From: Candidatus Methanomethylophilaceae archaeon
GTDB taxonomy: Archaea > Thermoplasmatota > Thermoplasmata > Methanomassiliicoccales > Methanomethylophilaceae
Length of the DNA: 64,000 nt
Reading direction: 5' to 3'
Assembly: GCA_017524805.1 (NCBI GenBank)
Contig: JAFXUX010000043.1
Location: 19,362 to 83,361 of the forward strand
The position numbers and the translations under genes are program-made. Below, in pieces: positions 1 to 64,000 of the stretch. Under the pieces are notes generated by a model. It did no database searches and had not been told where the DNA came from. It saw nothing but the letters and a program-made list of their open reading frames with translations. Within the stretch, counting starts at the first letter, position 1, and each line of letters begins with the position of its first letter.

Positions 1-560
1 AGAATGGAGCAGTCGACTGCGCCGGGATAGGCATTGTACCACTCAAGAGGCTGCGCTATGGAATCCGGGCCGTACGAATAGCTGACGCCATCGGACGACG
101 AATTGCCTTTGTAACAGATCCAAACGTCTGTGTAATCTGGGTTGGACACCGGCACTATGCTCTCGGTCGGATAGAATCCCAGCGCCAAAGGGCCTCCGAA
201 ATACTGCAGGCTGGCATCCCTCGGCTCCGGCTCCCATGCCACCCCATCCCAGGAATAGATCCTCCAGACGCATTCCTGGGCTTGTTCTCCCGTGCCGATG
301 GAAATGGACTCTTGCCCGTTTATCGACCTGATGTATTCTTCTTCTCCTGCGGCCTCAAATTCCAGGGGAACGCCGGCGGATGCCAGCGCAGAAGAGATGA
401 CGTCTTTGACGGTCTCCCCGGCAGACAGTCCGTACCAAGACAGCTTGCCATTGCCATAGTCTACCAGCAGCCCGTCCGAATCGGCGTCCGAGACATCTGC
501 GAACGCGAGGGGAGCCAATATCGCCAGCAAAAGCGCCGCAAACGCAATCATCTTTGCCAT
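1..560 (-). CDS. Secreted DUF4430-like protein, 3' end outside window
   Basis: An open reading frame starts at ATG 560 and runs without a stop off the left edge (about 186 residues visible). The N-terminus is a signal peptide: MAKM, a hydrophobic stretch of about 15 residues, then a small-residue region ending in ADVSDAD. Residues about 30-125 resemble a DUF4430 (transcobalamin C-terminal-like) domain: a TVKD..ISSALASAG helix, an 'RSINGQ' turn and a 'WRIYSWDGVAWEP' strand. The start overlaps the end of the BtuF-like gene by 13 bases, so it is the third gene of a minus-strand operon. The C-terminus and any membrane anchor cannot be seen. Signal peptide confidence is high; the domain is assigned by pattern only. 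Confidence 0.75.
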   Translation of the reverse strand, partial: MAKMIAFAALLLAILAPLAFADVSDADSDGLLVDYGNGKLSWYGLSAGETVKDVISSALASAGVPLEFEAAGEEEYIRSINGQESISIGTGEQAQECVWRIYSWDGVAWEPEPRDASLQYFGGPLALGFYPTESIVPVSNPDYTDVWICYKGNSSSDGVSYSYGPDSIAQPLEWYNAYPGAVDCSI

Positions 561-1966
561 TCCAACAGCCCCTTCGCTTTGACATACGTCAGATACCCGT
601 CCACCGGGTCGTTATAGCTATCGTTGTAATACTTCACGCCGACTATATCAGTGGGGTCGGCGGCCTCGAAGGATTCCGGATCCATTATCTTGGCCAGAAG
701 CTCCAAGGATTCCGGGATCCTGGCCCCGGGCCTGGAAAGGAGACTGGCGGCGTCCCCGGAGAACACGTACACTTCCCCGCTCTCGAACGCTGGAGTCTGC
801 TTCCACATATCGTTGAGGCCGGACAGAAGCGCCCTGTATTCCCTTGGGGTGCTGATTTCTCCGGCATCGTAGATTATTATGATGATGTCGGGCTGCCTGT
901 CGTAGACGGCCTCTCTGTCCACCATGAACCACGATTGGGTTCCATCCGCGAATATGTTCTCCGCGCCCAGCGACTCGATCATGTTGGTCACGTATGTGCC
1001 TGGGCCTGGCGTATATGGGGAATCGCTGATACCGAGCGACAAGAACACCCTCTTGCCGCTGAGATCGGCGATCCTGCAGATGTTGTTGATCACTTCCTTG
1101 GCGTCTTTAATGTATGAATTCCCGTTCTCTGGGAATCCCAGTGCCGAAGCGCATACCCACAGGTTCATCATGAAATCGTTCAGGCTGTTCGCCGGATGCA
1201 GGACGACGCAATTGATCCCCGCTTTGCGGAGTTTGTCAGCCATCGTCACGTGCTCCCCGGTGCCCCCGTCCAGGAACACCAGGTCCGGCGATTCCGCCAC
1301 GATCAGCTCGAAGTTGGGGTCGGTAAACCCTCCGACCAAACGGACCTCTCCGCTGTTCTGGCGCTCCACCAAACGGTTGGGATAATCGCAATACCTATCG
1401 GTGGCGATTATGTTGTCCAGGCCCCCCACGGCGCAGACCGTCTCGGCAACGGACGGAGCCAAAGTCGCCACCCTCAGGTCCTCTCCGAAACGGTTCTTTC
1501 CTTCGGTGGCATAGCTGTAATAAGTGAACCCGGTGGCATCGACGGCAGGCATCATCGCGCTGCCCTCGCCTGCCCGGGCCCACGAGATTATCTTCTGGCT
1601 TGAGACGTCGTATGATGAGGGATCTTCGACCTCTGCCCAATGGGTATCCTTGCCGACACCCTCGAGGATGTACATCCCCCAGTCGACGTTGATCAGCTGG
1701 GGCACGTTCCCCACGGAATATACCGTGCCGTCCTCGTTGTACTCTATCCCGTAGCCCTTCTTGGAGCATGCCGATTCGAGCGCCCCCATGCCGGTCAGCC
1801 CATCCAGATCCAATTCTACCCATTCCACATTGTAATAGGCGAAATCAATCATCACGCCCTGCTTCTCGTCGGTCATGTCGACCGAGAAACCGATGAACGG
1901 TATCGATGCGAGGATCAGTGCGGCAATCGAGGCGGCGGTTGCCAGCTTTATAGAGGACGCTCTCAT
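548..1966 (-). CDS. BtuF/FepB-type substrate-binding protein with N-terminal DUF4430-like domain
   Basis: A 472-residue secreted protein. Residues 1-30 form a signal or membrane anchor. Residues about 35-135 are DUF4430-like, with 'WGMYILEG' and 'QKIISWARAG' strands. From about 165 the sequence follows periplasmic-binding protein PF01497: 'RVATLAPSVAETVCAVGG', 'IIATDRYCDYP', 'VGGFTDPNFELIVAESPDLVF', then 'QPDIIIIIYDAG' in the second lobe. This family hands cobalamin or Fe-siderophores to ABC importers. Fusion to a transcobalamin-like domain favours a corrinoid ligand, by inference. No permease or ATPase gene is visible in the window; it could lie to the left. The start is 3 bases downstream of the preceding gene's stop. 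Confidence 0.85.
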   Translation of the reverse strand: MRASSIKLATAASIAALILASIPFIGFSVDMTDEKQGVMIDFAYYNVEWVELDLDGLTGMGALESACSKKGYGIEYNEDGTVYSVGNVPQLINVDWGMYILEGVGKDTHWAEVEDPSSYDVSSQKIISWARAGEGSAMMPAVDATGFTYYSYATEGKNRFGEDLRVATLAPSVAETVCAVGGLDNIIATDRYCDYPNRLVERQNSGEVRLVGGFTDPNFELIVAESPDLVFLDGGTGEHVTMADKLRKAGINCVVLHPANSLNDFMMNLWVCASALGFPENGNSYIKDAKEVINNICRIADLSGKRVFLSLGISDSPYTPGPGTYVTNMIESLGAENIFADGTQSWFMVDREAVYDRQPDIIIIIYDAGEISTPREYRALLSGLNDMWKQTPAFESGEVYVFSGDAASLLSRPGARIPESLELLAKIMDPESFEAADPTDIVGVKYYNDSYNDPVDGYLTYVKAKGLLEWQR

Positions 1967-1969
1967 GGC

Positions 1970-3655
1970 TCAGCCCTTTCTCTTCATCACGATGACGGCT
2001 ATTATGGCAATGGCCACTATCGCGGCTATCGCTGCTCCCACATAGAGCACCGTGTTGTCGGAGCCGCTCCCGGAATCCTCTCCGGTCGGAGGGATGTCCC
2101 TGCTTTCGGTCTCCCCGCATACGGAGCACGTGCGTGTCTCCGTGCCTTTGTCCTTCGAGGTGGGCTGCTTCGTGACCTTCCATTCGGACCATGAATGCCC
2201 GAGCGCGGGAATTGGCTCGGTTTTGACCTCACCGCAGGAGCAGGCGTACGTCTTCACGCCTTCCGAGACGCATGTCGCGGCCTTCGTTACGACTCCTTCG
2301 CCCCAGGAATGCTCATGCGCCAACGGGACCGCTTTGAACACGGGAGTCACGTCCATATCTGAAGTCACATGGGTCAGATCCGCGCTCCATCCTTCGAACT
2401 CGTATCTGAACTCGGAGGTCGGCGCTTTGTACGGGGTCGTCCCCTTGTATGTGGATGAAGAACCGCTGGCGACAGTCTCCGCATACAGGACGGCCGTCTT
2501 CGACTCGTCCCAATAGCGGACCATATACGAAGCGGCATCGATGAAATTGGCCGTGAAAGTCGTGTCGCGGACGATCGGGACGGTGGTGTCTCCCCATCCG
2601 GAGAATGTCTTGCCCTTGGGAGCCTCTGGCTCAGGAACGAGAGCCATATTCGGGGTCTCCCCATACTTCAGAACTTGGGTCGCTACTGCGGTCCCGTCGG
2701 GGAGTGCGAACGTCACGACGGGATGGTTGGAGATGCAGATGACCTCTTCCTTATCCGGATTCGGGAGGTCCCCGCCCACGTCTATGATGTAATCGGTGCT
2801 GTAGGGATCCGGAGTGGATATCAGATAGATGCACATGACATACTTGTACACGGCAGGGTCATAGAATCCCAGAGTCCATTCGTTATAGCTCCAATCCCCT
2901 TCGACCCACGTCCACTGGCTCCAATAGTGCCATATGTCGTCGCTTCCTTCCTCGAGCTCGTCTCCGAGACCGAACATCGTCTTGATCCATCCCTGGATGT
3001 TGTTTCCGTTCTTGTCCTGGGTATAATTGAGCTCGACGTCGAATCCGTTCGACTTGATGGCATCGTCCAGCACTTCGGCCATGGTGGAACCGGTTCCCTT
3101 GAGCCAGAACCCTTCTTTTCTGACTTCAGATGTGAAAGCCTCGAGGACTTCGGGGATGGTCGGTATGAACCCGTTCGCGAACCTGAAGAATATGTATCCT
3201 TCGGATTCGGGCTTGAAATCCGGCGCCACATAGTCCTGAGACCCGTCGATGTTCACGCGCTCGCATATATGCAGGCAATACGAAGTCCCGGAAACCATCC
3301 CGTCAGACTTGTCCAAAGCCGTATGCTTCCAGCCCGAGGTTCCCAATGGAAGCCACTGGTGCACCCTCCAATATTTGTCGCTCTCAGGCTCCAGGCCGTC
3401 GACGGATCTCACTGCCGAGCCGTTGCTGACCAGCGCGATGATCTTTCCTTGATCTGCCGCGGCGGCTTCTATGGCCTCTTTGACCGTGGAAACCCCTCCG
3501 ACGACAGACATGTCGTATTCCCCGCTGGCGTTCTCGATGTATACCCTTATTTCGCTGTATGTGGCCGCAGAACTGTCATCCGACATAGACAATGTCGGCG
3601 CAAGGATTGCTGCCAACGCAACGGCAAAGAGAACGAATTTTCCGTAACGCATCAT
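1970..3655 (-). CDS. Surface protein with two DUF4430-like domains, InlB-type repeat and C-terminal membrane anchor
   Basis: A 561-residue protein and the first gene of the operon. The signal peptide (about 1-30) is followed by a DUF4430-like domain at about 32-130 ('STVKEAIEAAAADQG', 'YWRVHQWLPLGTSGW') and a second divergent one at about 165-295 ('TMAEVLDDAIKSNGFDV', 'WHYWSQWTWVEGDW'). Residues about 325-450 are Listeria-Bacteroides/InlB-type repeats ('GKTFSGWGDTTV', 'RYEFEGWSADLTHV'). Residues about 455-530 are two His/Cys repeats of the 'HSW..V...TC...G...Y.C..CGE' kind common on gut Firmicute surfaces. One transmembrane helix with a KRKG tail ends the protein. It is probably displayed outside the cell as a ligand-capture or adhesion protein. 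An SD-like GGAGTGAT precedes the ATG. Confidence 0.85.
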   Translation of the reverse strand: MMRYGKFVLFAVALAAILAPTLSMSDDSSAATYSEIRVYIENASGEYDMSVVGGVSTVKEAIEAAAADQGKIIALVSNGSAVRSVDGLEPESDKYWRVHQWLPLGTSGWKHTALDKSDGMVSGTSYCLHICERVNIDGSQDYVAPDFKPESEGYIFFRFANGFIPTIPEVLEAFTSEVRKEGFWLKGTGSTMAEVLDDAIKSNGFDVELNYTQDKNGNNIQGWIKTMFGLGDELEEGSDDIWHYWSQWTWVEGDWSYNEWTLGFYDPAVYKYVMCIYLISTPDPYSTDYIIDVGGDLPNPDKEEVICISNHPVVTFALPDGTAVATQVLKYGETPNMALVPEPEAPKGKTFSGWGDTTVPIVRDTTFTANFIDAASYMVRYWDESKTAVLYAETVASGSSSTYKGTTPYKAPTSEFRYEFEGWSADLTHVTSDMDVTPVFKAVPLAHEHSWGEGVVTKAATCVSEGVKTYACSCGEVKTEPIPALGHSWSEWKVTKQPTSKDKGTETRTCSVCGETESRDIPPTGEDSGSGSDNTVLYVGAAIAAIVAIAIIAVIVMKRKG

Positions 3656-3742
3656 ATCACTCCAAACGCGCGCTTGGATGGGAGCCGATCAAGGCTGGCC
3701 ATCCGACTGGATGAATTGGGATTCCAGTCATTAAGCTGTATC

Positions 3743-3792
3743 ATCCATCCAATTATATCCTTAGAGGGATGGATTTAGAGTTATATATTTTT
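3743..3792 (-). promoter_or_regulatory. Promoter and inverted repeat of the DUF4430/BtuF operon
   Basis: A TATA-like box lies at 3781-3788 on the minus strand. Just inside it is a perfect 8-bp inverted repeat, ATCCATCC at 3743-3750 and GGATGGAT at 3767-3774, which would straddle the transcription start expected about 25 bases from the TATA box. About 100 bases of leader then precede the ATG at 3655. It could be an operator or a structured leader; its ligand is unknown. In the rest of 3656-4008 no gene is visible. Confidence 0.45.
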
Positions 3793-4008
3793 CTTTGGGA
3801 TGTGCTTCACGAAAAACATCTGGCCCCCGGATTGACTGGCTGCTGGCATCGCATAACGACGGAAATAGCGCCGATCGGATGTCTGGCCATCGCATGCACT
3901 TCCTGCTGGAAACACCGAAGTCGACCGCCCATCATCGCGGTTGTCAGCGATGAGGATGATAACCGCAGAATGAACGAGAATAGAAAACGCGATGGATAAG
4001 CACGAGAG

Positions 4009-4081
4009 TGGGCCCGCCCAGATTTGAACTGGAGTTACGTGCACCCCAAGCACGAAGGATACCAAGCTACCCCACGGGCCC
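4009..4081 (-). tRNA. tRNA-Pro (anticodon GGG)
   Basis: On the minus strand the acceptor arms GGGCCCG and CGGGCCC pair fully. The anticodon stem CGTGC/GCACG encloses the loop TTGGGGT (anticodon GGG). The T arm carries the TTCAAAT loop. The length is 73 bases with discriminator A and no encoded CCA; there is no intron. A TATA box (CTTTATAATC, 4104-4113) sits the right distance upstream for its own promoter. Confidence 0.96.
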
Positions 4082-4103
4082 ACAATGGCGTGATTAACTA
4101 ATC

Positions 4104-4113
4104 GATTATAAAG
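4104..4113 (-). promoter_or_regulatory. TATA box of tRNA-Pro
   Basis: CTTTATAATC on the minus strand, 23-32 bases upstream of the mature tRNA 5' end, as expected for an archaeal tRNA promoter. Confidence 0.6.
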
Positions 4114-4147
4114 ATTGCTATCGAGTCAGCGCCCAGAAAAACTGCGG

Positions 4148-4182
4148 GAAATAAAACTGAAAACAAATGGGCCCGAAGGCCC
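4148..4182 (-). terminator. Terminator of the rpl18e-rpoN operon
   Basis: On the minus strand, GGGCC-TTCG-GGCCC (4182 to 4169) forms a compact tetraloop hairpin. It is followed by a T-rich tract (4168 to 4148), 39 bases after the rpoN stop. The rest of 4083-4220 shows no gene. Confidence 0.7.
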
Positions 4183-4220
4183 GGTTTGAATCGCAGCGAA
4201 TGATTCGCTGGCTTATGGAA

Positions 4221-4412
4221 TCATCCGAGGGGAGCGATCTCTCCGATCAGATCGGCATGCGCCACGATCATCCTGCGGCAGCAGTACCTCTCAAACCCCA
4301 GGTCGTCGAGGACCGTCTTAGGATCCTCTCCAAGCCCGACGCGCCTTACGTATTCGGAATAGGCCGATCCGACGACCTTTCCGCACGTGAAACATCTAAC
4401 CGGAATTATCAT
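4221..4412 (-). CDS. rpoN: DNA-directed RNA polymerase subunit N (Rpo10)
   Basis: A 63-residue small zinc-binding subunit of archaeal RNA polymerase, homologous to eukaryotic Rpb10. It begins '[13 protein letters not shown]', with the first CxxC at residues 7-10, and has the paired cysteines in 'ERYCCRRM'. These four cysteines are the zinc ligands of the family. The length is normal. It lies 9 bases downstream of rps9 and is the last gene of the operon, followed by the hairpin at 4169-4182. Confidence 0.97.
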
Positions 4413-4421
4413 GAGACCACT

Positions 4422-4823
4422 TCAACGGTAGGACTTCTGCTTCTTGGCGCGGGCGCCAGGACCGAGGGGGTTCTTGGGAAGCTTGCGCCTGTCGTCATTG
4501 ATGATGAGGGTCCTGTCGTATGTCCTGAAGACCGCTTCGAGCTCTTCGTCCTTGTAGAACTCGACGAGCCCTCTGGCGATGGCGGTCCTAGCGGCCGCGG
4601 CCTGGCCCATGACGCCTCCGCCGTTCACGAGGACGGCGATGTCGACGTTCTGGGCTTTCTCGGGGACGAGCCCGAGAGGCTCCTCGATCTTGAGCTTCGC
4701 AAGCTCGGGCGTGAAGACTTCGATGGGAACCTTGTTGATGGTGACCTTTCCGGTTCCGGCCTTCACAGTGGCCCTGGCAATTGCGGTCTTCCTCTTTCCG
4801 CTGGTGTTTACGCACTCAACCAT
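4422..4823 (-). CDS. rps9: 30S ribosomal protein S9 (uS9)
   Basis: 133 residues. The N-terminus 'TSGKRKTAIARATVKAGTG' and the basic C-terminus 'GARAKKQKSYR' (family signature ending in KS[YF]R) identify uS9, whose tail reaches the P-site tRNA in the small subunit. The gene starts 4 bases after the uL13 stop, inside the usual archaeal eL18-uL13-uS9-RpoN order. Confidence 0.98.
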   Translation of the reverse strand: MVECVNTSGKRKTAIARATVKAGTGKVTINKVPIEVFTPELAKLKIEEPLGLVPEKAQNVDIAVLVNGGGVMGQAAAARTAIARGLVEFYKDEELEAVFRTYDRTLIINDDRRKLPKNPLGPGARAKKQKSYR

Positions 4824-4827
4824 GAGA

Positions 4828-5253
4828 TCATCTCACATTGGAACCCAGGAATTTGGAAACGGCTCCCAGGGTAGTATATTTGCCGGTGATCTTCCTGCAG
4901 GCCTGCTCCGGTCTCTCTTTCTCGACATCCTCGAACTGCTTGGGGGTGCCGACGAAGACGTGAAGCCTCCTGTAAGCTTCCCTTCCGCTGGAGGAGTTCC
5001 AGGGGATCATGCCTCTGACGCATCTCTTGAAGAGAAGATCCGCCCTGCGAGGATAGAATGGTCCTTTCCTCTTGGTAGTGTCTCCACGGTCGACTTTGGC
5101 TTTGAAGTCCCTGAAGACGTTCTCTTTGACGCCGGTGATGACGATGGACTCCGCGTTGAGAACGACGATCTCCTCGCCGTCCATGATCCTCTCCGCTACG
5201 AGGCTGGCGAGCCTTCCGTGGATGAGGTTCCTTCCGTCGATTACTGTTACCAT
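4828..5253 (-). CDS. rpl13: 50S ribosomal protein L13 (uL13)
   Basis: 141 residues from ATG 5253. It begins 'MVTVIDGRNLIHGRLAS' and contains the uL13 core 'RRADLLFKRCVRGMIPW' and 'GREAYRRLHVFVGTP'. ATG 5253 is preferred because a strong Shine-Dalgarno (GAGGTGAT) lies just upstream. An in-frame GTG at 5262 overlaps the eL18 stop and would add three residues. The protein binds 23S rRNA early in large-subunit assembly. Confidence 0.96.
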   Translation of the reverse strand: MVTVIDGRNLIHGRLASLVAERIMDGEEIVVLNAESIVITGVKENVFRDFKAKVDRGDTTKRKGPFYPRRADLLFKRCVRGMIPWNSSSGREAYRRLHVFVGTPKQFEDVEKERPEQACRKITGKYTTLGAVSKFLGSNVR

Positions 5254-5258
5254 CCAAA

Positions 5259-5618
5259 TCACCTCATAATCCTGACGCCAGTTCCCTTGGGGTTGGACTT
5301 TGCCAGTTCCTCGATGGTGAGCGTCTTTCCGCCTGCGGCGGCGATCGCTTTGGCTGCGGCTCCGGAGAAGCTGTATGCCGCCACGGTGACCTTCTTGCTG
5401 ATGCTACCTGCTGCGAGAACTTTGCCGGGGACGACGATGGTCTCGCCGTCTTTGGCATACCTCTCGAGTTTGCTGAGATTCGCTTCGGCCCAGTTGCTTT
5501 TGGACTTTTCGAGCCTAAGCGCGATATCACGCCAGATAGCAGCGTCGTTCTCCCTAGTCATCGCCTTGAGGTTGTCGATGGTGGCGACGAGCTGGGGATT
5601 AGTCTTTCTGCTTGTCAT
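5259..5618 (-). CDS. rpl18e: 50S ribosomal protein L18e (eL18)
   Basis: 119 residues and the first gene of the operon. 'MTSRKTNPQLVATIDNLK' and 'VPGKVLAAGSISKKVTVAAYSFS' match archaeal eL18 (related to bacterial uL15), a large-subunit protein. The length is normal. A TATA-like element at 5665-5676 lies about 50 bases upstream. Confidence 0.97.
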   Translation of the reverse strand: MTSRKTNPQLVATIDNLKAMTRENDAAIWRDIALRLEKSKSNWAEANLSKLERYAKDGETIVVPGKVLAAGSISKKVTVAAYSFSGAAAKAIAAAGGKTLTIEELAKSNPKGTGVRIMR

Positions 5619-5664
5619 ATTTCTGACTCTCCCAGTGTTGGTGAGCGGTCGTATACAGGGGTTA

Positions 5665-5676
5665 CATTTAATATTA
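5665..5676 (-). promoter_or_regulatory. TATA box of the rpl18e operon
   Basis: TAATATTAAATG on the minus strand, about 47-58 bases upstream of the rpl18e ATG; the start site would leave a leader of roughly 20-25 bases. Confidence 0.55.
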
Positions 5677-5865
5677 ACTACATTGGGAAAAGCAGAAAGC
5701 CTTCAGAATGAACTTTTTCCGATGCCCTGAGCCGCGGGAGCCCGACGTTTAGATCGGCATATCCAGCCCCGGATGCTCCGCCCGATTCCCGTATGGGACG
5801 GGAAGTCCAACGTTTGGCGGCAATATAAATTAATAATGCGCCGAACATGGCGCCGTCGTGATCGC

Positions 5866-6912
5866 ATGATAAGATTCGGACCCGCCGGCATCCCTCTTTC
5901 CTGCAAAGGCCGCACACTACAGGACGGCATCGAAGATGTCCATAACCTCAGCCTCAGCGCCCTGGAAGTCCAGATGGTAAGGCCGATGACCCATCTCATA
6001 ACCCCTGACGACGAGGAGATAGGGAACGGATTCAGGGACATCGAATCCAGGGACGTCGAGGAAGGATTCGCGATCAGCATCCTCAGGAACGACGAGGTCA
6101 TCTGCGATCCGGATGAGCCCATCGACGAGGACGACTACATAATCATGCTCCAATCCGACATCGTAAAGAAATACAGCGAGTTCGCGGCCATCGGGAAAAG
6201 GGCGAAATGGCTGGACGTCAACCTGTCGATCCACACGCCTTATTATATGGACCTCGGATCGGATACGGCTCTGACCGAGACCTGCCTGCAGAGCGTCCAG
6301 AACACTGCGCTGGTGCTGAACGCCCTTGACGGCGACATTGTCGTCACCAGCCTCGGGATATACGATGACGAGCGCAGAAACCGCAAAGAGATCGACGAGA
6401 TGATCTACGACAACGTCGAATACCTCACCGAATGGTGGGAAGACAACAACATCAAACCAAGATTCGGCGTGGAAGTAACCGGGCAGCAGGGAGTCTTCGG
6501 ATCCCTCGACCAGATTTTCGACCTCTGCAAAGAATTCCCGAGCATCACGCCTGTCATGAACTTCTCGCACTACTATTCGCGCACCAACGGCGCCCTGAAA
6601 GAGGTGGACGACTTCCGCGAGGTCTTGGATGACATCAGAAAGCACTGCAAAGGCAGGATCCACACCGCGTTCGCCGGAGTCGAGTACGAGGACGGGGACG
6701 AGAAAAGGCTCACGCCCATCAAGAAAGGCAACCTCAAATTCGATCCGCTGGCGGAAGCCCTCATCGAGATGAAGCCGGATGCGACCGTGATCTCCACATC
6801 ACCGCTTCTTGAGCACGACGCGATGTATATGAAAATCATATATGAGAGGGTTCTCGCCAAAAAGGTGGCCAAATCCCTCAAAGACAAGAAGAAGAGCGAA
6901 TCCAGTGAATGA
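5866..6912 (+). CDS. TIM-barrel protein of the AP endonuclease 2 / xylose isomerase-like superfamily
   Basis: 348 residues from ATG 5866, the first start behind the TATA box at 5824-5831 (an upstream in-frame ATG at 5773 lies before that promoter). 'MIRFGPAGIPLSCKGRT', 'WLDVNLSIHTPYYMDL', 'FGVEVTGQQGVFGSLDQI' and 'TPVMNFSHYYSR' are the strand ends of an endonuclease IV-type barrel, with His, Glu and His in metal-ligand positions. Archaeal members are often annotated as endonuclease IV, but that activity is not certain. hxlB starts 1 base downstream, so a sugar-phosphate role is equally possible. Confidence 0.8.
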   Translation: MIRFGPAGIPLSCKGRTLQDGIEDVHNLSLSALEVQMVRPMTHLITPDDEEIGNGFRDIESRDVEEGFAISILRNDEVICDPDEPIDEDDYIIMLQSDIVKKYSEFAAIGKRAKWLDVNLSIHTPYYMDLGSDTALTETCLQSVQNTALVLNALDGDIVVTSLGIYDDERRNRKEIDEMIYDNVEYLTEWWEDNNIKPRFGVEVTGQQGVFGSLDQIFDLCKEFPSITPVMNFSHYYSRTNGALKEVDDFREVLDDIRKHCKGRIHTAFAGVEYEDGDEKRLTPIKKGNLKFDPLAEALIEMKPDATVISTSPLLEHDAMYMKIIYERVLAKKVAKSLKDKKKSESSE

Positions 6913-6913
6913 G

Positions 6914-7444
6914 ATGCGGGAAAACCTCGGAAAAATTCTTGAAGGCTGCATGTCCGCGGTGGATTCCGTGGACAATGCGGCCAAAGACAGGCTGCTGGAC
7001 CTCATCTTCTCCAGCGAAAGGATATTCATCTACGGATCCGGGAGATCGGGTCTGATAGGGCAGCTTTTCGCCGTTCGCCTGGTTCAGCTCGGCTTCGACG
7101 TCCATTTCGTCGGAGAGATGACGACCCCCATCATCGCCAGCAAGGATCTCGTCATCCTGCTGTCCAACACCGGGAAGACGTCTTCGGTCGTGCAGACGGC
7201 GAAGATCGCACGCCGCATCGGCTCCACCGTCGTCTCCCTCACATCCCAGCCGAAAAGCGAATTGTCGAAATCCTCTGATGTCACAATAGTTATCAAAACC
7301 GATTCGTCCAGCGGGACCATGCCTCTGGGATCGGCCTTCGAGGATTCCGCGCACCTGTTCTTCGAATGCTTGGTGTGCGAGATAATGGAGCGCGGCGGCA
7401 TCACCGAAGAGGACATGCGCGGCCGCCACGCGATTTGGGTCTGA
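6914..7444 (+). CDS. hxlB: 6-phospho-3-hexuloisomerase
   Basis: 176 residues, a SIS-domain sugar isomerase that interconverts 3-hexulose-6-phosphate and fructose-6-phosphate in the ribulose monophosphate pathway. Archaea run this pathway in reverse to make pentoses. Signatures are 'RIFIYGSGRSGLIGQLFAVRL', 'VGEMTTPIIASKDLVILLSNTG' and 'MPLGSAFEDSAHLFFE'. The length is typical. The start is ATG 6914; an in-frame GTG at 6905 is an alternative. It is coupled to the TIM-barrel gene upstream and converges on the ubiquitin-like/JAMM-like locus. No hexulose-phosphate synthase gene is in the window. Confidence 0.93.
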   Translation: MRENLGKILEGCMSAVDSVDNAAKDRLLDLIFSSERIFIYGSGRSGLIGQLFAVRLVQLGFDVHFVGEMTTPIIASKDLVILLSNTGKTSSVVQTAKIARRIGSTVVSLTSQPKSELSKSSDVTIVIKTDSSSGTMPLGSAFEDSAHLFFECLVCEIMERGGITEEDMRGRHAIWV

Positions 7445-7821
7445 GCTCGCTCCCTCATCAGAACCGATGCGGGCGCTATTCCATCCTCTGAGCGCTTGTA
7501 GAACGCGATTTTCTGGGCGTAGACGTCGGCCACCATCAGTATCCCGTCGGGGAATCCTTCGAGGAACCTTCTTTCGTCATCCGGAGAAGGCTCCAAGCCC
7601 CCGCTTTCGTACGCGACGGACAGGCCGACGGCGCCGGCGGGAGAGGCGGATATGCCATTGATGAGCACGTAAGTCCCGTTGCCGTCGCGGCAGATCTCGC
7701 CCATGAGGAACGATTCCGCGTCTTCCCCGGATTCGGTGCGATCCTCCCCGACCAAGACCGCGGCTTCAACCGCGCGCGGATCCGCGATCGCATCGGCGTG
7801 CGACCCCAATCTTCCTGCCAA
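7084..7821 (-). CDS. JAMM/MPN-like protein lacking the metal-binding histidines; probably broken or shifted
   Basis: In the frame shifted by one base from the ubiquitin-like gene, residues readable from about 7821 to 7460 look like a JAB/MPN domain: 'DAESFLMGEICRDG', then 'FPDGILMVADVYAQKIAFYK'. The H-x-H-P metal motif expected between them is reduced to 'AYESGGLEPSPDD', so protease activity is unlikely. TTG 7821, behind an SD-like GGAGG at 7832-7836, could start it as a separate overlapping gene; otherwise it is the 3' half of a frameshifted fusion. The frame has no stop before 7084, so its last 120 or so codons run antisense to hxlB. That suggests a lost stop or decay. Confidence 0.45.
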   Translation of the reverse strand: MAGRLGSHADAIADPRAVEAAVLVGEDRTESGEDAESFLMGEICRDGNGTYVLINGISASPAGAVGLSVAYESGGLEPSPDDERRFLEGFPDGILMVADVYAQKIAFYKRSEDGIAPASVLMRERAQTQIAWRPRMSSSVMPPRSIISHTKHSKNRCAESSKADPRGMVPLDESVLITIVTSEDFDNSLFGWDVRETTVEPMRRAIFAVCTTEDVFPVLDSRMTRSLLAMMGVVISPTKWTSKPS

Positions 7822-8068
7822 AATCTTCCTGCCTCCCCATATTTGGGTCGGAATCGGGATCCGGTATCGCCTCGACGACGTCTCCGTCGGAAATGAGATC
7901 CCCGACCTTGCCATCCGCCCTCAGCAGACTGTATCCCCTGCGCAATATGAATCCTCCGCCCCAGTATTCGGATGCCGTGTCGCTGATCTCGGATATCTCC
8001 TCTTCGTTGCCGAGATCCATCTTCACCGAGACGGATCTCGCCCTGTTCCTAAGAACGAACCTAACCAT
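7766..8068 (-). CDS. Small ubiquitin-like (beta-grasp) protein or N-terminal half of a frameshifted JAMM fusion
   Basis: 100 residues. The first 75 or so look like a beta-grasp fold: 'MVRFVLRNRARSVSVKMDLG', a helix, 'FILRRGYSLLRADGKVGDLI', then 'DGDVVEAIPDPD', as in ubiquitin/ThiS-like proteins (strand, helix, 'L.DGD.V' turn). The tail after about residue 78 looks unstructured. There is no C-terminal Gly-Gly, so conjugation is doubtful if it ends here. A GGAGG SD lies 7 bases before the ATG, and a 7-bp hairpin lies just ahead of it (8079-8097). The downstream JAMM-like frame makes a ubiquitin-like/JAB pairing likely. Confidence 0.5.
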   Translation of the reverse strand: MVRFVLRNRARSVSVKMDLGNEEEISEISDTASEYWGGGFILRRGYSLLRADGKVGDLISDGDVVEAIPDPDSDPNMGRQEDFGRKIGVARRCDRGSARG

Positions 8069-8078
8069 TGCCTTTCCT

Positions 8079-8097
8079 CCGCACCGACGGGGTGCGG
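8079..8097 (-). promoter_or_regulatory. Leader hairpin before the ubiquitin-like gene
   Basis: A perfect 7-bp stem (CCGCACC and GGTGCGG, 5-base loop) overlaps the start of the Shine-Dalgarno region of the gene beginning at 8068. It could modulate ribosome access. A TATA-like GATTTAAAG lies further upstream. Confidence 0.4.
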
Positions 8098-8194
8098 TAT
8101 GAGACCCCTCAGAAACGCTTTAAATCAAAGCCTATCCGATTAAGATTGCTAAACAATCGTCAGCATAAAATATCGGCATTCGCTTGACAAAGAC

Positions 8195-8407
8195 ATGGCA
8201 GGAACGAGGCTCCCCGACCATTCCCACTGCAAATACTGCGGCGAGCCCATCGAATTCGGGAAGGAATACTGCGGGGAGATCTGCGAGGAATCCTTCAGAG
8301 AGAGGGAGCGCGGCGACAGGAGAAAGGAAATCGCGTTCTATGCCGCGGCCGCCGTATCCGTGATCGTCATACTAGCCGCCGGGTTTTTGCTGCGATCTGG
8401 ATGGTGA
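8195..8407 (+). CDS. DUF2116-type zinc-ribbon membrane protein
   Basis: 70 residues. An N-terminal zinc ribbon (HCKYCGEPI, then YCGEICEESF: four or five Cys) is followed by a charged linker (RERERGDRRKE) and a single C-terminal transmembrane helix. This matches the small archaeal DUF2116 family of unknown function. The next gene begins at ATG 8401 inside its last codons, so it heads the Sel1-paralog operon. Confidence 0.85.
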   Translation: MAGTRLPDHSHCKYCGEPIEFGKEYCGEICEESFRERERGDRRKEIAFYAAAAVSVIVILAAGFLLRSGW

Positions 8408-9618
8408 TTATCTTGGACAGAAGGGGCACCATCGAACCGCTGTGGCGGAAAGAAGCCGAATTCGACGTGCTGTGCGCATCCGGAGTCAGCGAAGCGGCGC
8501 TGATCCTGGGGGAATGCGGATACAAAGTCGGAAACCTGCTGGGCATCTCATTCTCGGATGGCGACATATCTTTCCCGGAAAAACGCTCGGAATGGATAGC
8601 CATTGATGTCAGATCGATATCCGGCGACTATTTCGAGATTGACCGCGGAGGCATCAAAGAGCACGTTCCCTGCGGTAGGTTCGGATTCGAAGAGCCTGAC
8701 GGTTCCGTGGGCAGGATCGGGTTCAACAGCATCCCCGGCCTGGACAACCGTCTGGACCGCATCTGCCAGGCGATAAAACGCTCTTACGGAGAGAAGGCTG
8801 TCGCCATTGACCTGAGAGATCCGCTTTACTCCATCGGCAAAGATGGCGATGTAAAATACCTCGGAGATCCCGACGAGGATGCCATAGAGTCGGCGAACGA
8901 ATGCCTGCTCGGATTCGTGGACAGCCTGGGATGTTTCTGCGTGCGCACCCCAACCAACATATTGGGCTCCGACTCAGGGAGATATGCCCCCGAATTCCTC
9001 GGATACGCGGAATCCTGCCTGGACGCTATGGTAGCCGGAGGCGAAGACGCGCGCAGACGGATGATAGAGCTGGGAATCTCTATCGGAATCAGGATGGACT
9101 GCATGCGCGGGGAAAGCTACGCATTCGATCAGGACGCGATAAGACGTCTCGACAGGCAGTGGAACGCAAGCAACAAAAAAGATGGCGTCGACGGATTGAT
9201 GAGCTCAGCCATGGCCAGATACAGGAATGCCAGAAGCGCCGAAGGCAGAGGAGAGCTTGAGCGCCGCATCGGATCCATCTGGAAGGACAGGAAGGACGGC
9301 AAAGCCGATATTTCGAAGGCCGCGGAATGGATGAGGAAATCCGCGGGTTCCGGCATCCAAAGCGCCGAAAGCGATCTTTTGGACATACTGTGGAGAGAAG
9401 GCTCCGACGATTCCCTGCTGGAGATGGTCGCCTTGGCGCGCAGGATGACCGAAAGAGGGAACGCGAAAGCCATGCTGATCCTCGGAAGGGCATACCGCGA
9501 CGGGAAAGGTCTCCCCCAAAGCAAAAGCAACGCAATCAGATGGTTGTCGAAAGCCTCCGAGAAAATCAAACAGGCCGAGATCGAGCTAAAAGAGCTTGAA
9601 GGAAAGGCTGGAGGATGA
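8401..9618 (+). CDS. Sel1-repeat paralog, subfamily A (first copy)
   Basis: 405 residues with no signal peptide. The N-terminal half is shared with the A-type paralogs at 10859 and 13641: 'AEFDVL', 'WIAIDVRSISGDYFEID', 'AVAIDLRDPLY' and 'DSLGCFCVRTPTNI'. The C-terminal third has Sel1/TPR-like units ('GKADISKAAEWMRKSAGSG' and 'AMLILGRAYRDGKGL'). Sel1 repeats form alpha-solenoids used in protein-protein contacts. The N-terminal domain is a diverged relative of the B subfamily, which resembles DUF6270. TTG 8413 is an alternative start. Function is unknown. Confidence 0.85.
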   Translation: MVIILDRRGTIEPLWRKEAEFDVLCASGVSEAALILGECGYKVGNLLGISFSDGDISFPEKRSEWIAIDVRSISGDYFEIDRGGIKEHVPCGRFGFEEPDGSVGRIGFNSIPGLDNRLDRICQAIKRSYGEKAVAIDLRDPLYSIGKDGDVKYLGDPDEDAIESANECLLGFVDSLGCFCVRTPTNILGSDSGRYAPEFLGYAESCLDAMVAGGEDARRRMIELGISIGIRMDCMRGESYAFDQDAIRRLDRQWNASNKKDGVDGLMSSAMARYRNARSAEGRGELERRIGSIWKDRKDGKADISKAAEWMRKSAGSGIQSAESDLLDILWREGSDDSLLEMVALARRMTERGNAKAMLILGRAYRDGKGLPQSKSNAIRWLSKASEKIKQAEIELKELEGKAGG

Positions 9619-9622
9619 TATC

Positions 9623-10777
9623 GTGGACGAGGATTACGAATATTACGGCGAGAAATCCCAGGCCAAAAAGAAAACGGCCTCGTTCGACATACTGGGCGTG
9701 TGCGTTTCCCGCGACATTTTCGGCCTGGCCAACGGCAACGAGTATGATGTCGGGAAATACACGAGATTGTCTCTCCCATACTATTCTGACATGGAGAATG
9801 TGGACCCTGAACTCTGGGCGACGATGGACGATGTCAAGGGCGAGAGGGATTTCCACAAACGGCTGAAGCTGGACGACCTCAACATGAGATACGCCGACGA
9901 ACTGAACGGCTCCGGGTCGGAATGGCTGCTCATAGATACCAGATCCCTCACATTCGGATACCACGAAGCCAAATTCGGCGGAAAGACCCATTACTATACC
10001 GCCGAGAGCATTTCCGCCGATGAGATCCGCGCGGCGACGAGGAAAAAAGGCTTCGAGCCGGAGAGCATCCGCTTCGTCGAGACGGAAGACGTCCCCGGGA
10101 TCGAAGGGATGATGGACGCATTCTGCGAGTTCGTCAGGGGAAGATATGGGAACAACATCATATTTATTGAGATGAGGGACGCTCTCTGGCACGTCGACAA
10201 AGAAGGCAAAGTGGGCTACATCCGCGATTATCCAGTGGAAAGAAGGCGCAGAATCACCGGAAAATACTGCGAAGCGCTGATGAAAAAGCTTGGCTGCCGC
10301 TGCATCCCCATGCCGTCGAACATCATCTGCGACTACCTCCATTTATGGGGCATGTCCAAAGGCCATTACATCCAGGAGTACTACGATTACGCGTACAGAT
10401 GCCTGGACGCCATCGTGAAAGGGGCTCCTGACCTTGACCTTCTTTTGGAAAGAGAATTCCTGAAGGTATGCGCCGCCATGGATTCCATACGCTCCGGCAG
10501 GATGCTGTCCAGGAACAACACCGTAAGACGCGCGGAAAACCATTGGAAAACCTCTGACGACGCCGACGCCTCCATCTCGAACGCCCAGCTCCTTATGGCG
10601 GAAGCCAACAACCCGCTGCTGGAGTCGGAGCTGGCCGGTATAGTGGGCAGGATATGGCGCGACAGGACGGACGGAAAAGCCGACATGAGGAAGGCATCCA
10701 TGTGGCTGAAGACGGCATCGGACGGGGGCATAGTATGGGCTTCGAAAGAGCTGGAGGAGCTTGGGGAAGGCCAATGA
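9623..10777 (+). CDS. DUF6270-like Sel1-repeat paralog, subfamily B (first copy)
   Basis: 384 residues from GTG 9623, chosen because GGAGG lies 8 bases upstream (ATG 9596 would overlap the preceding gene). The N-terminus 'SFDILGVCVSRDIFGLANG' resembles the GSCVSRD-type opening motif of DUF6270 proteins. Subfamily B markers follow: 'KYTRLSLPYY', 'WLLIDTRSLTFGYHEAKFGG', 'KLGCRCIPMPSNII' and 'HYIQEYYDYAYRCLDAIVKG'. A single Sel1-like unit ends the protein. Catalytic function, if any, is unknown. It follows the A copy by 4 bases, so the two are probably translated together. Confidence 0.83.
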   Translation: MDEDYEYYGEKSQAKKKTASFDILGVCVSRDIFGLANGNEYDVGKYTRLSLPYYSDMENVDPELWATMDDVKGERDFHKRLKLDDLNMRYADELNGSGSEWLLIDTRSLTFGYHEAKFGGKTHYYTAESISADEIRAATRKKGFEPESIRFVETEDVPGIEGMMDAFCEFVRGRYGNNIIFIEMRDALWHVDKEGKVGYIRDYPVERRRRITGKYCEALMKKLGCRCIPMPSNIICDYLHLWGMSKGHYIQEYYDYAYRCLDAIVKGAPDLDLLLEREFLKVCAAMDSIRSGRMLSRNNTVRRAENHWKTSDDADASISNAQLLMAEANNPLLESELAGIVGRIWRDRTDGKADMRKASMWLKTASDGGIVWASKELEELGEGQ

Positions 10778-10858
10778 AAGCCTGTCCAGGGGATAACGCT
10801 TTATTTTATGTAGTATACGATTCGGTGATGGCGATAGGCCGCATTCAGGAGGAGTGCT

Positions 10859-12040
10859 ATGGGCGGAAAGACTGACGGGAGAATCGTTTTCGATGTTCTG
10901 GGCGGGTGCCCCGACGGGGCGATGCTGGAGACGATGCTCATCTGCGATTTTGGGATAGGGAACATCATAAGAGCCGAATTCGAAGCGGAGCCCATAACGC
11001 CGCCCGCGAACCCGTCGAGATGGCTGGCCATCGACATCAGATCCATCGCATGCGACCATTTCGAGGCGATCAGCGAGGACGAAGACGTGAGATACGTGCC
11101 GTGCACCGGATCGTCCGTGAGGGAGCTGAAGATGGGCGGAGCCAAATCGGTCCGCAGGATCGGGTTCGCCGACATCCCAGCCCTCGACGAATACGTCAAA
11201 GATCTCTCCTCAATCGCGCAAAAGTATGGGAAAAACGTCATAGCCTTCGACCTGAGAGACCCGGCATGGATCTCCACCCCGGGAAGGAACGTGGTTCCCG
11301 CTGACGACCCGAATTCCGCGCGCAGGAATGAAGCCGAAGACATGCTCTCCCTGATGCTGGTCGACTCCCTCGGATGCCATTGCATACGCACTCCCTCGAA
11401 CATAGTCGGCCGCGGAAAAGACAGCGACGAGATGCCGCGCTACGGCGAGGGTTTCTACGCCTACGTCAAAGACTGCGTCAAAGTTATAGCGAGCAGAAAG
11501 CCGGAAGCCTCCAGAAAGCTCAGGACGCTGGGATTGGAGATAGCCGACCACATGGACGCGGCCCGCAGAGCCCCGTTCCTGTCTTCGGTCTCATTCCTAG
11601 AGAGTATGGAAAAGGAAAAGGAAAGCATGGACGATTGGGACGAGATCATCGGCATGCTCCGCAAAAAGATGGCCGTAGCCAAAAGCGAGATCCTCAAGGC
11701 AGAAATCGAGGGACGCATCGGAGCGGCATGGCGCGAGAGGGATGACGGCAAAGCGGACCTGAAGAAAGCCGTCCGCCTGCTCAGGAAATCCGCCGACTCC
11801 GGATCGATATGGGCGAGAAGGGAGCTGCTATCCGCGCTGTGGGCGGAAGGTTCCCCCAACTCCCTGCTGGAGATGGTGTCCAGAGCGTATAACTATTCCA
11901 TAGAGGGGGACAAAGACGCGATGGAATTCCTCGGCTGGGCATACGAAGAGGGCGTGGGGCTGCCCAAGAACGCCGCTGAATCGAGGAGATGGCTCGCCAA
12001 AGCGGAACGGAAGACCGAAACCATATCGCTGTCGGAGTGA
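10859..12040 (+). CDS. Sel1-repeat paralog, subfamily A (second copy)
   Basis: 393 residues. The N-terminus 'IVFDVLGGCPDGAMLETML' is followed by 'WLAIDIRSIACDHFE', 'VIAFDLRDPAW' and 'DSLGCHCIRTPSNIVG', then two or three Sel1 units ('GKADLKKAVRLLRKSADSG', 'AMEFLGWAYEEGVGLPKN'). An 81-base gap upstream holds a TATA-like TTTATTTTATG and a strong SD (GGAGGAG), so a second promoter may start here. It is the best template for placing the amber codons of the third A copy. Function is unknown. Confidence 0.85.
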   Translation: MGGKTDGRIVFDVLGGCPDGAMLETMLICDFGIGNIIRAEFEAEPITPPANPSRWLAIDIRSIACDHFEAISEDEDVRYVPCTGSSVRELKMGGAKSVRRIGFADIPALDEYVKDLSSIAQKYGKNVIAFDLRDPAWISTPGRNVVPADDPNSARRNEAEDMLSLMLVDSLGCHCIRTPSNIVGRGKDSDEMPRYGEGFYAYVKDCVKVIASRKPEASRKLRTLGLEIADHMDAARRAPFLSSVSFLESMEKEKESMDDWDEIIGMLRKKMAVAKSEILKAEIEGRIGAAWRERDDGKADLKKAVRLLRKSADSGSIWARRELLSALWAEGSPNSLLEMVSRAYNYSIEGDKDAMEFLGWAYEEGVGLPKNAAESRRWLAKAERKTETISLSE

Positions 12041-12045
12041 CTGCC

Positions 12046-13644
12046 ATGACCGATGACATCTCCAAAGGTCCGGCCGTGCCGGAAAGGAAACCGCCATTCG
12101 ACGTGCTGGGCGTATGCATAGGGCGCGACGTGTTCGGAGTGGCCAACTGCAACGAATATGAGATAAGGAAATACACCCGCCCATCGCTCCCCAGCTTCGC
12201 GGACGACGAGCGCGTAAAAGAGAGCGAGCGCCTGGGAGACGACGACGTCAAAGGCAAGACCAGATATCTCCGCCGCCGCAAGCTGGACGACCTCAACAGA
12301 ACTTGCGAGGAAGGCCTCTGGGAATCCGGTTCCGAATGGCTTCTTCTGGAGATCAGAACTGTCTCCTACGAATACTGGGAGGCCAGATACGGCGGGAAAA
12401 CGCACTATTTCCTAGGAAACACCACTACCGAGGAGGAGATGCGCAAGGCCGTCGAAAAGAGGGGCTTGGAATTGGAGTCTCTCCGCAAAGTCAAGATCGA
12501 TGACATCCCGGGGACATCGGAGATGGTGGATGCCGCCTGCGATTTCATAAGGAAGAGATACGGAAACAACGTGATCCTCCTCCAACAGAAGGAGGCCCTA
12601 TGGCGCATGGACCGCTTCGGGAACGTGGCCCTGAACCGCACCTTGGAAGCGGAATCGATGAACAGCACCATCGACAAGTTCACAAGGATGATCCTCAGAA
12701 ACCTCGGCTGCCATTTCATCCGCATACCTTCCGACATCATAAGCGATGCCTGGCAGAGGTGGGGAGATACGCCCGCCCACTACATCCAAGAATACTACGA
12801 TTACGCTTATGCGTGCGTAGACGACATCGTTAGCGGGATCCCCAATCTGGATAGGTCGCTGGAACGCAGGTTCATGGAATTCAGCGCCCAACTGAACGCG
12901 ATACGCTCCGGGAAGATGCTGTCGAGAAAGAACGCCGTCAGCCGTGTGTCCGATCTTATGGAAAGAAGGGGCAACGCGGACCTCTGCATAAAAACAGCGA
13001 CTCACCTCAGAAAAAGAGCCAACAGCCCTATGCTGGAAGCGGAGCTCGACGGCGCCATAGGAAAGCTGTGGCGCGACAGGGCTGATGGGAAGGCAGACCC
13101 GGAAAAGGCGATGGCTCTCATGAAATCGTCCGCGGAAAGCGGGATAGAATGGGCGCAGACCGAATATCTGGGCATGCTGAGAGCATCCGGGAACTATGAA
13201 GAGACTCTGGAGGCTGCCATAAGGTATGCTTCCCTAGGCAACGGCGAGGCCATCGGGTTCGTCGGGAGGGCCTACAAGAACGGCGAAGGCGTCGGCAAGG
13301 ACAAGGCGATTGCTGAGAAGTGGCTGGAAGAGGCGTCCGTCAGGGACGTGAAATGGGCCGTCCTGGAGTACATGCAGCTCCTTTGGGAAGAGGACGCCGA
13401 CATACTCGTCGAGAAAGCCCAGAGATTCGCGAACCACAGCGGAATCGCAATGGGATACCTCGGCAGGGCATACCGCTACGGCAAAGGCACGAAGAAAGAC
13501 CTGGCCAAGGCGAGGGAATGCCTGTCTAAGGCAGCGGAGATGAAAGTTCCTTGGGCCGAGAGAGAGCTGAGAAGTCTGGATGCGAATATGGCGAAAGCGC
13601 AGGAAACCAAGAGCAAACGCAGGGATGGAACGGGCGGGAAATGA
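12046..13644 (+). CDS. DUF6270-like Sel1-repeat paralog, subfamily B (second copy, extended)
   Basis: 532 residues from ATG 12046, 5 bases after the preceding stop. It opens with 'PFDVLGVCIGRDVFGVANC' (the serine of the usual VSRD is glycine here), then 'WLLLEIRTVSYEYWEARYGG', 'NLGCHFIRIPSDII' and 'HYIQEYYDYAYACVDDIVSG'. The C-terminus is the longest of the array, with about five Sel1 units (for example 'AIGFVGRAYKNGEGVGKD' and 'AMGYLGRAYRYGKGTKKD'). Its last bases overlap the ATG of the amber-containing copy (ATGA), a translational-coupling arrangement. Confidence 0.85.
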   Translation: MTDDISKGPAVPERKPPFDVLGVCIGRDVFGVANCNEYEIRKYTRPSLPSFADDERVKESERLGDDDVKGKTRYLRRRKLDDLNRTCEEGLWESGSEWLLLEIRTVSYEYWEARYGGKTHYFLGNTTTEEEMRKAVEKRGLELESLRKVKIDDIPGTSEMVDAACDFIRKRYGNNVILLQQKEALWRMDRFGNVALNRTLEAESMNSTIDKFTRMILRNLGCHFIRIPSDIISDAWQRWGDTPAHYIQEYYDYAYACVDDIVSGIPNLDRSLERRFMEFSAQLNAIRSGKMLSRKNAVSRVSDLMERRGNADLCIKTATHLRKRANSPMLEAELDGAIGKLWRDRADGKADPEKAMALMKSSAESGIEWAQTEYLGMLRASGNYEETLEAAIRYASLGNGEAIGFVGRAYKNGEGVGKDKAIAEKWLEEASVRDVKWAVLEYMQLLWEEDADILVEKAQRFANHSGIAMGYLGRAYRYGKGTKKDLAKARECLSKAAEMKVPWAERELRSLDANMAKAQETKSKRRDGTGGK

Positions 13645-14864
13645 GCGCGAAGAAAGGCTTGCCGAAATAGATCTGGATTGACGTACTGGGGGGAGAGCCC
13701 GACGGGATAACCCTGGAAACGCTCTGCAGAAGCGGGTTCGGCGTCAAGAATTTCATAAAGGTCTCGTTGGACGGCGGAAGCAGGAAAGTCAAAGCCGATA
13801 TCCCGAAGAAGAAATCAAAATGGATTGCGATCGACGTAAGGTCGCTTTCGTCCAATTGGTTCGCTGTCGACGAAGAACCTACCGTATACGTGCCTTGCGC
13901 CGGCGGATTCAGATCCGAGCTGAGGCAGAAGAATGACGATAAACCGTTCCGCATAGCCGCGTTCTACGGCATGGAAGACTCCGATGCTTTCCTCGATTCC
14001 CTTGCCGATCTCATCGAAGAGCAGTACGGGAGCAATGCCGTGCTGCTCGACATCAGAGACGCATACTGGACCTAGACCATCGGGGCCAACGTCGTATATT
14101 ATGATAACAGGGAGCAGACCCGCATGTCCCTGTCGGGGAATGCGGTAGCCCTGAGATTGGAAGGCAGATTGGGATGCTTCTACGTCCGCACGCCGACGAA
14201 CGTCATCGACTGCCCGATCAGAAGAAGCACATCGCATTACCCTGCCGCCGTCTACGACTATATCAGCGCATGCCTGAGGGCCGTCATCGATGGTAAGGAG
14301 GACACAAGAGCCAAGATCAATGATCTGAGCATCGAAATCGCCAATAACATGGACATCCTCCGCAGCGACCCATACCTAAGGGCGCTGAACATACTGGGCG
14401 AAATAGATTCCATGGGCATGGACAATCCCGAAGAGGTTCTGGCGGTCATCGATGACTGGATGAAGATCGCGAGGAACGAAACGTTGGTATCAAGGCTGAA
14501 AGGATTCGAGGCGAGAGTTTGGCGCGACAGAGCCGATGGCAACGCCGATCTGGCGAAAGCTACGGGACTGATGCGCATATCCGCGGATTCAGGGACAAAA
14601 TGGGCAAAAAATGAGCTTCTCGGCTTGCTCTGGGAGATCGATACCCCCGAATCGCTGCTGGAGATGGTCTCCCGCGCATTCGCCGATTCCCAAGAGGGGA
14701 GTTCGACGGCCAAAGGCTGCATCGGATAGGCCTACAGGGATGGAAGGGGATTGCCCAAAAACGAGGCGAAATCCGCCGAATGGCTCCTCATGTGCAAAAA
14801 GGCGGAAGCGAAAGAGGCAAAGGTCAAATCGGAAGAAGAAGAGAGGGAGGAAGGGGAATCGTGA
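13641..14864 (+). CDS. Sel1-repeat paralog, subfamily A (third copy) with three in-frame TAG codons; possible pyrrolysine protein
   Basis: From ATG 13641 a single frame runs to TGA 14862-14864, interrupted only by TAG at 13668-13670, 14073-14075 and 14727-14729. Read through, it gives 407 residues, against 405 and 393 for its A-type paralogs, with no frameshift and with all family blocks: 'IDVLGGEPDGITLETL', 'WIAIDVRSLSSNWF', 'GCFYVRTPTNVID', Sel1 units. Against the 10859 copy, the ambers fall at an Arg, a Ser and a Trp/Arg position. The ATG overlaps the upstream stop (ATGA), and the final TGA overlaps the next gene's start (GTGA). In a UAG-decoding methanogen this would be a full-length protein with three pyrrolysines; otherwise it is a young pseudogene. 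Confidence 0.7.
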
Positions 14865-16207
14865 GCGGGACTGATGATACCCACCAGCATCCGGAGGCTC
14901 TGGCGACGATCGACATCATGGGAGTGTGCGTCAGCCGCGATGTCTTCGGCCTCAAGGATGACCGCGAATTCCTGATCGGAAAATACGTAAGGCTGTCGAT
15001 GCCCTATTTCCTGGACGAAGAAGAATTGGACGAGGACAAGCTTGCCACCGAGAGCATGCTGACCGGCAAGAAATTCATAAAGCGCTTGAAGCTGGATGAA
15101 CTCAACAAAAGATACAGGTACCTCAAAACTTCCGGCTCGGATTGGGTTCTGATCGACCTCAGGGCGCTTTCGTACGGATTGTACGCGGTTAATTACGGAG
15201 GCGAGACCCACTACATCATGAAGGAAAGGCTGACCCAGCAGGAGATCTGCTCGGCCATAGAGAAAAGGGGCTATGCCGTGGAATCTATCGAAGAGATGGA
15301 ATTCGAGGATGCCCCCAATCTCAATGAGATGATAGATGCCACGTGCGATTTCGTCAAAAAGAGATACGGCGACAAGATAATCCTCCTCGAAATCAGAGAT
15401 GGCATCCTTAGGATGGACAGAGCTGGCAGGACTGCGCCCATGCAGAGAGAGATAATCGAGAACAGGCGCAGGGAGATAGAAAGATACACGCTGTTATTCA
15501 AGGAAAAGCTGGGATGCCGCTGCATACGCATGCCCGCCGAGAACATCTGCGACGGCGCCCACAAGTGGGGCTACAACCCTGCGCATTTCGTCCAAGAGTA
15601 CTACGACTATGCCTTCGCATGCATCGAGGACATAGTCAAAGGAGTCCCGGACCTCGACAGAGCGCTGGACAGAAGATACATGGAATTCTGCGCCCAATTG
15701 GACGCGATGCGGATCGGCGCCATGGTCTCCAGGAACAATGGGGTCAAGCGCGTGAAAAGAAATCTCGTAACCAAGAAGTACGATGCGGCGCTCGAATTGG
15801 CATCGACGCTCAAAAACAAGGCCAACAACCCGGCGCTTGAATACGAACTGGAAGGCATGATCGGACGGATATGGTTCGAAAGGGAAGACGGCAATGCCGA
15901 TGCGGAGGAAGCCGAGGCCCATATGAGAGAGGCGGCAAAGGGAGGCATATCCTGGTGCGAGACCTATCTCCTCCGCATCCTCATAGACAAGGGCGAATTG
16001 GATGAGATGGCCGAGAAAGCCGAGGAATACGCGATGAAAGGCAACTGCGAAGCCATGGGATACCTTGGAAGGGCTTACCGCGACGGGCTGGGCGTGGATA
16101 AAGACCTGGACAAAGCGAAAGAGTGGATGAAAAAATCTGCAATAAGAAGAGTCAAATGGGCCAAAAAAGAATATGCCAAGCTCATCGAGGCCGATCCAAC
16201 TTCCTGA
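14861..16207 (+). CDS. DUF6270-like Sel1-repeat paralog, subfamily B (third copy)
   Basis: 448 residues from GTG 14861, which overlaps the previous TGA by four bases (GTGA). ATG 14780 would lie inside the preceding gene and adds low-complexity basic sequence. 'TIDIMGVCVSRDVFGL', 'YVRLSMPYF', 'WVLIDLRALSYGLYAVNYGG', 'KLGCRCIRMPAENI' and 'HFVQEYYDYAFACIEDIVKG' define subfamily B. Two or three Sel1 units follow ('AMGYLGRAYRDGLGVDKD'). The 3' end overlaps the convergent folP gene by 26 bases. Confidence 0.85.
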   Translation: MSGTDDTHQHPEALATIDIMGVCVSRDVFGLKDDREFLIGKYVRLSMPYFLDEEELDEDKLATESMLTGKKFIKRLKLDELNKRYRYLKTSGSDWVLIDLRALSYGLYAVNYGGETHYIMKERLTQQEICSAIEKRGYAVESIEEMEFEDAPNLNEMIDATCDFVKKRYGDKIILLEIRDGILRMDRAGRTAPMQREIIENRRREIERYTLLFKEKLGCRCIRMPAENICDGAHKWGYNPAHFVQEYYDYAFACIEDIVKGVPDLDRALDRRYMEFCAQLDAMRIGAMVSRNNGVKRVKRNLVTKKYDAALELASTLKNKANNPALEYELEGMIGRIWFEREDGNADAEEAEAHMREAAKGGISWCETYLLRILIDKGELDEMAEKAEEYAMKGNCEAMGYLGRAYRDGLGVDKDLDKAKEWMKKSAIRRVKWAKKEYAKLIEADPTS

Positions 16208-16976
16208 CCGTCAGAGCGACATTATGCACCCTGACCATATCCGCGCCCCATCTGACCGATTCCCATGCCGCCTCGGCGGAAGCCTCGTCGCGGTCCATGC
16301 CGGGGTAAGCCAGAGACAGAAACCTCTTCCTGGAAGAGGCCATCAGGACCGGATACCCGTCGGAGAAGAAGCGGGAGTTGCGGAGCACCATGAGATTCTG
16401 CTCCGGAGTCTTCCCGAAGCCTATCCCGGGATCCAAAGCTATCTTCTGCCTTGGGATTCCGGCCTCCAGAGCCGCCGCGGCGCGCTCCCTGAGGAAATCG
16501 CGTATCTCATCCATGTATCCGTCCCCCATCAGAGACGAATGCTGATCTTTTGGGCCGCATGGGTTATGCATTATTATGGCGCATATGCCGGCCTCGGCGC
16601 AGAGCTCCGGCATCCCTGGGTCCCTGAGCCCGTTGACGTCGTTTATTATGTCCGCGCCCAGATCCGCCGCCTTCCTGGCCACCGCGGTTTTCATGGTGTC
16701 CACCGACACCGGCACGCTCAGAGACGGGACTATCTCCCTCAGAACGGGCGCCAAACGCGATATCTCAATCTCGGCCGAGATCGGAGACGAACCGGGACGG
16801 GTGGACTCCGCGCCCACGTCTATGATCCCTGCCCCTTGGTCCTCCATCTCGAAGGCATGGCGGGCGGCGGCGCGAGGATCCGACCAAACGCCGCCGTCGG
16901 AGAAAGAATCGGGCGTCACATTGAGGATGCCCATTACTATAGGCCCTCCCCGGAGGGAGGCTCTTTGGAATTCCAT
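16182..16976 (-). CDS. folP: Dihydropteroate synthase
   Basis: 264 residues. It condenses p-aminobenzoate with the pterin pyrophosphate to give dihydropteroate, a step of folate (or an analogous pterin cofactor) synthesis. All family motifs are present: 'MGILNVTPDSFSDGG' (residues 15-29), 'DVGAESTRPG', 'INDVNGLRDP', 'DPGIGFGKT', 'ASSRKRF' and 'VRVHNV'. The protein is bacterial in type and of normal length. It starts 2 bases downstream of the Fe-S protein gene, so it is probably the last gene of the larA operon. Confidence 0.95.
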   Translation of the reverse strand: MEFQRASLRGGPIVMGILNVTPDSFSDGGVWSDPRAAARHAFEMEDQGAGIIDVGAESTRPGSSPISAEIEISRLAPVLREIVPSLSVPVSVDTMKTAVARKAADLGADIINDVNGLRDPGMPELCAEAGICAIIMHNPCGPKDQHSSLMGDGYMDEIRDFLRERAAAALEAGIPRQKIALDPGIGFGKTPEQNLMVLRNSRFFSDGYPVLMASSRKRFLSLAYPGMDRDEASAEAAWESVRWGADMVRVHNVALTVRKLDRPR

Positions 16977-16978
16977 GC

Positions 16979-18073
16979 TCAGAGCAGCCCGTCGATGATC
17001 TCCACGAGATCCTTCACTTCGACCTTCCTGTCCCCTTTGGCGGAAGCCAGATTGTTGACGCAGAACGGGCAGGTCGTTATGATCACGTCGGCGAACGACG
17101 CCTCATCCAGCCTGGTATTGGCGATGTCCATGGACTCTTCGGGATACGCGGATCTGACTCCTCCGCCTCCTCCGCAGCAATGGCTGGTGCTGCGGTTGAA
17201 TTCCATCTCCCTGAAGTCCAGGCCGGGAATCTTCTTGATGACTTCCCTGGGCGCCTCGTACACGCCGCAGTGCCTTCCCAGATGGCAGGGGTCGTGGTAA
17301 GTGGCGACAACTCCATCCATCGGCTTCAGCTTCAGATCCTGCTCTGCGAGGAATTCGGTGATGTGGAGCACCTTGAACGGGACGTCCACGTATTTGGGGT
17401 ACTCAATCTTGAACATCCTGTAGCATCCGGCGCAGGCGAGGACCAAAGTCTCTACACCCATGGCGCGGATGGCCTCGACGTTCTTCTTCATGAGCTCAGT
17501 GACGTCGTCCAGGGGCCATCCGACCCTCTGCATGACGGATCCGCAGCATACCTCGTCCACGGCAGTGTAATCAACTCCGAGCTTGTCCAGTATGGAGAAG
17601 GTCGCCTCCGCGGTCTTCTTGGATCTGTACGTGGCGGTGCAGCCGACGAAATACCCGATCTTCGCTTTGTGCGGCTCTTTCCCCAGCGTCTGGCGCCTTG
17701 AAGCCTTCTCCCCGAAAGGGTTGCCATCGGCCAGGATGTTCTCGCACATGGCCTTGTGCTTCGGGAGGATGTTGCCGCTCTTCACGAGGTCGGCGCGGCA
17801 CATCTCGATTATATCGACGATATCCACTTTGGATGGGCATCTCCTCACGCAATCCGCGCAGGTGGTGCACGTGTACATGTTCCTGACGAGGGATTCGTCC
17901 GGCTGAAGGTCGCCGTTCAGAAGACCGTAAGTAAGCACGATGCGTCCCCTGGAAAGAGCCGAATCCCACCCGATAGCTTTGAACGAGGGGCAGACGCTCT
18001 TGCAGAACCCGCACATGGTGCAGACGTTGACGGCCTTCCTGACCGCCTCCAGCTTGTCCGCTTCGAAAGTCAT
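16979..18073 (-). CDS. HdrD/GlpC-like (Fe-S)-binding oxidoreductase subunit with two CCG domains
   Basis: 364 residues from ATG 18073, which overlaps the larA stop (ATGA). Two [4Fe-4S] motifs lie in the N-terminus ('CTMCGFCKSVCP' and 'CTTCADCVRRCP'). Two cysteine-rich CCG domains follow ('DEVCCGSVMQRVG', 'CAGCYRMF', and 'HDPCHLGRHCGVY', 'HCCGGGGGVR'). This is the layout of HdrD, GlpC and LldE proteins that pass electrons or reduce disulfides. Pairing with LarA suggests electron transfer during 2-hydroxyacid metabolism, but no flavin subunit (GlcD type) is adjacent. Confidence 0.88.
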   Translation of the reverse strand: MTFEADKLEAVRKAVNVCTMCGFCKSVCPSFKAIGWDSALSRGRIVLTYGLLNGDLQPDESLVRNMYTCTTCADCVRRCPSKVDIVDIIEMCRADLVKSGNILPKHKAMCENILADGNPFGEKASRRQTLGKEPHKAKIGYFVGCTATYRSKKTAEATFSILDKLGVDYTAVDEVCCGSVMQRVGWPLDDVTELMKKNVEAIRAMGVETLVLACAGCYRMFKIEYPKYVDVPFKVLHITEFLAEQDLKLKPMDGVVATYHDPCHLGRHCGVYEAPREVIKKIPGLDFREMEFNRSTSHCCGGGGGVRSAYPEESMDIANTRLDEASFADVIITTCPFCVNNLASAKGDRKVEVKDLVEIIDGLL

Positions 18074-19314
18074 TCGGCCACCTTCGGTATGGTGACGCTT
18101 CCGTCCATGAGGACGATGACCTTCGCGGACGGGTCTTTCTTGAGGGCCTCCGCAACCGCGTCGGCAACGCTCGGATATGGAGTTATGTTGGCTTTCCTCA
18201 GGATCTCCGGGTCCAAATCGGTCACCGCGCATATGTTCGCCCAGGTGGCGATCTCGGCCATCTTGGCAGCCTTGTGGTATCCCAGCTTGTACTCGGCCTT
18301 CAGGTTCTCCAAGACTTTCTTTGGGTCCGAAGAGGAAGACAGCTGAGTGAGGAAGGTGGCATGGCCGATGCCTTCCCTGCATTTGGAGACCATTATGATG
18401 GTTCCGCCCTCCTTCAGAGCCCATTTCCCGTTGTCCAAAGCCTTCTGCGACTGGTACAGATCGACGTCCATGGGGTAGGGGGCGACGGAGATGACGATCC
18501 CCGCTTTCTCAGGGATGGGGACCGAGAACACCTCGTTGGCCCAGCCCACGGCGCGGGCGAAGGCCTGGTTCAGGTCCCCGGAAGCCACTTTGTATATGTT
18601 CTGGTGCCTGTCGAGGACCATCTGGATGGAGAATATCTTCTTGCCCTTGACGACGGCCAGCGCATCCATCATGTCCTCGTGGACGGGGTTGCCTTCAAGA
18701 GCGAGGGACTGGGCGTCCATGCTCATCGCGAGCTTGTGGTTCGCTTCCACGGTCCTGAAGGACGCCACTCCGGGCAGGAACGACTTCCTCCCTCCGGTGT
18801 ATCCGGCGAAGTAATGGGGCTCCACCGAAGTGATTATGACGAGGCGGTCGGCATCCACGGCGATCTTGTTGACTTCCATCGGGGTGCCGTTCTTGGACGT
18901 CCCCAGATTCACGCACTCGGATTTCTTGGCGTCATGGCAGATTATGCGGTCTTTGAGCTCGGCATAGTGCGATCCGAACACGAAATCATATTCCTCAGAG
19001 GTCATATCCCTGTGGGTGCCGGTGGCTATGAGATATCTGGCCTTCCTGAGGTCCATCCTCTTGGAGAGCGCGTCCAGAACTTTGGCGGTGGGGGTGGGCC
19101 TGGTCCCGTCGTTGACTATGAAGACGATGTCTTTCCCGCCTTCGAGGAATTCCTCCAGGGAACCGCATCCCAAGGGGTTGCCGATCGACTCCCCTATGAC
19201 TTCGTCCGGGTCCCCGCAAACCACATCCTTGGGATAGAATGTGCCCAAATAGTTGGCATCGGGAATGTCCACTTTCTGGACTCCGTCTTTCCCGTATTTC
19301 ACGTCGATCATCAT
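18070..19314 (-). CDS. larA: LarA-family nickel-pincer-dependent racemase (lactate racemase-like)
   Basis: 414 residues of the DUF2088/LarA family. 'FIVNDGTRPTPTAKVL', 'IATGTHRDMT' (active-site His), 'HYFAGYTGGRKSFLPG' (the Lys that binds the pincer cofactor) and 'TVEANHKLAM' (second His) are all present, so a catalytically complete enzyme is likely. Family members racemise or epimerise different 2-hydroxyacids, so lactate is only one candidate. The larB, larC and larE maturation genes are not in the window. A TATA-like TATTTATTAG at 19341-19350 serves the promoter. Confidence 0.85.
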   Translation of the reverse strand: MMIDVKYGKDGVQKVDIPDANYLGTFYPKDVVCGDPDEVIGESIGNPLGCGSLEEFLEGGKDIVFIVNDGTRPTPTAKVLDALSKRMDLRKARYLIATGTHRDMTSEEYDFVFGSHYAELKDRIICHDAKKSECVNLGTSKNGTPMEVNKIAVDADRLVIITSVEPHYFAGYTGGRKSFLPGVASFRTVEANHKLAMSMDAQSLALEGNPVHEDMMDALAVVKGKKIFSIQMVLDRHQNIYKVASGDLNQAFARAVGWANEVFSVPIPEKAGIVISVAPYPMDVDLYQSQKALDNGKWALKEGGTIIMVSKCREGIGHATFLTQLSSSSDPKKVLENLKAEYKLGYHKAAKMAEIATWANICAVTDLDPEILRKANITPYPSVADAVAEALKKDPSAKVIVLMDGSVTIPKVAE

Positions 19315-19411
19315 GATTATCTGACCCTCTTAACAGTGCACTAATAAATAAGGTGAGCGTCGGATGCGCCTCCGAACAACCTTTTAACAGGGAGCATGGA
19401 TTCACCGTCCG

Positions 19412-20344
19412 ATGCCCCTGATAGAAGATATCGGCGAACGCCAACTCATCGACGATTTCAGAAGTTTCATCAGGCCTGAAGGCCGGGTAGGCCCCGGGGA
19501 CGACGCCGCAGTGATCGAAAAAGGGGTGGTGGTGACCACCGACATAGTCACTTTCGACAGGCACTTCCCCGCAGGGATGACCTATGAGCAGTTCGGCTGG
19601 TATGCCGCCGCCGTCAATTTCAGCGATCTAGCCGCCATGGGAGCAAGACCTACGGGCTTCCTCGCCGCGCTCGCCCTCCCCCAGGATCTTGAGGCGCAGG
19701 CGGCATACGACATCATGAGCGGAATAGACCAATGCGCAGAATTCTGCGGCACCGGAATCGTCGGCGGCGACACCAAACCAGGCCCCGGGATCGTGGCTGG
19801 GACCGCCATCGGGAGCATGGACGACAGAAAACCTATGCTGAGAAGCGAAGCCGCCCCGGGAGATTTCGTGGCCGTCACCGGTTCCATAGGGGGCCCCGCG
19901 GCGGCGCTGGAGGCTCTGGATCTTGGCATAGAAGCTGAAGAAGCCAAGAATTCGCTTTACATGCCCATCCCAAAGGTCGCGGATGGCATGGCGCTGGCCG
20001 AATGCGGGGCCATATCATCATGCATCGACCTATCCGACGGCCTCGGCACCGCCTTGAACACTTTGTGCTCCATGTCCGGCGTTGGAATAGAGATCGAAAT
20101 GGAGTTCATACCTCGCGAAGACTACGTCGAAGAGATCGCGAAAGAAGCGAAGATCCCGATAGAAAAACTCCTGTTCGATTGCGGCGGAGAGTACGAGCTC
20201 CTTTTCACCGCGAACAGGAGCAATATGAGAAAGATTTACGAATCCGGAGTTGAATTTTCTATCATAGGGATAACGAACAGCAGCGGGAAAGCCGAGCTCA
20301 TGAAGAACGGAAAAAGGAGCGTCATCTCAAATGGCCGTTATTAA
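19412..20344 (+). CDS. thiL: Thiamine-monophosphate kinase
   Basis: 310 residues. It phosphorylates thiamine monophosphate to thiamine diphosphate. 'GPGDDAAVIEKG' with 'TTDIVTFDRHF' (metal and substrate loops), 'NFSDLAAMGARP', 'GGDTKPGPG' and 'CIDLSDGLGTAL' are ThiL signatures. The ATG lies about 25 bases after a TATA-like CTTTTAACA, so the mRNA is probably leaderless. The stop (TAA) lies 14 bases inside the next gene. Confidence 0.95.
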   Translation: MPLIEDIGERQLIDDFRSFIRPEGRVGPGDDAAVIEKGVVVTTDIVTFDRHFPAGMTYEQFGWYAAAVNFSDLAAMGARPTGFLAALALPQDLEAQAAYDIMSGIDQCAEFCGTGIVGGDTKPGPGIVAGTAIGSMDDRKPMLRSEAAPGDFVAVTGSIGGPAAALEALDLGIEAEEAKNSLYMPIPKVADGMALAECGAISSCIDLSDGLGTALNTLCSMSGVGIEIEMEFIPREDYVEEIAKEAKIPIEKLLFDCGGEYELLFTANRSNMRKIYESGVEFSIIGITNSSGKAELMKNGKRSVISNGRY

Positions 20345-21344
20345 CGATCGCGTGGAAGCCAGATATTACGAGAAGGACGGGAGCGCCTACATATGCGGGC
20401 TGTGCCCCCACAGATGCAGGATAGCCGTCGGCAGCTACGGCAGATGCGGGTCCCGCAGGGCAGACGAGGACATGCTTGTGGCCTATTCCTACGGGAAGGT
20501 GTCGTCTCTGTGCGTCGATCCCGTGGAAAAGAAGCCGCTGTACCATTACAGGCCGGGCTCCAGATGTTTCTCCGTCGGCGGGGTGGGATGCAACATGAAC
20601 TGCAAGCACTGCCAGAACTACGCCATATCCCAGCTGCCGTCCGGCAAGAAGCGCAGCACCTACAAGAAACCGGACGAGATAGTCAACCTATGCCGCAACG
20701 AGAAGCAGGATGCCATCGCGTTCACCTACAACGAGCCGATGATCTGGTTCGAATACATCATGGACGTCATGAAAGTGGATCCGGAGCTGCAGCTGATTCT
20801 GGTGACCAACGGCCTCGTGACCGAGGAGCCGCTCAGAGAGCTGTGCAAGGTGACGGATGCCATGAACATCGACATCAAAGGGTTCACCGACGAATTCTAC
20901 ATGAAAGTCTGCGGAGCCCACCTGAAAGACGTCCTCAGAAGCGCGGAGATCGTCCATGAATGCGGAGTGCATCTGGAACTGACGTACTTAGTCATCCCCG
21001 GATACAACGACTCCGACGGGGAGATAGCGGAATTCTGCCGCTGGGTCAGGGACAGCCTTTCCGAAGACGTTCCCGTGCATTTCACACGGTTCCACCCCGA
21101 CAACGAGATGATGGACGTGCAGTGGACTCCGGTGGAAACGGTCATGCATTGCAGGGATATGGCCATGGAGATCGGGCTGAACTATGCGTATGTAGGCAAT
21201 ACCCTTACGGACAGCGCCGACGACACCTACTGCCCGGAATGCGGGGCCACCGTAATCAGGAGGCTGGGATACCTGGTGGACCCTGTTTCCCTCGACGGAG
21301 ACAGATGCGCCGCCTGCCGCCATAGGATGAATATCAGACTTTGA
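20331..21344 (+). CDS. amrS: AmmeMemoRadiSam system radical SAM enzyme
   Basis: 337 residues. The radical SAM cluster motif CNMNCKHC lies in 'GGVGCNMNCKHCQNYAIS'. It also has the AmrS N-terminus 'CGLCPHRCRIAVGSYGRCGSR' and the C-terminal 'YCPECGATVIRR ... RCAACRHRM' zinc-like cysteines. The family occurs in archaea and anaerobes with AmmeMemoRadiSam partners and has no settled substrate. The ATG lies 14 bases inside thiL. Confidence 0.93.
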   Translation: MAVINDRVEARYYEKDGSAYICGLCPHRCRIAVGSYGRCGSRRADEDMLVAYSYGKVSSLCVDPVEKKPLYHYRPGSRCFSVGGVGCNMNCKHCQNYAISQLPSGKKRSTYKKPDEIVNLCRNEKQDAIAFTYNEPMIWFEYIMDVMKVDPELQLILVTNGLVTEEPLRELCKVTDAMNIDIKGFTDEFYMKVCGAHLKDVLRSAEIVHECGVHLELTYLVIPGYNDSDGEIAEFCRWVRDSLSEDVPVHFTRFHPDNEMMDVQWTPVETVMHCRDMAMEIGLNYAYVGNTLTDSADDTYCPECGATVIRRLGYLVDPVSLDGDRCAACRHRMNIRL

Positions 21345-21492
21345 GCATGATTTGACCGAAAATTAACAATATGTTTGATGAATCTGATGGCATATACATC
21401 CAATAAAGTTTTATAGTACACTACCATAATGAATATCGGAGTCTGGGTCGGACAAGATCCGGAAGCCGTCCGCAACCCGGCTCTGTTTTCTT

Positions 21493-22356
21493 TCAAAGCA
21501 ACCCGAACAACGGGTTCCCGAGGATGATCACCAAAGCGAACCCTATCGCTATCGGCGCCACGAACGGTATCATCGGCGTCACAGTTATCTCTTCGATCCC
21601 TTCGGATTTCAGCCTGGCGTAGACAGCCTCGACATCTCCCGCAGGCCTGCGATGGACCAGCTCGCCCCCTTCCACATCCACGGCCGGCCACACGTACGAT
21701 GTCTCCGCCTCCTTCAACAGCATCGGATATTCCGTGAGCATCCTCGGCCCGAACCTGCCCTCCAGAACGTTCTTGGCTCCGATGGCTGCCATCGGAAGGA
21801 GGGATATCAAAACCGCGACGATCAGCGTTGACACCGGAAGCGAGACCACCGCGGATGCTGGATATTGAGGCGCCCATAACAGAGGCAACCCAGGTATCGA
21901 GGGGTAAGCTGGGAACGCCAGAGACAGCGAGATCAGAGCTTTGGCATCGGCGCCCCCGGCCAGAATCCCGGAGTAATACATCACCAAAAACAGGACGGAA
22001 GAGATGGCCGGCGACAGCATGGCCTCCCTCCCCGAGCATTGCGGGCATATCAGGTACGAGACCATCGATAATGCCAGCGAAACCGCCAATGCCCAATGCC
22101 CGCCTGCCCTCTCCGAAAGCACGTAAGCCGCCATCAGCGCGGAGGAAATCGAACATATCGCCACCGGAAGGGCCGGGATGCTTCCCAGCAGGGCCAAAGC
22201 GGAGCACGGGATGCCGACCGCGCATATCGCCGCCCAATGGGTATCGCTGACCTCGCGCGTAAAGACGTCCGAGCGGGCGGCGGACAAAAGAACCAATGAT
22301 ACGGATATCGCGCAGACGACCCAAAGAAGGCTTTCCCATAACATCGCGACAACCAT
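21493..22356 (-). CDS. A24-type prepilin/preflagellin peptidase-like membrane protein
   Basis: 287 residues with about seven transmembrane helices. It has the two aspartate motifs of A24 aspartic peptidases, 'SARSDVFTREVSDTHW' near residue 30 and 'GGADAKALISL' near residue 135 (the GxGD motif in an alanine variant). A soluble loop of about 60 residues precedes the last helices. The family cleaves class III signal peptides of archaellins and pilins. No pilin or pilus ATPase gene is adjacent. The upstream gap 21345-21492 shows only a weak TATA-like site. ATG 22344 is an alternative start. Confidence 0.85.
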   Translation of the reverse strand: MVVAMLWESLLWVVCAISVSLVLLSAARSDVFTREVSDTHWAAICAVGIPCSALALLGSIPALPVAICSISSALMAAYVLSERAGGHWALAVSLALSMVSYLICPQCSGREAMLSPAISSVLFLVMYYSGILAGGADAKALISLSLAFPAYPSIPGLPLLWAPQYPASAVVSLPVSTLIVAVLISLLPMAAIGAKNVLEGRFGPRMLTEYPMLLKEAETSYVWPAVDVEGGELVHRRPAGDVEAVYARLKSEGIEEITVTPMIPFVAPIAIGFALVIILGNPLFGLL

Positions 22357-22365
22357 CGGTCATTT

Positions 22366-22378
22366 TGATATATACCTG
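22366..22378. promoter_or_regulatory. Shared TATA region between the A24 peptidase and mscS
   Basis: A near-palindromic GATATATACC-type element sits between the divergent starts at 22356 and 22394. It lies close enough to the mscS ATG (about 20 bases) for a leaderless transcript. Confidence 0.4.
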
Positions 22379-22393
22379 CAATATCCTGTTTCC

Positions 22394-23980
22394 ATGCGCG
22401 TTAAAATGGCCGTGGCGATGGCGGCGATCGCATTCGTCCTGATGGCTTCCATTCCGCTGGTCCCTTCCGATGGCCTGACCGAAGACGAATTCCGCGTTAG
22501 CATACCCGAGATAGGCTACGATTCATCGAACCCGACGTATGCCCCTTCGATAAGCATCGAAAGCAACTCCACCAAAAGATGCACCATCTATCTGACGAAC
22601 AGCTCGTCCGAAGTCATCGCTGCCGTGCTCAAGGAAGCGTCGATGAAAGACGTCGCCACGATCTCGCCGGAATCCGGCAGCATCGATGCGGCCCCCGGAA
22701 AATACGCGTCTACGAAGATCACTGTGAAGGCGGCGGAATACGTCAGGAGCGGAACTTACATCATTCCGTTCGAAATCTACGTTCAGAGCCTCAGCGGAGA
22801 CGGGAAATTCATCGAAACCGTCGAGATAACTCTGAACGTAACTTCAACGTACAGCTCCGACAACCAATACAACAAGTTCTTCGGGCTGATCCCGAACACA
22901 TTGGATGGAGTGCTGGGAGATCCTTGGTTCCCATCTTTGGTCACCATGGTCATCCTTCTGATCCTGAACGTGATCGTATGCTATGCTCTCGTCCCCCTCC
23001 TCACCAGGCTGGCGAAAGGGAACGTCAGCGAAAGGGAGAAAGTCCAGTTCAAGAGATCGGTCACCAAGATCACCGCGTTCCTGATGTTCGTGTATTCGCT
23101 GAACCTGTGCGCGCAGATAGTCGGCGCCGACCCGAGCGTTTGCTATGCTCTCGGAGCCGTCTCCACAGTCTCCTACGTTATCATAGGGTCGCTGCTGGCG
23201 TGGCGCATTTACACCTTCATCCTCCACATCCTGTTCAGGGGGATGGACAGCATAGACGTCGAAGGCGTGGATTCCTCGCTGGTGCCCCTGTTCAAGATGC
23301 TCGGGAAGATCGCCATAGCCGTGGCGGCCGTGACCGTGATCCTCGCATCCTTCGGCGTGGATCTGGCGGGGATACTGATGAGCGCCGGAGTGGTGACCTT
23401 GGGAATAACCATGGGAGCGCAGAACGTCCTCGGCCAGTTCTTCAGCGGAATTGTCCTGCTGGCGACCAGGCCGTTCAGGAAAGGCGATTACATCAAAGTC
23501 AACGGCACCGTGTACATCGTCAAATCAGTCAAACTGATGTTCACAGAGCTGTACACATGGGAGGTGGACCAGACGATCACCATGCCAAACAACGTCCTGA
23601 CATCGGCCACGATCTCCAACGTCACAAAGGAGACCAACGACGTCAGAATCTACGTCTACATGTCGATAGCTTACGAAGCCGATCTGGAGCTCGCGAAGAA
23701 ACTTATGATCCAGGCCGCGAACGAGCACCCGCATGTGGTGATCAGCGAGACGAGGTCCGCCCCTTCCACCAGGCTCACCAATTTCCTGGATTCTGGCATC
23801 GAGATCAGGCTCGCAGCCTACGTCGACGACTTCGACAGCAGCGGAAACTACGCCGGAGAACTGAGGGAACGCATGTTAGAGCTGTTCAAGGAGAATGGAG
23901 TCGAAATCCCGTACACCAAGTACGAAGTCACCATAATGAACGCCGACGGGAAGAAGAGACCCGGGGACAACTACGATTGA
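22394..23980 (+). CDS. mscS: MscS-family mechanosensitive channel with extracytoplasmic N-domain
   Basis: 528 residues from ATG 22394. A signal or anchor helix (1-25) is followed by an extracellular beta-rich domain of about 150 residues (NPCBM/Ig-like alternation, 'GTYIIPFEIYVQSLSG'). Four or so transmembrane helices come next; the last, pore-lining one is 'LAGILMSAGVVTLGITMGAQNVLGQFFSG'-like (Gly/Ala rich). The cytoplasmic MscS beta domain follows ('FRKGDYIKV', 'ELYTWEVDQTITMPNNVL'). It opens under membrane tension to release solutes. The hairpin at 23982-24000 ends the transcript. Confidence 0.92.
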   Translation: MRVKMAVAMAAIAFVLMASIPLVPSDGLTEDEFRVSIPEIGYDSSNPTYAPSISIESNSTKRCTIYLTNSSSEVIAAVLKEASMKDVATISPESGSIDAAPGKYASTKITVKAAEYVRSGTYIIPFEIYVQSLSGDGKFIETVEITLNVTSTYSSDNQYNKFFGLIPNTLDGVLGDPWFPSLVTMVILLILNVIVCYALVPLLTRLAKGNVSEREKVQFKRSVTKITAFLMFVYSLNLCAQIVGADPSVCYALGAVSTVSYVIIGSLLAWRIYTFILHILFRGMDSIDVEGVDSSLVPLFKMLGKIAIAVAAVTVILASFGVDLAGILMSAGVVTLGITMGAQNVLGQFFSGIVLLATRPFRKGDYIKVNGTVYIVKSVKLMFTELYTWEVDQTITMPNNVLTSATISNVTKETNDVRIYVYMSIAYEADLELAKKLMIQAANEHPHVVISETRSAPSTRLTNFLDSGIEIRLAAYVDDFDSSGNYAGELRERMLELFKENGVEIPYTKYEVTIMNADGKKRPGDNYD

Positions 23981-23981
23981 G

Positions 23982-24000
23982 TTCTGCGAAATCCGCAGAA
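23982..24000 (+). terminator. Hairpin terminator after mscS
   Basis: TTCTGCG and CGCAGAA pair over 7 bp with a 5-base loop, starting 2 bases after the mscS stop; a CTTACCCCTTTTTA tract follows. Confidence 0.55.
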
Positions 24001-24054
24001 TACCAAACCTCTTACCCCTTTTTACGTCATAGCATCTATGGATTCCGTTATGAA

Positions 24055-24080
24055 GGTAACGAATTACCATGATTTAAATA
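24055..24080 (+). promoter_or_regulatory. Promoter and candidate operator of the Lrp-lysine operon
   Basis: GGTAA-CGAA-TTACC (24055-24068), a perfect palindrome, ends a few bases before the TATA box (ATTTAAATA, about 24072-24080). The ATG at 24103 lies where transcription should start. A palindrome next to the TATA box of an Lrp-type gene fits autoregulation. Confidence 0.5.
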
Positions 24081-24102
24081 ACAAAATTGATTTACGTCCG
24101 AC

Positions 24103-24552
24103 GTGCTCAATGAGCAGGATGCCGGCCTTATGATAGACAACCTCGACAAAAAAATCATAGAGATCCTGAAGAAGGATTCCAGATGCCCCTTCGTCGAGAT
24201 AGCGAACCAGCTGGGGGTATCGGAGGGGACCGTCCGCAGCAGAGTCCACAGGATGACCGAAGAGGGCGTCATCAGAGGATTCACCATCAAAACCAGTTCC
24301 AAGAACGTAAAGGCGCTCGTGGAGATAAGGATCGACGTGAACACCGACACCCAGCAGATCGCCAGGGAATTAGCCGGTTATGAGGGGGTAACGGAGGTAT
24401 TCGAGGTCACTGGGGACCAGGACATCATCGCCATCATAGACGTCGAGTCATCCCAGCATCTGAACGAAATAATCGAACGCGTCAGGCGCTACGACAACAT
24501 CCTCAGCACCCGCACGCGCCTCATACTCAAGGAACATTTCGGGGAGGCATAA
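24103..24552 (+). CDS. Lrp/AsnC-family transcriptional regulator (lysine-operon linked)
   Basis: 149 residues. An N-terminal winged helix ('LDKKIIEILKKDSRCPFVEIANQLGVSEGTVRSRVHRM') is followed by the RAM/AsnC ligand-binding domain ('YEGVTEVFEVTGDQDIIAIIDV'). ATG 24103 is chosen because it lies about 26 bases after the TATA box (leaderless); ATG 24130 is the alternative. It is 1 base ahead of dapA, so it probably senses lysine or a related amino acid and controls this operon, as LysM does in Sulfolobus. That function is inferred from position. Confidence 0.92.
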   Translation: MLNEQDAGLMIDNLDKKIIEILKKDSRCPFVEIANQLGVSEGTVRSRVHRMTEEGVIRGFTIKTSSKNVKALVEIRIDVNTDTQQIARELAGYEGVTEVFEVTGDQDIIAIIDVESSQHLNEIIERVRRYDNILSTRTRLILKEHFGEA

Positions 24553-24553
24553 C

Positions 24554-25426
24554 ATGTTTGCAGGAACTGGAACGGCGATAGTAACGCCTTTCGACAGATA
24601 CGGAGAGATAGACGAGGAAGCGCTAAGGAGGCTCGTCGATTTCCAGGAGGAAAACGGGGTCGATGTGCTGGTGCCTTGCGGATCCACCGGGGAATCGGCC
24701 ACCCTCAGCCACGAAGAGCACATACATGTGATCGAGATCGTCAGGGACCAGTCCAAGAGGTGCAGGATCCTCGCCGGGACCGGGAGCAACTGCACTTCCG
24801 AAGCCGTCGATCTGAGCAAGAAGGCCGCAGACCTGGGAGTGGACGGCATCCTGTCGATCACCCCCTACTACAACAAGCCCACGCAGGAAGGGCTGTACAA
24901 GCATTACGAGCAGATATCCCGCAACATAAGCTGCCCGGTCATAGTGTACAACATACCTGGAAGAACCGGATGCAACGTGAACGTCGACACCCTGATGGCT
25001 CTGGCGGAGCTCCCCGGGATCGCCGGCGTGAAGGAAGCCAGCGGAAACATGACTCAGATCCAGTCCATCCTCGCCCGCAGGCCGGAAGGATTCGAGGTCC
25101 TCAGCGGAGACGACAGCATAACCGTCCCGCTGATAAGCCTCGGTGCCGACGGTGTCATATCCGTCGCCGCCAACTGCTGCCCCGGACTCATGTCCGACAT
25201 GGTTGGGAGAGCCCGCAAGGGAGAGTTCAACACCGCGATGCAGCTTCACAACGAGCTGTTCCCGCTGTTCAACGCCCTGTTCTGCGAGACCAACCCCATT
25301 CCGATCAAGTATGTGATGAGCCGCATGGGATACGGCACCGAAACCCCCAGGCTGCCTCTGACGCCCCTCTCAGGGAAGGGAAGGGCCATCGTGGAGCCTG
25401 TCATGAGAGATCTGGGATTGCTCTGA
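24554..25426 (+). CDS. dapA: 4-hydroxy-tetrahydrodipicolinate synthase
   Basis: 290 residues of the DHDPS/NAL aldolase family. It condenses pyruvate with aspartate semialdehyde, the first committed step of the diaminopimelate route to lysine. 'VPCGSTGESATLSHEEH' (the Thr-Thr/GTTGE region, here Gly-Ser-Thr-Gly-Glu), 'ITPYYNKPTQEG' (the active-site Tyr), 'VYNIPGRTG' and 'GVKEASGNM' (the Schiff-base Lys) are all in place. The length is typical. Confidence 0.96.
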   Translation: MFAGTGTAIVTPFDRYGEIDEEALRRLVDFQEENGVDVLVPCGSTGESATLSHEEHIHVIEIVRDQSKRCRILAGTGSNCTSEAVDLSKKAADLGVDGILSITPYYNKPTQEGLYKHYEQISRNISCPVIVYNIPGRTGCNVNVDTLMALAELPGIAGVKEASGNMTQIQSILARRPEGFEVLSGDDSITVPLISLGADGVISVAANCCPGLMSDMVGRARKGEFNTAMQLHNELFPLFNALFCETNPIPIKYVMSRMGYGTETPRLPLTPLSGKGRAIVEPVMRDLGLL

Positions 25427-25478
25427 AAAAATGCGGGTTCCGGCCCGCTGATCCCATCCATTTTGCAGAGGTCATAAG

Positions 25479-26825
25479 ATGATCACCGTAATGAAATTCG
25501 GAGGCACCAGCGTAGGTTCCCCCGAAGCTTTGAGGAGAGTCGCCGGGATAGTTTCAAACACCGAAGGCGAAAGAATAGTGGTCGCCTCGGCCATGTCGGG
25601 AGTCACGAACTTCCTCGTGTCCGCGGCCGAGAGCGATAAGATCGACATCGAAGGCGTGAAGGAGCAGTTCGCCAACAAGCACATCACCGCAGCGGAGAAA
25701 CTCTTCGAGGGCGATGCCATGGACGCGTTCAGGGCGGAGTTCGACGAGAGGATGGTTGCGTTCGAAAATGCGCTGAGATCCGACAGAGCCGACCCGTACT
25801 ACAAGGATGGCGTCGTATCCCAGGGCGAGCGCTTCTCCACCCTCCTTCTGGCCCATGTTCTGAAGGGCATGGGAGTCGATGCGAAAGCCATAACGTCGGA
25901 GGATGCCGGAGTCGTGGCGGAGGGCCACCCCCTCAACGGCTCCGCCAACCTGCCGAAGAGCGAGGCGGAGATGGGGATGAGAGTCAGGCCGCTCCTTTCC
26001 ATGGGCATCGTGCCGGTCATAACCGGATACTACGGGGTCACGGCGGAAGGCAAACCGCTGACCTTCGGAAGAGGCGGATCGGATTACGCCGCGGCCGTGG
26101 TAGCCAACGCCATCGGGGCCGACATGCTGGAGATCTGGACCGACGTGGACGGATTCATGTCCGCCGACCCCAGGATAATCCCCGACGCGAAGAAGATAGA
26201 CGAGATGAATTTCGGCGAAGCGGCCGAGCTCGCCTATTTCGGCGCCAAAGTCCTCCATCCCAGAACCATAGAGCCAGTCAGGATGAGGCACATCCCCCTC
26301 AAAGTCAGGAACTCGTTCAAGCCTGAGGAGCCCGGCACTCTGATACACCACCTCAGAAAGCCGAAGAACGACCTTCTCAGAAGCGTCGCAGCCAAGACAG
26401 ACCTGTCGATAATAACAATCAGCTCCGCGGAGATGGCCTACAGGCCGGCCATGACTGCGAAGCTATTAGAAATGGTCGCCGCGGCGGACGCGATAATCTA
26501 TTCCATATCGACGTCCCTGTCCACCGTCGCGTTCCTCGTGAGCAGCGTCGACGTCAAGACCACTCTGAGGCAGATAAACAGCATCGAAGGATACGACATC
26601 GAGAAGATCGATGTGAAGAGCGGGGTCGCTCTCATCTGCGCGGTAGGAGACAACCTCCTCAACAAGTGCGGCGTCTGCGGGGACATTTTCTCCGCCGTGA
26701 AGGAGGCGAACGCCAACGTGGAGATGATCTCCGAAGGCGCATCCGAAGTCTCCCTTAATTTCGTCGTCCCGATGGGCAAAGTGGTCGACGTGGTGAAGAT
26801 CCTCCACAGCAAATACATGAGCTGA
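25479..26825 (+). CDS. lysC: Aspartate kinase
   Basis: 448 residues. It starts 'MITVMKFGGTSVGSPEALR', the aspartokinase signature, with 'GRGGSDYAAAVVA' and 'WTDVDGFMSADPR' in the kinase domain (about 1-290) and two ACT domains at the C-terminus (about 310-448; 'SLSTVAFLVSSVDV', 'ALICAVGDNLL'). It phosphorylates aspartate at the head of the lysine/threonine/methionine pathways and is probably feedback-regulated through the ACT domains. The 52-base gap from dapA holds no gene. Confidence 0.96.
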   Translation: MITVMKFGGTSVGSPEALRRVAGIVSNTEGERIVVASAMSGVTNFLVSAAESDKIDIEGVKEQFANKHITAAEKLFEGDAMDAFRAEFDERMVAFENALRSDRADPYYKDGVVSQGERFSTLLLAHVLKGMGVDAKAITSEDAGVVAEGHPLNGSANLPKSEAEMGMRVRPLLSMGIVPVITGYYGVTAEGKPLTFGRGGSDYAAAVVANAIGADMLEIWTDVDGFMSADPRIIPDAKKIDEMNFGEAAELAYFGAKVLHPRTIEPVRMRHIPLKVRNSFKPEEPGTLIHHLRKPKNDLLRSVAAKTDLSIITISSAEMAYRPAMTAKLLEMVAAADAIIYSISTSLSTVAFLVSSVDVKTTLRQINSIEGYDIEKIDVKSGVALICAVGDNLLNKCGVCGDIFSAVKEANANVEMISEGASEVSLNFVVPMGKVVDVVKILHSKYMS

Positions 26826-26829
26826 TACG

Positions 26830-28089
26830 ATGATGCGCGAATTCGAGAGCGAAAATGGGCAGATGATCATCGGCGGAGTTCCGGCCGCGAAGATAGCGGA
26901 GGAATTCGGTACGCCGGTATACGTCACTGACGAGCAAAGGGTCAGGGAGAACTACAGGAACATCTGCGGTGCTTTCTCCAGGTTCATGGACACCAAGATC
27001 CATTACGCCTGCAAAGCCAACACAAACCTGGCCATACTCAGGATCCTGGAGCAGGAAGGCTCCGGCATCGACGCGGTTTCCATCGGAGAAGTGAAGGCCT
27101 GCCTCAAGGCCGGATTCACCCCCGACAGGATCATGTACACCGGCGTCAACGTCAGCGACAGGGAGCTCAAAGAAGTCTCTGACCTGGGAGTGATGATCAA
27201 CCTGGACTCGGTCTCCGAGATGGAAAGGCTGGCCAAGATCGCGCCGGGATATCCGGTATCGTTCAGGATCACCCCCGGAGTCGGATCCGGGCACGGCGCC
27301 AAGGTCATCACCGGCAACAAGGGCGCCAAATTCGGGATCCCGCTGGACGATGTGATCGGCACCTACGCCAGAGCCAAGGACCTTGGCTTCGACATCAGGG
27401 GGATACACGCCCACATCGGTTCCGGAGGACAATCCGTGGAGCCTTTCTCGGAGATGATGGAGGTTCTGGTCGGGCTGACCAACGAAATCGCCGAGCTGGG
27501 CATAGACCTGGAATTCATCGACATGGGCGGAGGCATCGGCGTGCCGTACAGGCCCCAGGAAGAGGAGATGGACGTCGGGGAATTGGCATCGATGCTCACC
27601 GACATGATCTCCGAGGAGACGGATGTCAAGACTCTTATCCTCGAGCCCGGAAGATACATCATATGCGATTCAACGATCCTCCTGACGAAGGTGAACGACG
27701 TCAAGGACGCCGGCACCAAGAAGTACGTCGGATGCGACGCGGGATTCAACACTCTCATCAGACCTGCGATGTACGATTCCTACCACTACGTGGCTCTGGC
27801 CAACAAATTCGGCAAGGCATGCACCGCCAAATACGACGTCGTCGGCCCCATATGCGAGACAGGGGACTATCTGGCCCACGACCGCGTGCTTCCGGACCCT
27901 GTGGAGGGAGACATCGTCGCGGTGTACAACGCCGGGGCGTATGGATTCTCGATGTCCAGCAACTACAACTCCAGGCCGCTCTGCGCTGAAGTCCTCGTCA
28001 ACGACGGAAAGGCTGAGCTCATACGCGAGGCCGAGACCGTCGAGGAGCAGTGGAGGCACCAGATAATACCTGAGAGGCTCAGGAAATGA
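26830..28089 (+). CDS. lysA: Diaminopimelate decarboxylase
   Basis: 419 residues, a PLP-dependent fold-III decarboxylase that makes L-lysine from meso-diaminopimelate. 'HYACKANTNLAIL' holds the PLP lysine. 'HIGSGGQSVEPF', 'DMGGGIGVPY', 'EPGRYIICDSTILL', 'GPICETGDYLAHDR' (active-site Cys) and 'AYGFSMSSNYNSRPLCAEVL' follow in order. It starts 4 bases after lysC, and its end overlaps dapF (ATGA). Confidence 0.97.
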   Translation: MMREFESENGQMIIGGVPAAKIAEEFGTPVYVTDEQRVRENYRNICGAFSRFMDTKIHYACKANTNLAILRILEQEGSGIDAVSIGEVKACLKAGFTPDRIMYTGVNVSDRELKEVSDLGVMINLDSVSEMERLAKIAPGYPVSFRITPGVGSGHGAKVITGNKGAKFGIPLDDVIGTYARAKDLGFDIRGIHAHIGSGGQSVEPFSEMMEVLVGLTNEIAELGIDLEFIDMGGGIGVPYRPQEEEMDVGELASMLTDMISEETDVKTLILEPGRYIICDSTILLTKVNDVKDAGTKKYVGCDAGFNTLIRPAMYDSYHYVALANKFGKACTAKYDVVGPICETGDYLAHDRVLPDPVEGDIVAVYNAGAYGFSMSSNYNSRPLCAEVLVNDGKAELIREAETVEEQWRHQIIPERLRK

Positions 28090-28910
28090 AGTTCTGGAAG
28101 TACCAGGGGATCGGGAACGACTTCATCCTGCTGGACGGCATGGACGGCTCGCTCGAGATAGATGCCGGATGGTGCAGGAAAGCTTGCGACCGCCATTTCG
28201 GAATCGGAGCGGACGGAGTGCTCTATGTGCTCCCCGGCGCCGGCACAGACATCACCATGCGCATAATCAATGCCGACGGGAGCGAAGCGGAGATGTGCGG
28301 CAACGGCATCAGATGCGTCGCCAAGCACGCCTACGACTTCGGCATCGTCAAGAAGGAAAGGTTCTCCATACACACCCTCGCCGGAGACCTGGAGGCGGAC
28401 GTCACCGTGGAAGATGGGAAGGCCCGCACCGTCAGAATAAACATGGGCGCCCCCATCCTCGAAGGAAGGGAGATCCCGATCGACCGCGGCGGAAGGTTCA
28501 TAGACCAGCCTTTCGAGGCCGGAGGAGTGGAATTCAGAGCCAACGCGGTATCCATGGGCAACCCGCACTTCATCACCTTCAGCCCTCTGGACGGCCCCAC
28601 GGTCGACAGATTGGGGCCCATCCTCGAATCCCACCCGTTCTTCCCCAGGAAGACCAACGTGGAGTTCTGCAGGATAGAGGACGGGAAAATCCACATAAGA
28701 GTTTACGAAAGAGGCGCCGCTTGGACCCTCGCCTGCGGCACCGGAGCCTGCGCTTCGACGGTGGCGGCCGCCCTCAACGGCTTGGTCCCCTTCGGAGAGC
28801 CGGTGGATGTCCGCCTCCCTGGCGGATGGCTCAGGATAACGGCCGACAGAAACCTGGGATATGTCCTCATGGAAGGTCCGGCCGAACTCGTGTTCGAGGG
28901 AAGCATCTGA
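28086..28910 (+). CDS. dapF: Diaminopimelate epimerase
   Basis: 274 residues. It converts LL- to meso-diaminopimelate using two active-site cysteines, seen in 'AEMCGNGIRCVAKHAYD' and 'LACGTGACASTVAAALN'. The N-terminus 'MKFWKYQGIGNDFILLD' is the usual one. The ATG overlaps the lysA TGA by 4 bases. Confidence 0.97.
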   Translation: MKFWKYQGIGNDFILLDGMDGSLEIDAGWCRKACDRHFGIGADGVLYVLPGAGTDITMRIINADGSEAEMCGNGIRCVAKHAYDFGIVKKERFSIHTLAGDLEADVTVEDGKARTVRINMGAPILEGREIPIDRGGRFIDQPFEAGGVEFRANAVSMGNPHFITFSPLDGPTVDRLGPILESHPFFPRKTNVEFCRIEDGKIHIRVYERGAAWTLACGTGACASTVAAALNGLVPFGEPVDVRLPGGWLRITADRNLGYVLMEGPAELVFEGSI

Positions 28911-28919
28911 GTTGATAAT

Positions 28920-30080
28920 ATGAAATTCGAACAGGCAGACAGGCTCAAGCAGATACCTCCGTATCTCTTCGTGAGATTGGAGCAGCTCTCGGCGGAGAAG
29001 AAGGCCGCGGGCTGGGACATGATCGACTTCGGGATCGGAGACCCGGATCTCCCAACGCCCCGGCGCATAGTCGACAGGATGCGCGAAGAGGCTGGGGTCA
29101 ATGCGAACCAGAAATACTCGTCGTCCGCGGGCGAGAAGGACCTCCGCGCCGCCGTGGCGGAATGGTACGGCAGAAGATACGGGGTCAAGGTGGACCCTGA
29201 CACCCAGGTGTGCGTGACCATAGGCTCCAAAGAGGCCATATTCAACATCGCACAGGCGTTCGTCAACGGCGGGGAGACCATCATCGCGCCTTCGCCCGGA
29301 TATCCGGTGTACTCCGGAGCGGCAACCATCTTCAACGAAGCCAAGTGCGTCAAGGTGCCGCTGAAAGCTGAGAAGGGATGGCTCCTGGACGTGGACGAGT
29401 GCCCCAAGAACGCCAGGATGCTCTATCTGAACTACCCCAACAACCCCACCGGAGCCACCTGCGACCTCGCATATCTCAAAAAGGTCTACGACTGGTGCCA
29501 GGAGAACGGCACGATTCTATGCTACGACAACGCCTATTCAGAGATGTGCTACGACGGATACAAGGCGCCCTCCGCGCTCCAGGCCGGACCCGACTGCATA
29601 GAGTTCGGATCCTTCTCGAAGACGTTCAACATGACCGGATTCAGGCTCGGATACGCCGTCGGGAACCCCGATCTGATCGCAGGGCTGAAGAAGTGCAAAG
29701 GGCAGACGGATTCCGGCGCGCCCATATTCATTCAGAAGGCGGGCATCGAAGCGCTGAGCATGTATGGGGAGCATGGGGAGACCCCCGAGGAGATCGCCGA
29801 CAACATGAAGATCTACGCCGAAAGGAGGAAGACCTTGGTCGACGGCCTCAGAGACCTGGGATTCGACGTCCAGATGCCCAAAGGGACGTTCTACGTGTGG
29901 TTCAACTGCGGCATGTCCTCGTCGGAATTCACACAGAAGATGATCGACGTCGGAGTGATCGTCACCCCGGGATCCGGGTTCGGAGAATCCGCCGAGGGTT
30001 ACATCAGGATGACCGTCACCGAACCGGTCGAGCGCATCAAGATAGCCTTGGAAAGGATGAGACAGGGCAGATACTTCTGA
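28920..30080 (+). CDS. dapL: LL-diaminopimelate aminotransferase
   Basis: 386 residues, a class I PLP aminotransferase. 'IDFGIGDPDLPTPRRIVD', 'YLNYPNNPTGA', 'DNAYSEMCYDGYKAPS' and 'FGSFSKTFNMTGFRLGYAVG' (the PLP lysine in SKTFNMTG) are DapL markers. It converts tetrahydrodipicolinate directly to LL-diaminopimelate, so the operon encodes the aminotransferase variant of lysine synthesis and needs no succinylated or acetylated intermediates. It follows dapF by 9 bases and is the last gene before the hairpin at 30088. Confidence 0.95.
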   Translation: MKFEQADRLKQIPPYLFVRLEQLSAEKKAAGWDMIDFGIGDPDLPTPRRIVDRMREEAGVNANQKYSSSAGEKDLRAAVAEWYGRRYGVKVDPDTQVCVTIGSKEAIFNIAQAFVNGGETIIAPSPGYPVYSGAATIFNEAKCVKVPLKAEKGWLLDVDECPKNARMLYLNYPNNPTGATCDLAYLKKVYDWCQENGTILCYDNAYSEMCYDGYKAPSALQAGPDCIEFGSFSKTFNMTGFRLGYAVGNPDLIAGLKKCKGQTDSGAPIFIQKAGIEALSMYGEHGETPEEIADNMKIYAERRKTLVDGLRDLGFDVQMPKGTFYVWFNCGMSSSEFTQKMIDVGVIVTPGSGFGESAEGYIRMTVTEPVERIKIALERMRQGRYF

Positions 30081-30087
30081 TAAAACC

Positions 30088-30120
30088 GGCCTCTTCCGGT
30101 CGGGGGAGGCCTTCCTTTAT
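30088..30120 (+). terminator. Terminator of the lysine operon
   Basis: GGCCTC (30088-30093) and GAGGCC (30106-30111) form a GC-rich hairpin 7 bases after the dapL stop, followed by TTCCTTTAT. Confidence 0.6.
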
Positions 30121-30214
30121 CCGGCCGCTTCTTTTGATGGCCTGCATGTTGCTTCGACGCAGCCGCTTCCCGGATGGCAACCGATTTATCGCGCTTGCGA
30201 CCTACTCCGGCACC

Positions 30215-31771
30215 ATGCGGCTCATCGCGCTCGATTCCGACCTGACGGTTTCCGAACCAATAGCCCTGATGAACGGGGACGACTGCCTTAAGCTTGGAGT
30301 CAGCCCGGGCGACCGCATCCGCATAGCCTTCGAAGGGACCGCGGTCACGGCCGTCCTGATCTCGGACTCCGTCAAGAAAGGGACGATAAGGATGCCCGCA
30401 TCGGTGATGGAGAAATGCTCCGCGAAGCCCAGGCGCGAGGTCGAAGTCTCGTATTCCCCCCAGCCGGAATCCATCCGCTCCATCAGGAAGAAGATAAACG
30501 GCGGGAAGCTGGACAAAGAGGAGATCGATTCCATAGTGTCCGATGCCATGGAAGGCAACCTTTCCGAGAAGGAGATAATCGCCTTCGTTTCCTCGTTCAA
30601 CGTCAACAACTCCGACCTGTCCGAGGTCGCATACCTCACCAGGTCGATGGCGGACACCGGAGCCCATGTTGACTTCGGCGTGAAGCCCATTTTCGATTTC
30701 CACAGCTTGGGAGGGGTCCCAGGAAACAAGATCACCCCTATCGTCGTCTCGATAATCGCGTCCGAAGGGCTGATAATCCCGAAGATGTCATCCCGCGCGG
30801 TCAGCAGCGCCTGCGGAACATCCGATTTCGTCGACACCTTCTGCGACGTCGAAATGGATTCCAGGCGCCTGAGAGACGCCGTATCCAAAGTGGGCGGGGT
30901 CTTCGCCTGCGGCAACGAGGATTACGCGCCGATCGGAAGCAAGCTCATAAAAGCGGAGCGCCCGATGGGGATAGACCCCTGGCCGACGATGATGGCTTCC
31001 ATCATGAGCAAGAAGATATCCTTGGGGACCACGCACCTCCTGATGGACATCCCGATGGGCCCCGGATCGAAGATCCCCGACATGGACGCGGCCAAAGCGT
31101 TCTCCGATGGCATGATAGACCTCGGCACCATCCTCGGAATTCACGTAGAATGCGCCGTGACCAGGGCGGAACAGCCGATCGGCCGCGCCATAGGCCCGAT
31201 ATTGGAGGCCAAAGAGTGCATAATGGCGCTCGAGAACCGCGATCCGGACCCGTACGTCGTAGACAAAGCGTGCGGATTGGCCGGAATAATTCTGGAGATG
31301 TCCGGCGAGAAGGACGGAAAAGCCCGCGCATCGGAGATATTCAGGTCCGGAAAAGCCCGCGGAAAGTTCCTCGAGATCGTCGAGGCGCAAGGAGGGGACA
31401 GAAACCTATCTTCCGACGACCTCTCCCCGGGATCGTTCTGGAAGGATGTGCACGCAAAAAGGACTGGTGTCGTCCAGGACCTTGATGGATCCAATCTCGT
31501 GGCAATAGCAAAAGGAGCCGGGGCCCCGGCCGACGTCGGAGCGGGAATCTACCTGTTCCACAAGAAGGGCGACCGCGTGAAAGAAGGGGACACCCTCTTC
31601 AGAATATACGCCGAAAGCCGGGGGAAGCTCGATCGCGCTGTGGAATCCGCCAGATCCAGACGCCCCATGAAAGTCATTGAGGAGCCCGCTGACCCTATGC
31701 CGGAGGACATGGTAATCCGCAGGATCCCTTCGAAGGAGATGCTGGACCTCATAAGGATGCGCGTGCGATAA
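30215..31771 (+). CDS. deoA: AMP phosphorylase (archaeal thymidine phosphorylase-like)
   Basis: 518 residues from ATG 30215, about 27 bases after a TATA-like GATTTATC (leaderless). It phosphorolyses AMP to adenine and ribose-1,5-bisphosphate, which archaea pass on to ribulose-1,5-bisphosphate and type III RuBisCO. An archaeal N-domain (about 1-85) precedes the nucleoside phosphorylase core: 'NVNNSDLSEVAYLTRSMADTG', 'DFHSLGGVPGNKITPIVV', 'KMSSRAVSSACGTSDFVD', 'DIPMGPGSKIPD'. The C-domain is 'IAKGAGAPADVGAGIYLFHKKGD'-like. The partner enzymes are not in the window. Confidence 0.93.
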   Translation: MRLIALDSDLTVSEPIALMNGDDCLKLGVSPGDRIRIAFEGTAVTAVLISDSVKKGTIRMPASVMEKCSAKPRREVEVSYSPQPESIRSIRKKINGGKLDKEEIDSIVSDAMEGNLSEKEIIAFVSSFNVNNSDLSEVAYLTRSMADTGAHVDFGVKPIFDFHSLGGVPGNKITPIVVSIIASEGLIIPKMSSRAVSSACGTSDFVDTFCDVEMDSRRLRDAVSKVGGVFACGNEDYAPIGSKLIKAERPMGIDPWPTMMASIMSKKISLGTTHLLMDIPMGPGSKIPDMDAAKAFSDGMIDLGTILGIHVECAVTRAEQPIGRAIGPILEAKECIMALENRDPDPYVVDKACGLAGIILEMSGEKDGKARASEIFRSGKARGKFLEIVEAQGGDRNLSSDDLSPGSFWKDVHAKRTGVVQDLDGSNLVAIAKGAGAPADVGAGIYLFHKKGDRVKEGDTLFRIYAESRGKLDRAVESARSRRPMKVIEEPADPMPEDMVIRRIPSKEMLDLIRMRVR

Positions 31772-31843
31772 TCCCAGGTTTATCGGGAAACCGACGGACA
31801 GCCTTAACAACTGGCTTGGGATACGCATCGCCGGGATGATGCC

Positions 31844-32557
31844 ATGGCGGACGGAAAGATAAGGTTCCCATGCGAGCTGGCGCTGCTGTGCGGGCTGCTG
31901 CTGGTCGCGTTCTCAGTGTGCCTGTTCATCAGGAGCGGGTACGGCACCACCGTGATATCGTCCATACCCCTGATGCTCAGCTACGCCATGCCTGAGCTGG
32001 GTTTCGGCGCGTGGAACGTCATATACCAGCTGGCGCTCATCGGGCTGTGCATACTGATGACGAAGAAGGCCAGCGGAAGCTATGCGTTCTCCATAATCGT
32101 GGCCCTGCTGTTCAGCGCCTTCCTGGATGTCATGAAGGGCCTTCTCAGCGGCCTCCCGAAATCGACTGAGCTGGACCTGATCTACATCGTCGCCGCGCAT
32201 ATCCTGCTGTTCTTCGGCGTGTCCTTCTTCATGAGATGCTACATCCCCCTGCTTCCGGTGGACATATTCATCCGCGACGCCGTCATCACCTACAGGATCA
32301 GATACAGAATCGTGAAGACCGCGTTCGACCTCAGCTGCATCTCCATATCCGCTATTATCTGCTGGCTCGCCCTGGGCAAAATCGTGGATCTGGGAATCGG
32401 AACGCTGGTATCTGCCTTCGTTACAGGGTATTTCGTAGCGTTCATAACCACCAGAATCTACGACAGATTCTTCGAGTTCGTCCCGGCTACGAGCTTCGCC
32501 GCCAGATTCCTTTCCGATGACGCCCCCTGCAAAGCGAAATCAGAGGCTTGCCAATGA
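31844..32557 (+). CDS. YczE/DUF6198-like integral membrane protein
   Basis: 237 residues with five or six predicted transmembrane helices. 'GYGTTVISSIPLMLSYAMPELGFGAWNV' (a turn between helices 1 and 2) and 'GLPKSTELDLIYIVAAHILLFFGV' match the YczE/DUF6198 family of unknown, possibly transport, function. The Cys/Lys-rich tail lies in the cytoplasm. Its stop overlaps the start of the Ntn hydrolase gene (ATGA), so the two are co-translated. Confidence 0.72.
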   Translation: MADGKIRFPCELALLCGLLLVAFSVCLFIRSGYGTTVISSIPLMLSYAMPELGFGAWNVIYQLALIGLCILMTKKASGSYAFSIIVALLFSAFLDVMKGLLSGLPKSTELDLIYIVAAHILLFFGVSFFMRCYIPLLPVDIFIRDAVITYRIRYRIVKTAFDLSCISISAIICWLALGKIVDLGIGTLVSAFVTGYFVAFITTRIYDRFFEFVPATSFAARFLSDDAPCKAKSEACQ

Positions 32558-33453
32558 CCGTCAGCCTCGTGGAAGCAACCTCTGAAATCGACGCGGAAAG
32601 CGCCCGCCGCATCGCCGACAGAATGCAGACAGACATCCGCGGCTGCTCCGCCATATGCAAAGATGGATTCCTCGGCAGGAACTTCGGCATCGGCGGGAAG
32701 GACGCCGCTATAGTGAGGTCGCGCTCCGGGAACCGCGAATCCATCGGGGTTTCGTTCGGCTCGGGGGATATGGCCGAATGGCTCATGGCCGACGGCATCA
32801 ACGATTCGGGTTTCGCATGCTGCCTCAGCGGCATAGGATGGAACGACAAAGGCCGCTCGTCCGGGAGCGCCCTCGGGAAGGATAGGATGAATGCCCTCAC
32901 ATGCGTGCGCTTCCTTCTGGACAACGCCGATTCCGTGGGTTCCGCTGCGAGGCTCCTATCCGAAAAGGACATCTATTCTGCGCCCGGGAATCCGGAAGTG
33001 CATTTCCTGATGGCCGACGGAAAAGATTCGGTCGCCCTGGAATTCGTCGGCGGAAGGATGACTGCGATCTACGACGCAGAATATCTGACAGATTTCCACA
33101 TATCCGGTTTCGAGACGGAAGCCGACCTTCCCAACCACCCGGTCGGCTTGGAGAGATACCGCATCCTGCTCGAAGAGGAGCCTATTCCCGAGCTTCTGAG
33201 GAGGACCGCCTATTCCAACTCCGCAGGAGGCAGGGATTCCCCTTGGATCAGCGAGTGCTACGGCGACTATTCGCCGGCAGGGCTGGGCGATTTCGGGATG
33301 CGCACCCCTATGAAGGAGTGGATGCTGGACATGGCCGACAGACTCATGTCCTCGCCTGGGAAGACCTCGCATACGTCCATATACGACCTCAGGAAAAAAG
33401 AGCTCAGAATATGCGCGGCAGAAAGCTGGGATTGGTCCGTCTTCAGCATATGA
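32554..33453 (+). CDS. Linear-amide C-N hydrolase (Ntn / choloylglycine-type)
   Basis: 299 residues from ATG 32554. 'IRGCSAI...GFLGRNFGIGG' gives a candidate nucleophile Cys31, exposed by removal of about 30 residues as in acyl-transferase-type Ntn hydrolases. 'GINDSGFACCL', 'LTCVRFLLDNADSVGSAARLL', 'HFLMADGKDSVALEF' and 'LTDFHISGF' follow the choloylglycine hydrolase/C45 pattern. Substrates in the family include bile salts, penicillin-type amides and N-acyl amides. A bile-salt role would suit a gut archaeon but is not shown by the sequence. Confidence 0.72.
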   Translation: MTVSLVEATSEIDAESARRIADRMQTDIRGCSAICKDGFLGRNFGIGGKDAAIVRSRSGNRESIGVSFGSGDMAEWLMADGINDSGFACCLSGIGWNDKGRSSGSALGKDRMNALTCVRFLLDNADSVGSAARLLSEKDIYSAPGNPEVHFLMADGKDSVALEFVGGRMTAIYDAEYLTDFHISGFETEADLPNHPVGLERYRILLEEEPIPELLRRTAYSNSAGGRDSPWISECYGDYSPAGLGDFGMRTPMKEWMLDMADRLMSSPGKTSHTSIYDLRKKELRICAAESWDWSVFSI

Positions 33454-33551
33454 CGGCCGGTTTTCATTGGTAATACCCACTTTCGCACTTTCGGCGACCC
33501 CTCTGTCCCCTATTAAATACCGATTCTTGCATGGCAATCTGAGGAATCACA

Positions 33552-34493
33552 ATGGCCCACAAGACCCTTGAAGACATACCAGGAGTAGGACCAGCCATAT
33601 CAGAGAAACTCCGCGAAGCAGGATACAACGATCTGATGGCCATTGCCGTAGCCTCACCGAAAGAGCTCGCAGAAACGTGCGAGATCGGCGAGAAGAAAGC
33701 AATGGACATCATCGAGGGTGCGAAGCTTTGCGCGGACATTGGCGGATTCGAAACCGGAACCGACATCCTTGAGAGAAGGAGAACGATAACCAAGCTCACG
33801 ACCGGCTCCAAAGCGTTCGACGAGCTCCTCGCCGGAGGCCTGGAAAGCCAGTCCATCGTCGAGTTTTTCGGTGAGTTCGGAAGCTGCAAGACTCAGGTCT
33901 GCTTCCAGCTCGCGGTGAACGCCACCCTGCCAGAGGACAGGGGCGGGCTCGACTCGGACGTCATCATCATAGACAGCGAGAACACTTTCAGGCCGGAGAG
34001 AATCATACAGATGGCGAATTACCTTGGCGTCGACCCGGACCAGACGCTGAGCAGGATACACGTCGCCAGAGCGTTCAACTCCCAGCACCAGGTCCTCCTC
34101 GTCGACAAGGCGATGGAGATGGCGCAGACCATGAAGGTCAGGCTCCTCATAGTGGACTCGCTCACATCCCATTTCAGGGCGGAATACGTCGGAAGGGGAT
34201 CTTTGGCCGAGAGGCAGCAGATCCTCAACCGCCATATGCACGACCTCCTCAACTTCGCCACGGTCAACAACGCCGTCATAGCCGTCACCAACCAGGTCGC
34301 GGCCAAACCTGACGCGTTCTTCGGCGACCCGACCAGACCCATCGGCGGGAACATCGTGGGCCACACAGCCACCTTCCGTATCTACCTCAGAAAAGGAAAG
34401 GCCGGCAAGAGAATCGCAAGGCTCATCGATTCGCCCAACCTCCCCGAGGGAGAGGCCGTCTTCACCGTGACCGAAGATGGTATTAAGGACTGA
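33552..34493 (+). CDS. radA: DNA repair and recombination protein RadA, with Cys in Walker A
   Basis: 313 residues, the archaeal RecA/Rad51 recombinase. An N-terminal HhH domain ('[19 protein letters not shown]') precedes the ATPase core: '[19 protein letters not shown]', Walker A, '[15 protein letters not shown]', '[18 protein letters not shown]', '[17 protein letters not shown]'. The P-loop reads GEFGSCKTQ: codon TGC at 33885-33887 puts Cys112 where RecA-family ATPases have an invariant glycine. The length and all other motifs are normal. A TATA-like TATTAAATA and a GAGGA SD lie upstream. Confidence 0.95.
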
Positions 34494-34502
34494 AACTTAA
34501 CC

Positions 34503-34521
34503 GGGGGCGTGACCTGCCCCC
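34503..34521 (+). promoter_or_regulatory. GC-rich hairpin with the downstream GTG start in its loop
   Basis: GGGGGC and GCCCCC (6 bp) enclose the 7-base loop GTGACCT, whose first three bases are the start codon of the THUMP methyltransferase gene. A CATTTTCTCTT tract follows, so it could also end radA transcription, 9 bases after the radA stop. Confidence 0.5.
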
Positions 34522-35507
34522 ATTTTCTCTTCGAGCTCAGCGGCGAATCCAAAGACATGCCCAAGGCCGAAGTCGAGGGCTGCCTCAAAGCCGTGACGGA
34601 TTGCCACAGAATAACGTCCTCCGGACCCGGGTATGTCATAGCGCAATTCGACGCCCGCTTCTTCGATGAGATCGCCGACCGTTTGGGGATGACCCACAGC
34701 CTCGGCCGCTATCTCGGCGCTTATGATCCTGGCGACGTCTCCGGATTGGAGAGCGCCGAACTCCCTGAGGGGACGTTCGCGGTCAGGGGGAAGAGATTCG
34801 AAGGCATGATGAGGGACGTGGATTCCCAGGCTCTCGTCCGCAAGGTCGGAGGTCTGCTGTCGAAGCATAACGACGTCGACCTCAAGCATCCCGATGTCAT
34901 CGTCAAAATGCTGATGAGCGACAGAGTCCACATTTTCATAGAGGAGAGAGTAACCGAAACCGACCTCCTCAACAAAAGGAAAGTCAGCGAGAGACCGTTC
35001 TTCTCGCCGATATCGCTCCATCCGAAATACGCCCGCGCGCTCATAAACATGGCTTGCGTGAGGACAGGCGGCACAGTTTTGGACCCGTTCTGCGGGACCG
35101 GAGGCATCGTCATAGAGGCGGCATCCATGGGGATGAAAGCCATCGCGTCCGATTTCGACGAAGAGATGGTCATCGGGTGCCGTGAGAACATGGATTTCTA
35201 CGGCATGAAGCTGAGCGATTGCGACGTTCTGGACATAGGCGAGATAGGGGACAGATTCTCTGACTTGGACGCTGTCTGCACCGACCCGCCGTATGGAAGA
35301 TCCACTAAAACCGGCGGCGAGGACATAGACCGCATATACAGAAGAGCCGGGGAGGCAATACCGAAGGTCCTCAAACATGGGGCGAGAGCCGGGATCGTCC
35401 TCCCGCATCCGATGGAGCTGAGCACCATGAGCCTCGAACGCATGTGCGTCCAAAGGGTCCACAGCTCCCTGTCCAGGCATTACCACGTGTTCAGGAACGA
35501 TCTCTGA
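34509..35507 (+). CDS. THUMP-domain tRNA (guanine-N2) methyltransferase, Trm11/TrmG10-like
   Basis: 332 residues from GTG 34509; no other start would keep the first strand 'HFLFELSGES'. A THUMP tRNA-binding domain (about 1-150) is followed by a Rossmann methyltransferase: 'GTVLDPFCGTGGIVIEAASMG' binds SAM, 'IASDFDEEMVIGCRENM' follows, and DPPYGRS is the amino-methyltransferase catalytic motif. Archaeal homologues make N2-methyl- and N2,N2-dimethylguanosine at position 10 of tRNA. The start codon lies in a hairpin loop. Confidence 0.88.
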   Translation: MTCPHFLFELSGESKDMPKAEVEGCLKAVTDCHRITSSGPGYVIAQFDARFFDEIADRLGMTHSLGRYLGAYDPGDVSGLESAELPEGTFAVRGKRFEGMMRDVDSQALVRKVGGLLSKHNDVDLKHPDVIVKMLMSDRVHIFIEERVTETDLLNKRKVSERPFFSPISLHPKYARALINMACVRTGGTVLDPFCGTGGIVIEAASMGMKAIASDFDEEMVIGCRENMDFYGMKLSDCDVLDIGEIGDRFSDLDAVCTDPPYGRSTKTGGEDIDRIYRRAGEAIPKVLKHGARAGIVLPHPMELSTMSLERMCVQRVHSSLSRHYHVFRNDL

Positions 35508-35553
35508 GAACCGGTATAGCCAAACTGAGAAGAGAAAGGGCCATCCGGTGCAA

Positions 35554-35570
35554 CATACACGCACCGTATG
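35554..35570 (+). promoter_or_regulatory. Palindromic upstream element of the first Rpn gene
   Basis: CATAC (35554-35558) and GTATG (35566-35570) flank ACGCACC, 34 bases before ATG 35604. A TATA-like CTTTATCC lies between it and the start. The second Rpn gene has the same element (47291-47307), in which one A-T pair of the arms has become G-C. This covariation supports a conserved operator or hairpin. Confidence 0.6.
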
Positions 35571-35603
35571 GGCTTTATCCTCTCCGCCGGAAGTTTCCTC
35601 GGC

Positions 35604-36521
35604 ATGATTAAGGAGGAGGACTCGGAGCTGCGTTTGGACCAGCTGTACAAGCTGACGCTGGAAGACCCGCGCGTTCTCGCGATGCATCTGAGGCTCCTCA
35701 AAGAATTCGAAGGCATGAGCGATGAGGAAGTGCTTGGATGCGTAGATTTGACTCCTGCCGGTAAGGCCATGAAGATCAATACAGAACTTTATTCCCCCGA
35801 GGGACCTTTGCATGCCGACAACGCATTCCACATCCGCATGCCGGATGGCAAGCAGAAAATGATAGCGTTCATCGAGGGGCAGGGCTGGATAGGGAACTGG
35901 GATGAGCTTTACAATCGGATGCTCATCTATGGATTCCGTTTTCTGGACGCGGCAAGACGCACCGACATCGCGGACCACAGCCATGGGAACCTGCCATTGG
36001 TTCGGGGAATGATCGTTGTTTTCAACCCTCCGGCTAGGCTTAGGAACAAAACTATCAAGGCTGAAATGGCGATAGTAAAAGGCAAGGGATTGTTTCGGTC
36101 GAGCGTCCCGATCCGTCTGACGTTCCTGTTCCTGGGGATGGCCGGGGACCTCCCCGGAACGGATCTGGGCGGGCTGAATCTGCTGTACGCCAGAGGGATC
36201 GGAAAGAAAGAGAGGGCTAAACGCCTTTGGGAAGATTACAAAATAAAGATCAACGCATTGATAGGCGAGGAGGATGACATCATGAACATTGCAGCGAGCT
36301 TCCGTTACGACGGAAAGATGGAGGGCATAGCCATAGGAAGGGAAGAGGGAAAGAACGAGATGGCAGAGTACATGACTGATGCATTCGCCAAACAGATTGT
36401 CAATTACGCCAAGAATAATGGGATAACCATCGAAGAAGCTATGGCTTGCTTGAGCCTTCCCGAAGAATACGCTGACACAATAGAGCGCAAAGCTCGCAAG
36501 CTGATGTCGGATTCGGAGTGA
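35604..36521 (+). CDS. Rpn-type PD-(D/E)XK nuclease / transposase-like protein (copy 1)
   Basis: 305 residues from ATG 35604. The core 'INTELYSPEGPLHADNAFHIRMPDGKQ..IAFIEGQ' followed by 'NRMLIYGFRFLDA' matches the PDDEXK nuclease family of recombination-promoting Rpn proteins (D...ExQ...Y). 'GMAGDLPGTDLGGLNLLY' and 'EGIAIGREEGKNEMAEYM' are shared with the inverted copy at 46300-47256. Rpn proteins nick DNA and promote horizontal gene transfer. The protein is longer than many family members, with a helical C-terminus. The role here is inferred. Confidence 0.75.
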   Translation: MIKEEDSELRLDQLYKLTLEDPRVLAMHLRLLKEFEGMSDEEVLGCVDLTPAGKAMKINTELYSPEGPLHADNAFHIRMPDGKQKMIAFIEGQGWIGNWDELYNRMLIYGFRFLDAARRTDIADHSHGNLPLVRGMIVVFNPPARLRNKTIKAEMAIVKGKGLFRSSVPIRLTFLFLGMAGDLPGTDLGGLNLLYARGIGKKERAKRLWEDYKIKINALIGEEDDIMNIAASFRYDGKMEGIAIGREEGKNEMAEYMTDAFAKQIVNYAKNNGITIEEAMACLSLPEEYADTIERKARKLMSDSE

Positions 36522-36628
36522 GACTCCTAAGTCTGAGGGGATTATGGGGCAATACCGCTCATAGTGTGTGTCTAGCCCGATTATTTATACGGATCCCAAA
36601 GAAACCAAACGTTTTTGAAAGATAATGG

Positions 36629-36645
36629 GAGGGGAAAGTCCCCTC
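36629..36645. terminator. Bidirectional terminator between Rpn copy 1 and the giant surface-protein gene
   Basis: GAGGGGA and TCCCCTC form a 7-bp stem with a 3-base loop between the two convergent stops (36521 and 36660). Confidence 0.55.
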
Positions 36646-36659
36646 GTTTATGAAAGGTT

Positions 36660-38620
36660 TCAAATCTCGGCGAGGACGCCGCCGGATCCGGAGAACGTCT
36701 TGCCGGCGAGGTTGCCCGCGGTCTGAGAAATCGCTTTTCCATCGGCGCCCACGAAGGAAATCCCGTAGAACGCGTTCTTCCCGAGAGCATTGAGACTCTC
36801 GGAGAATGATACGCTATTCAGCCCGGAACATCCGGAGAAGGCGCTGACACCGATGCTGCTGGCGGCGGAAAGGTCTGCCCCAGATAGAGATGAGCATCCC
36901 ATGAAGGCGTATCCGCCGATGATATCCGCGGAGAGCGTGACGCTCTTGAGAGAAGAGCATTTGGCGAAAGCCTTCAGGCCGATTTCCCTCACGGATCCGA
37001 GGTCTGCGCTCTTCAGAGCGGAGCAGCCATAGAACGCGCTGCTGCCTATCGAATCGACGGAATAAGATTCGCCGGCATAGGATATCCCATCGGGAATGGC
37101 TATGGCGATCGGGGCGCCGCTGTATCCGGTTACGGACAGCAAGTTGTCTTCCTCCGAGGTTATGGTGTATTGCAATCCGTCCAGCATGAAGGAGTGCCCG
37201 TCAGAAACCAGCTCAAGCTTCCCATCGGACCCTACGAATCTCTGCCCGGCCAGATTCTCGGCTGTGGCTTTGATCGAGTTTCCTTTGGCATCTGCGAACG
37301 AGAGGCTGCGGAGGGCATCCTTCCCAATGGAAGAGAGGCTCTCAGAGAACGATGCATATCCGACCTTAGGGCATCCGTAGAACGCCCATCCGCCTATCGA
37401 ATCGGCAGACAGCGACATCGATGCGAGATTGGCACAGTTGGCGAAGGCCTTCATCCCTATGGACGAGACGTACGGGAGATCGATCGACACCAAGCTTGAG
37501 CATCCGTAGAACGCTTTATCGCCCACGGAGACGACCCTCAGGGATTTCCCGTTGAATTTAACGGTCTCCGGCAGGGATAACGAAGCGGGGCTGCCCTCAT
37601 AGCCTTTGACCGAGGCGGTCATGTCCACTGCAGAAAGGACAGAGAAAATCAGCCCATCGGCCATGAACTCCGTCCCGTCTCCAAACTCGGAGAGCTTGCC
37701 CGCAGATCCGGAGAAGGTCCTGCCGGCAAGGTTGCCCGCGGTCTGGGCGATCGCTTTTCCGTCGGCGCCCACGAAAGTGATTCCGTAGAACGCATTCTTC
37801 CCAAGTGTTGTGAGGTTCTCAGAGAATGATACGCTCTTCAGCCCGGAACATCCGGAGAAGGCGCTGACGCCGATACTGCTGGCGGCGGAAAGATCTGCCC
37901 CGGAGAGGGATGAGCATCCCATGAAGGCGTATCCGCCGATGGTCTCCGCAGAAAGCGTGACGCTCTTGAGCGAACTGCATGATGCGAATGCCTTCAATCC
38001 TATCTCTTTCGAAGAGCCCAGATCAGCGCTGATCAGGCTGGAGCATCCGTAAAACGCTTTATCGCCCACGGAAACGACGCTGAGGGCCATTCCGTTGAAT
38101 TGGACGGCATCCGGCAGGGATATCGAAACAGGGCTGCCTTCGTAGCCGATAACCGAGGCGGTCATGTCCGCGGCGGAAATGACGGAGAAGATCAGACCGT
38201 CAGCCTTGAACTCCATCCCGTCTCCAAACTCGGAGAGCTTGCCCGCAGATCCGGAGAACGTCTTTCCGGCTAGGTTGCTGGCCGTAGGAGAAAGACTCTT
38301 ACCGCTCGCGTCTGTGAAGGAAACCCCGTAGAACGCATTCTTCCCAAGTGTTGTGAGGTTCTCAGAGAATGATACGCTCTTCAGCCCGGAGCATCCGGAG
38401 AAGGCGCTGGCGCCGATTGATTTGGCATTGGGAAGACTGAGCTCCTCCAGGGAAGCGCATCCGAGGAACGCCCATCCGCCGATGCTCTCAGAGGATATGA
38501 AAGCCTTCCTCAGGCCCTTGCAATCGGCGAACGCCTTGGCATCTATGCTCACCCCTTCCTCGACCCAAAGGGATTCTATGGCAGATCCCATGAATGCTTT
38601 TGTAGCGATGCCTACCACAT
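36660..38620 (-). repeat. C-terminal LRR blocks with 543-bp near-identical spacing
   Basis: Stretches such as CCAAGTGTTG (37801 and 38344) and CCAAACTCGG (37681 and 38224) recur exactly 543 bp apart (181 codons). A further copy near 36781 matches the one at 37801, 1020 bp away. These are coding repeats of the BspA-like C-terminal region. Confidence 0.75.
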
Positions 38621-41600
38621 CGTAATCGACGCCGTTGTGAGACACGGTTGCGGGAATGACGACGTCTTTCTGAAGGCCTACTCCATATCCTGTGACTTCA
38701 ACCGTCTGCCCGCTGGCAATGGTGTATTCCACCCCGCCGATGGCGAACGCGGATTCGAGTTCTGTGGATATCGCGGCGAAGGAGACATCTTTCGCAGGCA
38801 TGACGAATTTGCCGTTGCTCACGGCAACATCTGAAGTGGCCCAATCGCTCACGGAGTATCCGGCTTTCTGGTACGCAGGGCGCACGCTTACCGTCTCTCC
38901 GGGCAGATGGTTCTCAGTGAATACGGCGGCTCCATCGAGAGCATAGGTTACTGCGTACTCTTTGGACGCCCAAATCGCCACATACGCGATGTTCCCGGTC
39001 ACGGTTGCTTTGACGGAAGGGGACCATCCGGCGAATTCGTATCCAGCTTCGCATGAGGGGACACCCACGAACGCTGGAGTCGCTTTGCCATACTCAACAG
39101 AATATGTCTGCGCCTGGAAAGTTCCGTGCTCTCCCGGCAGATATCTGACGCTGTATGTGCGCTTGATCGCATCGAACGTCGCGGCGTATGTGGCATCTTC
39201 GGTTGCGACGAGCACATCGGGAGTCCAGCCTGCGAATCTGTAGGAATATTCCGCGGTCGCTGCCCTTGTCGGAGAGGCACCGGAATAAGTCGGGACGCTG
39301 CCATAGGCCACGGTATCGGTTTCGAGGACAGAACCGTCCCAGTTCTTCCAGGTGATTGTGAAGGAAGTCTGCTGAGTGTACGCGTTGAATACCACATTCT
39401 TGGCAGGCATGACGAACTTTCCGCTGGATACGGTGGCATCGGATGTGGTCCAGGGGGTCACATTGTAACCATCTTTCACGTATGGGGCGCGGACGCTCAC
39501 GGTCTCGCCGATCTGGTGGGTCTCGGAGGCGATCCTCGATCCGTCGACGCGATACGTGACAGTGTAGCTGTTAGCCGACCACTGCGCGGTATAGGCGGCG
39601 TTGCCTGTGACGATCTGGCCTACGGACGGGCTCCATCCTGCGAACGAGTAACCTTCCTCTCCCGCGGCTGTCCCTTCGAAAGCCGGAGTTTCCACGCCAT
39701 ATCTGACGGTGTAAGTCTGGCTCTCGAAAGTTCCGTGCTCTCCGGGCAGATATGTTATGGAATACATCACGTACGATGTGGTGTATTTCGCGGTGTACGT
39801 GGCATCCGCAGTCGCGGCAGATACCTGGGGGTCCCATCCGGCGAACGTGTAGCTGTACACGGAATTCGGAGCTCTGGCCGGCGCCGATCCGGGGTAAGAC
39901 GGCATCTCGCCGAAAGCGACCGTAGTCGTAGCCAGGACCGCTCCGTTCCAGTTCTTCCAGGTTACCGTGAAGGAGGATTGCTGCGCATAAGCGTTGAATC
40001 TCACGCTCTTGGCCGGCATGACGAACATGCCGTTTGATACTGAGACATCCGAAGAAGACCAAGCACTGACTTCGTACCCGTCTTTCACATACGGTGCGCG
40101 GACGCTCACGGTCTCGCCGACCCTGTGGGACTCGGAAGCCACTATGGTCCCATCCACAAGATAAGAAACGGAGTAGGACATCGGAGTCCAGAGGGCCACA
40201 TACTCCGCGTTGCCGGTCACTATCTGGCCGACCGAAGGGGACCAACCGGCGAACGCGTATCCTGTCTCTCCCGTAGCGGTGCCTTCGAATGACGGAATTT
40301 CCATGCCGTATCTGCTGGTGTAAGTCTGGCTCTCGAAAGTTCCGTGCTCTCCGGGCAGATATGTTATGGAATACATCACGTACGATGCAGAGAATTTCGC
40401 AGTGTACGTGGCATCCGCCGCCGCAGAGGTTATCTCGGGATCCCACCCAGCAAACATGTACGCATAGATTGAGTTGGACGCCCGGGTAGGCTCGGCTCCG
40501 GAATATGATGGCGTCTCGCCGGAAGCGACCGTAGTCGTGGCAAGAACCGCTCCGTTCCAGTTCTTCCAGGTTATAGTGAAAGAGGATTGCTGCGCATATG
40601 CGTTGAATCTCACGCTCTTGGCCGGCATGACGAACATGCCGTTGGACGCTGAGACATCCGACGTCGACCAGAAGCTGACTTCGTACCCATCTTTCACATA
40701 TTGAGCGCGGACGCTCACGGTCTCGCCGAAGCGATGGGTCTCCGATGACACCAGAGATCCGTCGACATAATACGACACGGCGTAGTTGTTCGGCGTCCAG
40801 AGGGCGGTGTATGTGGCGTTGCCCGTGACAGTCTGCGATACCGAAGGCGACCATCCGGCAAAGCTGTATCCGGCCTCTCCCGCCGGAGTGCCGGAGAACG
40901 CCGGAGTCGCATTCCCATACTGGGCGGAATAGGTCTGCGAGGTGAACGTCCCGTGCTCTCCGGGCAGGTATTTGATGGTGTATCCCACGGTCGATGTGGT
41001 GAAGACCGCGGTGTATGTGGCGTTGCTGGATGCGACGGTTACGGTTGGGTTCCATCCCGAGAACGTGTAGCTCACGGAAGAGGATGATGCTCTCGTCGGA
41101 GTGGGTCCGCTGTATGAGGGCAAAACACCTGAAGCTACAGTATCCGTCGCGAGGGTCGTTCCGTCCCAGTTCTTCCAGGTTATGGTGTAATTCTGCGTTT
41201 TCGCCTTGACGGTGACGACGCAAGTCGCCGTGTAGCCTCCATCGTTCGTCTTCGCGGTTATCGTGGTTGTGCCGGCGGAAACCGCGGTCACGATGCCGTT
41301 GCTGACGGTGGCGATGGACGTATCAGCGCTGCTCCAGATCACGCTGCGGTCGGAAGCGTTCTGGGGAAGGACAGTCGCATTCAAAGTCAGGGAGCTTCCC
41401 TGATCCATCGTCGCCGATGTCTTGTCAAGGGAGATCGAAGTGACATGGGTCTGCTGCCCGCCTACCGTTACTACGCAGGACGCGCTCAGGCTTCCGCATT
41501 TGACGGTTATCGTCGCGGTCCCGGCGGAAACCGCGGCCACTATGCCGTTCTCGACGGTGGCCACGGATTTGTTGCTGCTGGTCCATTCCTCTGTCCTGGT

Positions 41601-44600
41601 CCCGCTGTTGGACGGGGTGAATTCGGTGTCGAGCGCGATGGTCTCGCCGGGCTGCATTGACACGGACGTCCTGTCAAGAGACAGGCTCTGGGCCGGAGAT
41701 CCATGCCTTATGCAGAACATCCTTCCGCTGTCGTTCACATAGACGATGCTTCCGTCGCTGAGGAAGTGGGGCTGCTGCCCGGTGTACTGCTTGATGGTGA
41801 CTTCCTTCAGCTCAGTGACCGTGAGCATGTTGGTGCTCAGATTGTGTTCGACGACGAATATGGATGACGAATTGTTGTACGGGACGATGTACGCGCAGGC
41901 TTTCCCGGCGTGCCCCGTGGATACGACCATGCTTCCGTGCCCATAGAAGTTGGTGTTGTCGACGGATGCCACCGGCTCCATGCTTTCCATTTCGTATACA
42001 GTGAATGTGCCGTCCGAGAACACATAACCGTATCCGCCGTTGACTATCAGCGCGGAGCTGAGGCCGTTGTATTCCCCGTTGGACCTGACCTTGAGGGTGG
42101 CGTGGCTGAATCTCCCGTCATCGCTGATCTTCACGGAGGCAACGTTGAAGATCTTCTCTTTGGCGGAGCCTCCCATCAGCTCGCCTTTGTAGGTCGTGAG
42201 AGTCGCGTATCCTTCGTTGAGGTCGATGTATCCCTTGTTGATGTAATTGCCTTTGAATTCTGGGATGTAGATCTTATCGATCATAGAGCCGTCGGAGATT
42301 TTGCTCGTCTGAAGGAAAACGGATCCGTCGCCGTCGAATCCGGCGGTCATGAGGAATCCTTCGCCGAACAGCAGCTGGGTCCCGCCCTCGTAGGCGGTTA
42401 TGAAAGATCCGGTGTTCTTCGTCCAGACAGGGCCCTGGACGTTGTATGGGTCTGACGGATTCTTGTCGGCGGCTTCGAAACAGCAGGTCCCTGCGGAAGT
42501 CTGCACAAAGAAGTACCCGTCATGATAGAACGTCTTGGCGATGAGGCTGGCCGACAGGGCAAACACCTGGTTCAGATCCGTGTCGAAAACCTTTCCGGAA
42601 TAGGAGTCCAGGACCAGGCCGTTTCCTACGGTCACATACTCATAGTATCCGCTGAATCTGTCCGTTGTTGTGACGCTTTTCAGAATCCTTCCGTCATCGG
42701 CGTCTATCTTCAGCAGGATATTGTCGTTTTTGGCGAAGATATAGTCTCCGATGACCGCGGGGGCGTAGGTCATGCCCTTGAACACCATCCCGCCGACGTT
42801 GCTGTTCCCTTCCCCGCAGATCCATGACTGGACGTAGCTGGAAGAGGTCGGGGTATCCGTATCCACCCTGTTGATGAACGAGCCGGTGGCGTAGTATTCT
42901 GATGAAGCGTGGGCAGCTGTATCACCCGACACGGTCACGAACATAGATGACGAGGGATAGTCGTAGGCCGTGCCGTTCACGGTCCACGAGACTATTTCGT
43001 ATCCCATCCTCGCATCGAATACCAGCTCGACGAGGGATCCGGCGGTAACATAGGAGCCGGATGTCAGTTTGGTCGGAGAGCCGTTGACATATGCGTATGC
43101 AGTCCCGTTTTCAGCGGAAAGGGTAAGCTTGCATTTCGCCGCCGATTGGGGGGCCCATTTGGCGTATGCTGTCTCGTTCTTGGTAACCGGCCCGAACCCA
43201 TAGAGCTCGGTAAGGCTTGAGGACGAGTACCATCCTAAGAATGTGTAACCGCTCTTCGTCGGATCCGCTGGCATAGTAGCCGAAGCCCCGGAAAGAACGG
43301 TTTGGCTCGCGACCGAAGAGCCTCCGTTGGAGGAGAAGGTCACGGTGTACGACGATTTCGCCGTAATCCCGGACACGGAGATGGAGCTGTTGCGGTAAAT
43401 CACGAACGAATACACGCTGTATTCGGACGTCTGATAGTCGGGAGAGATCGAAGAGCCGTTGACCTTTACGGAGAACGAGGATGATTTCTGGTATCCCGGG
43501 AGGCAGCGGACCTCGAAGATGACTTTCGAACCGTACGGGACATTTTTGCTCTGGGACACCTCCAGCGAATATCCGGTCCCGGCGGAGAAACTCACATCAT
43601 AAGTGTTCAGCTTGACGCCGGTGATCGAAACCGAAGTCCCATCGGCCACATTGCTGATGACGTACATGCCAGAAACGTCATACGATCCCATTTTGGTCCC
43701 CTGGGATGCGGGAGAGATGGTTTTTCCTCCTGAGGTGACAGCAATCTTGGATTCATCGTATCCCTGCGAGAATGACACTCCGAAAGCCATGGAATTTCCG
43801 TATGTCTTGATGGAAATCCCCGTGTGCTTGGCGTCATTGGATTCGAAGAGGACGCGTCCGGAAGAGGTGTCTGCATAGTAGCCGGAGAGCGGAAGGCTGC
43901 CGCATTTTTCCTCGTCATAATTTCCAGGGGCGAAGTACGCGCGTGCAGTGCCGATGTCCATGGCGTACATATCAAGCGTTGGGCTGCCGCAGATCACGAC
44001 GGTTTTGAGCTTCTTCGCCGTCATGAGCGCGTAAGATCCTATCTTGTCTACCGAAGACGGGATAGTTATGTCCGCCGCCGTGGAGAGGGTAGCCATCGAT
44101 TTTGCGGCGATGGTTTCCGTCCCCTCCTTTATCGATATGGAAGCCGAGGAAGGCAGGACGTACAGAAGCTCGGTGCCATAATAGACAGCTTTGTTTGCGT
44201 ACGAAATCTTGCTGTTGGCGGAGGTCAGGCTCTTCCCGGAACCGACGGAATCAGCGAGCGCCTTGTTGGAGAATCCCACGCAATCCGATCCGGCCTGGAT
44301 TCCTGAGGAACTCGCTTCCACGATAATCTTTCCGGAACTTCCGTTGGCGGTTTTCACTTCGACGTATTTGTATCCCTGAGAACTGTCGGTCTTCAAGAGA
44401 TTTTTCACAGGGCTGTCGGCAAAAATAGAGGAGTCTTCGAACGGTATGGACGTATGTACGATGATATTCGTCAGTTTATCGCAATTGCCAAAAGAATTTC
44501 CGCCGGCGGCTTTCAGCATCCCATAGGTCTCTATTTCGGTCAGCGCTTTACAGTAATTGAAACAATTTGGGGATATGTATGTGTAAGAGCCTTCAAAAAT

Positions 44601-45953
44601 GACTTTGGCAAGAGATTCACAATAATAGAATGCATTACTGGAAAGACCTTTCGGATCCAGAGATGCGGGAATGACAATTTCTGTGAGACCAGAGTAACTG
44701 AATGCATAATCCCCAATTTTCTTTATGTTACCGTTGATCTCAAAGCTTTTCAGCCCTTTACAATTATAGAACATACGATTGGTTATCTCATCGATGGAAT
44801 CGCAGAAGTTCACCGAAGTCAGCGACGTGCATCCGGAGAACATGTATCCTCCAGGCACGGATTTTTCTCCGAACGTGAAAGACTTCAGAGAAGTGCACCC
44901 CTGGAACACTTTTTCGCCGTAAGTTATCGCTCCGTTTGCGGTCACGCTTGTCAGCGACGTGCATCCGTAGAATGCCGAATCACCGATGTATGTGACCGTG
45001 TTCGGGATGACGACCGAAGTCAGCGACGTGCATCCAGAGCAAATATTATTTCCAAGGTACGTCGCCAAAGGGCTGAGCTTCAACGAACTCAGAACGGTGT
45101 TGTTGGAGAAGGCATAACTCCCTATCCCAGCCACCCCGTCATCCACAGTTATGCTTTTGATTATGGCGTGGTCGAAACCGTAGTCCTGTATCCCGGTGAC
45201 GGTAGCCGGCACGTATATGCTGTTCAGCTCGACGCCGTAAAACGCCCCGGGGCCTATCCCGCTCACAGATGAGGGTATGGAATACGATCCGATCCCTGCG
45301 GGCACATAGACCAGAACCCTATCGATTATGATCGGGGTTTTGATTCCGGTTCCGGCGAACGGCGCCACACCTAGCCCGCATCCTTCCGGAATGCTGAACG
45401 AGGTTATCTTGATGCAATTTTGGAACGCATAATTGCCGATGTCGATAAGGCTGCCGAACTTATATGAGTTCAGAGAAGAGCAGCCATTGAATGCCGAAAG
45501 GCCTATCGAGGAAGCCGATGTCGCGCTGACACTAGCCAGATTGGTGCAATCCTTGAAGCATTGCGAAGGGATAGAGAGAACCCCGTTCAGAGATGCGGAT
45601 TTCAGCGACGAGCATCCGGAGAAGCACGAGTTCGGGAGAACCTTCAAGCTGGTTGGCAGCTCGATGGATGTGATCGCGGTATTTTTCGAGAATGAGGTTT
45701 TGAGGGCGTTGACAGCGTACGTTTTCCCTCCGTATGATATGGAAGCGGGAATCTTCACGTCCCCTTTCATGGCTTTTATGGATTCAGACGTGACAGAAGC
45801 GGAATATTCGCCTCCGCTCTCTTTTATTTCGTATGTTATCCCGCCAACCGTCGCCGTTTCCGCATCGGAATCTTCGGAGATGCCGACGACGGAAACCGTC
45901 AGTATCGATATCAGCAGGATGGCCAAAGCAATGCCTGTGGTTTTTGCGTTCAT
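36660..45953 (-). CDS. Giant secreted repeat protein (BspA-like LRR, BIG2, InlB-type repeats)
   Basis: 3097 residues from ATG 45953, behind an SD-like GGAGGTATAG; a TATA-like box lies near 46065. Domains in order: signal peptide (1-30); BspA-type LRR_5 repeats (about 35-790, 'IGDSAFYGCTSLTSV' units); an InlB-type repeat (about 915-985); a region resembling a beta-propeller (about 1035-1410, 'NILLKIDADDGRILK'); two BIG2 Ig-like domains (about 1415-1580); four 203-residue InlB-type units (about 1583-2395); and more LRR_5 blocks to the end. The last residues (GGVLAEI) include no transmembrane helix or sorting signal, unlike the protein at 1970. It is probably a secreted adhesin or matrix protein. 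Confidence 0.9.
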   Translation of the reverse strand: MNAKTTGIALAILLISILTVSVVGISEDSDAETATVGGITYEIKESGGEYSASVTSESIKAMKGDVKIPASISYGGKTYAVNALKTSFSKNTAITSIELPTSLKVLPNSCFSGCSSLKSASLNGVLSIPSQCFKDCTNLASVSATSASSIGLSAFNGCSSLNSYKFGSLIDIGNYAFQNCIKITSFSIPEGCGLGVAPFAGTGIKTPIIIDRVLVYVPAGIGSYSIPSSVSGIGPGAFYGVELNSIYVPATVTGIQDYGFDHAIIKSITVDDGVAGIGSYAFSNNTVLSSLKLSPLATYLGNNICSGCTSLTSVVIPNTVTYIGDSAFYGCTSLTSVTANGAITYGEKVFQGCTSLKSFTFGEKSVPGGYMFSGCTSLTSVNFCDSIDEITNRMFYNCKGLKSFEINGNIKKIGDYAFSYSGLTEIVIPASLDPKGLSSNAFYYCESLAKVIFEGSYTYISPNCFNYCKALTEIETYGMLKAAGGNSFGNCDKLTNIIVHTSIPFEDSSIFADSPVKNLLKTDSSQGYKYVEVKTANGSSGKIIVEASSSGIQAGSDCVGFSNKALADSVGSGKSLTSANSKISYANKAVYYGTELLYVLPSSASISIKEGTETIAAKSMATLSTAADITIPSSVDKIGSYALMTAKKLKTVVICGSPTLDMYAMDIGTARAYFAPGNYDEEKCGSLPLSGYYADTSSGRVLFESNDAKHTGISIKTYGNSMAFGVSFSQGYDESKIAVTSGGKTISPASQGTKMGSYDVSGMYVISNVADGTSVSITGVKLNTYDVSFSAGTGYSLEVSQSKNVPYGSKVIFEVRCLPGYQKSSSFSVKVNGSSISPDYQTSEYSVYSFVIYRNSSISVSGITAKSSYTVTFSSNGGSSVASQTVLSGASATMPADPTKSGYTFLGWYSSSSLTELYGFGPVTKNETAYAKWAPQSAAKCKLTLSAENGTAYAYVNGSPTKLTSGSYVTAGSLVELVFDARMGYEIVSWTVNGTAYDYPSSSMFVTVSGDTAAHASSEYYATGSFINRVDTDTPTSSSYVQSWICGEGNSNVGGMVFKGMTYAPAVIGDYIFAKNDNILLKIDADDGRILKSVTTTDRFSGYYEYVTVGNGLVLDSYSGKVFDTDLNQVFALSASLIAKTFYHDGYFFVQTSAGTCCFEAADKNPSDPYNVQGPVWTKNTGSFITAYEGGTQLLFGEGFLMTAGFDGDGSVFLQTSKISDGSMIDKIYIPEFKGNYINKGYIDLNEGYATLTTYKGELMGGSAKEKIFNVASVKISDDGRFSHATLKVRSNGEYNGLSSALIVNGGYGYVFSDGTFTVYEMESMEPVASVDNTNFYGHGSMVVSTGHAGKACAYIVPYNNSSSIFVVEHNLSTNMLTVTELKEVTIKQYTGQQPHFLSDGSIVYVNDSGRMFCIRHGSPAQSLSLDRTSVSMQPGETIALDTEFTPSNSGTRTEEWTSSNKSVATVENGIVAAVSAGTATITVKCGSLSASCVVTVGGQQTHVTSISLDKTSATMDQGSSLTLNATVLPQNASDRSVIWSSADTSIATVSNGIVTAVSAGTTTITAKTNDGGYTATCVVTVKAKTQNYTITWKNWDGTTLATDTVASGVLPSYSGPTPTRASSSSVSYTFSGWNPTVTVASSNATYTAVFTTSTVGYTIKYLPGEHGTFTSQTYSAQYGNATPAFSGTPAGEAGYSFAGWSPSVSQTVTGNATYTALWTPNNYAVSYYVDGSLVSSETHRFGETVSVRAQYVKDGYEVSFWSTSDVSASNGMFVMPAKSVRFNAYAQQSSFTITWKNWNGAVLATTTVASGETPSYSGAEPTRASNSIYAYMFAGWDPEITSAAADATYTAKFSASYVMYSITYLPGEHGTFESQTYTSRYGMEIPSFEGTATGETGYAFAGWSPSVGQIVTGNAEYVALWTPMSYSVSYLVDGTIVASESHRVGETVSVRAPYVKDGYEVSAWSSSDVSVSNGMFVMPAKSVRFNAYAQQSSFTVTWKNWNGAVLATTTVAFGEMPSYPGSAPARAPNSVYSYTFAGWDPQVSAATADATYTAKYTTSYVMYSITYLPGEHGTFESQTYTVRYGVETPAFEGTAAGEEGYSFAGWSPSVGQIVTGNAAYTAQWSANSYTVTYRVDGSRIASETHQIGETVSVRAPYVKDGYNVTPWTTSDATVSSGKFVMPAKNVVFNAYTQQTSFTITWKNWDGSVLETDTVAYGSVPTYSGASPTRAATAEYSYRFAGWTPDVLVATEDATYAATFDAIKRTYSVRYLPGEHGTFQAQTYSVEYGKATPAFVGVPSCEAGYEFAGWSPSVKATVTGNIAYVAIWASKEYAVTYALDGAAVFTENHLPGETVSVRPAYQKAGYSVSDWATSDVAVSNGKFVMPAKDVSFAAISTELESAFAIGGVEYTIASGQTVEVTGYGVGLQKDVVIPATVSHNGVDYDVVGIATKAFMGSAIESLWVEEGVSIDAKAFADCKGLRKAFISSESIGGWAFLGCASLEELSLPNAKSIGASAFSGCSGLKSVSFSENLTTLGKNAFYGVSFTDASGKSLSPTASNLAGKTFSGSAGKLSEFGDGMEFKADGLIFSVISAADMTASVIGYEGSPVSISLPDAVQFNGMALSVVSVGDKAFYGCSSLISADLGSSKEIGLKAFASCSSLKSVTLSAETIGGYAFMGCSSLSGADLSAASSIGVSAFSGCSGLKSVSFSENLTTLGKNAFYGITFVGADGKAIAQTAGNLAGRTFSGSAGKLSEFGDGTEFMADGLIFSVLSAVDMTASVKGYEGSPASLSLPETVKFNGKSLRVVSVGDKAFYGCSSLVSIDLPYVSSIGMKAFANCANLASMSLSADSIGGWAFYGCPKVGYASFSESLSSIGKDALRSLSFADAKGNSIKATAENLAGQRFVGSDGKLELVSDGHSFMLDGLQYTITSEEDNLLSVTGYSGAPIAIAIPDGISYAGESYSVDSIGSSAFYGCSALKSADLGSVREIGLKAFAKCSSLKSVTLSADIIGGYAFMGCSSLSGADLSAASSIGVSAFSGCSGLNSVSFSESLNALGKNAFYGISFVGADGKAISQTAGNLAGKTFSGSGGVLAEI
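38772..41207 (-). repeat. Four tandem 609-bp units coding for InlB-type repeats
   Basis: The landmark CCGTGCTCTC occurs at 39124 (as CCGTGCTCTCC), 39733, 40342 and 40951. TTCTTCCAGG (or its variant) occurs at 39343, 39952, 40561 and 41170. The spacing is exactly 609 bp each time (203 codons). Boundaries are approximate. Confidence 0.85.
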
Positions 45954-46237
45954 TCTATACCTCCGCGCCCTTTGCAGACATCGAAATCGCGTCAAGCGTG
46001 GTCTGGACGAGGTCAGCATTATGCTCCAAGTCCGCTTTATCGATAGTATCTTTTGGAAGGGTATAAAACATGCCATATGAAGGAAGACTTTGCGATATAG
46101 AGACCTATCAATCAGACCGAGATTATGGGCTCAACCTGATTTCCAACATCCATATCTTTTGCGATCGACGAAAGATGGCGGATTAAAAATGGCAATTATT
46201 CGCAGAATCTCTCTCAGACTGCAACGAAAAGCCGAAG

Positions 46238-46258
46238 GAGGGCCCTTTGAAAGCCCTC
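46238..46258 (-). terminator. Terminator of Rpn copy 2
   Basis: GAGGGC and GCCCTC (6 bp, 9-base loop) lie 42 bases after the stop at 46300 on the minus strand, followed by CTTCGGCTTTTCG. The rest of 46084-46299 shows no gene. Confidence 0.5.
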
Positions 46259-46299
46259 GCTTGATTATTTGGGGGTCAAATCTTATCGTATTGGACACA

Positions 46300-47256
46300 T
46301 CATTCAGGATTGGAAATCAATCCAAGGGCTTTAGCCTCTATGGAGTCGGAATACTCCTCTGGCGGGCACAGAATTGCAATCGCTTCCTCGACGGTCATAT
46401 CATGATTCTTGGCGTAATTGACAATCTGTTTGGCGAACGCGCCAATCATGTACTCCGCCATCTCATTCCTTCCCTCTTTTATGCCTTCTTTTATGCCCTC
46501 TTTTATGCCCTCTTCCCTTCCTATGGCTATGCCTTCCATCTTTCCGTCGTAACGGAAGCTCGCTGCAATGTCCATTATAACATCCCCCTCTTTGCCTATC
46601 AATGCGTTGACCCTTATTTTATAGTCTTCCCAAAGGCGTTTAGCCCTCTCTTCCCTTCCGATTCCTTTGGCGTACAGCAGATTCAGCCCGCCCAGATCCG
46701 TTCCGGGAAGGTCCCCGGCCATCCCCAGGAACAGGAACGTCAGGCGGATCGGGACGCTTGGCTGAGAGATGCCATCGCAGACGGCAGATGCCATCTCCGA
46801 TTCGAACACGACGTTCCTTAGCTTTGCCGGAGAGTTGAATACCACGATGATCCCGCGGCACTCCGGCAGATCCTCGTATTTATTGTCGATCAGATTGGCG
46901 CGTTTGCCTGCATCCAGAAACCGCAATCCGTAGTAAACCATCCTGTTGTACAGGCGCTTCCAGTTCCCTATCCATCCTTGCCCTTCGATAAATACTATGG
47001 TCTCCTGGCCATCGCCTGGCATCCTCAGCCGGAATGCGCTGTCGGCATGTGCGGGGCCATTTGGGGAGTAAAGCTCCGCGTTGATCTTCGATGGTTTCCC
47101 GGTCGGCGCCAGATACACGCATTTCAGCACATCTCCGTCCGCCATGCCCTCGAACTCCCTGAGGAACCTGAGGTGCATAGCAAGAACGCGCGGATCCTCC
47201 AGCGTCAGCTTGTACAGCTGGTCCAAGCGCAGCTCCGAGTCATCCTCCCCGATCAT
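46300..47256 (-). CDS. Rpn-type PD-(D/E)XK nuclease / transposase-like protein (copy 2, inverted)
   Basis: 318 residues, a close paralog of the gene at 35604 in opposite orientation. Its core is 'INAELYSPNGPAHADSAFRLRMPGDGQETIVFIEGQ' and 'NRMVYYGLRFLDAG'. The stretch 46669-46758 matches 36102-36191 in inverted orientation with two mismatches in 90 bases. It carries three extra GIKE-type tetrapeptides (46475-46510). The palindromic element at 47291-47307 precedes it. It shares the strand of the giant gene but has its own leader. Confidence 0.77.
   Translation of the reverse strand: MIGEDDSELRLDQLYKLTLEDPRVLAMHLRFLREFEGMADGDVLKCVYLAPTGKPSKINAELYSPNGPAHADSAFRLRMPGDGQETIVFIEGQGWIGNWKRLYNRMVYYGLRFLDAGKRANLIDNKYEDLPECRGIIVVFNSPAKLRNVVFESEMASAVCDGISQPSVPIRLTFLFLGMAGDLPGTDLGGLNLLYAKGIGREERAKRLWEDYKIRVNALIGKEGDVIMDIAASFRYDGKMEGIAIGREEGIKEGIKEGIKEGRNEMAEYMIGAFAKQIVNYAKNHDMTVEEAIAILCPPEEYSDSIEAKALGLISNPE
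46475..46510 (-). repeat. Three 12-bp tandem repeats in Rpn copy 2
   Basis: Three units of TCTTTTATGCC[TC] in a row encode a GIKE-type tetrapeptide repeat in the helical tail; copy 1 lacks them. Such EG(I)xxG tails are common and variable in Rpn proteins. Confidence 0.8.
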
Positions 47257-47290
47257 GCTTTGGAGATTTTCAGTCGGAACGGATAAGGCC

Positions 47291-47307
47291 CGTACGGTGC
47301 GCGTACG
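47291..47307 (-). promoter_or_regulatory. Palindromic upstream element of the second Rpn gene
   Basis: CGTAC and GTACG flank a 7-base centre, 35 bases before ATG 47256, with the TATA-like CTTATCC between. It is the counterpart of 35554-35570. Confidence 0.6.
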
Positions 47308-47439
47308 TTGCGCTAGATCAGTCTCTCCCTCTCCGGCTGAGCTCGGCCTGCGGGATTTTCAATAGAACATTTTTTTAATGGCAGCATGATGACAGGCTCG
47401 GATCGTGCCAATCTGTGCCGAACCCCAGCGGAAAGTGAC

Positions 47440-48180
47440 ATGATGACCGTCAGACAATATCTTTTGGACAGAATCGCGAACGGAACCATCCACATGGCGC
47501 TGATCGATCCAGACAAACAGTCCCCCGAGGAAGCGGGAAAAATCGCCAAGAAAATGAAGGATGCCGGCACCGACGCAATACTGATCGGAGGCTCCACGGG
47601 CGTAACCTCCGAGAACCTCTCCGCGACTGCGATGGCGATAAAAAATAGCTCCGGACTCCCCACAATCCATTTCCCCGGAGGACCGGACGAACTCAGCCCG
47701 GCAGTGGACGCCATCTTTTACATGAGCATGATGAACAGCGTAGAACTCAACAATGTCATGGGATACCAGGTCTACGCCGCACCGTATATAAAACGTCTCG
47801 GGATAGAAGCCATTTCTATGGGATACGTCATCGTCGAGCCCGGAATGAAGGTTGGCGAGGTCGGAAAAGCGAAGGTGATCAAGCGCGACGACCCGAAGAA
47901 AGCGGTTGCCTTTGCCATGGCAGCGGAGATGTACGGCATGTCGCTGTTCTATCTTGAAGCCGGATCCGGCGCTGACAAGCCTGTCCCGCCCGAGATGATT
48001 GCCGCTGTGAAGGCTTCCACCAACATACCCCTCATAGTCGGAGGAGGAATCAGAACTCCGGAAGCTGCGGAAGCCGCCAGAAAAGCGGGCGCAAACGCAA
48101 TAGTCACCGGCACGCTTCTGGAGCAGTGCGACAACGACGATATCCTCAGGGCGGTTGTGAAAGCCGCCAAGGGCCTGTGA
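47440..48180 (+). CDS. Geranylgeranylglyceryl phosphate synthase
   Basis: 246 residues from ATG 47440 (47443 is equally possible). This TIM-barrel prenyltransferase joins geranylgeranyl diphosphate to glycerol-1-phosphate, the first ether bond of archaeal lipids. 'HMALIDPDKQSPEEAG', 'ILIGGSTGVT', 'TIHFPGGPDELSPAVDAIFYMSMMNS', 'YLEAGSGADKPVP' and 'IVGGGIRTPEAAEAA' are the family motifs. The in-frame ATG at 47386 lies too close to the TATA-like TTTTTTTAATGG to be favoured. The next gene starts 4 bases downstream. Confidence 0.95.
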   Translation: MMTVRQYLLDRIANGTIHMALIDPDKQSPEEAGKIAKKMKDAGTDAILIGGSTGVTSENLSATAMAIKNSSGLPTIHFPGGPDELSPAVDAIFYMSMMNSVELNNVMGYQVYAAPYIKRLGIEAISMGYVIVEPGMKVGEVGKAKVIKRDDPKKAVAFAMAAEMYGMSLFYLEAGSGADKPVPPEMIAAVKASTNIPLIVGGGIRTPEAAEAARKAGANAIVTGTLLEQCDNDDILRAVVKAAKGL

Positions 48181-48184
48181 AAAA

Positions 48185-48556
48185 ATGACATCATATTACG
48201 ACAGGGATGAAAGGCCGTCCTACAACACCCCCATTTCCCCGAGAGCGCCCATGTGGCTTACGCCCGAGGAGAGGGCCGCCGGAATCAGCCGCGACCTCAA
48301 AGTAGCCGCCCGCAGATACGTCTGCCCAAACTGCGGCAACGAATTCAGCCTTTTCCAATCCAGAGCCGTGGCATGCAAGGCTTGCCCGCAGGCCAATCAG
48401 AACTGCCCTTACGTAAGATGCCCGTATTGCGACAAGGAATACCCCATAAGGGGATTCGTGGTCCCGGACAGCAAGCAGGACCAAGTCCACATAAACAAAT
48501 ATGCGGACGGGGTCTTCGACGACTGGCAGAACGCCTTCGGAAACAACAGGAAGTGA
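48185..48556 (+). CDS. Zinc-ribbon protein of unknown function
   Basis: 123 residues. 'CPNCGNEFSLFQSRAVACKAC' and 'NCPYVRCPYCDKEY' give two zinc ribbons (seven cysteines). The N-terminus is probably disordered, and the C-terminal 30 residues are helical. It is the next gene after GGGP synthase, and the two are probably co-transcribed. I do not recognise a named family. Confidence 0.78.
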   Translation: MTSYYDRDERPSYNTPISPRAPMWLTPEERAAGISRDLKVAARRYVCPNCGNEFSLFQSRAVACKACPQANQNCPYVRCPYCDKEYPIRGFVVPDSKQDQVHINKYADGVFDDWQNAFGNNRK

Positions 48557-48573
48557 GAGGGCAACCCCCTTTC

Positions 48574-50211
48574 TCACCCTTTCCTTATCGCAAGCATATC
48601 AGGATGCCTGCTCAACACAGCCGCGACATCTATCGGCCGGGGATACGCGTGGTACATGGCGGATACGTTTCCTTCCGTCGAATCCGATGCGCGGAGAGAG
48701 TCGACCGCCCCCTGGCATGCTTCCTTCATCGAGCGGGAACCGTCCAGGAAATCTTTGCATAGCGCTATGGCGTCGGCTATCGCGCGGGTCTGAGACAGAT
48801 CGAACAAAGCCGCCATAGGCGCGGAAACTTTGAATTCGCCTATCTCGACGGTGCGGATGGCCGCCGCCGCGACGCTGACTTCCTTGCGGCCTTTCTCGAA
48901 GCCCATGTTCTTGGACACCGGGCAGCGGACCCCCGGCATCGAAAACTCCGGATCGCCCTCCCTGCGGTCTTGGATGTCCATATAGCGTATGCAGAACGCT
49001 TTCATCACGAAGACGTGGTCAGCCATCTTGGCGGCTGTTTCGTCCCCTGTGACCATGAGAACCGATATCCCGGCGCGTCCCATGGCGCTTCCGACCTCCG
49101 AGACCGAGGAATATGAGCCTTCGTCGTCCATGAAGCCTTTCCTTATGACGCACGGATTGGAGTATTCCTCGTCCATGATCACCAGCTCGGAACCCATCTC
49201 CACGGCTTCGGAAATGGATACGAACTCGGACATCGGCGATGGGACCTCCCTGGAAGTCACCGAAGAAGTATCCAAACCATCGGATGGGCGCATGAACATG
49301 GACAGATCGACGCCGTCCGCCGGTCTCCCGGTCTCGGCGGCGACAAAGACAGCGTTCGGGACCGAAATTACGTATTCCCTTCCGTCCCCGGGTATGTGGT
49401 TGTAAACTCCGGCGAAAACAGCGTCTGCCAGCACGGATTTGCCGTTCCTGCTGGGGCCGACGATGGCGTTGAAACCGGTCGGGATTCCCCATCCCCTTAT
49501 CGGAGCGCCGTTGGGGACATCGAACTCGGTCATCAGGGAAGGGTCGCAGGTGAATTCCACGGCGTCTATCATCGGAGCCAGCTCGTCATCCCTGCGCGGC
49601 AGAACCGATCCTTCCGCGACGAACGCGCAGAAGCCTCTTTCCTGAAGCCCCGCCCTTATCGCATCGGCGTTCTCGGACGTGAAAAGATGGGCGTAGAGTT
49701 TGGATGGTTTGTACGAAGAATAGAGCATCGACTCCGATACGACTGTCGCGATCCTATCGAATATCAGAAGCTCGGCGGCGGCCGCATTGACTTTCCCGCT
49801 GGAGCAAGGCAGATCCGCGGTGAATCTCGCCTCGACGAAGAAGTCGGTGATCGCTACGGAGCCTCTGTCCAAGATTTCCTGGCCTGGCCTGGGCATGAAA
49901 AGCTCTCCGCCATCCATCTTCGGTATCGGGGAGCGCGCATGTGTTCTAGCGGATTCCCAGAAACGCCTCGCAATAAGATCGCGCAGAGCGATGCGGCGGG
50001 ATTCGGTGGAGCGCGTATCCTCAGGGAACCCGGCTTTCGCCATCGGCACCCTGACGCGGACCGATGTGTGCCCTGCCCTGTCATTCTGCACAGAATCGAA
50101 GGATATCTCGAAATCCTCGAGCGTAAAACTGTTCTGTATGCCCTTGTACTTGGCGAACGGCTTTCCGTCCGCGTTCTTGAGGGTCTTGCGAAGGACTTCC
50201 TCGGATGCCAT
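48574..50211 (-). CDS. PF09818-type predicted ATPase (ABC-class)
   Basis: 545 residues from ATG 50211, behind a GGTGGT SD. 'YKGIQNSFTLEDFEISFDSVQND' is the N-terminal family block. 'GFNAIVGPSRNGKSVLADAVFAGVYNHIPGDGRE' holds the P-loop (GPSRNGKS in place of GGGYHGKS), and 'ELVIMDEEYSNPCVIRKG' is Walker B. The family has no firm function; it is soluble and has no membrane partner here. The 148-base gap to 50360 shows no gene. Confidence 0.85.
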   Translation of the reverse strand: MASEEVLRKTLKNADGKPFAKYKGIQNSFTLEDFEISFDSVQNDRAGHTSVRVRVPMAKAGFPEDTRSTESRRIALRDLIARRFWESARTHARSPIPKMDGGELFMPRPGQEILDRGSVAITDFFVEARFTADLPCSSGKVNAAAAELLIFDRIATVVSESMLYSSYKPSKLYAHLFTSENADAIRAGLQERGFCAFVAEGSVLPRRDDELAPMIDAVEFTCDPSLMTEFDVPNGAPIRGWGIPTGFNAIVGPSRNGKSVLADAVFAGVYNHIPGDGREYVISVPNAVFVAAETGRPADGVDLSMFMRPSDGLDTSSVTSREVPSPMSEFVSISEAVEMGSELVIMDEEYSNPCVIRKGFMDDEGSYSSVSEVGSAMGRAGISVLMVTGDETAAKMADHVFVMKAFCIRYMDIQDRREGDPEFSMPGVRCPVSKNMGFEKGRKEVSVAAAAIRTVEIGEFKVSAPMAALFDLSQTRAIADAIALCKDFLDGSRSMKEACQGAVDSLRASDSTEGNVSAMYHAYPRPIDVAAVLSRHPDMLAIRKG

Positions 50212-50359
50212 TTTACCACCTTGATCATGAATGCCGGAGTCTGCGCTTGGTGCCGGAGCCTTGGCTATCGGCTTTCTTCCTCCGCTCGGGAAGCTCCGTT
50301 CTCCCGGCAGATCCAAGGCGGCTGAGAAGTTTCGCCATCGGCGGCGATGAGTTCGGATC

Positions 50360-50740
50360 TCAGCGGAACTTGCTGTATCTGTCGAGAAGCCTGCAGATTT
50401 TGTCGTACTCCTCTTTGGACAGGTCGCCTGCGTCCAAAAAAGTCCTGACGAATTCTTTCGCGTCTTTGGTCGAGACGCGGGAGGCCTTCGCGATGACGGA
50501 CGCGAGGAAGGACGATGCTTTGGACGGATCCATGGAGGACGCCTCCAGAATCTCGTTCATATCATATTTGAAAGGGTTGATCCTGTGGGTGTTCAGCATC
50601 GCCTGCCTTTTGGTGGACTCCTTTGTCCTCGGTTTACCGCTGTTCTTTTTAGCTCCGCGAGGGTTGCTCCTGTCCTGCAAAGCCCCGGAACCGCCCGAAG
50701 ACTGGATAACCACTTTGTTCCTTTTGTTTTCACCGACCAA
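50360..50740 (-). CDS. Hypothetical basic protein, probable TTG start
   Basis: 126 residues if it starts at TTG 50740; the next in-frame ATG is about 48 residues later. The N-terminal 50 residues are Lys/Arg/Ser rich and probably disordered. The C-terminal 75 are helical ('DPSKASSFLASVIAKASRVSTKDAKEFVRTFLDAG'). A TATA-like TTTAAATA about 35 bases upstream is shared with the divergent gene at 50829. No family recognised. Confidence 0.6.
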   Translation of the reverse strand: MVGENKRNKVVIQSSGGSGALQDRSNPRGAKKNSGKPRTKESTKRQAMLNTHRINPFKYDMNEILEASSMDPSKASSFLASVIAKASRVSTKDAKEFVRTFLDAGDLSKEEYDKICRLLDRYSKFR

Positions 50741-50828
50741 GATTATAACTCCGGTTGGTCGCTAATCGGACGTCCATATTTAAATGGTTCGTACCTTTCT
50801 TTAATAAGGAAAACACATTGCCTTGAGC

Positions 50829-52022
50829 ATGGCGAAAATCGGATCCGATGGAGACGATAAAGAAGGCAGATCCGCGATGGTCACATATGCCATCCTTCTG
50901 GTCACGACCGCGATAATAGCCGTATTAGGGATGATGCTGGGCGATATGGGCGACCTTCTGCTCACCGCCCCCGTCATCGTGGTGCTTCTGCTGACGATCT
51001 TCTCCGAACGCAAGATCCATCTTCCGACTCTCACGGTCATCATGATCTGGACGTCGATGATCCTGAGCATATCAAGCAGGATCTTCTTCCATGGGAATGC
51101 CCTGGCGATCCTGGCCAACATCCTCATGGGAATCAATCTGACCCTCATCGGACTCATCGTGGTATTCATACTCATGGGCAAGATGCCGGGGGATTCCAAG
51201 AAAAGAAGCCTTATAGAAGCCTTGGTCGCCGGATCGATCGCGATGTCCGTGTTCATGGGCATGATCATGCTCCAGTATTACATGTCGTTCCTCTTCAGCA
51301 GGATGTCCATCCCGACCGTCCCCATAATGATGGATCAGACGCGCGACATGCTCATCGGAGTCGCGATAACGATCGTCCTTTACATAGAATTCAGGGAGAG
51401 CAGCATCTTCAAGTACACTTTAGTGGACTTCCTGCAGAACAACAGCGGCGCCCTCGGGCTGGAAGACCAGGAGAGACGGGAAATCGCCGACCTGATCCAC
51501 AAAGGCGAATCCGATTCTTTGGAATTCAAATCCACGCTCAGAACCAACCTTGCCACCGGAGCGGTTGACAAAAGGATGGAAAAAGCCGTCCTGAAGACGC
51601 TGGTCGCTTTCATGAACACGGACGGCGGAACGCTTCTGATCGGGGTCAGCGACGACGGAGAGGTCCGCGGGACCGACATTGAGAGCTTCGACAATCTGGA
51701 CAAGATGAATCTGCATCTCACCAACATGATCGCCAGCGCCATCGGGAACGACTATCTGCCGTACATCAACTTCAGGTCGCTGGACTACGAGGACGGAAAA
51801 TACGTCATCCGCGTCGACTGCCAGAAGACGAAGAAAGCCGTATTCCTCAGGGAGGGCAAATCCGAGCAATATTACGTGCGCTCAGGGCCCTCAAGCGTGG
51901 AGCTCACCGGGATGAGCCTCGTGAACTACATCAACAACAGATACGGGAAGAACAGATGGCTGCGCAAACCTGCACCGGCAATCCCGATGCCGACCGATGA
52001 TGACGCCAAAAAAGAGGAATGA
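50829..52022 (+). CDS. Membrane protein with C-terminal AlbA_2 (Schlafen-like) domain
   Basis: 397 residues from ATG 50829 (an in-frame TTG at 50823 is possible). Six or so transmembrane helices fill about residues 15-195. A cytoplasmic AlbA_2 domain follows: 'LIHKGESDSLEFKSTLR', 'LVAFMNTDGGTLLIGVSDDGEVRGTD', 'VFLREGKSEQYYVRSGPSSVELTG'. Soluble AlbA_2 proteins bind nucleotides or nucleic acid and are often regulators. The fusion to a membrane domain suggests a sensor, by inference. Confidence 0.8.
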   Translation: MAKIGSDGDDKEGRSAMVTYAILLVTTAIIAVLGMMLGDMGDLLLTAPVIVVLLLTIFSERKIHLPTLTVIMIWTSMILSISSRIFFHGNALAILANILMGINLTLIGLIVVFILMGKMPGDSKKRSLIEALVAGSIAMSVFMGMIMLQYYMSFLFSRMSIPTVPIMMDQTRDMLIGVAITIVLYIEFRESSIFKYTLVDFLQNNSGALGLEDQERREIADLIHKGESDSLEFKSTLRTNLATGAVDKRMEKAVLKTLVAFMNTDGGTLLIGVSDDGEVRGTDIESFDNLDKMNLHLTNMIASAIGNDYLPYINFRSLDYEDGKYVIRVDCQKTKKAVFLREGKSEQYYVRSGPSSVELTGMSLVNYINNRYGKNRWLRKPAPAIPMPTDDDAKKEE

Positions 52023-52054
52023 AAGGGGTTTGGTAAGGGGTTTCTGAACTCTGA

Positions 52055-52315
52055 TCAGTTCTTCTTATCGTTTTCGACAGCATCCTTAGCCTTTCCAAGG
52101 GTCCTCGCGATGTAGATAGTCATGATGACTGCAAGGACAGTTACGATTATGGCGTAAATCAGAAGGCCTATGAGGTCGTTTGCTTCGCCGAAAACTTTTG
52201 CGACAGCGGTCTTTATGGTCTCATTCCAAGCAAGAGCAGCGACGAGACCGAACGCAGCCGTAATCAAGGACGCGAAAGTCTCGAGGACTTGGATTTTGAA
52301 CTCCTTTGATGCCAT
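52055..52315 (-). CDS. DUF5654-type small membrane protein
   Basis: 86 residues with two transmembrane helices. 'KIQVLETFASLITAAFGLVAALAWNETIK' and 'AIIVTVLAVIMTIYIARTLGK' match the small archaeal DUF5654 family of unknown function. The C-terminus is charged. Confidence 0.82.
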   Translation of the reverse strand: MASKEFKIQVLETFASLITAAFGLVAALAWNETIKTAVAKVFGEANDLIGLLIYAIIVTVLAVIMTIYIARTLGKAKDAVENDKKN

Positions 52316-52374
52316 AGATGTGCAGTAGCATAGCCACTATATGTTTTTGATGGCTGGCTTTCCAAAATGTAATG

Positions 52375-52457
52375 TGCGGGGAAAGGGATTCGAACCCTTG
52401 AATCACTAAGAACGGGATCTTAAGTCCCGCGCCTTTGGCCTGCTCGGCTACCCCCGC
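52375..52457 (-). tRNA. tRNA-Leu (anticodon TAA)
   Basis: 83 bases on the minus strand. The acceptor GCGGGGG pairs with TCCCCGC (one G-T). The anticodon loop CTTAAGA gives TAA. A long variable arm follows, as in class II tRNAs, and the T-loop is TTCGAAT. There is no intron and no encoded CCA. A TATA-like GGTTAAAAGC lies at 52482-52491. Confidence 0.95.
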
Positions 52458-52481
52458 GGCGAACCGATAATGCCGGCGGCC

Positions 52482-52491
52482 GCTTTTAACC
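52482..52491 (-). promoter_or_regulatory. TATA box of tRNA-Leu
   Basis: GGTTAAAAGC on the minus strand, 25-34 bases upstream of the mature tRNA. Confidence 0.55.
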
Positions 52492-52530
52492 TTAGTGCCG
52501 AACGGGGAGAAGGGGCGATTGCCCCCTCCA

Positions 52531-53925
52531 TCACTTCTTTACGGGATCGTTGGCGCTTCTTGCGAACAGGGACAGCGCCACCAGAACGACGCTTATCGCT
52601 CCCAGGATTATGAAGGCGATGTGCATCCCATCCATTGTCGCGGCATTCACTGGCAGCCTGTCGCCCGCCACCAGAGTGACCAACGCCATCATGGCGGACA
52701 TCCCCATCGCTCCGGAAACCGTCCTCATGGAGTTGAGGAGCGCGGTGGCGTCCGGCCTGCTTTCGAATCCAACGCTGCTCACACCCCACGTGGTCATAGG
52801 CATCACCATGCAGCCCGATATGCCAATCACGGAGCCTATCGCCACTATGAACAGGACGTTCGAATCGACGGGTATCATCGCCACGCCTGCGCATGCGACC
52901 AAGCAGAGCACCATGCAGATCAGCATAGGCTTCCGTATCCCGTAGCTGTCGTACAGCCTTCCGGCTATGGGAGACATGATGGTGCAGAGCAAAGCGGCTG
53001 GAAGCAGGAACAGACCTGCCATCGCGGGGTCGCATCCGAAGCATTTCTGATAGCAGACCGGCATCAGAAGCGAATATGACATCGTCACGACATAAAACAG
53101 CATCGAGCAGATGACTGCCAGCGAGAATTGGCGCGTGCGGAACAGGCGGAGATCCAGGAACGGATTCTCCAGATGCAGCTGCCTATAGACGAATATGACT
53201 GCGCCTATCAGTCCGACGACGATCGGGATGTAGGACAGCTCGCTCATCAGCCCGTAGGAAATGACGTTGCTGACGCCCAAAGTCAGACCGCCGAACATGA
53301 GCGCGCAGGTTGCGAATGACAGAACATCAAACGGAATCTTGCTGACATCAACCACGTTCACCATGCTGGACAGGGTGATGACCAAAGATACCACAGCTAT
53401 AATCAGGGGTATGTAAAACGCTCCCCTCCATCCGAACGCGTTGATCATCACGCCGGCTATGGTAGGCGCTATGATAGGGGCGGCAGACATGGAAAGACCA
53501 TACCACCCAAGCACGGTTCCATGCCTTTCCTTGCGGTAGATCGTGAGAAGGACCACCTGCGCCATGGACATCAATATGCCGTTGGATGCCGCCTGAAGGA
53601 TCCTCCCCAGCATCAGCGTGGCGAAATCATTGGCGACGAGGTCTATCAGCATTCCCACCACAAAAACCGCGACGGTCGCTATGTACAGAATCCTGGTAGG
53701 CACGCGCTTCACGAAAAACGCGGAAGCCGGCATCATAATGCCCATGACCAGCATATAACCGCTCGTCAGCCATTGGGTCAGGGAGTCGCTGATGTTCAGA
53801 GCCTCGGAAATGCTTGGTATGGCGGTGGCGAGCGCGGTGCTCATCATCGAAGTGGCGGTGCAGATGACCACTATGTTCAGGAAAATGAGCCGCTTCCTGC
53901 CGTCGGTCAATTCCGTGGGGGACAT
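52531..53925 (-). CDS. MFS transporter, DHA2 (14-helix drug:H+ antiporter) type
   Basis: 464 residues from ATG 53925. Thirteen or fourteen predicted transmembrane helices. 'SDSLTQWLTSGYMLVMGIMMPASAFFVKRVPTR' is the DHA2 N-terminal pattern; 'GRILQAASNGILM' and 'SAAPIIAPTIAGVMINAFGWRGAFYI' (motif C, Pro-rich) are antiporter marks. It probably exports amphipathic drugs or metabolites. Confidence 0.88.
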   Translation of the reverse strand: MSPTELTDGRKRLIFLNIVVICTATSMMSTALATAIPSISEALNISDSLTQWLTSGYMLVMGIMMPASAFFVKRVPTRILYIATVAVFVVGMLIDLVANDFATLMLGRILQAASNGILMSMAQVVLLTIYRKERHGTVLGWYGLSMSAAPIIAPTIAGVMINAFGWRGAFYIPLIIAVVSLVITLSSMVNVVDVSKIPFDVLSFATCALMFGGLTLGVSNVISYGLMSELSYIPIVVGLIGAVIFVYRQLHLENPFLDLRLFRTRQFSLAVICSMLFYVVTMSYSLLMPVCYQKCFGCDPAMAGLFLLPAALLCTIMSPIAGRLYDSYGIRKPMLICMVLCLVACAGVAMIPVDSNVLFIVAIGSVIGISGCMVMPMTTWGVSSVGFESRPDATALLNSMRTVSGAMGMSAMMALVTLVAGDRLPVNAATMDGMHIAFIILGAISVVLVALSLFARSANDPVKK

Positions 53926-54035
53926 GCATCGGTGGTTACGAATCAATTATATTATTGTTTCCCAAGAAACCAATACTTGTTAAAATTCTCGCCTCAAAAC
54001 GCCGGGATAATATACGGAACCGCCATTTCCTATGC

Positions 54036-54425
54036 ATGTCCGGCAGGCCGCGCGATTGGGAAGTTGAGAAAGCCATCAAGGAATGCCTGAAAGAGAAGGG
54101 TTCCTATGGATCGCTTAGCGCGCTGCATGCGGACGTAGCGAAAAAATTGGCCGAAAGAGACCCGCCCATCGGGACTACCCCCGAAAGAATAAGGAAGATC
54201 GGGATCGAAAAGAGGCTTTTCTCGGTGGATATCAGCTATTCCAAGCGCAATTCCCTCTGCCGCTATGAATCTTGCCCGGTCTGCGGCGGGAAACTGACCA
54301 CGACTTACAATCGCACCATCGACAGCGACAGCTTGACGGCGATGGGCTCGAAATGCTCCAGATGCGGGTACGATGTGAGATCCGGATACATGAGGCCTTC
54401 TAGATATGCCATAAGGAAGGCCTGA
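54036..54425 (+). CDS. Hypothetical protein with C-terminal zinc ribbon
   Basis: 129 residues from ATG 54036 (the upstream ATG at 53955 lies next to the divergent MFS gene's start). A helical N-terminus ('DWEVEKAIKECLKEKGSYGSLSALHADVAKKLAE') may be a winged helix. A ribbon ('CPVCGGKL' and 'CSRCGYD') follows. This could be a small DNA-binding protein, but no named family is recognised. The next gene starts 1 base after its stop. Confidence 0.65.
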   Translation: MSGRPRDWEVEKAIKECLKEKGSYGSLSALHADVAKKLAERDPPIGTTPERIRKIGIEKRLFSVDISYSKRNSLCRYESCPVCGGKLTTTYNRTIDSDSLTAMGSKCSRCGYDVRSGYMRPSRYAIRKA

Positions 54426-54426
54426 T

Positions 54427-54714
54427 ATGCTCCCTGAAGAGCGCATAAAGGCTTTGAGGAAAGCGGAAGCCCTTCTCAACGAAGCGGCCGACATTATGGA
54501 CACCGCCTTGCATATGTCAGGCATGGAAAGCCGCTCCGACGGGGATTCCCAGGCCATAAGGCGCATCGCATCCTCGGATTCCTATGCCGGCAGCCTCAGA
54601 AACATGGCGTTGGACCTGGAGTACGCTTCCGAAGAGCAGCCTTGCTGGACCCAGCCCCTCACTTCCCCGAAAAACCAATTCCGATGCGTCCCCCGAAAAT
54701 CATTTTATCGATAA
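54427..54714 (+). CDS. Hypothetical helical protein
   Basis: 95 residues, mostly helix ('ERIKALRKAEALLNEAADIMDTALHMSG'). Its end (TAA) is 28 bases before the ACT gene, and its last 25 codons overlap that gene's promoter region. No family recognised. The close spacing suggests co-transcription with the zinc-ribbon gene. Confidence 0.6.
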   Translation: MLPEERIKALRKAEALLNEAADIMDTALHMSGMESRSDGDSQAIRRIASSDSYAGSLRNMALDLEYASEEQPCWTQPLTSPKNQFRCVPRKSFYR

Positions 54715-54742
54715 CGGATGATTCGGGGCCAGAGGGCCTCCG

Positions 54743-55651
54743 ATGAAAATCTGGGAATTTGCGAAAGTCAAGGGTTCGAAGATAAAAGTGGACAATTGGA
54801 TGTCCGATACCATGGGGCTGGTGAACGGAGGATGCGTGTACAGCACGCTGTTCAAACACCCCGATCAGGGCCCGAAGGACTATGAGATGATTCTCTCCAT
54901 GTTCCCCCAGGAGAATTACCGCACCCTCACGCACATAACGATGTATCTGGACGACGTCCCGGGATCCAGCGCCCAGGCGGCCAATTTCCTCGCGGAAAAG
55001 GAGATCAACATCCTGAATTCGGTCTCCCTCAACGGGATCTCCGACACCGTGATCGTCTGGAAGATGATGGCGGACCTGAACTTCGCGGGCGAAGGCGACA
55101 TGCTCAAGGAATCGTTCGAGAGCCTCAAGGCCAAGGATGACCCGTCGGTATCCAAAATCAAAAGGATCGACATCAAGCCCGCCGAGATCGGAAGGCTCTT
55201 CAAGACCGGGCAGAGCACCGGAGGGAAAGAGGAGATACGCCGCGGATACCCGTCCACTCTGAAGGACGGATGCTTCGACGTGGCGGAGCAATATGGGGAT
55301 GTTCTGGGGGATTTGGACGGCAAGAACGCGCTGATCACCATCGACGCCGATTCCTGGATAATGTCTGTCACTTTCTTCAAACCGGACACGAAACTTGTCA
55401 AGGCCTGCATAACAATCCCGGACTGCCCCGGAGGGATAACCCAGGCCCTCGGAATCATCGCAGACTGGAACGTGAACCTGATATCCGTTTTCAGCAAGAT
55501 CAAAGTCTGCTACCAGAAGATGTATCTGGAGCTTTTCATGGACATCGGCAAGAGCAGGATGACCGCCGATGAGATCAGGGAAGCGCTTCCGAAGGCCATG
55601 TCCGACCTCAACGGCGTCTTCGAGCTGGCGGAATTCACTGAGCTCAACTGA
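54743..55651 (+). CDS. ACT-domain protein
   Basis: 302 residues. An ACT-like fold lies at about 50-130 ('RTLTHITMYLDDVPGSSAQAANFLAEKEINILNS') and a second at about 215-300 ('VKACITIPDCPGGITQALGIIADWNVNLISV'). The pattern in each (ligand-loop Gly followed by a helix) indicates amino-acid or small-molecule sensing. No catalytic domain is attached, so it may regulate a partner enzyme. Confidence 0.8.
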   Translation: MKIWEFAKVKGSKIKVDNWMSDTMGLVNGGCVYSTLFKHPDQGPKDYEMILSMFPQENYRTLTHITMYLDDVPGSSAQAANFLAEKEINILNSVSLNGISDTVIVWKMMADLNFAGEGDMLKESFESLKAKDDPSVSKIKRIDIKPAEIGRLFKTGQSTGGKEEIRRGYPSTLKDGCFDVAEQYGDVLGDLDGKNALITIDADSWIMSVTFFKPDTKLVKACITIPDCPGGITQALGIIADWNVNLISVFSKIKVCYQKMYLELFMDIGKSRMTADEIREALPKAMSDLNGVFELAEFTELN

Positions 55652-55752
55652 CCCCAAAATGCCGGAGACTCGAATCCGGCAAACATTTATCCCTTTATGG
55701 ATACAAAATTACGCGCACTTTATAAGTATATCCTAATGCGGTTACATCTATC

Positions 55753-56340
55753 ATGATTGTGTCCGGATACTCTCGCATAGACACCTCGCTCCGGCCGGGC
55801 TCTTTCCTTTCCGTGGTGTACGTGTCAAAGGAAGACGGCGACAGCGAATATGCCGACGAAGTATCCGCGAATATCCGCGCGGATATCGACTCCATCGACG
55901 GGGTCGCCGTGGCATCGAAATACGGGGATCCCCTGCTCATTCCGGGCCTCCACAAGCTGCTGAGGAAGCTGAAGATGCCGAACCGCGACCTGATGCTGAT
56001 AACTTCAGGCAGCGACTACAGCGTATTGGACGACCTCGTTGGCGCCGGATACGTCAATTACGTCGATCTGGTAGTCGACGGGCCCCTAGACAAATCGCAG
56101 CAGGAATGCATCAAAATCCTGGACAACTGCGGGTGCCCTTACATGGTGACCGTGGAGATGATCCCGGGAAGGATCTCCGAATCCGCCCTCAAAGAGCTCG
56201 CCGGCTCCATAGACGGCTCTAAGCACCTGATCCTCAAAGCCGGGAAGACCGCGGAGAGGAAATTCGGGGAGAAAGAGCTGATATCCCTGGCGAACTCGGT
56301 GAAAGGAGCCGCCAGAGACGTCAGGCTGATCGCTTCGTGA
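55753..56340 (+). CDS. NrdG-type radical SAM-like protein without the cluster cysteines
   Basis: 195 residues. The order of elements follows pyruvate-formate-lyase/NrdG activating enzymes: 'RIDTSLRPGSFLSVVYV' (usual PGxxSxVxFTxGC), 'DGVAVASKYGDPLLIPGL' (usual GGEPLLQ), 'MLITSGSDYSVLDDLVGAGYVNYVDLVV' (TNG, VDYVxxD), and 'LILKAG'. The CxxxCxxC that binds the 4Fe-4S cluster is absent ('SKEDGDSEYADEV'), so radical chemistry is not expected. A TATA-like TTTATAAGTATATCC about 30 bases before the ATG implies a leaderless mRNA. The 3' end overlaps the convergent ALDH gene by 20 bases. Confidence 0.65.
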   Translation: MIVSGYSRIDTSLRPGSFLSVVYVSKEDGDSEYADEVSANIRADIDSIDGVAVASKYGDPLLIPGLHKLLRKLKMPNRDLMLITSGSDYSVLDDLVGAGYVNYVDLVVDGPLDKSQQECIKILDNCGCPYMVTVEMIPGRISESALKELAGSIDGSKHLILKAGKTAERKFGEKELISLANSVKGAARDVRLIAS

Positions 56341-57721
56341 ATCTCTCGGCCACGGCCCAGATCCCGGGCGCCAGCGAGCGGCTGCTCTTGTTTACGAATC
56401 TGAGCGGAGCGTCGGCTTCCTCTTCGAAGCGTCCTATCGCTTTCTGATCCTTGGAGAATATGCCAGCGGACAGCCCGCATTCGGTATTCTCGAGCTCGAA
56501 AAAAGCGTCATCCAGAGAATCCACGACTTTCACGTTCAGGATCGGGAAGCCCGAGTCCATGAAACTCAGATCGTTCTCGTCGTCGAGGCCCGCCAAGACC
56601 GCGAACGGGACGTACGGGCCCATCGGAGAGTCCTCGGAGGGATCGGCTTTGGCTACTATGAATCCTGCATTCTCGGCGAGGAGCGCCCTGTACCTCTCCT
56701 CCGACTTCCTGGATATTATCGGGCCGGAGAAAGTGGTATCGTTTACCGGATCGGAAATGACGATCTTTCCCACCTCCGCGGTCAGCGCGTCCAAGAATTT
56801 CCTCTGCTCATCGGCCGTGACTATGACCTTAGAGCATGAGAACGGCCTCTGGCCCGAGTATGCGAACGCTGATTCTGCTACGGCGCGGGCGGCGGCCTTC
56901 ATGTCGGCGGGATGGTACACGATCGCCGGATTCATGCCCTTGATTTCGTTGATGAATCCGAGCTCATCGTCGACCTGAAGGAACATCAGATCTTCGAGCC
57001 TCTCCCCTGATCCAGCGGCGACTACGCCTGCGACGCGCATATCGTTGGCGAGATCGTCCGTGGTCTTGTCCCTGGTATCTACGATGAGGTTCAGCACCCC
57101 TCCGGGAAGCCCGGCCTTCTCGGCCAAGCTGTAGAACATGTAAAGCGGCGACGGGCAGTACCTCGAAGGATTCATGATTACGGAATTCCCTGCCACCATA
57201 GCTGCCACGGCATATCCCGCCGGAGCGGCCAGAGGGGAATTATGCGCGGAAATGACCGCCCAAACGCCGGTCGGATCGCCTTTGATGCCAGCCTTCCCGT
57301 CCGCGATCGCCTTCCGCATTATCTCTATGAGCCTGTCAACCTCCAAAAGGGCGTCTTCCCTAGCCATCCCGGTGGCCACGGTGACAGCCGCGGCATAGAA
57401 CAGCCTGCGGGCTTCAATCGTCCTCAAAGGCATCTCGAAATAGGCGGCCCTCTCAGCTGAGGGAACCTTGGCCCACTCCTTCTGGGCTTTGACGGCGGAA
57501 GTGACGGCTTCGAGCATTATGCCGTCCTCAGGCTCCTGGAATATACCGAATTTTATCGTCTCGTCGATCGGGCTGATGACGTCGAACTCCACGCCGGAAG
57601 CGATCATGAACCCGCCGAAATAGCTGGGATAGTCCTTTTTCTCTCCGCTGAGGACCATCATGATGTTCTTCTCGTATTCGCGGCCCTCTTCGGTCGTCTG
57701 GATGTCCGGAAGGTCTACCAT
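56321..57721 (-). CDS. Aldehyde dehydrogenase-family protein lacking the catalytic cysteine
   Basis: 466 residues, ALDH superfamily, closest in pattern to 1-pyrroline-5-carboxylate dehydrogenases: 'GVWAVISAHNSPLAAPAGYAVAAMVAGNSVIMNPS', 'GLPGGVLNLIVD', 'GFINEIKGMNPAIVY'. Where the catalytic Cys belongs (GQ[KR]C) the protein reads GQRPFSCSKV: residue 293 is Pro, although the second cysteine (296) is kept. The Glu of the EI(K)GMNP block remains. It probably lacks dehydrogenase activity, or uses Cys296. It follows the MtaA-like gene by 17 bases in one operon. Confidence 0.82.
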   Translation of the reverse strand: MVDLPDIQTTEEGREYEKNIMMVLSGEKKDYPSYFGGFMIASGVEFDVISPIDETIKFGIFQEPEDGIMLEAVTSAVKAQKEWAKVPSAERAAYFEMPLRTIEARRLFYAAAVTVATGMAREDALLEVDRLIEIMRKAIADGKAGIKGDPTGVWAVISAHNSPLAAPAGYAVAAMVAGNSVIMNPSRYCPSPLYMFYSLAEKAGLPGGVLNLIVDTRDKTTDDLANDMRVAGVVAAGSGERLEDLMFLQVDDELGFINEIKGMNPAIVYHPADMKAAARAVAESAFAYSGQRPFSCSKVIVTADEQRKFLDALTAEVGKIVISDPVNDTTFSGPIISRKSEERYRALLAENAGFIVAKADPSEDSPMGPYVPFAVLAGLDDENDLSFMDSGFPILNVKVVDSLDDAFFELENTECGLSAGIFSKDQKAIGRFEEEADAPLRFVNKSSRSLAPGIWAVAERFTKRSA

Positions 57722-57738
57722 GCGCGCGTAATGGCCTA

Positions 57739-58773
57739 TTACGGGTTAATACATTCCCGTCGGGAGAAGCCTCGCCGAGCTCCGCCACGATACGACGCTA
57801 AAGCAGCCAGATTCTTCCCCGGAGTCATTGGCGGTACGCCGCATTCCGGGCCGATGAGCGCGTATCCCATGTCAGAATACCTCTTCGCCTTGGACGCGAT
57901 GGATTTGGGGTCGCCCAGAAGCAGATCCCTGACGGGGTTGGAGCCCCCGATGACCTTGACGTCCCCCGCAGACCTTAAGACTCCTTCCGGGTCGTCGTCG
58001 GTTACCATGGACAGGACATCCTCGCCCAGAGAGAACAGACCTTCCGAGACCTTTCCGGCGGCTTCGCAGCAATGGGCGGCCCTGAACGATTCCCTGATGG
58101 ACGCGAAAACCTTCCTGTCTCCCGGAACGATCGTGCGGTCCACCATATCCGGCGAGAGCATTCCAGTCCCCGCGGAGCATATCATCATGACGCAATCGCT
58201 CCTCTCGGACATTGCTTTGCCGTACTCCGAGATGTATGGCACCATAGAATCGATCCACCTTAGGCATCCGTCCGGATCGGAGATCGTGGCCATCAGAAAG
58301 GCCTCCGCTCCGAGAAGGTTCATCGTCAGGAACGCTGGGTCGACCATGCCCGCCACCAGGAAGACGCCATCCTTTTCGGCTCTTATCCTGCCCAACGATT
58401 CCATGACCTTCCCGCAGGTGCCGGCGAATGGGAATTCCTCCGGCTGAAGCGGGAGATCCGGACGGTCGCAAACGCTGAAGGGCGCCTTGGAAATCGACGG
58501 CTGCCTGTTCTTGGCCCCGGGATCCACACCGCAGCCCAAAGTCTCCGCCTCCGTGGTTATGGAGAATGGCACGCGGGCAGTAGAGAATCCATACCTCCTG
58601 GATAGCTGAAGCGCCAGCTCCGCCATCGCCGCGGGATCCCAGTTGGCCTCAGGCCAGAACCTGCCGCAGGCTTCCATCTGCTCATAAGTTCCGGTCTGGG
58701 TGAAGACCGCCGGCGGGGAATCGCCGTCGTACGAGCCTTCGATGGCATCCACTATCTCGTCCCTGCCAGTCAT
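57739..58773 (-). CDS. MtaA/CmuA-type (uroporphyrinogen decarboxylase fold) methyltransferase
   Basis: 344 residues of the URO-D/MtaA family, which moves methyl groups from methyl-corrinoid proteins to coenzyme M or a similar thiol. The zinc ligand set is visible: H-x-C in 'AAHCCEAAGKVSEGLF' and Cys in 'GPECGVPPMTPGKNL'. 'RYGFSTARVPFSITTEAETLGCGVDPG' and 'AGMVDPAFLTMNLLGAEAF' are the usual barrel blocks. The substrate is not known, and no corrinoid protein gene is adjacent. It is divergent from the MFS gene. Confidence 0.84.
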   Translation of the reverse strand: MTGRDEIVDAIEGSYDGDSPPAVFTQTGTYEQMEACGRFWPEANWDPAAMAELALQLSRRYGFSTARVPFSITTEAETLGCGVDPGAKNRQPSISKAPFSVCDRPDLPLQPEEFPFAGTCGKVMESLGRIRAEKDGVFLVAGMVDPAFLTMNLLGAEAFLMATISDPDGCLRWIDSMVPYISEYGKAMSERSDCVMMICSAGTGMLSPDMVDRTIVPGDRKVFASIRESFRAAHCCEAAGKVSEGLFSLGEDVLSMVTDDDPEGVLRSAGDVKVIGGSNPVRDLLLGDPKSIASKAKRYSDMGYALIGPECGVPPMTPGKNLAALASYRGGARRGFSRRECINP

Positions 58774-58825
58774 GGAAATAAGACGCAGTGCGGATATGAA
58801 TAGTTCGCGCCCTTTTGGGAATCAC

Positions 58826-58834
58826 GTAAATAAT
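58826..58834 (+). promoter_or_regulatory. TATA-like box of the 58850 MFS gene
   Basis: GTAAATAAT about 20 bases before ATG 58850; it decides in favour of this start over an upstream in-frame ATG at 58700. Confidence 0.4.
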
Positions 58835-58849
58835 GCCCGTTCGGTAAGG

Positions 58850-60148
58850 ATGGGCATGAAGAAAGAACCTGTAGTGACGCGGAACTTCGCCGTCTGCTGG
58901 GCTGTGATGTTCTTCACCGCGATGTTCTTCTTCATGATGTTCACCGGGATGGCCAGCTATTCCGAGAACGGGCTGGGGCTCACGGGAGCCGCCGCCGGCC
59001 TGCTCACCAGCGCCCTCATAATCGGGGACCTGGCCGCGAGGATCCTGTGCGCATCCAGGGTGGACAGATGGGGGAAAGGGAGGGTCGCCGCCGCCGGAAT
59101 GGCTATGGCCGCCGCAGTCACCCCCCTGTATTTCGTGACCGGGAATCCGATCGCTCTGGCTGCGATAAGAATTGTCCAGGGATTCGTTTACGGGCTGGCA
59201 GGCACGGCGATCAACGCCGCTGTTGTGGAAGGTCTGCCCGCGTCCCGCAGAGGGGAGGGCATAGGATACTTCTCGCTGTCGTTCACCATTTCGTCCGCGA
59301 TAGGGCCTTTCCTGTGCATGTGGCTGCTGGAAAACGGCACATACGGGGACATGTTCACCCTCGCAACCGTGTTCGCGGCGGCCGCTGCTGCCATTGCGTT
59401 GGGCATGAGGGACGACCGCTCCGAATTCGGATCGGCTCCGGCGCGCTCCGGCATCTCCGTCAGGGATTTCATAGAGCCTTCGGCCGTCCCTCTCGCCTTG
59501 GTGGGATTCCTGTTCTTCTTCGCGTATTCCGGAGTCCTCACGTTCACTTCCCTGTACGGCGAAGACATAGGGATGGAGGAGATCGCGACCTTCTTCTTCG
59601 TCTTCGTGTCGGTGGGGACGCTCGTCTCCAGGATATTCCTAGGCAGGATCTACGACAGCCGCGGGGAGAACGCCGCACTCCTGCCGTTCTTCCTCCTGGG
59701 GATAATCGGGTTCTTCCTCTACGCCGAAGCGTCGGAAGGATGGCATCTGGTGTTCGCCGGGATATTCCTCGGGTTCCTCATGGCTCAGCTGTCCTCGGTC
59801 GTACAGAGCGTCGTAGTCAGGAAGGCCCCGAAATCCAGGTATTCCGTGGCGATTTCGACGTTCAACGTCTTCCTGGACCTGTCCTATTGCGTCGGCCCGA
59901 TGCTCCACGGGGCGCTGAAGGATGCCCTCGGGTTCCGCGGGAACTTCCTGCTCATGGCGGCGATCGCAATAGCGGATATGGCCCTGTACATAGCGGTCCA
60001 CGGGGCCAGATCGAGAGGCCGCCCGTCCGAGCTGCTGCGACGGCGCCTGCGATACAATTATGAAACCAATCGCGATATTTTCCCGCGTCGGGGCCGCCAA
60101 TCCGGCCCAGGAGCCGATGAAAATGATTTACAAGGATTTCAAAGGTAA
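58850..60148 (+). CDS. MFS transporter, 12-helix
   Basis: 432 residues from ATG 58850 (58856 also possible). Twelve predicted helices: 'GLGLTGAAAGLLTSALIIGDLAARILCASRVDRWGKGRV' contains loop motif A, and 'RIVQGFVYGLAGTAINAAVVEGLPASRRGEGIGYFS' is typical of the family. The C-terminal 35 residues after the last helix are basic and extend into the start of the aldo/keto reductase gene by 32 bases. Substrate unknown. Confidence 0.86.
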   Translation: MGMKKEPVVTRNFAVCWAVMFFTAMFFFMMFTGMASYSENGLGLTGAAAGLLTSALIIGDLAARILCASRVDRWGKGRVAAAGMAMAAAVTPLYFVTGNPIALAAIRIVQGFVYGLAGTAINAAVVEGLPASRRGEGIGYFSLSFTISSAIGPFLCMWLLENGTYGDMFTLATVFAAAAAAIALGMRDDRSEFGSAPARSGISVRDFIEPSAVPLALVGFLFFFAYSGVLTFTSLYGEDIGMEEIATFFFVFVSVGTLVSRIFLGRIYDSRGENAALLPFFLLGIIGFFLYAEASEGWHLVFAGIFLGFLMAQLSSVVQSVVVRKAPKSRYSVAISTFNVFLDLSYCVGPMLHGALKDALGFRGNFLLMAAIAIADMALYIAVHGARSRGRPSELLRRRLRYNYETNRDIFPRRGRQSGPGADENDLQGFQR

Positions 60149-61265
60149 ACGCCTGTCCCAGCTGGGGATGGGGTGCATGCGTCTCCCGACCGTCGGCGGG
60201 AACGATTCGGCGATAGACGAGGAGCAGGTCGCCAGGATGGTGGATTATGCTTTCGAGCACGGCATCAACTATTTCGACACCGCATACGGATACCACGGAG
60301 GCAACTCGGAGACGGTCATGGGGAAAGTTCTCGGGCGCCTTCCGAGGGACAGGATCTATATCGCGGACAAATTCCCCGGCTACGACCTTTCCAATATGCC
60401 CAAGGCTAAGTCCATCTTCCCGGAGCAGCTGAAGAAGCTCGGAATCAGCTACTTCGACTTCTATATGTTCCACAACGTCAACGAGATGAACGTGAACCAG
60501 TATCTAGACAGGAGCTACGGCATATACGATTACCTTCTGGAGCAGAGGGATGCCGGGAAGATATCCCACCTCGGGTTCTCCGCCCACGGGAACATGGATA
60601 CCATAAGGAAATTCCTGGACGCCTACGGGGAAAACATGGAATTCTGCCAGCTGCAGCTGAACTACGTGGACTGGGAATTCCAGGACGGAGAGAAGAAAGT
60701 GGAGATGCTCGAGGAGCTGGGCATCCCCGTATGGGTGATGGAGCCCATGCGCGGCGGGAAGCTGATTGACATCCCCGAGGACGGCAAGGCGGAGCTGGAG
60801 AAGCTGCGCCCGGGCGTGAAACCCGCGGAATGGGCGTTCCGTTTCCTCCAGTCGATCCCGGAGGCCAAAGTCATACTCACCGGCGCCTCGTCGATGGAGC
60901 AGCTGAAAGAAAACATAGAGATCTTCGGAACGGAGAGGCCCACGGACGCCAGAGAGACGGAAACCCTCGAAAAGATAGGCAAAGGGATGACCGCCCGCCA
61001 GACCCTGCCCTGCACCGCGTGCCGCTACTGCGTTCCGAAATGCCCTATGGACCTGGACATCCCGGACCTCATAGCGAGCTACAACCAGCTGATGTTCACG
61101 GGAGCGTCGGATTTCATAGCCCCGTTCTACATCAAATCTCTGCCCGAAGACAGCCGCCCTAGCGCGTGCATCGGATGCGGGGAATGCGAGAAGGTATGCC
61201 CGCAGAACCTCCACATACCGGAAGCCTTCGAGGACTTCACGGAAAGGATCAAGGGCTGGATGTGA
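60117..61265 (+). CDS. Aldo/keto reductase with C-terminal 2x[4Fe-4S] domain
   Basis: 382 residues from ATG 60117 (ATG 60123 possible). The AKR barrel carries the catalytic tetrad: Asp and Tyr in 'NYFDTAYGYHGGNSE', Lys in 'YIADKFPG', His in 'DFYMFHNVNE'. Two ferredoxin-like motifs end the protein: 'CTACRYCVPKCPMD' and 'CIGCGECEKVCPQNL'. This fused form is common in anaerobes and probably couples carbonyl reduction to ferredoxin-like electron transfer. Confidence 0.92.
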   Translation: MKMIYKDFKGKRLSQLGMGCMRLPTVGGNDSAIDEEQVARMVDYAFEHGINYFDTAYGYHGGNSETVMGKVLGRLPRDRIYIADKFPGYDLSNMPKAKSIFPEQLKKLGISYFDFYMFHNVNEMNVNQYLDRSYGIYDYLLEQRDAGKISHLGFSAHGNMDTIRKFLDAYGENMEFCQLQLNYVDWEFQDGEKKVEMLEELGIPVWVMEPMRGGKLIDIPEDGKAELEKLRPGVKPAEWAFRFLQSIPEAKVILTGASSMEQLKENIEIFGTERPTDARETETLEKIGKGMTARQTLPCTACRYCVPKCPMDLDIPDLIASYNQLMFTGASDFIAPFYIKSLPEDSRPSACIGCGECEKVCPQNLHIPEAFEDFTERIKGWM

Positions 61266-61298
61266 GCCGGGACCCTTCCGAAACCTCTTTTCCTCTTC

Positions 61299-61574
61299 TT
61301 ATGCCGTGTTCATCTCGTCGAGACGGCGGTTGCGGAACCACAGAGCCATATCGGTCGCGACGAGGAAGAAATCGAACACGTAGAAGGCCATGACATAATC
61401 CATCCCTTCGATCCAGTTGTTTGTCATCCCGAACAGATACCCTATCTCGACGACGGCCTCGAACCCTATGCTCTTCCCTCTTGCCGTCCTGGATACGTAT
61501 GATTTGCGGATGTTGAACGGCCACGCCGCCGCGAAGCACAGCAGCATCCCGACCTCGAAAATCCCGTCTATCAT
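61299..61574 (-). CDS. SemiSWEET / PQ-loop-like small membrane protein
   Basis: 91 residues from ATG 61574, encoded inside the 3' part of a much longer antisense frame that runs under the ABC-F gene. 'MIDGIFEVGMLLCFAAAWPFNIRKSY' and 'GKSIGFEAVVEIGYLFGM' fit the three-helix, PQ-loop type of SemiSWEET sugar transporters. A TATA-like GGATTTATGC at 61596-61605 lies the right distance for a leaderless mRNA, and the stop is TAA. It is divergent from the ABC-F gene. Confidence 0.72.
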   Translation of the reverse strand: MIDGIFEVGMLLCFAAAWPFNIRKSYVSRTARGKSIGFEAVVEIGYLFGMTNNWIEGMDYVMAFYVFDFFLVATDMALWFRNRRLDEMNTA

Positions 61575-61625
61575 GTGCCACGGCAAATCGGAAAAGCATA
61601 AATCCGTTCCGCAGTTCAGTTCAGC

Positions 61626-63386
61626 ATGCTCCTGAAAGCCCAGTCCATCAGCAAATCCTTCGGCCCGGTGAAAGTATTGGAGGACGCCAGCCTCCAGATA
61701 AACGAAGGCGACAGGATAGCCCTGGTCGGGACCAACGGCGCCGGCAAGAGCACCTTCCTCCGCATCCTTCTGGGAGACGAGAAAGCAGACACCGGAGAGC
61801 TCACCAGACGGACGTCCAAAATCGGATACATGAAGCAGTTCGCCGACGTGGACATGAACGGCACCGTCAGGGAGATTCTGACCGGATCGTACAGATACGT
61901 CGAAGACATCAGGAAAAGGATGGCCGAGATCGACGAGGCTATGATGGCCGGAGGCGATGTCGACTGGAACGCCCTGGCCGAGGAGAGCGCCGATCTGGAG
62001 AGCAAAATCTCGAAATTCGACTCCGAGATCGAGGGGAAATTGGAGGGCATCCTCGCGGAGATCGGGTTCCCCAAAGACTCCATGGGCAGAGTCTATTCTT
62101 CGCTGTCGGGAGGCGAGCGCACCAAAGTCATGCTGGCGAAGCTCGCGGTGCAGATAAGCGACTGCGACCTTCTCATGCTGGACGAGCCGACATCCCATCT
62201 GGATATCGACACCATAGAATGGATGGAGAACGCCATACTGTCCTCCGATTGCGCCGTGGTCGTCGTGAGCCATGACAGGTATTTCCTGGACAGGATCGCC
62301 CAGAGGACGATGGAGATCGAGAACGGGAAGTCCAGGGAGTACAAGGGCAACTATTCCGCCTATGTGGAGAAGAAGAATCTGGACATCGAGCGCCAGAACA
62401 AGGAATACGAGAGATACCAGGCGCAGAAGAAAAAGCAGGAAGCCATCGCCGAGCAGATGTTCCACGACCAGCGCAGGTACATGAGCGACTACAAGACCAG
62501 GCTGATGATGGTCTCCAAGATCGAGAAGAAAGAGAAAGCCGAGGAGCAGAAGGAAATAACGGTGAAGATCCAGGCCGCCCGCAAATCCGGGAAGAACGTC
62601 CTGATGGCTGAGAACCTCTCTATCGGGTACGAAGGAAAAACCGTGCTGAGGAACGTGAATTTGGAGATCGACAAAGGGGATAAGCTCGGCATATTCGGGC
62701 CCAACGGAGCCGGGAAATCCTCGCTTCTCAAAGCCATCCTCGGGGAGATTCCGTGCGAAGGAAGCCTTTGGGTGGCTCCCGGGGCGAAGATCGGATACTA
62801 TTCTCAGAACCACGAGAATCTGGACATGAACCTCACCGCGGAGGAGCAGATACTCCTTGCGATCGGGCCGGACAGAAAGGCCGACGCCAGGAATATGCTC
62901 GCGAGGTTCCTGCTCTTCGGAGACGACGTCACCAGGAAGATAAACACGCTGTCCGGCGGGCAGAGGGCCAGAGTGTCCATGTGCCTCCTCCTGCACGGGG
63001 AGACAAACCTTCTGGTCCTGGACGAGCCCACGAACTATGTGGACATCCAATCGAAGCACATCCTGGAGCAGGCTTTGGCCGAATACGACGGGACCGTGAT
63101 TGCCGTCACCCACGACAGGTATTTCCTGGACAACGTGTGCGACAGAGTCGCCGAGGTCAAAGACGGCACCGTCACGGTTTACAGCGGCAACTACACCGAC
63201 CTCAAAGGGAAGCCGGAGCCGAAGAAGACGGTTTCGGAAGGGGCGAAATACAAGGTCCTCGCGCCGTTCACCAACTGGGTTACGAATACGAAATATGCCA
63301 AAGGCGATAAAGTAACGATAACCGAGGAAGAAATGAAAGGGTTCGAGAACGCCATGAACCAAGGGAAGCTCAAGAAACTCAAATGA
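61626..63386 (+). CDS. ABC-F family ATPase
   Basis: 586 residues. There are two ABC cassettes without membrane helices. First: Walker A 'GTNGAGKST', signature 'LSGGERTKV', Walker B 'LLMLDEPTSHLDI'. Second: 'GPNGAGKSS', 'LSGGQRARV', 'LLVLDEPTNYVDI'. A charged linker (about 235-325) separates them. ABC-F proteins act on the ribosome E site to rescue stalled translation or resist antibiotics. The C-terminal extension ('KYKVLAPFTNWVTNTKYAKGD') is extra. A nested inverted repeat follows the stop. Confidence 0.92.
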   Translation: MLLKAQSISKSFGPVKVLEDASLQINEGDRIALVGTNGAGKSTFLRILLGDEKADTGELTRRTSKIGYMKQFADVDMNGTVREILTGSYRYVEDIRKRMAEIDEAMMAGGDVDWNALAEESADLESKISKFDSEIEGKLEGILAEIGFPKDSMGRVYSSLSGGERTKVMLAKLAVQISDCDLLMLDEPTSHLDIDTIEWMENAILSSDCAVVVVSHDRYFLDRIAQRTMEIENGKSREYKGNYSAYVEKKNLDIERQNKEYERYQAQKKKQEAIAEQMFHDQRRYMSDYKTRLMMVSKIEKKEKAEEQKEITVKIQAARKSGKNVLMAENLSIGYEGKTVLRNVNLEIDKGDKLGIFGPNGAGKSSLLKAILGEIPCEGSLWVAPGAKIGYYSQNHENLDMNLTAEEQILLAIGPDRKADARNMLARFLLFGDDVTRKINTLSGGQRARVSMCLLLHGETNLLVLDEPTNYVDIQSKHILEQALAEYDGTVIAVTHDRYFLDNVCDRVAEVKDGTVTVYSGNYTDLKGKPEPKKTVSEGAKYKVLAPFTNWVTNTKYAKGDKVTITEEEMKGFENAMNQGKLKKLK

Positions 63387-63389
63387 AGG

Positions 63390-63419
63390 ACTATAGTTCT
63401 AATTAGAAAAAACTATAGT
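63390..63419 (+). terminator. Inverted repeat with an inner palindrome after the ABC-F gene
   Basis: ACTATAGTT (63390-63398) and AACTATAGT (63411-63419) are a perfect 9-bp inverted repeat. The 12-base loop starts with the 8-bp palindrome CTAATTAG. It could be a terminator for ABC-F or an operator for the gene at 63475. Confidence 0.5.
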
Positions 63420-63445
63420 GCAACTTTGGACTGGACCCAGTACCA

Positions 63446-63455
63446 ACATATATCC
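63446..63455 (+). promoter_or_regulatory. TATA box of the 63475 gene
   Basis: ACATATATCC, about 20-29 bases before ATG 63475; a leaderless transcript is expected. Confidence 0.5.
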
Positions 63456-63474
63456 GAAAAAGCGATTGGATATT

Positions 63475-63987
63475 ATGGCACTGTTCGGACGCGGAAAAAG
63501 CAATCAACCTCCGATCCCCCTCAAAGTAAGGGAATCCGACGTATCTGCGAGCGAGGTTGCCAAAGACTTCAGGACGGTTTTCGGCGAAGACAACCTCTAC
63601 GATCTCGTCCGCCTGCCGGACGGCTACGCATGGATATACCACGACGGAAGGAAGACCAAAGTATGCTGCTTGGGAGAGGAATGGTGCTCCACACGCGAAG
63701 CCTACATGGAAGAGCGCTTGGATCTCGGATTATCCGGCCCCAGCCTCGTACGGATGCTGGCAAGGGATGCCGTAGAGCTTTCCTCTGTGAACCAAGGCCT
63801 TGACTCGAATATGGATCCGGGATTTCAGATCGATTACTCCAGAGCGCACGGCATCATCATCGACAAAGAGCGCTGCTTCATCCGCCTGGATATCAAGGAC
63901 GTCTACCCGCCAGCGAAGATCTACGTCCCTCCCCAGATGCTCGATCTGGTCTCCGAATACATATCCGCCCGCATCCCGAACAGTTGA
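63475..63987 (+). CDS. Hypothetical protein
   Basis: 170 residues from ATG 63475, chosen by the TATA distance (ATG 63418 lies upstream of it). 'MALFGRGKSNQPPIPLKVRESDVSASEVAKDFRTVFGEDN' leads into a mixed alpha/beta domain with no clear motif. Not recognised. No more genes are visible to the window end. Confidence 0.7.
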   Translation: MALFGRGKSNQPPIPLKVRESDVSASEVAKDFRTVFGEDNLYDLVRLPDGYAWIYHDGRKTKVCCLGEEWCSTREAYMEERLDLGLSGPSLVRMLARDAVELSSVNQGLDSNMDPGFQIDYSRAHGIIIDKERCFIRLDIKDVYPPAKIYVPPQMLDLVSEYISARIPNS

Positions 63988-64000
63988 CGCTAACGATACG

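Follow-up and report, generated by a model that had tools for sequence, protein, structure and literature searches.

A gene in a tandem array of a Methanomethylophilaceae archaeon whose three in-frame amber codons are probably decoded as pyrrolysine

Pyrrolysine (Pyl), the rare 22nd amino acid, is mostly known from methylamine enzymes. It is catalytic in the methyltransferases MtmB, MtbB and MttB, and in the Pyl code archaea of Kivenson and colleagues (2025) TAG reportedly acts as a sense codon throughout a genome. Within the order Methanomassiliicoccales, Ca. Methanomethylophilus alvus has a complete pyl gene set, TAG stops at a frequency of 1.6%, and 16 predicted non-methyltransferase Pyl proteins, among them the 389-aa Sel-1 protein AGI86303 (PMC4153887), while the sheep rumen methanogen ISO4-H5 has 46 amber-containing genes, methyltransferases included (PMC5011839).

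The gene described here, A3, lies in a 64,000-nucleotide stretch of DNA (the window) and carries three in-frame TAGs. MtmB, MtbB and MttB of the same genome have one in-frame TAG each; theirs encodes a catalytic Pyl, whereas sites 10 and 145 of A3 are variable among relatives. A few plausible TAG stops remain in this genome (8/546), in apparent contrast to the Pyl code archaea. The likeness to M. alvus extends from the complete pyl set to the rarity of TAG stops, at 1.6% there (PMC4153887) and 8/546 (1.5%) here; however, the table in that report gives no amber count per gene (PMC4153887), and A3 has three ambers and sits in an array of A/B pairs. ISO4-H5 belongs to the same order and likewise has ambers within the frames of metabolic as well as hypothetical genes (PMC5011839), but a triple-amber repeat protein is not mentioned in the portion of that report available to us (PMC5011839). 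An earlier note on this DNA, made from the sequence alone, had called a non-methyltransferase protein with three pyrrolysines unusual. This holds for the count of three but not for the presence of Pyl outside the methyltransferases, given the 16 such proteins predicted in M. alvus (PMC4153887) and those of ISO4-H5 (PMC5011839). Predicted non-methyltransferase Pyl proteins are thus already known in the order, and what is unusual is the amber count and a possibly conserved third site (PMC4153887, PMC5011839); no mention of two, three or multiple pyrrolysines in one protein turned up in the literature collection searched.

A3 is the third A member of a tandem array, A1-B1-A2-B2-A3-B3, with the following features:

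8401..9618, + strand: A1, paralog without TAG, with a Sel1 repeat Pfam match
9623..10777, + strand: B1, DUF6270 protein; start uncertain, GTG 9623 or TTG 9596
10859..12040, + strand: A2, paralog without TAG, with a Sel1 repeat Pfam match
12037..13644, + strand: B2, DUF6270 and Sel1; start GTG 12037 or ATG 12046
13641..13644, + strand: ATGA overlap of the B2 stop and the A3 start
13641..14864, + strand: A3, 407-codon frame; predicted alpha/beta (SGNH-like) N-terminal domain followed by a Sel1/TPR-like solenoid
13668..13670, + strand: TAG1, A3 codon 10, directly ahead of the first predicted strand; a K/E/R site in relatives
14073..14075, + strand: TAG2, A3 codon 145, at a predicted strand end; a variable I/S/L/A/M site
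14727..14729, + strand: TAG3, A3 codon 363, within the predicted solenoid helix 355-367; R/W in relatives
14861..14864, + strand: GTGA overlap of the A3 stop and the B3 start, of the same form as the A2/B2 junction (12037)
14861..16207, + strand: B3, DUF6270 and Sel1, without TAG; presumed partner of A3
13570..16046, + strand: stretch around A3/B3 without a syntenic counterpart in Tb.RUG.172 (L057), the array otherwise matching

With TAG as sense, the A3 frame (13641..14864, +) runs from ATG 13641 to TGA 14862-14864 over 407 codons plus the TGA, and its only interruptions are TAGs, with TAA, TGA and frameshifts all absent inside. Translation therefore bore out the single frame with three TAGs and no other lesion that the earlier note had described, to the exact coordinate, and the ATGA start overlap and GTGA stop overlap are both present as it had them. 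The read-through product is 32% identical to A1 (405 aa) and 36% to A2 (393 aa). At codon 10 the window paralogs have E and R, and K is found in the database homolog P0003 and the relatives L006 and L022; at codon 145 the window paralogs have I and S, and P0003, L006, L022 and L007 have L, A, M and L, respectively; at codon 363 relatives have R and W. The residues first proposed for these sites (Arg, Ser and Arg/Trp) were accordingly close, the full sets in the paralogs being E/R, I/S and R/W. Among the codons seen in relatives, a one-step neighbour exists for TAG3 only (TGG), with TAG1 and TAG2 two to three steps away.

In the nearest syntenic genome, Tb.RUG.172, the order is A1 B1 A2 B2 and then directly the downstream flank. 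The window matches it at 75% over 7915-13569 and at 85% over 16047-17597, and no counterpart of A3 was found there, 13570-16046 giving paralogous matches only, so that by sequence comparison the window has A3/B3 as an additional pair compared with that genome. The breakpoints (window 13570-16046 against L057 5574-5702) fall within the 3' ends of B2 and of B3, a position that points to growth of the array through recombination between paralogs.

The genome, that is, the window's own assembly of 1,950,639 bases in 47 contigs, carries a tRNA-Pyl with the anticodon CTA (CUA) on contig C25, where pylS, pylB, pylC and pylD are also found, all above the NCBIfam cut-offs. The search for pyl genes that the earlier note had called for, and whose failure would have made A3 an ordinary pseudogene, thus recovered pylT, pylS, pylB, pylC and pylD. 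Near them on C25, MtbB and MttB score above cut-off with a single TAG read through, and a third methyltransferase with one in-frame TAG, for which NCBIfam gave no match at 1e-10, is by eye presumably MtmB. PylS is without a fused N-terminal domain, and PylSn was not found at E<=0.001; a shortened pyrrolysyl synthetase has been described for the Methanomassiliicoccales (PMC3941956). Decoding of UAG as Pyl in E. coli requires no cis signal (PMC8211752). Judging from the rumen-type records L057 and L058 and from the methyltransferases, the organism is probably a gut methanogen of animals. That UAG is sense but is read by a suppressor tRNA inserting some other amino acid is hardly to be expected beside a tRNA-Pyl with a CTA anticodon and a complete pyl gene set, and a tRNA search covering L001 and the window found nothing to support it.

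The meaning of TAG was assessed in 35 stretches of the genome, the window included (635,693 of 1,950,639 bases, one third of the genome), using a home-made codon score that was trained on part of the sample and applied with a 20-bit threshold. Under the standard code, 32/546 ORFs end at TAG, and 24 of these 32 continue as coding DNA, defined as in-frame coding sequence of 15 bits or more behind the stop, as against 33/442 TGA-ended and 12/72 TAA-ended ORFs (together 45/514; Fisher p 2.5e-17 versus TAG). The difference is also seen in the first 19 stretches once the focal and methyltransferase entries are left out (7/10 TAG-ended ORFs continue versus 21/289, p 3e-6). Eight of the 546 ORFs (1.5%) end at TAG with no coding signal behind it, as scored by the home-made finder in one third of the genome, and termination at UAG may therefore still occur. 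On these counts, TAG is likely to be mostly sense in this genome.

Reading TAG as sense yields 544 genes in the sample, 453 of which end at TGA and 75 at TAA. Internal TAGs are present in 31 of the 544: 513 have none, 26 have one, at most four have two, and a single gene, A3, has three, the maximum in the sample; at the sampled rate, A3 included, 0.03 genes with at least three would be expected among 544. These multi-amber numbers are upper limits, the two-TAG genes being doubtful: in L090 17170 and L099 8263 segment scores suggest true TAG stops near the end, in L094 3764 the second TAG is the penultimate codon, and L094 11857, which scores weakly, may not be a gene. When 16 other TAG genes were compared with Pfam, an above-cut-off match spanned the TAG in 8/16 (archaeal riboflavin synthase, citrate synthase, M20 peptidase, PP2C, AAA_12 helicase, DBI_PRT, CbiA and DUF7064), and for the other 8/16 no above-cut-off match was shown across the TAG.

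Two of these genes lie on contig C9 of the same genome (G000): the citrate synthase (L090:13316-14668), with one internal TAG at codon 58 behind which the family match continues, and the archaeal riboflavin synthase (L090:6619-7089), with one internal TAG at codon 50 and a further above-cut-off match to TIGR01506. Both are housekeeping enzymes, and their synthesis would rely on the decoding of pyrrolysine. In a FecCD-type permease (L036:16869-18044) the TAG is at codon 4 and the domain starts later, so that a downstream start is equally possible. An enrichment of TAG in Sel1-like genes, identified with our own motif, is not claimed (3/17 versus 28/527, p 0.066; p 0.22 without A3), and an amber motif specific to Sel1 found no support, as 0/130 listed Sel1 matches in the genome have an in-frame stop (150/180 candidates scored). 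Elsewhere in the window (36660-46076, - strand), an ORF of 3138 residues combines leucine-rich repeats of the BspA type with Listeria-Bacteroides repeats and bacterial Ig-like domains and is likely a giant surface protein.

We also searched for the family across 60 genomes, including A3's own, scoring at most 30 candidates per genome for the large families. Among the matches listed, every in-frame stop is a TAG (eight entries with 11 stops, three of them A3's own; outside A3, seven entries with eight stops), and in-frame stops were likewise TAG among the matches listed in a 102-genome search. In a sheep-rumen relative (L058, the MAG RGIG6908, and the G027 loci L074 and L084), three genes assigned to the family by similarity and, by eye, a GVC-type motif have full-length frames between TAA/TGA codons; they contain two (L058:2710-4773), three (L084) and two (L074) in-frame TAGs; in L084 the last of the three precedes the end by six codons. 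By eye, the ambers of relatives occupy differing repeat positions, which again lends no support to a Sel1-specific amber motif; this comparison used four of five loci, L063 being left out.

Three database proteins bear on the third amber. P0001 (99% identical to A3, 201 aa, with 6 member sequences in the protein search) and P0002 (85% identical, 201 aa) are 201-residue pieces that start at the ATG following TAG2 and extend as far as the TAG3 site, and P0003 (50-51% identical, 360 aa) carries K in place of the first amber and L in place of the second; all three end precisely at the residue preceding TAG3. Since gene callers stop at TAG, these shared ends mean that P0001-P0003 very likely all have a codon of the stop type at this position; a contig end there in each homolog would be a coincidence. 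The pattern points to an old and conserved third amber. The source DNA of P0001-P0003 was not found by a contig search with an alignment as query, which gave two other relatives (36 and 28% identical), and a viral contig search with P0003 gave none; among the 102 family genomes, A3's own included, no match came nearer than G026 and the copies in the window itself.

The same three ends are what would be expected if TAG3 were a real or partial stop, giving a 362-residue product, or two lengths set by pyrrolysine supply, with only TAG1 and TAG2 read as Pyl. The eight sampled ORFs of 546 that may end at TAG also fit such an arrangement, which we nevertheless consider unlikely. Gene callers using table 11 would end the homologs at this site regardless; the tail behind TAG3 is conserved as well as the rest or better in four relatives (17/40 identical residues with A1, 17/33 with A2, 15/22 with L006 and 13/30 with L022), though not in L007 (5/19); and of the four segments delimited by the ambers (0.43, 0.43, 0.34 and 0.57 bits/codon, within the range of the methyltransferases in the same table) the tail has the highest per-codon coding score. 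Moreover, ending at 363 would cut the predicted helix 355-367, and the TGA/GTG overlap with B3 is kept.

If A3 were instead a young pseudogene, its three lesions would all have to be TAG by chance, for which single-step mutational opportunity gives a probability of ~0.086. This is not negligible, and we rejected the all-TAG pattern as stand-alone proof of sense decoding; because it is weak by itself, the case rests on genome-wide and comparative evidence. The pair A3/B3, having no counterpart in the nearest syntenic relative, may also be dispensable. However, A3 departs from otherwise invariant alignment columns about as often (5/44) as five relatives do (5/39, 5/44, 2/41, 2/41 and 3/42), with 20/57 in the distant B-like L007. 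In neutral simulations, the distance to P0003 produced ~8 stops and left 0/1000 runs open, whereas the frame of P0003 has no stop before the TAG3 site; at the distance to P0002, a quarter of the runs (25%) stayed stop-free. TAG3 is not very recent, however, since P0002 ends there too. The simulations argue for constraint over most of the history of the gene and are compatible with a very recent loss. With the in-frame stops of the listed family matches all TAG, and with TAG likely mostly sense genome-wide, we regard a pseudogene as quite improbable; as far as can be read from the DNA, A3 is without sign of decay, showing neither mixed lesions nor any mark of relaxed constraint.

In-frame starts lie 32, 16 and 7 codons behind TAG1, TAG2 and TAG3, from which the pieces between the ambers could in principle be translated separately by reinitiation. 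The 32 codons that would then be left untranslated behind TAG1, reachable only through it, match P0003 better (21/32) than does the whole gene (180/359); the same stretch has 16/32 identities with both A2 and L006 and just 8/32 with A1 and L022. From TAG2 to the next start there is no clear excess (4/15 with P0003, 7/16 with A2), and of the seven residues reachable only through TAG3, 6, 4, 5, 6 and 3 are identical to A1, A2, L006, L022 and L007, respectively. Reading frame and conservation thus continue behind the ambers, the conservation weakly so over the first 16 codons after TAG2. Separate pieces would, in addition, break the predicted domains, and a split gene is very improbable.

What the full-length product might be was approached through profiles and predicted structure. 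Read-through A3 has no Pfam match at E<=1, neither to DUF6270 (PF19786) nor to Sel1 (PF08238), while B1, B2 and B3 match DUF6270 (PF19786) and A3 aligns with the B types at 23-26% identity. In a Foldseek search with the predicted A3 model, Sel1-type structures rank first (E 1e-4), and in VIA-align TPR chains score higher (Z to 14.5) than the Sel1 rows (~12). On this model, the A3 product would be a full-length protein predicted to be Sel1-like, with a possible SGNH-like N-terminal domain.

Taken together, A3 is probably a working gene with a full-length product, its three TAGs decoded as pyrrolysine. That TAG is a pyrrolysine sense codon here, as the earlier note proposed, is supported by the pyl set, the rarity of TAG as a stop and the conservation, from which we infer Pyl insertion. 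Charged tRNA-Pyl would outcompete release factor at the three ambers, with no special signal needed, and ribosomes would reach the A3 TGA and pass to B3 via the GTGA overlap. Pyrrolysine may have come in by point mutation at tolerant sites, because TAG is nearly always sense in the lineage; at sites 10 and 145, where relatives differ in their residue, the side chain itself is unlikely to serve a function. The A and B proteins may work pairwise: B, which has a GVCVSRD-type block, would perhaps be a hydrolase, and A, lacking that block, its partner. An amber kept down to 50% identity would differ from the sporadic ambers elsewhere, and we tentatively entertain, as a minority possibility, that TAG3, outside the methyltransferases, is an ancient Pyl codon under selection, its side chain serving the solenoid or partial termination at it making a two-length, B3-coupled switch that reports pyrrolysine supply.

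With A3, the Pyl proteins predicted in this methanogen order come to include one that likely has three pyrrolysines. Because standard gene callers split amber genes, such proteins stand cut in public databases, as seen for P0001 and P0002, and the shared end at TAG3 makes it possible to test whether a pyrrolysine outside the methylamine enzymes is conserved and perhaps functional.
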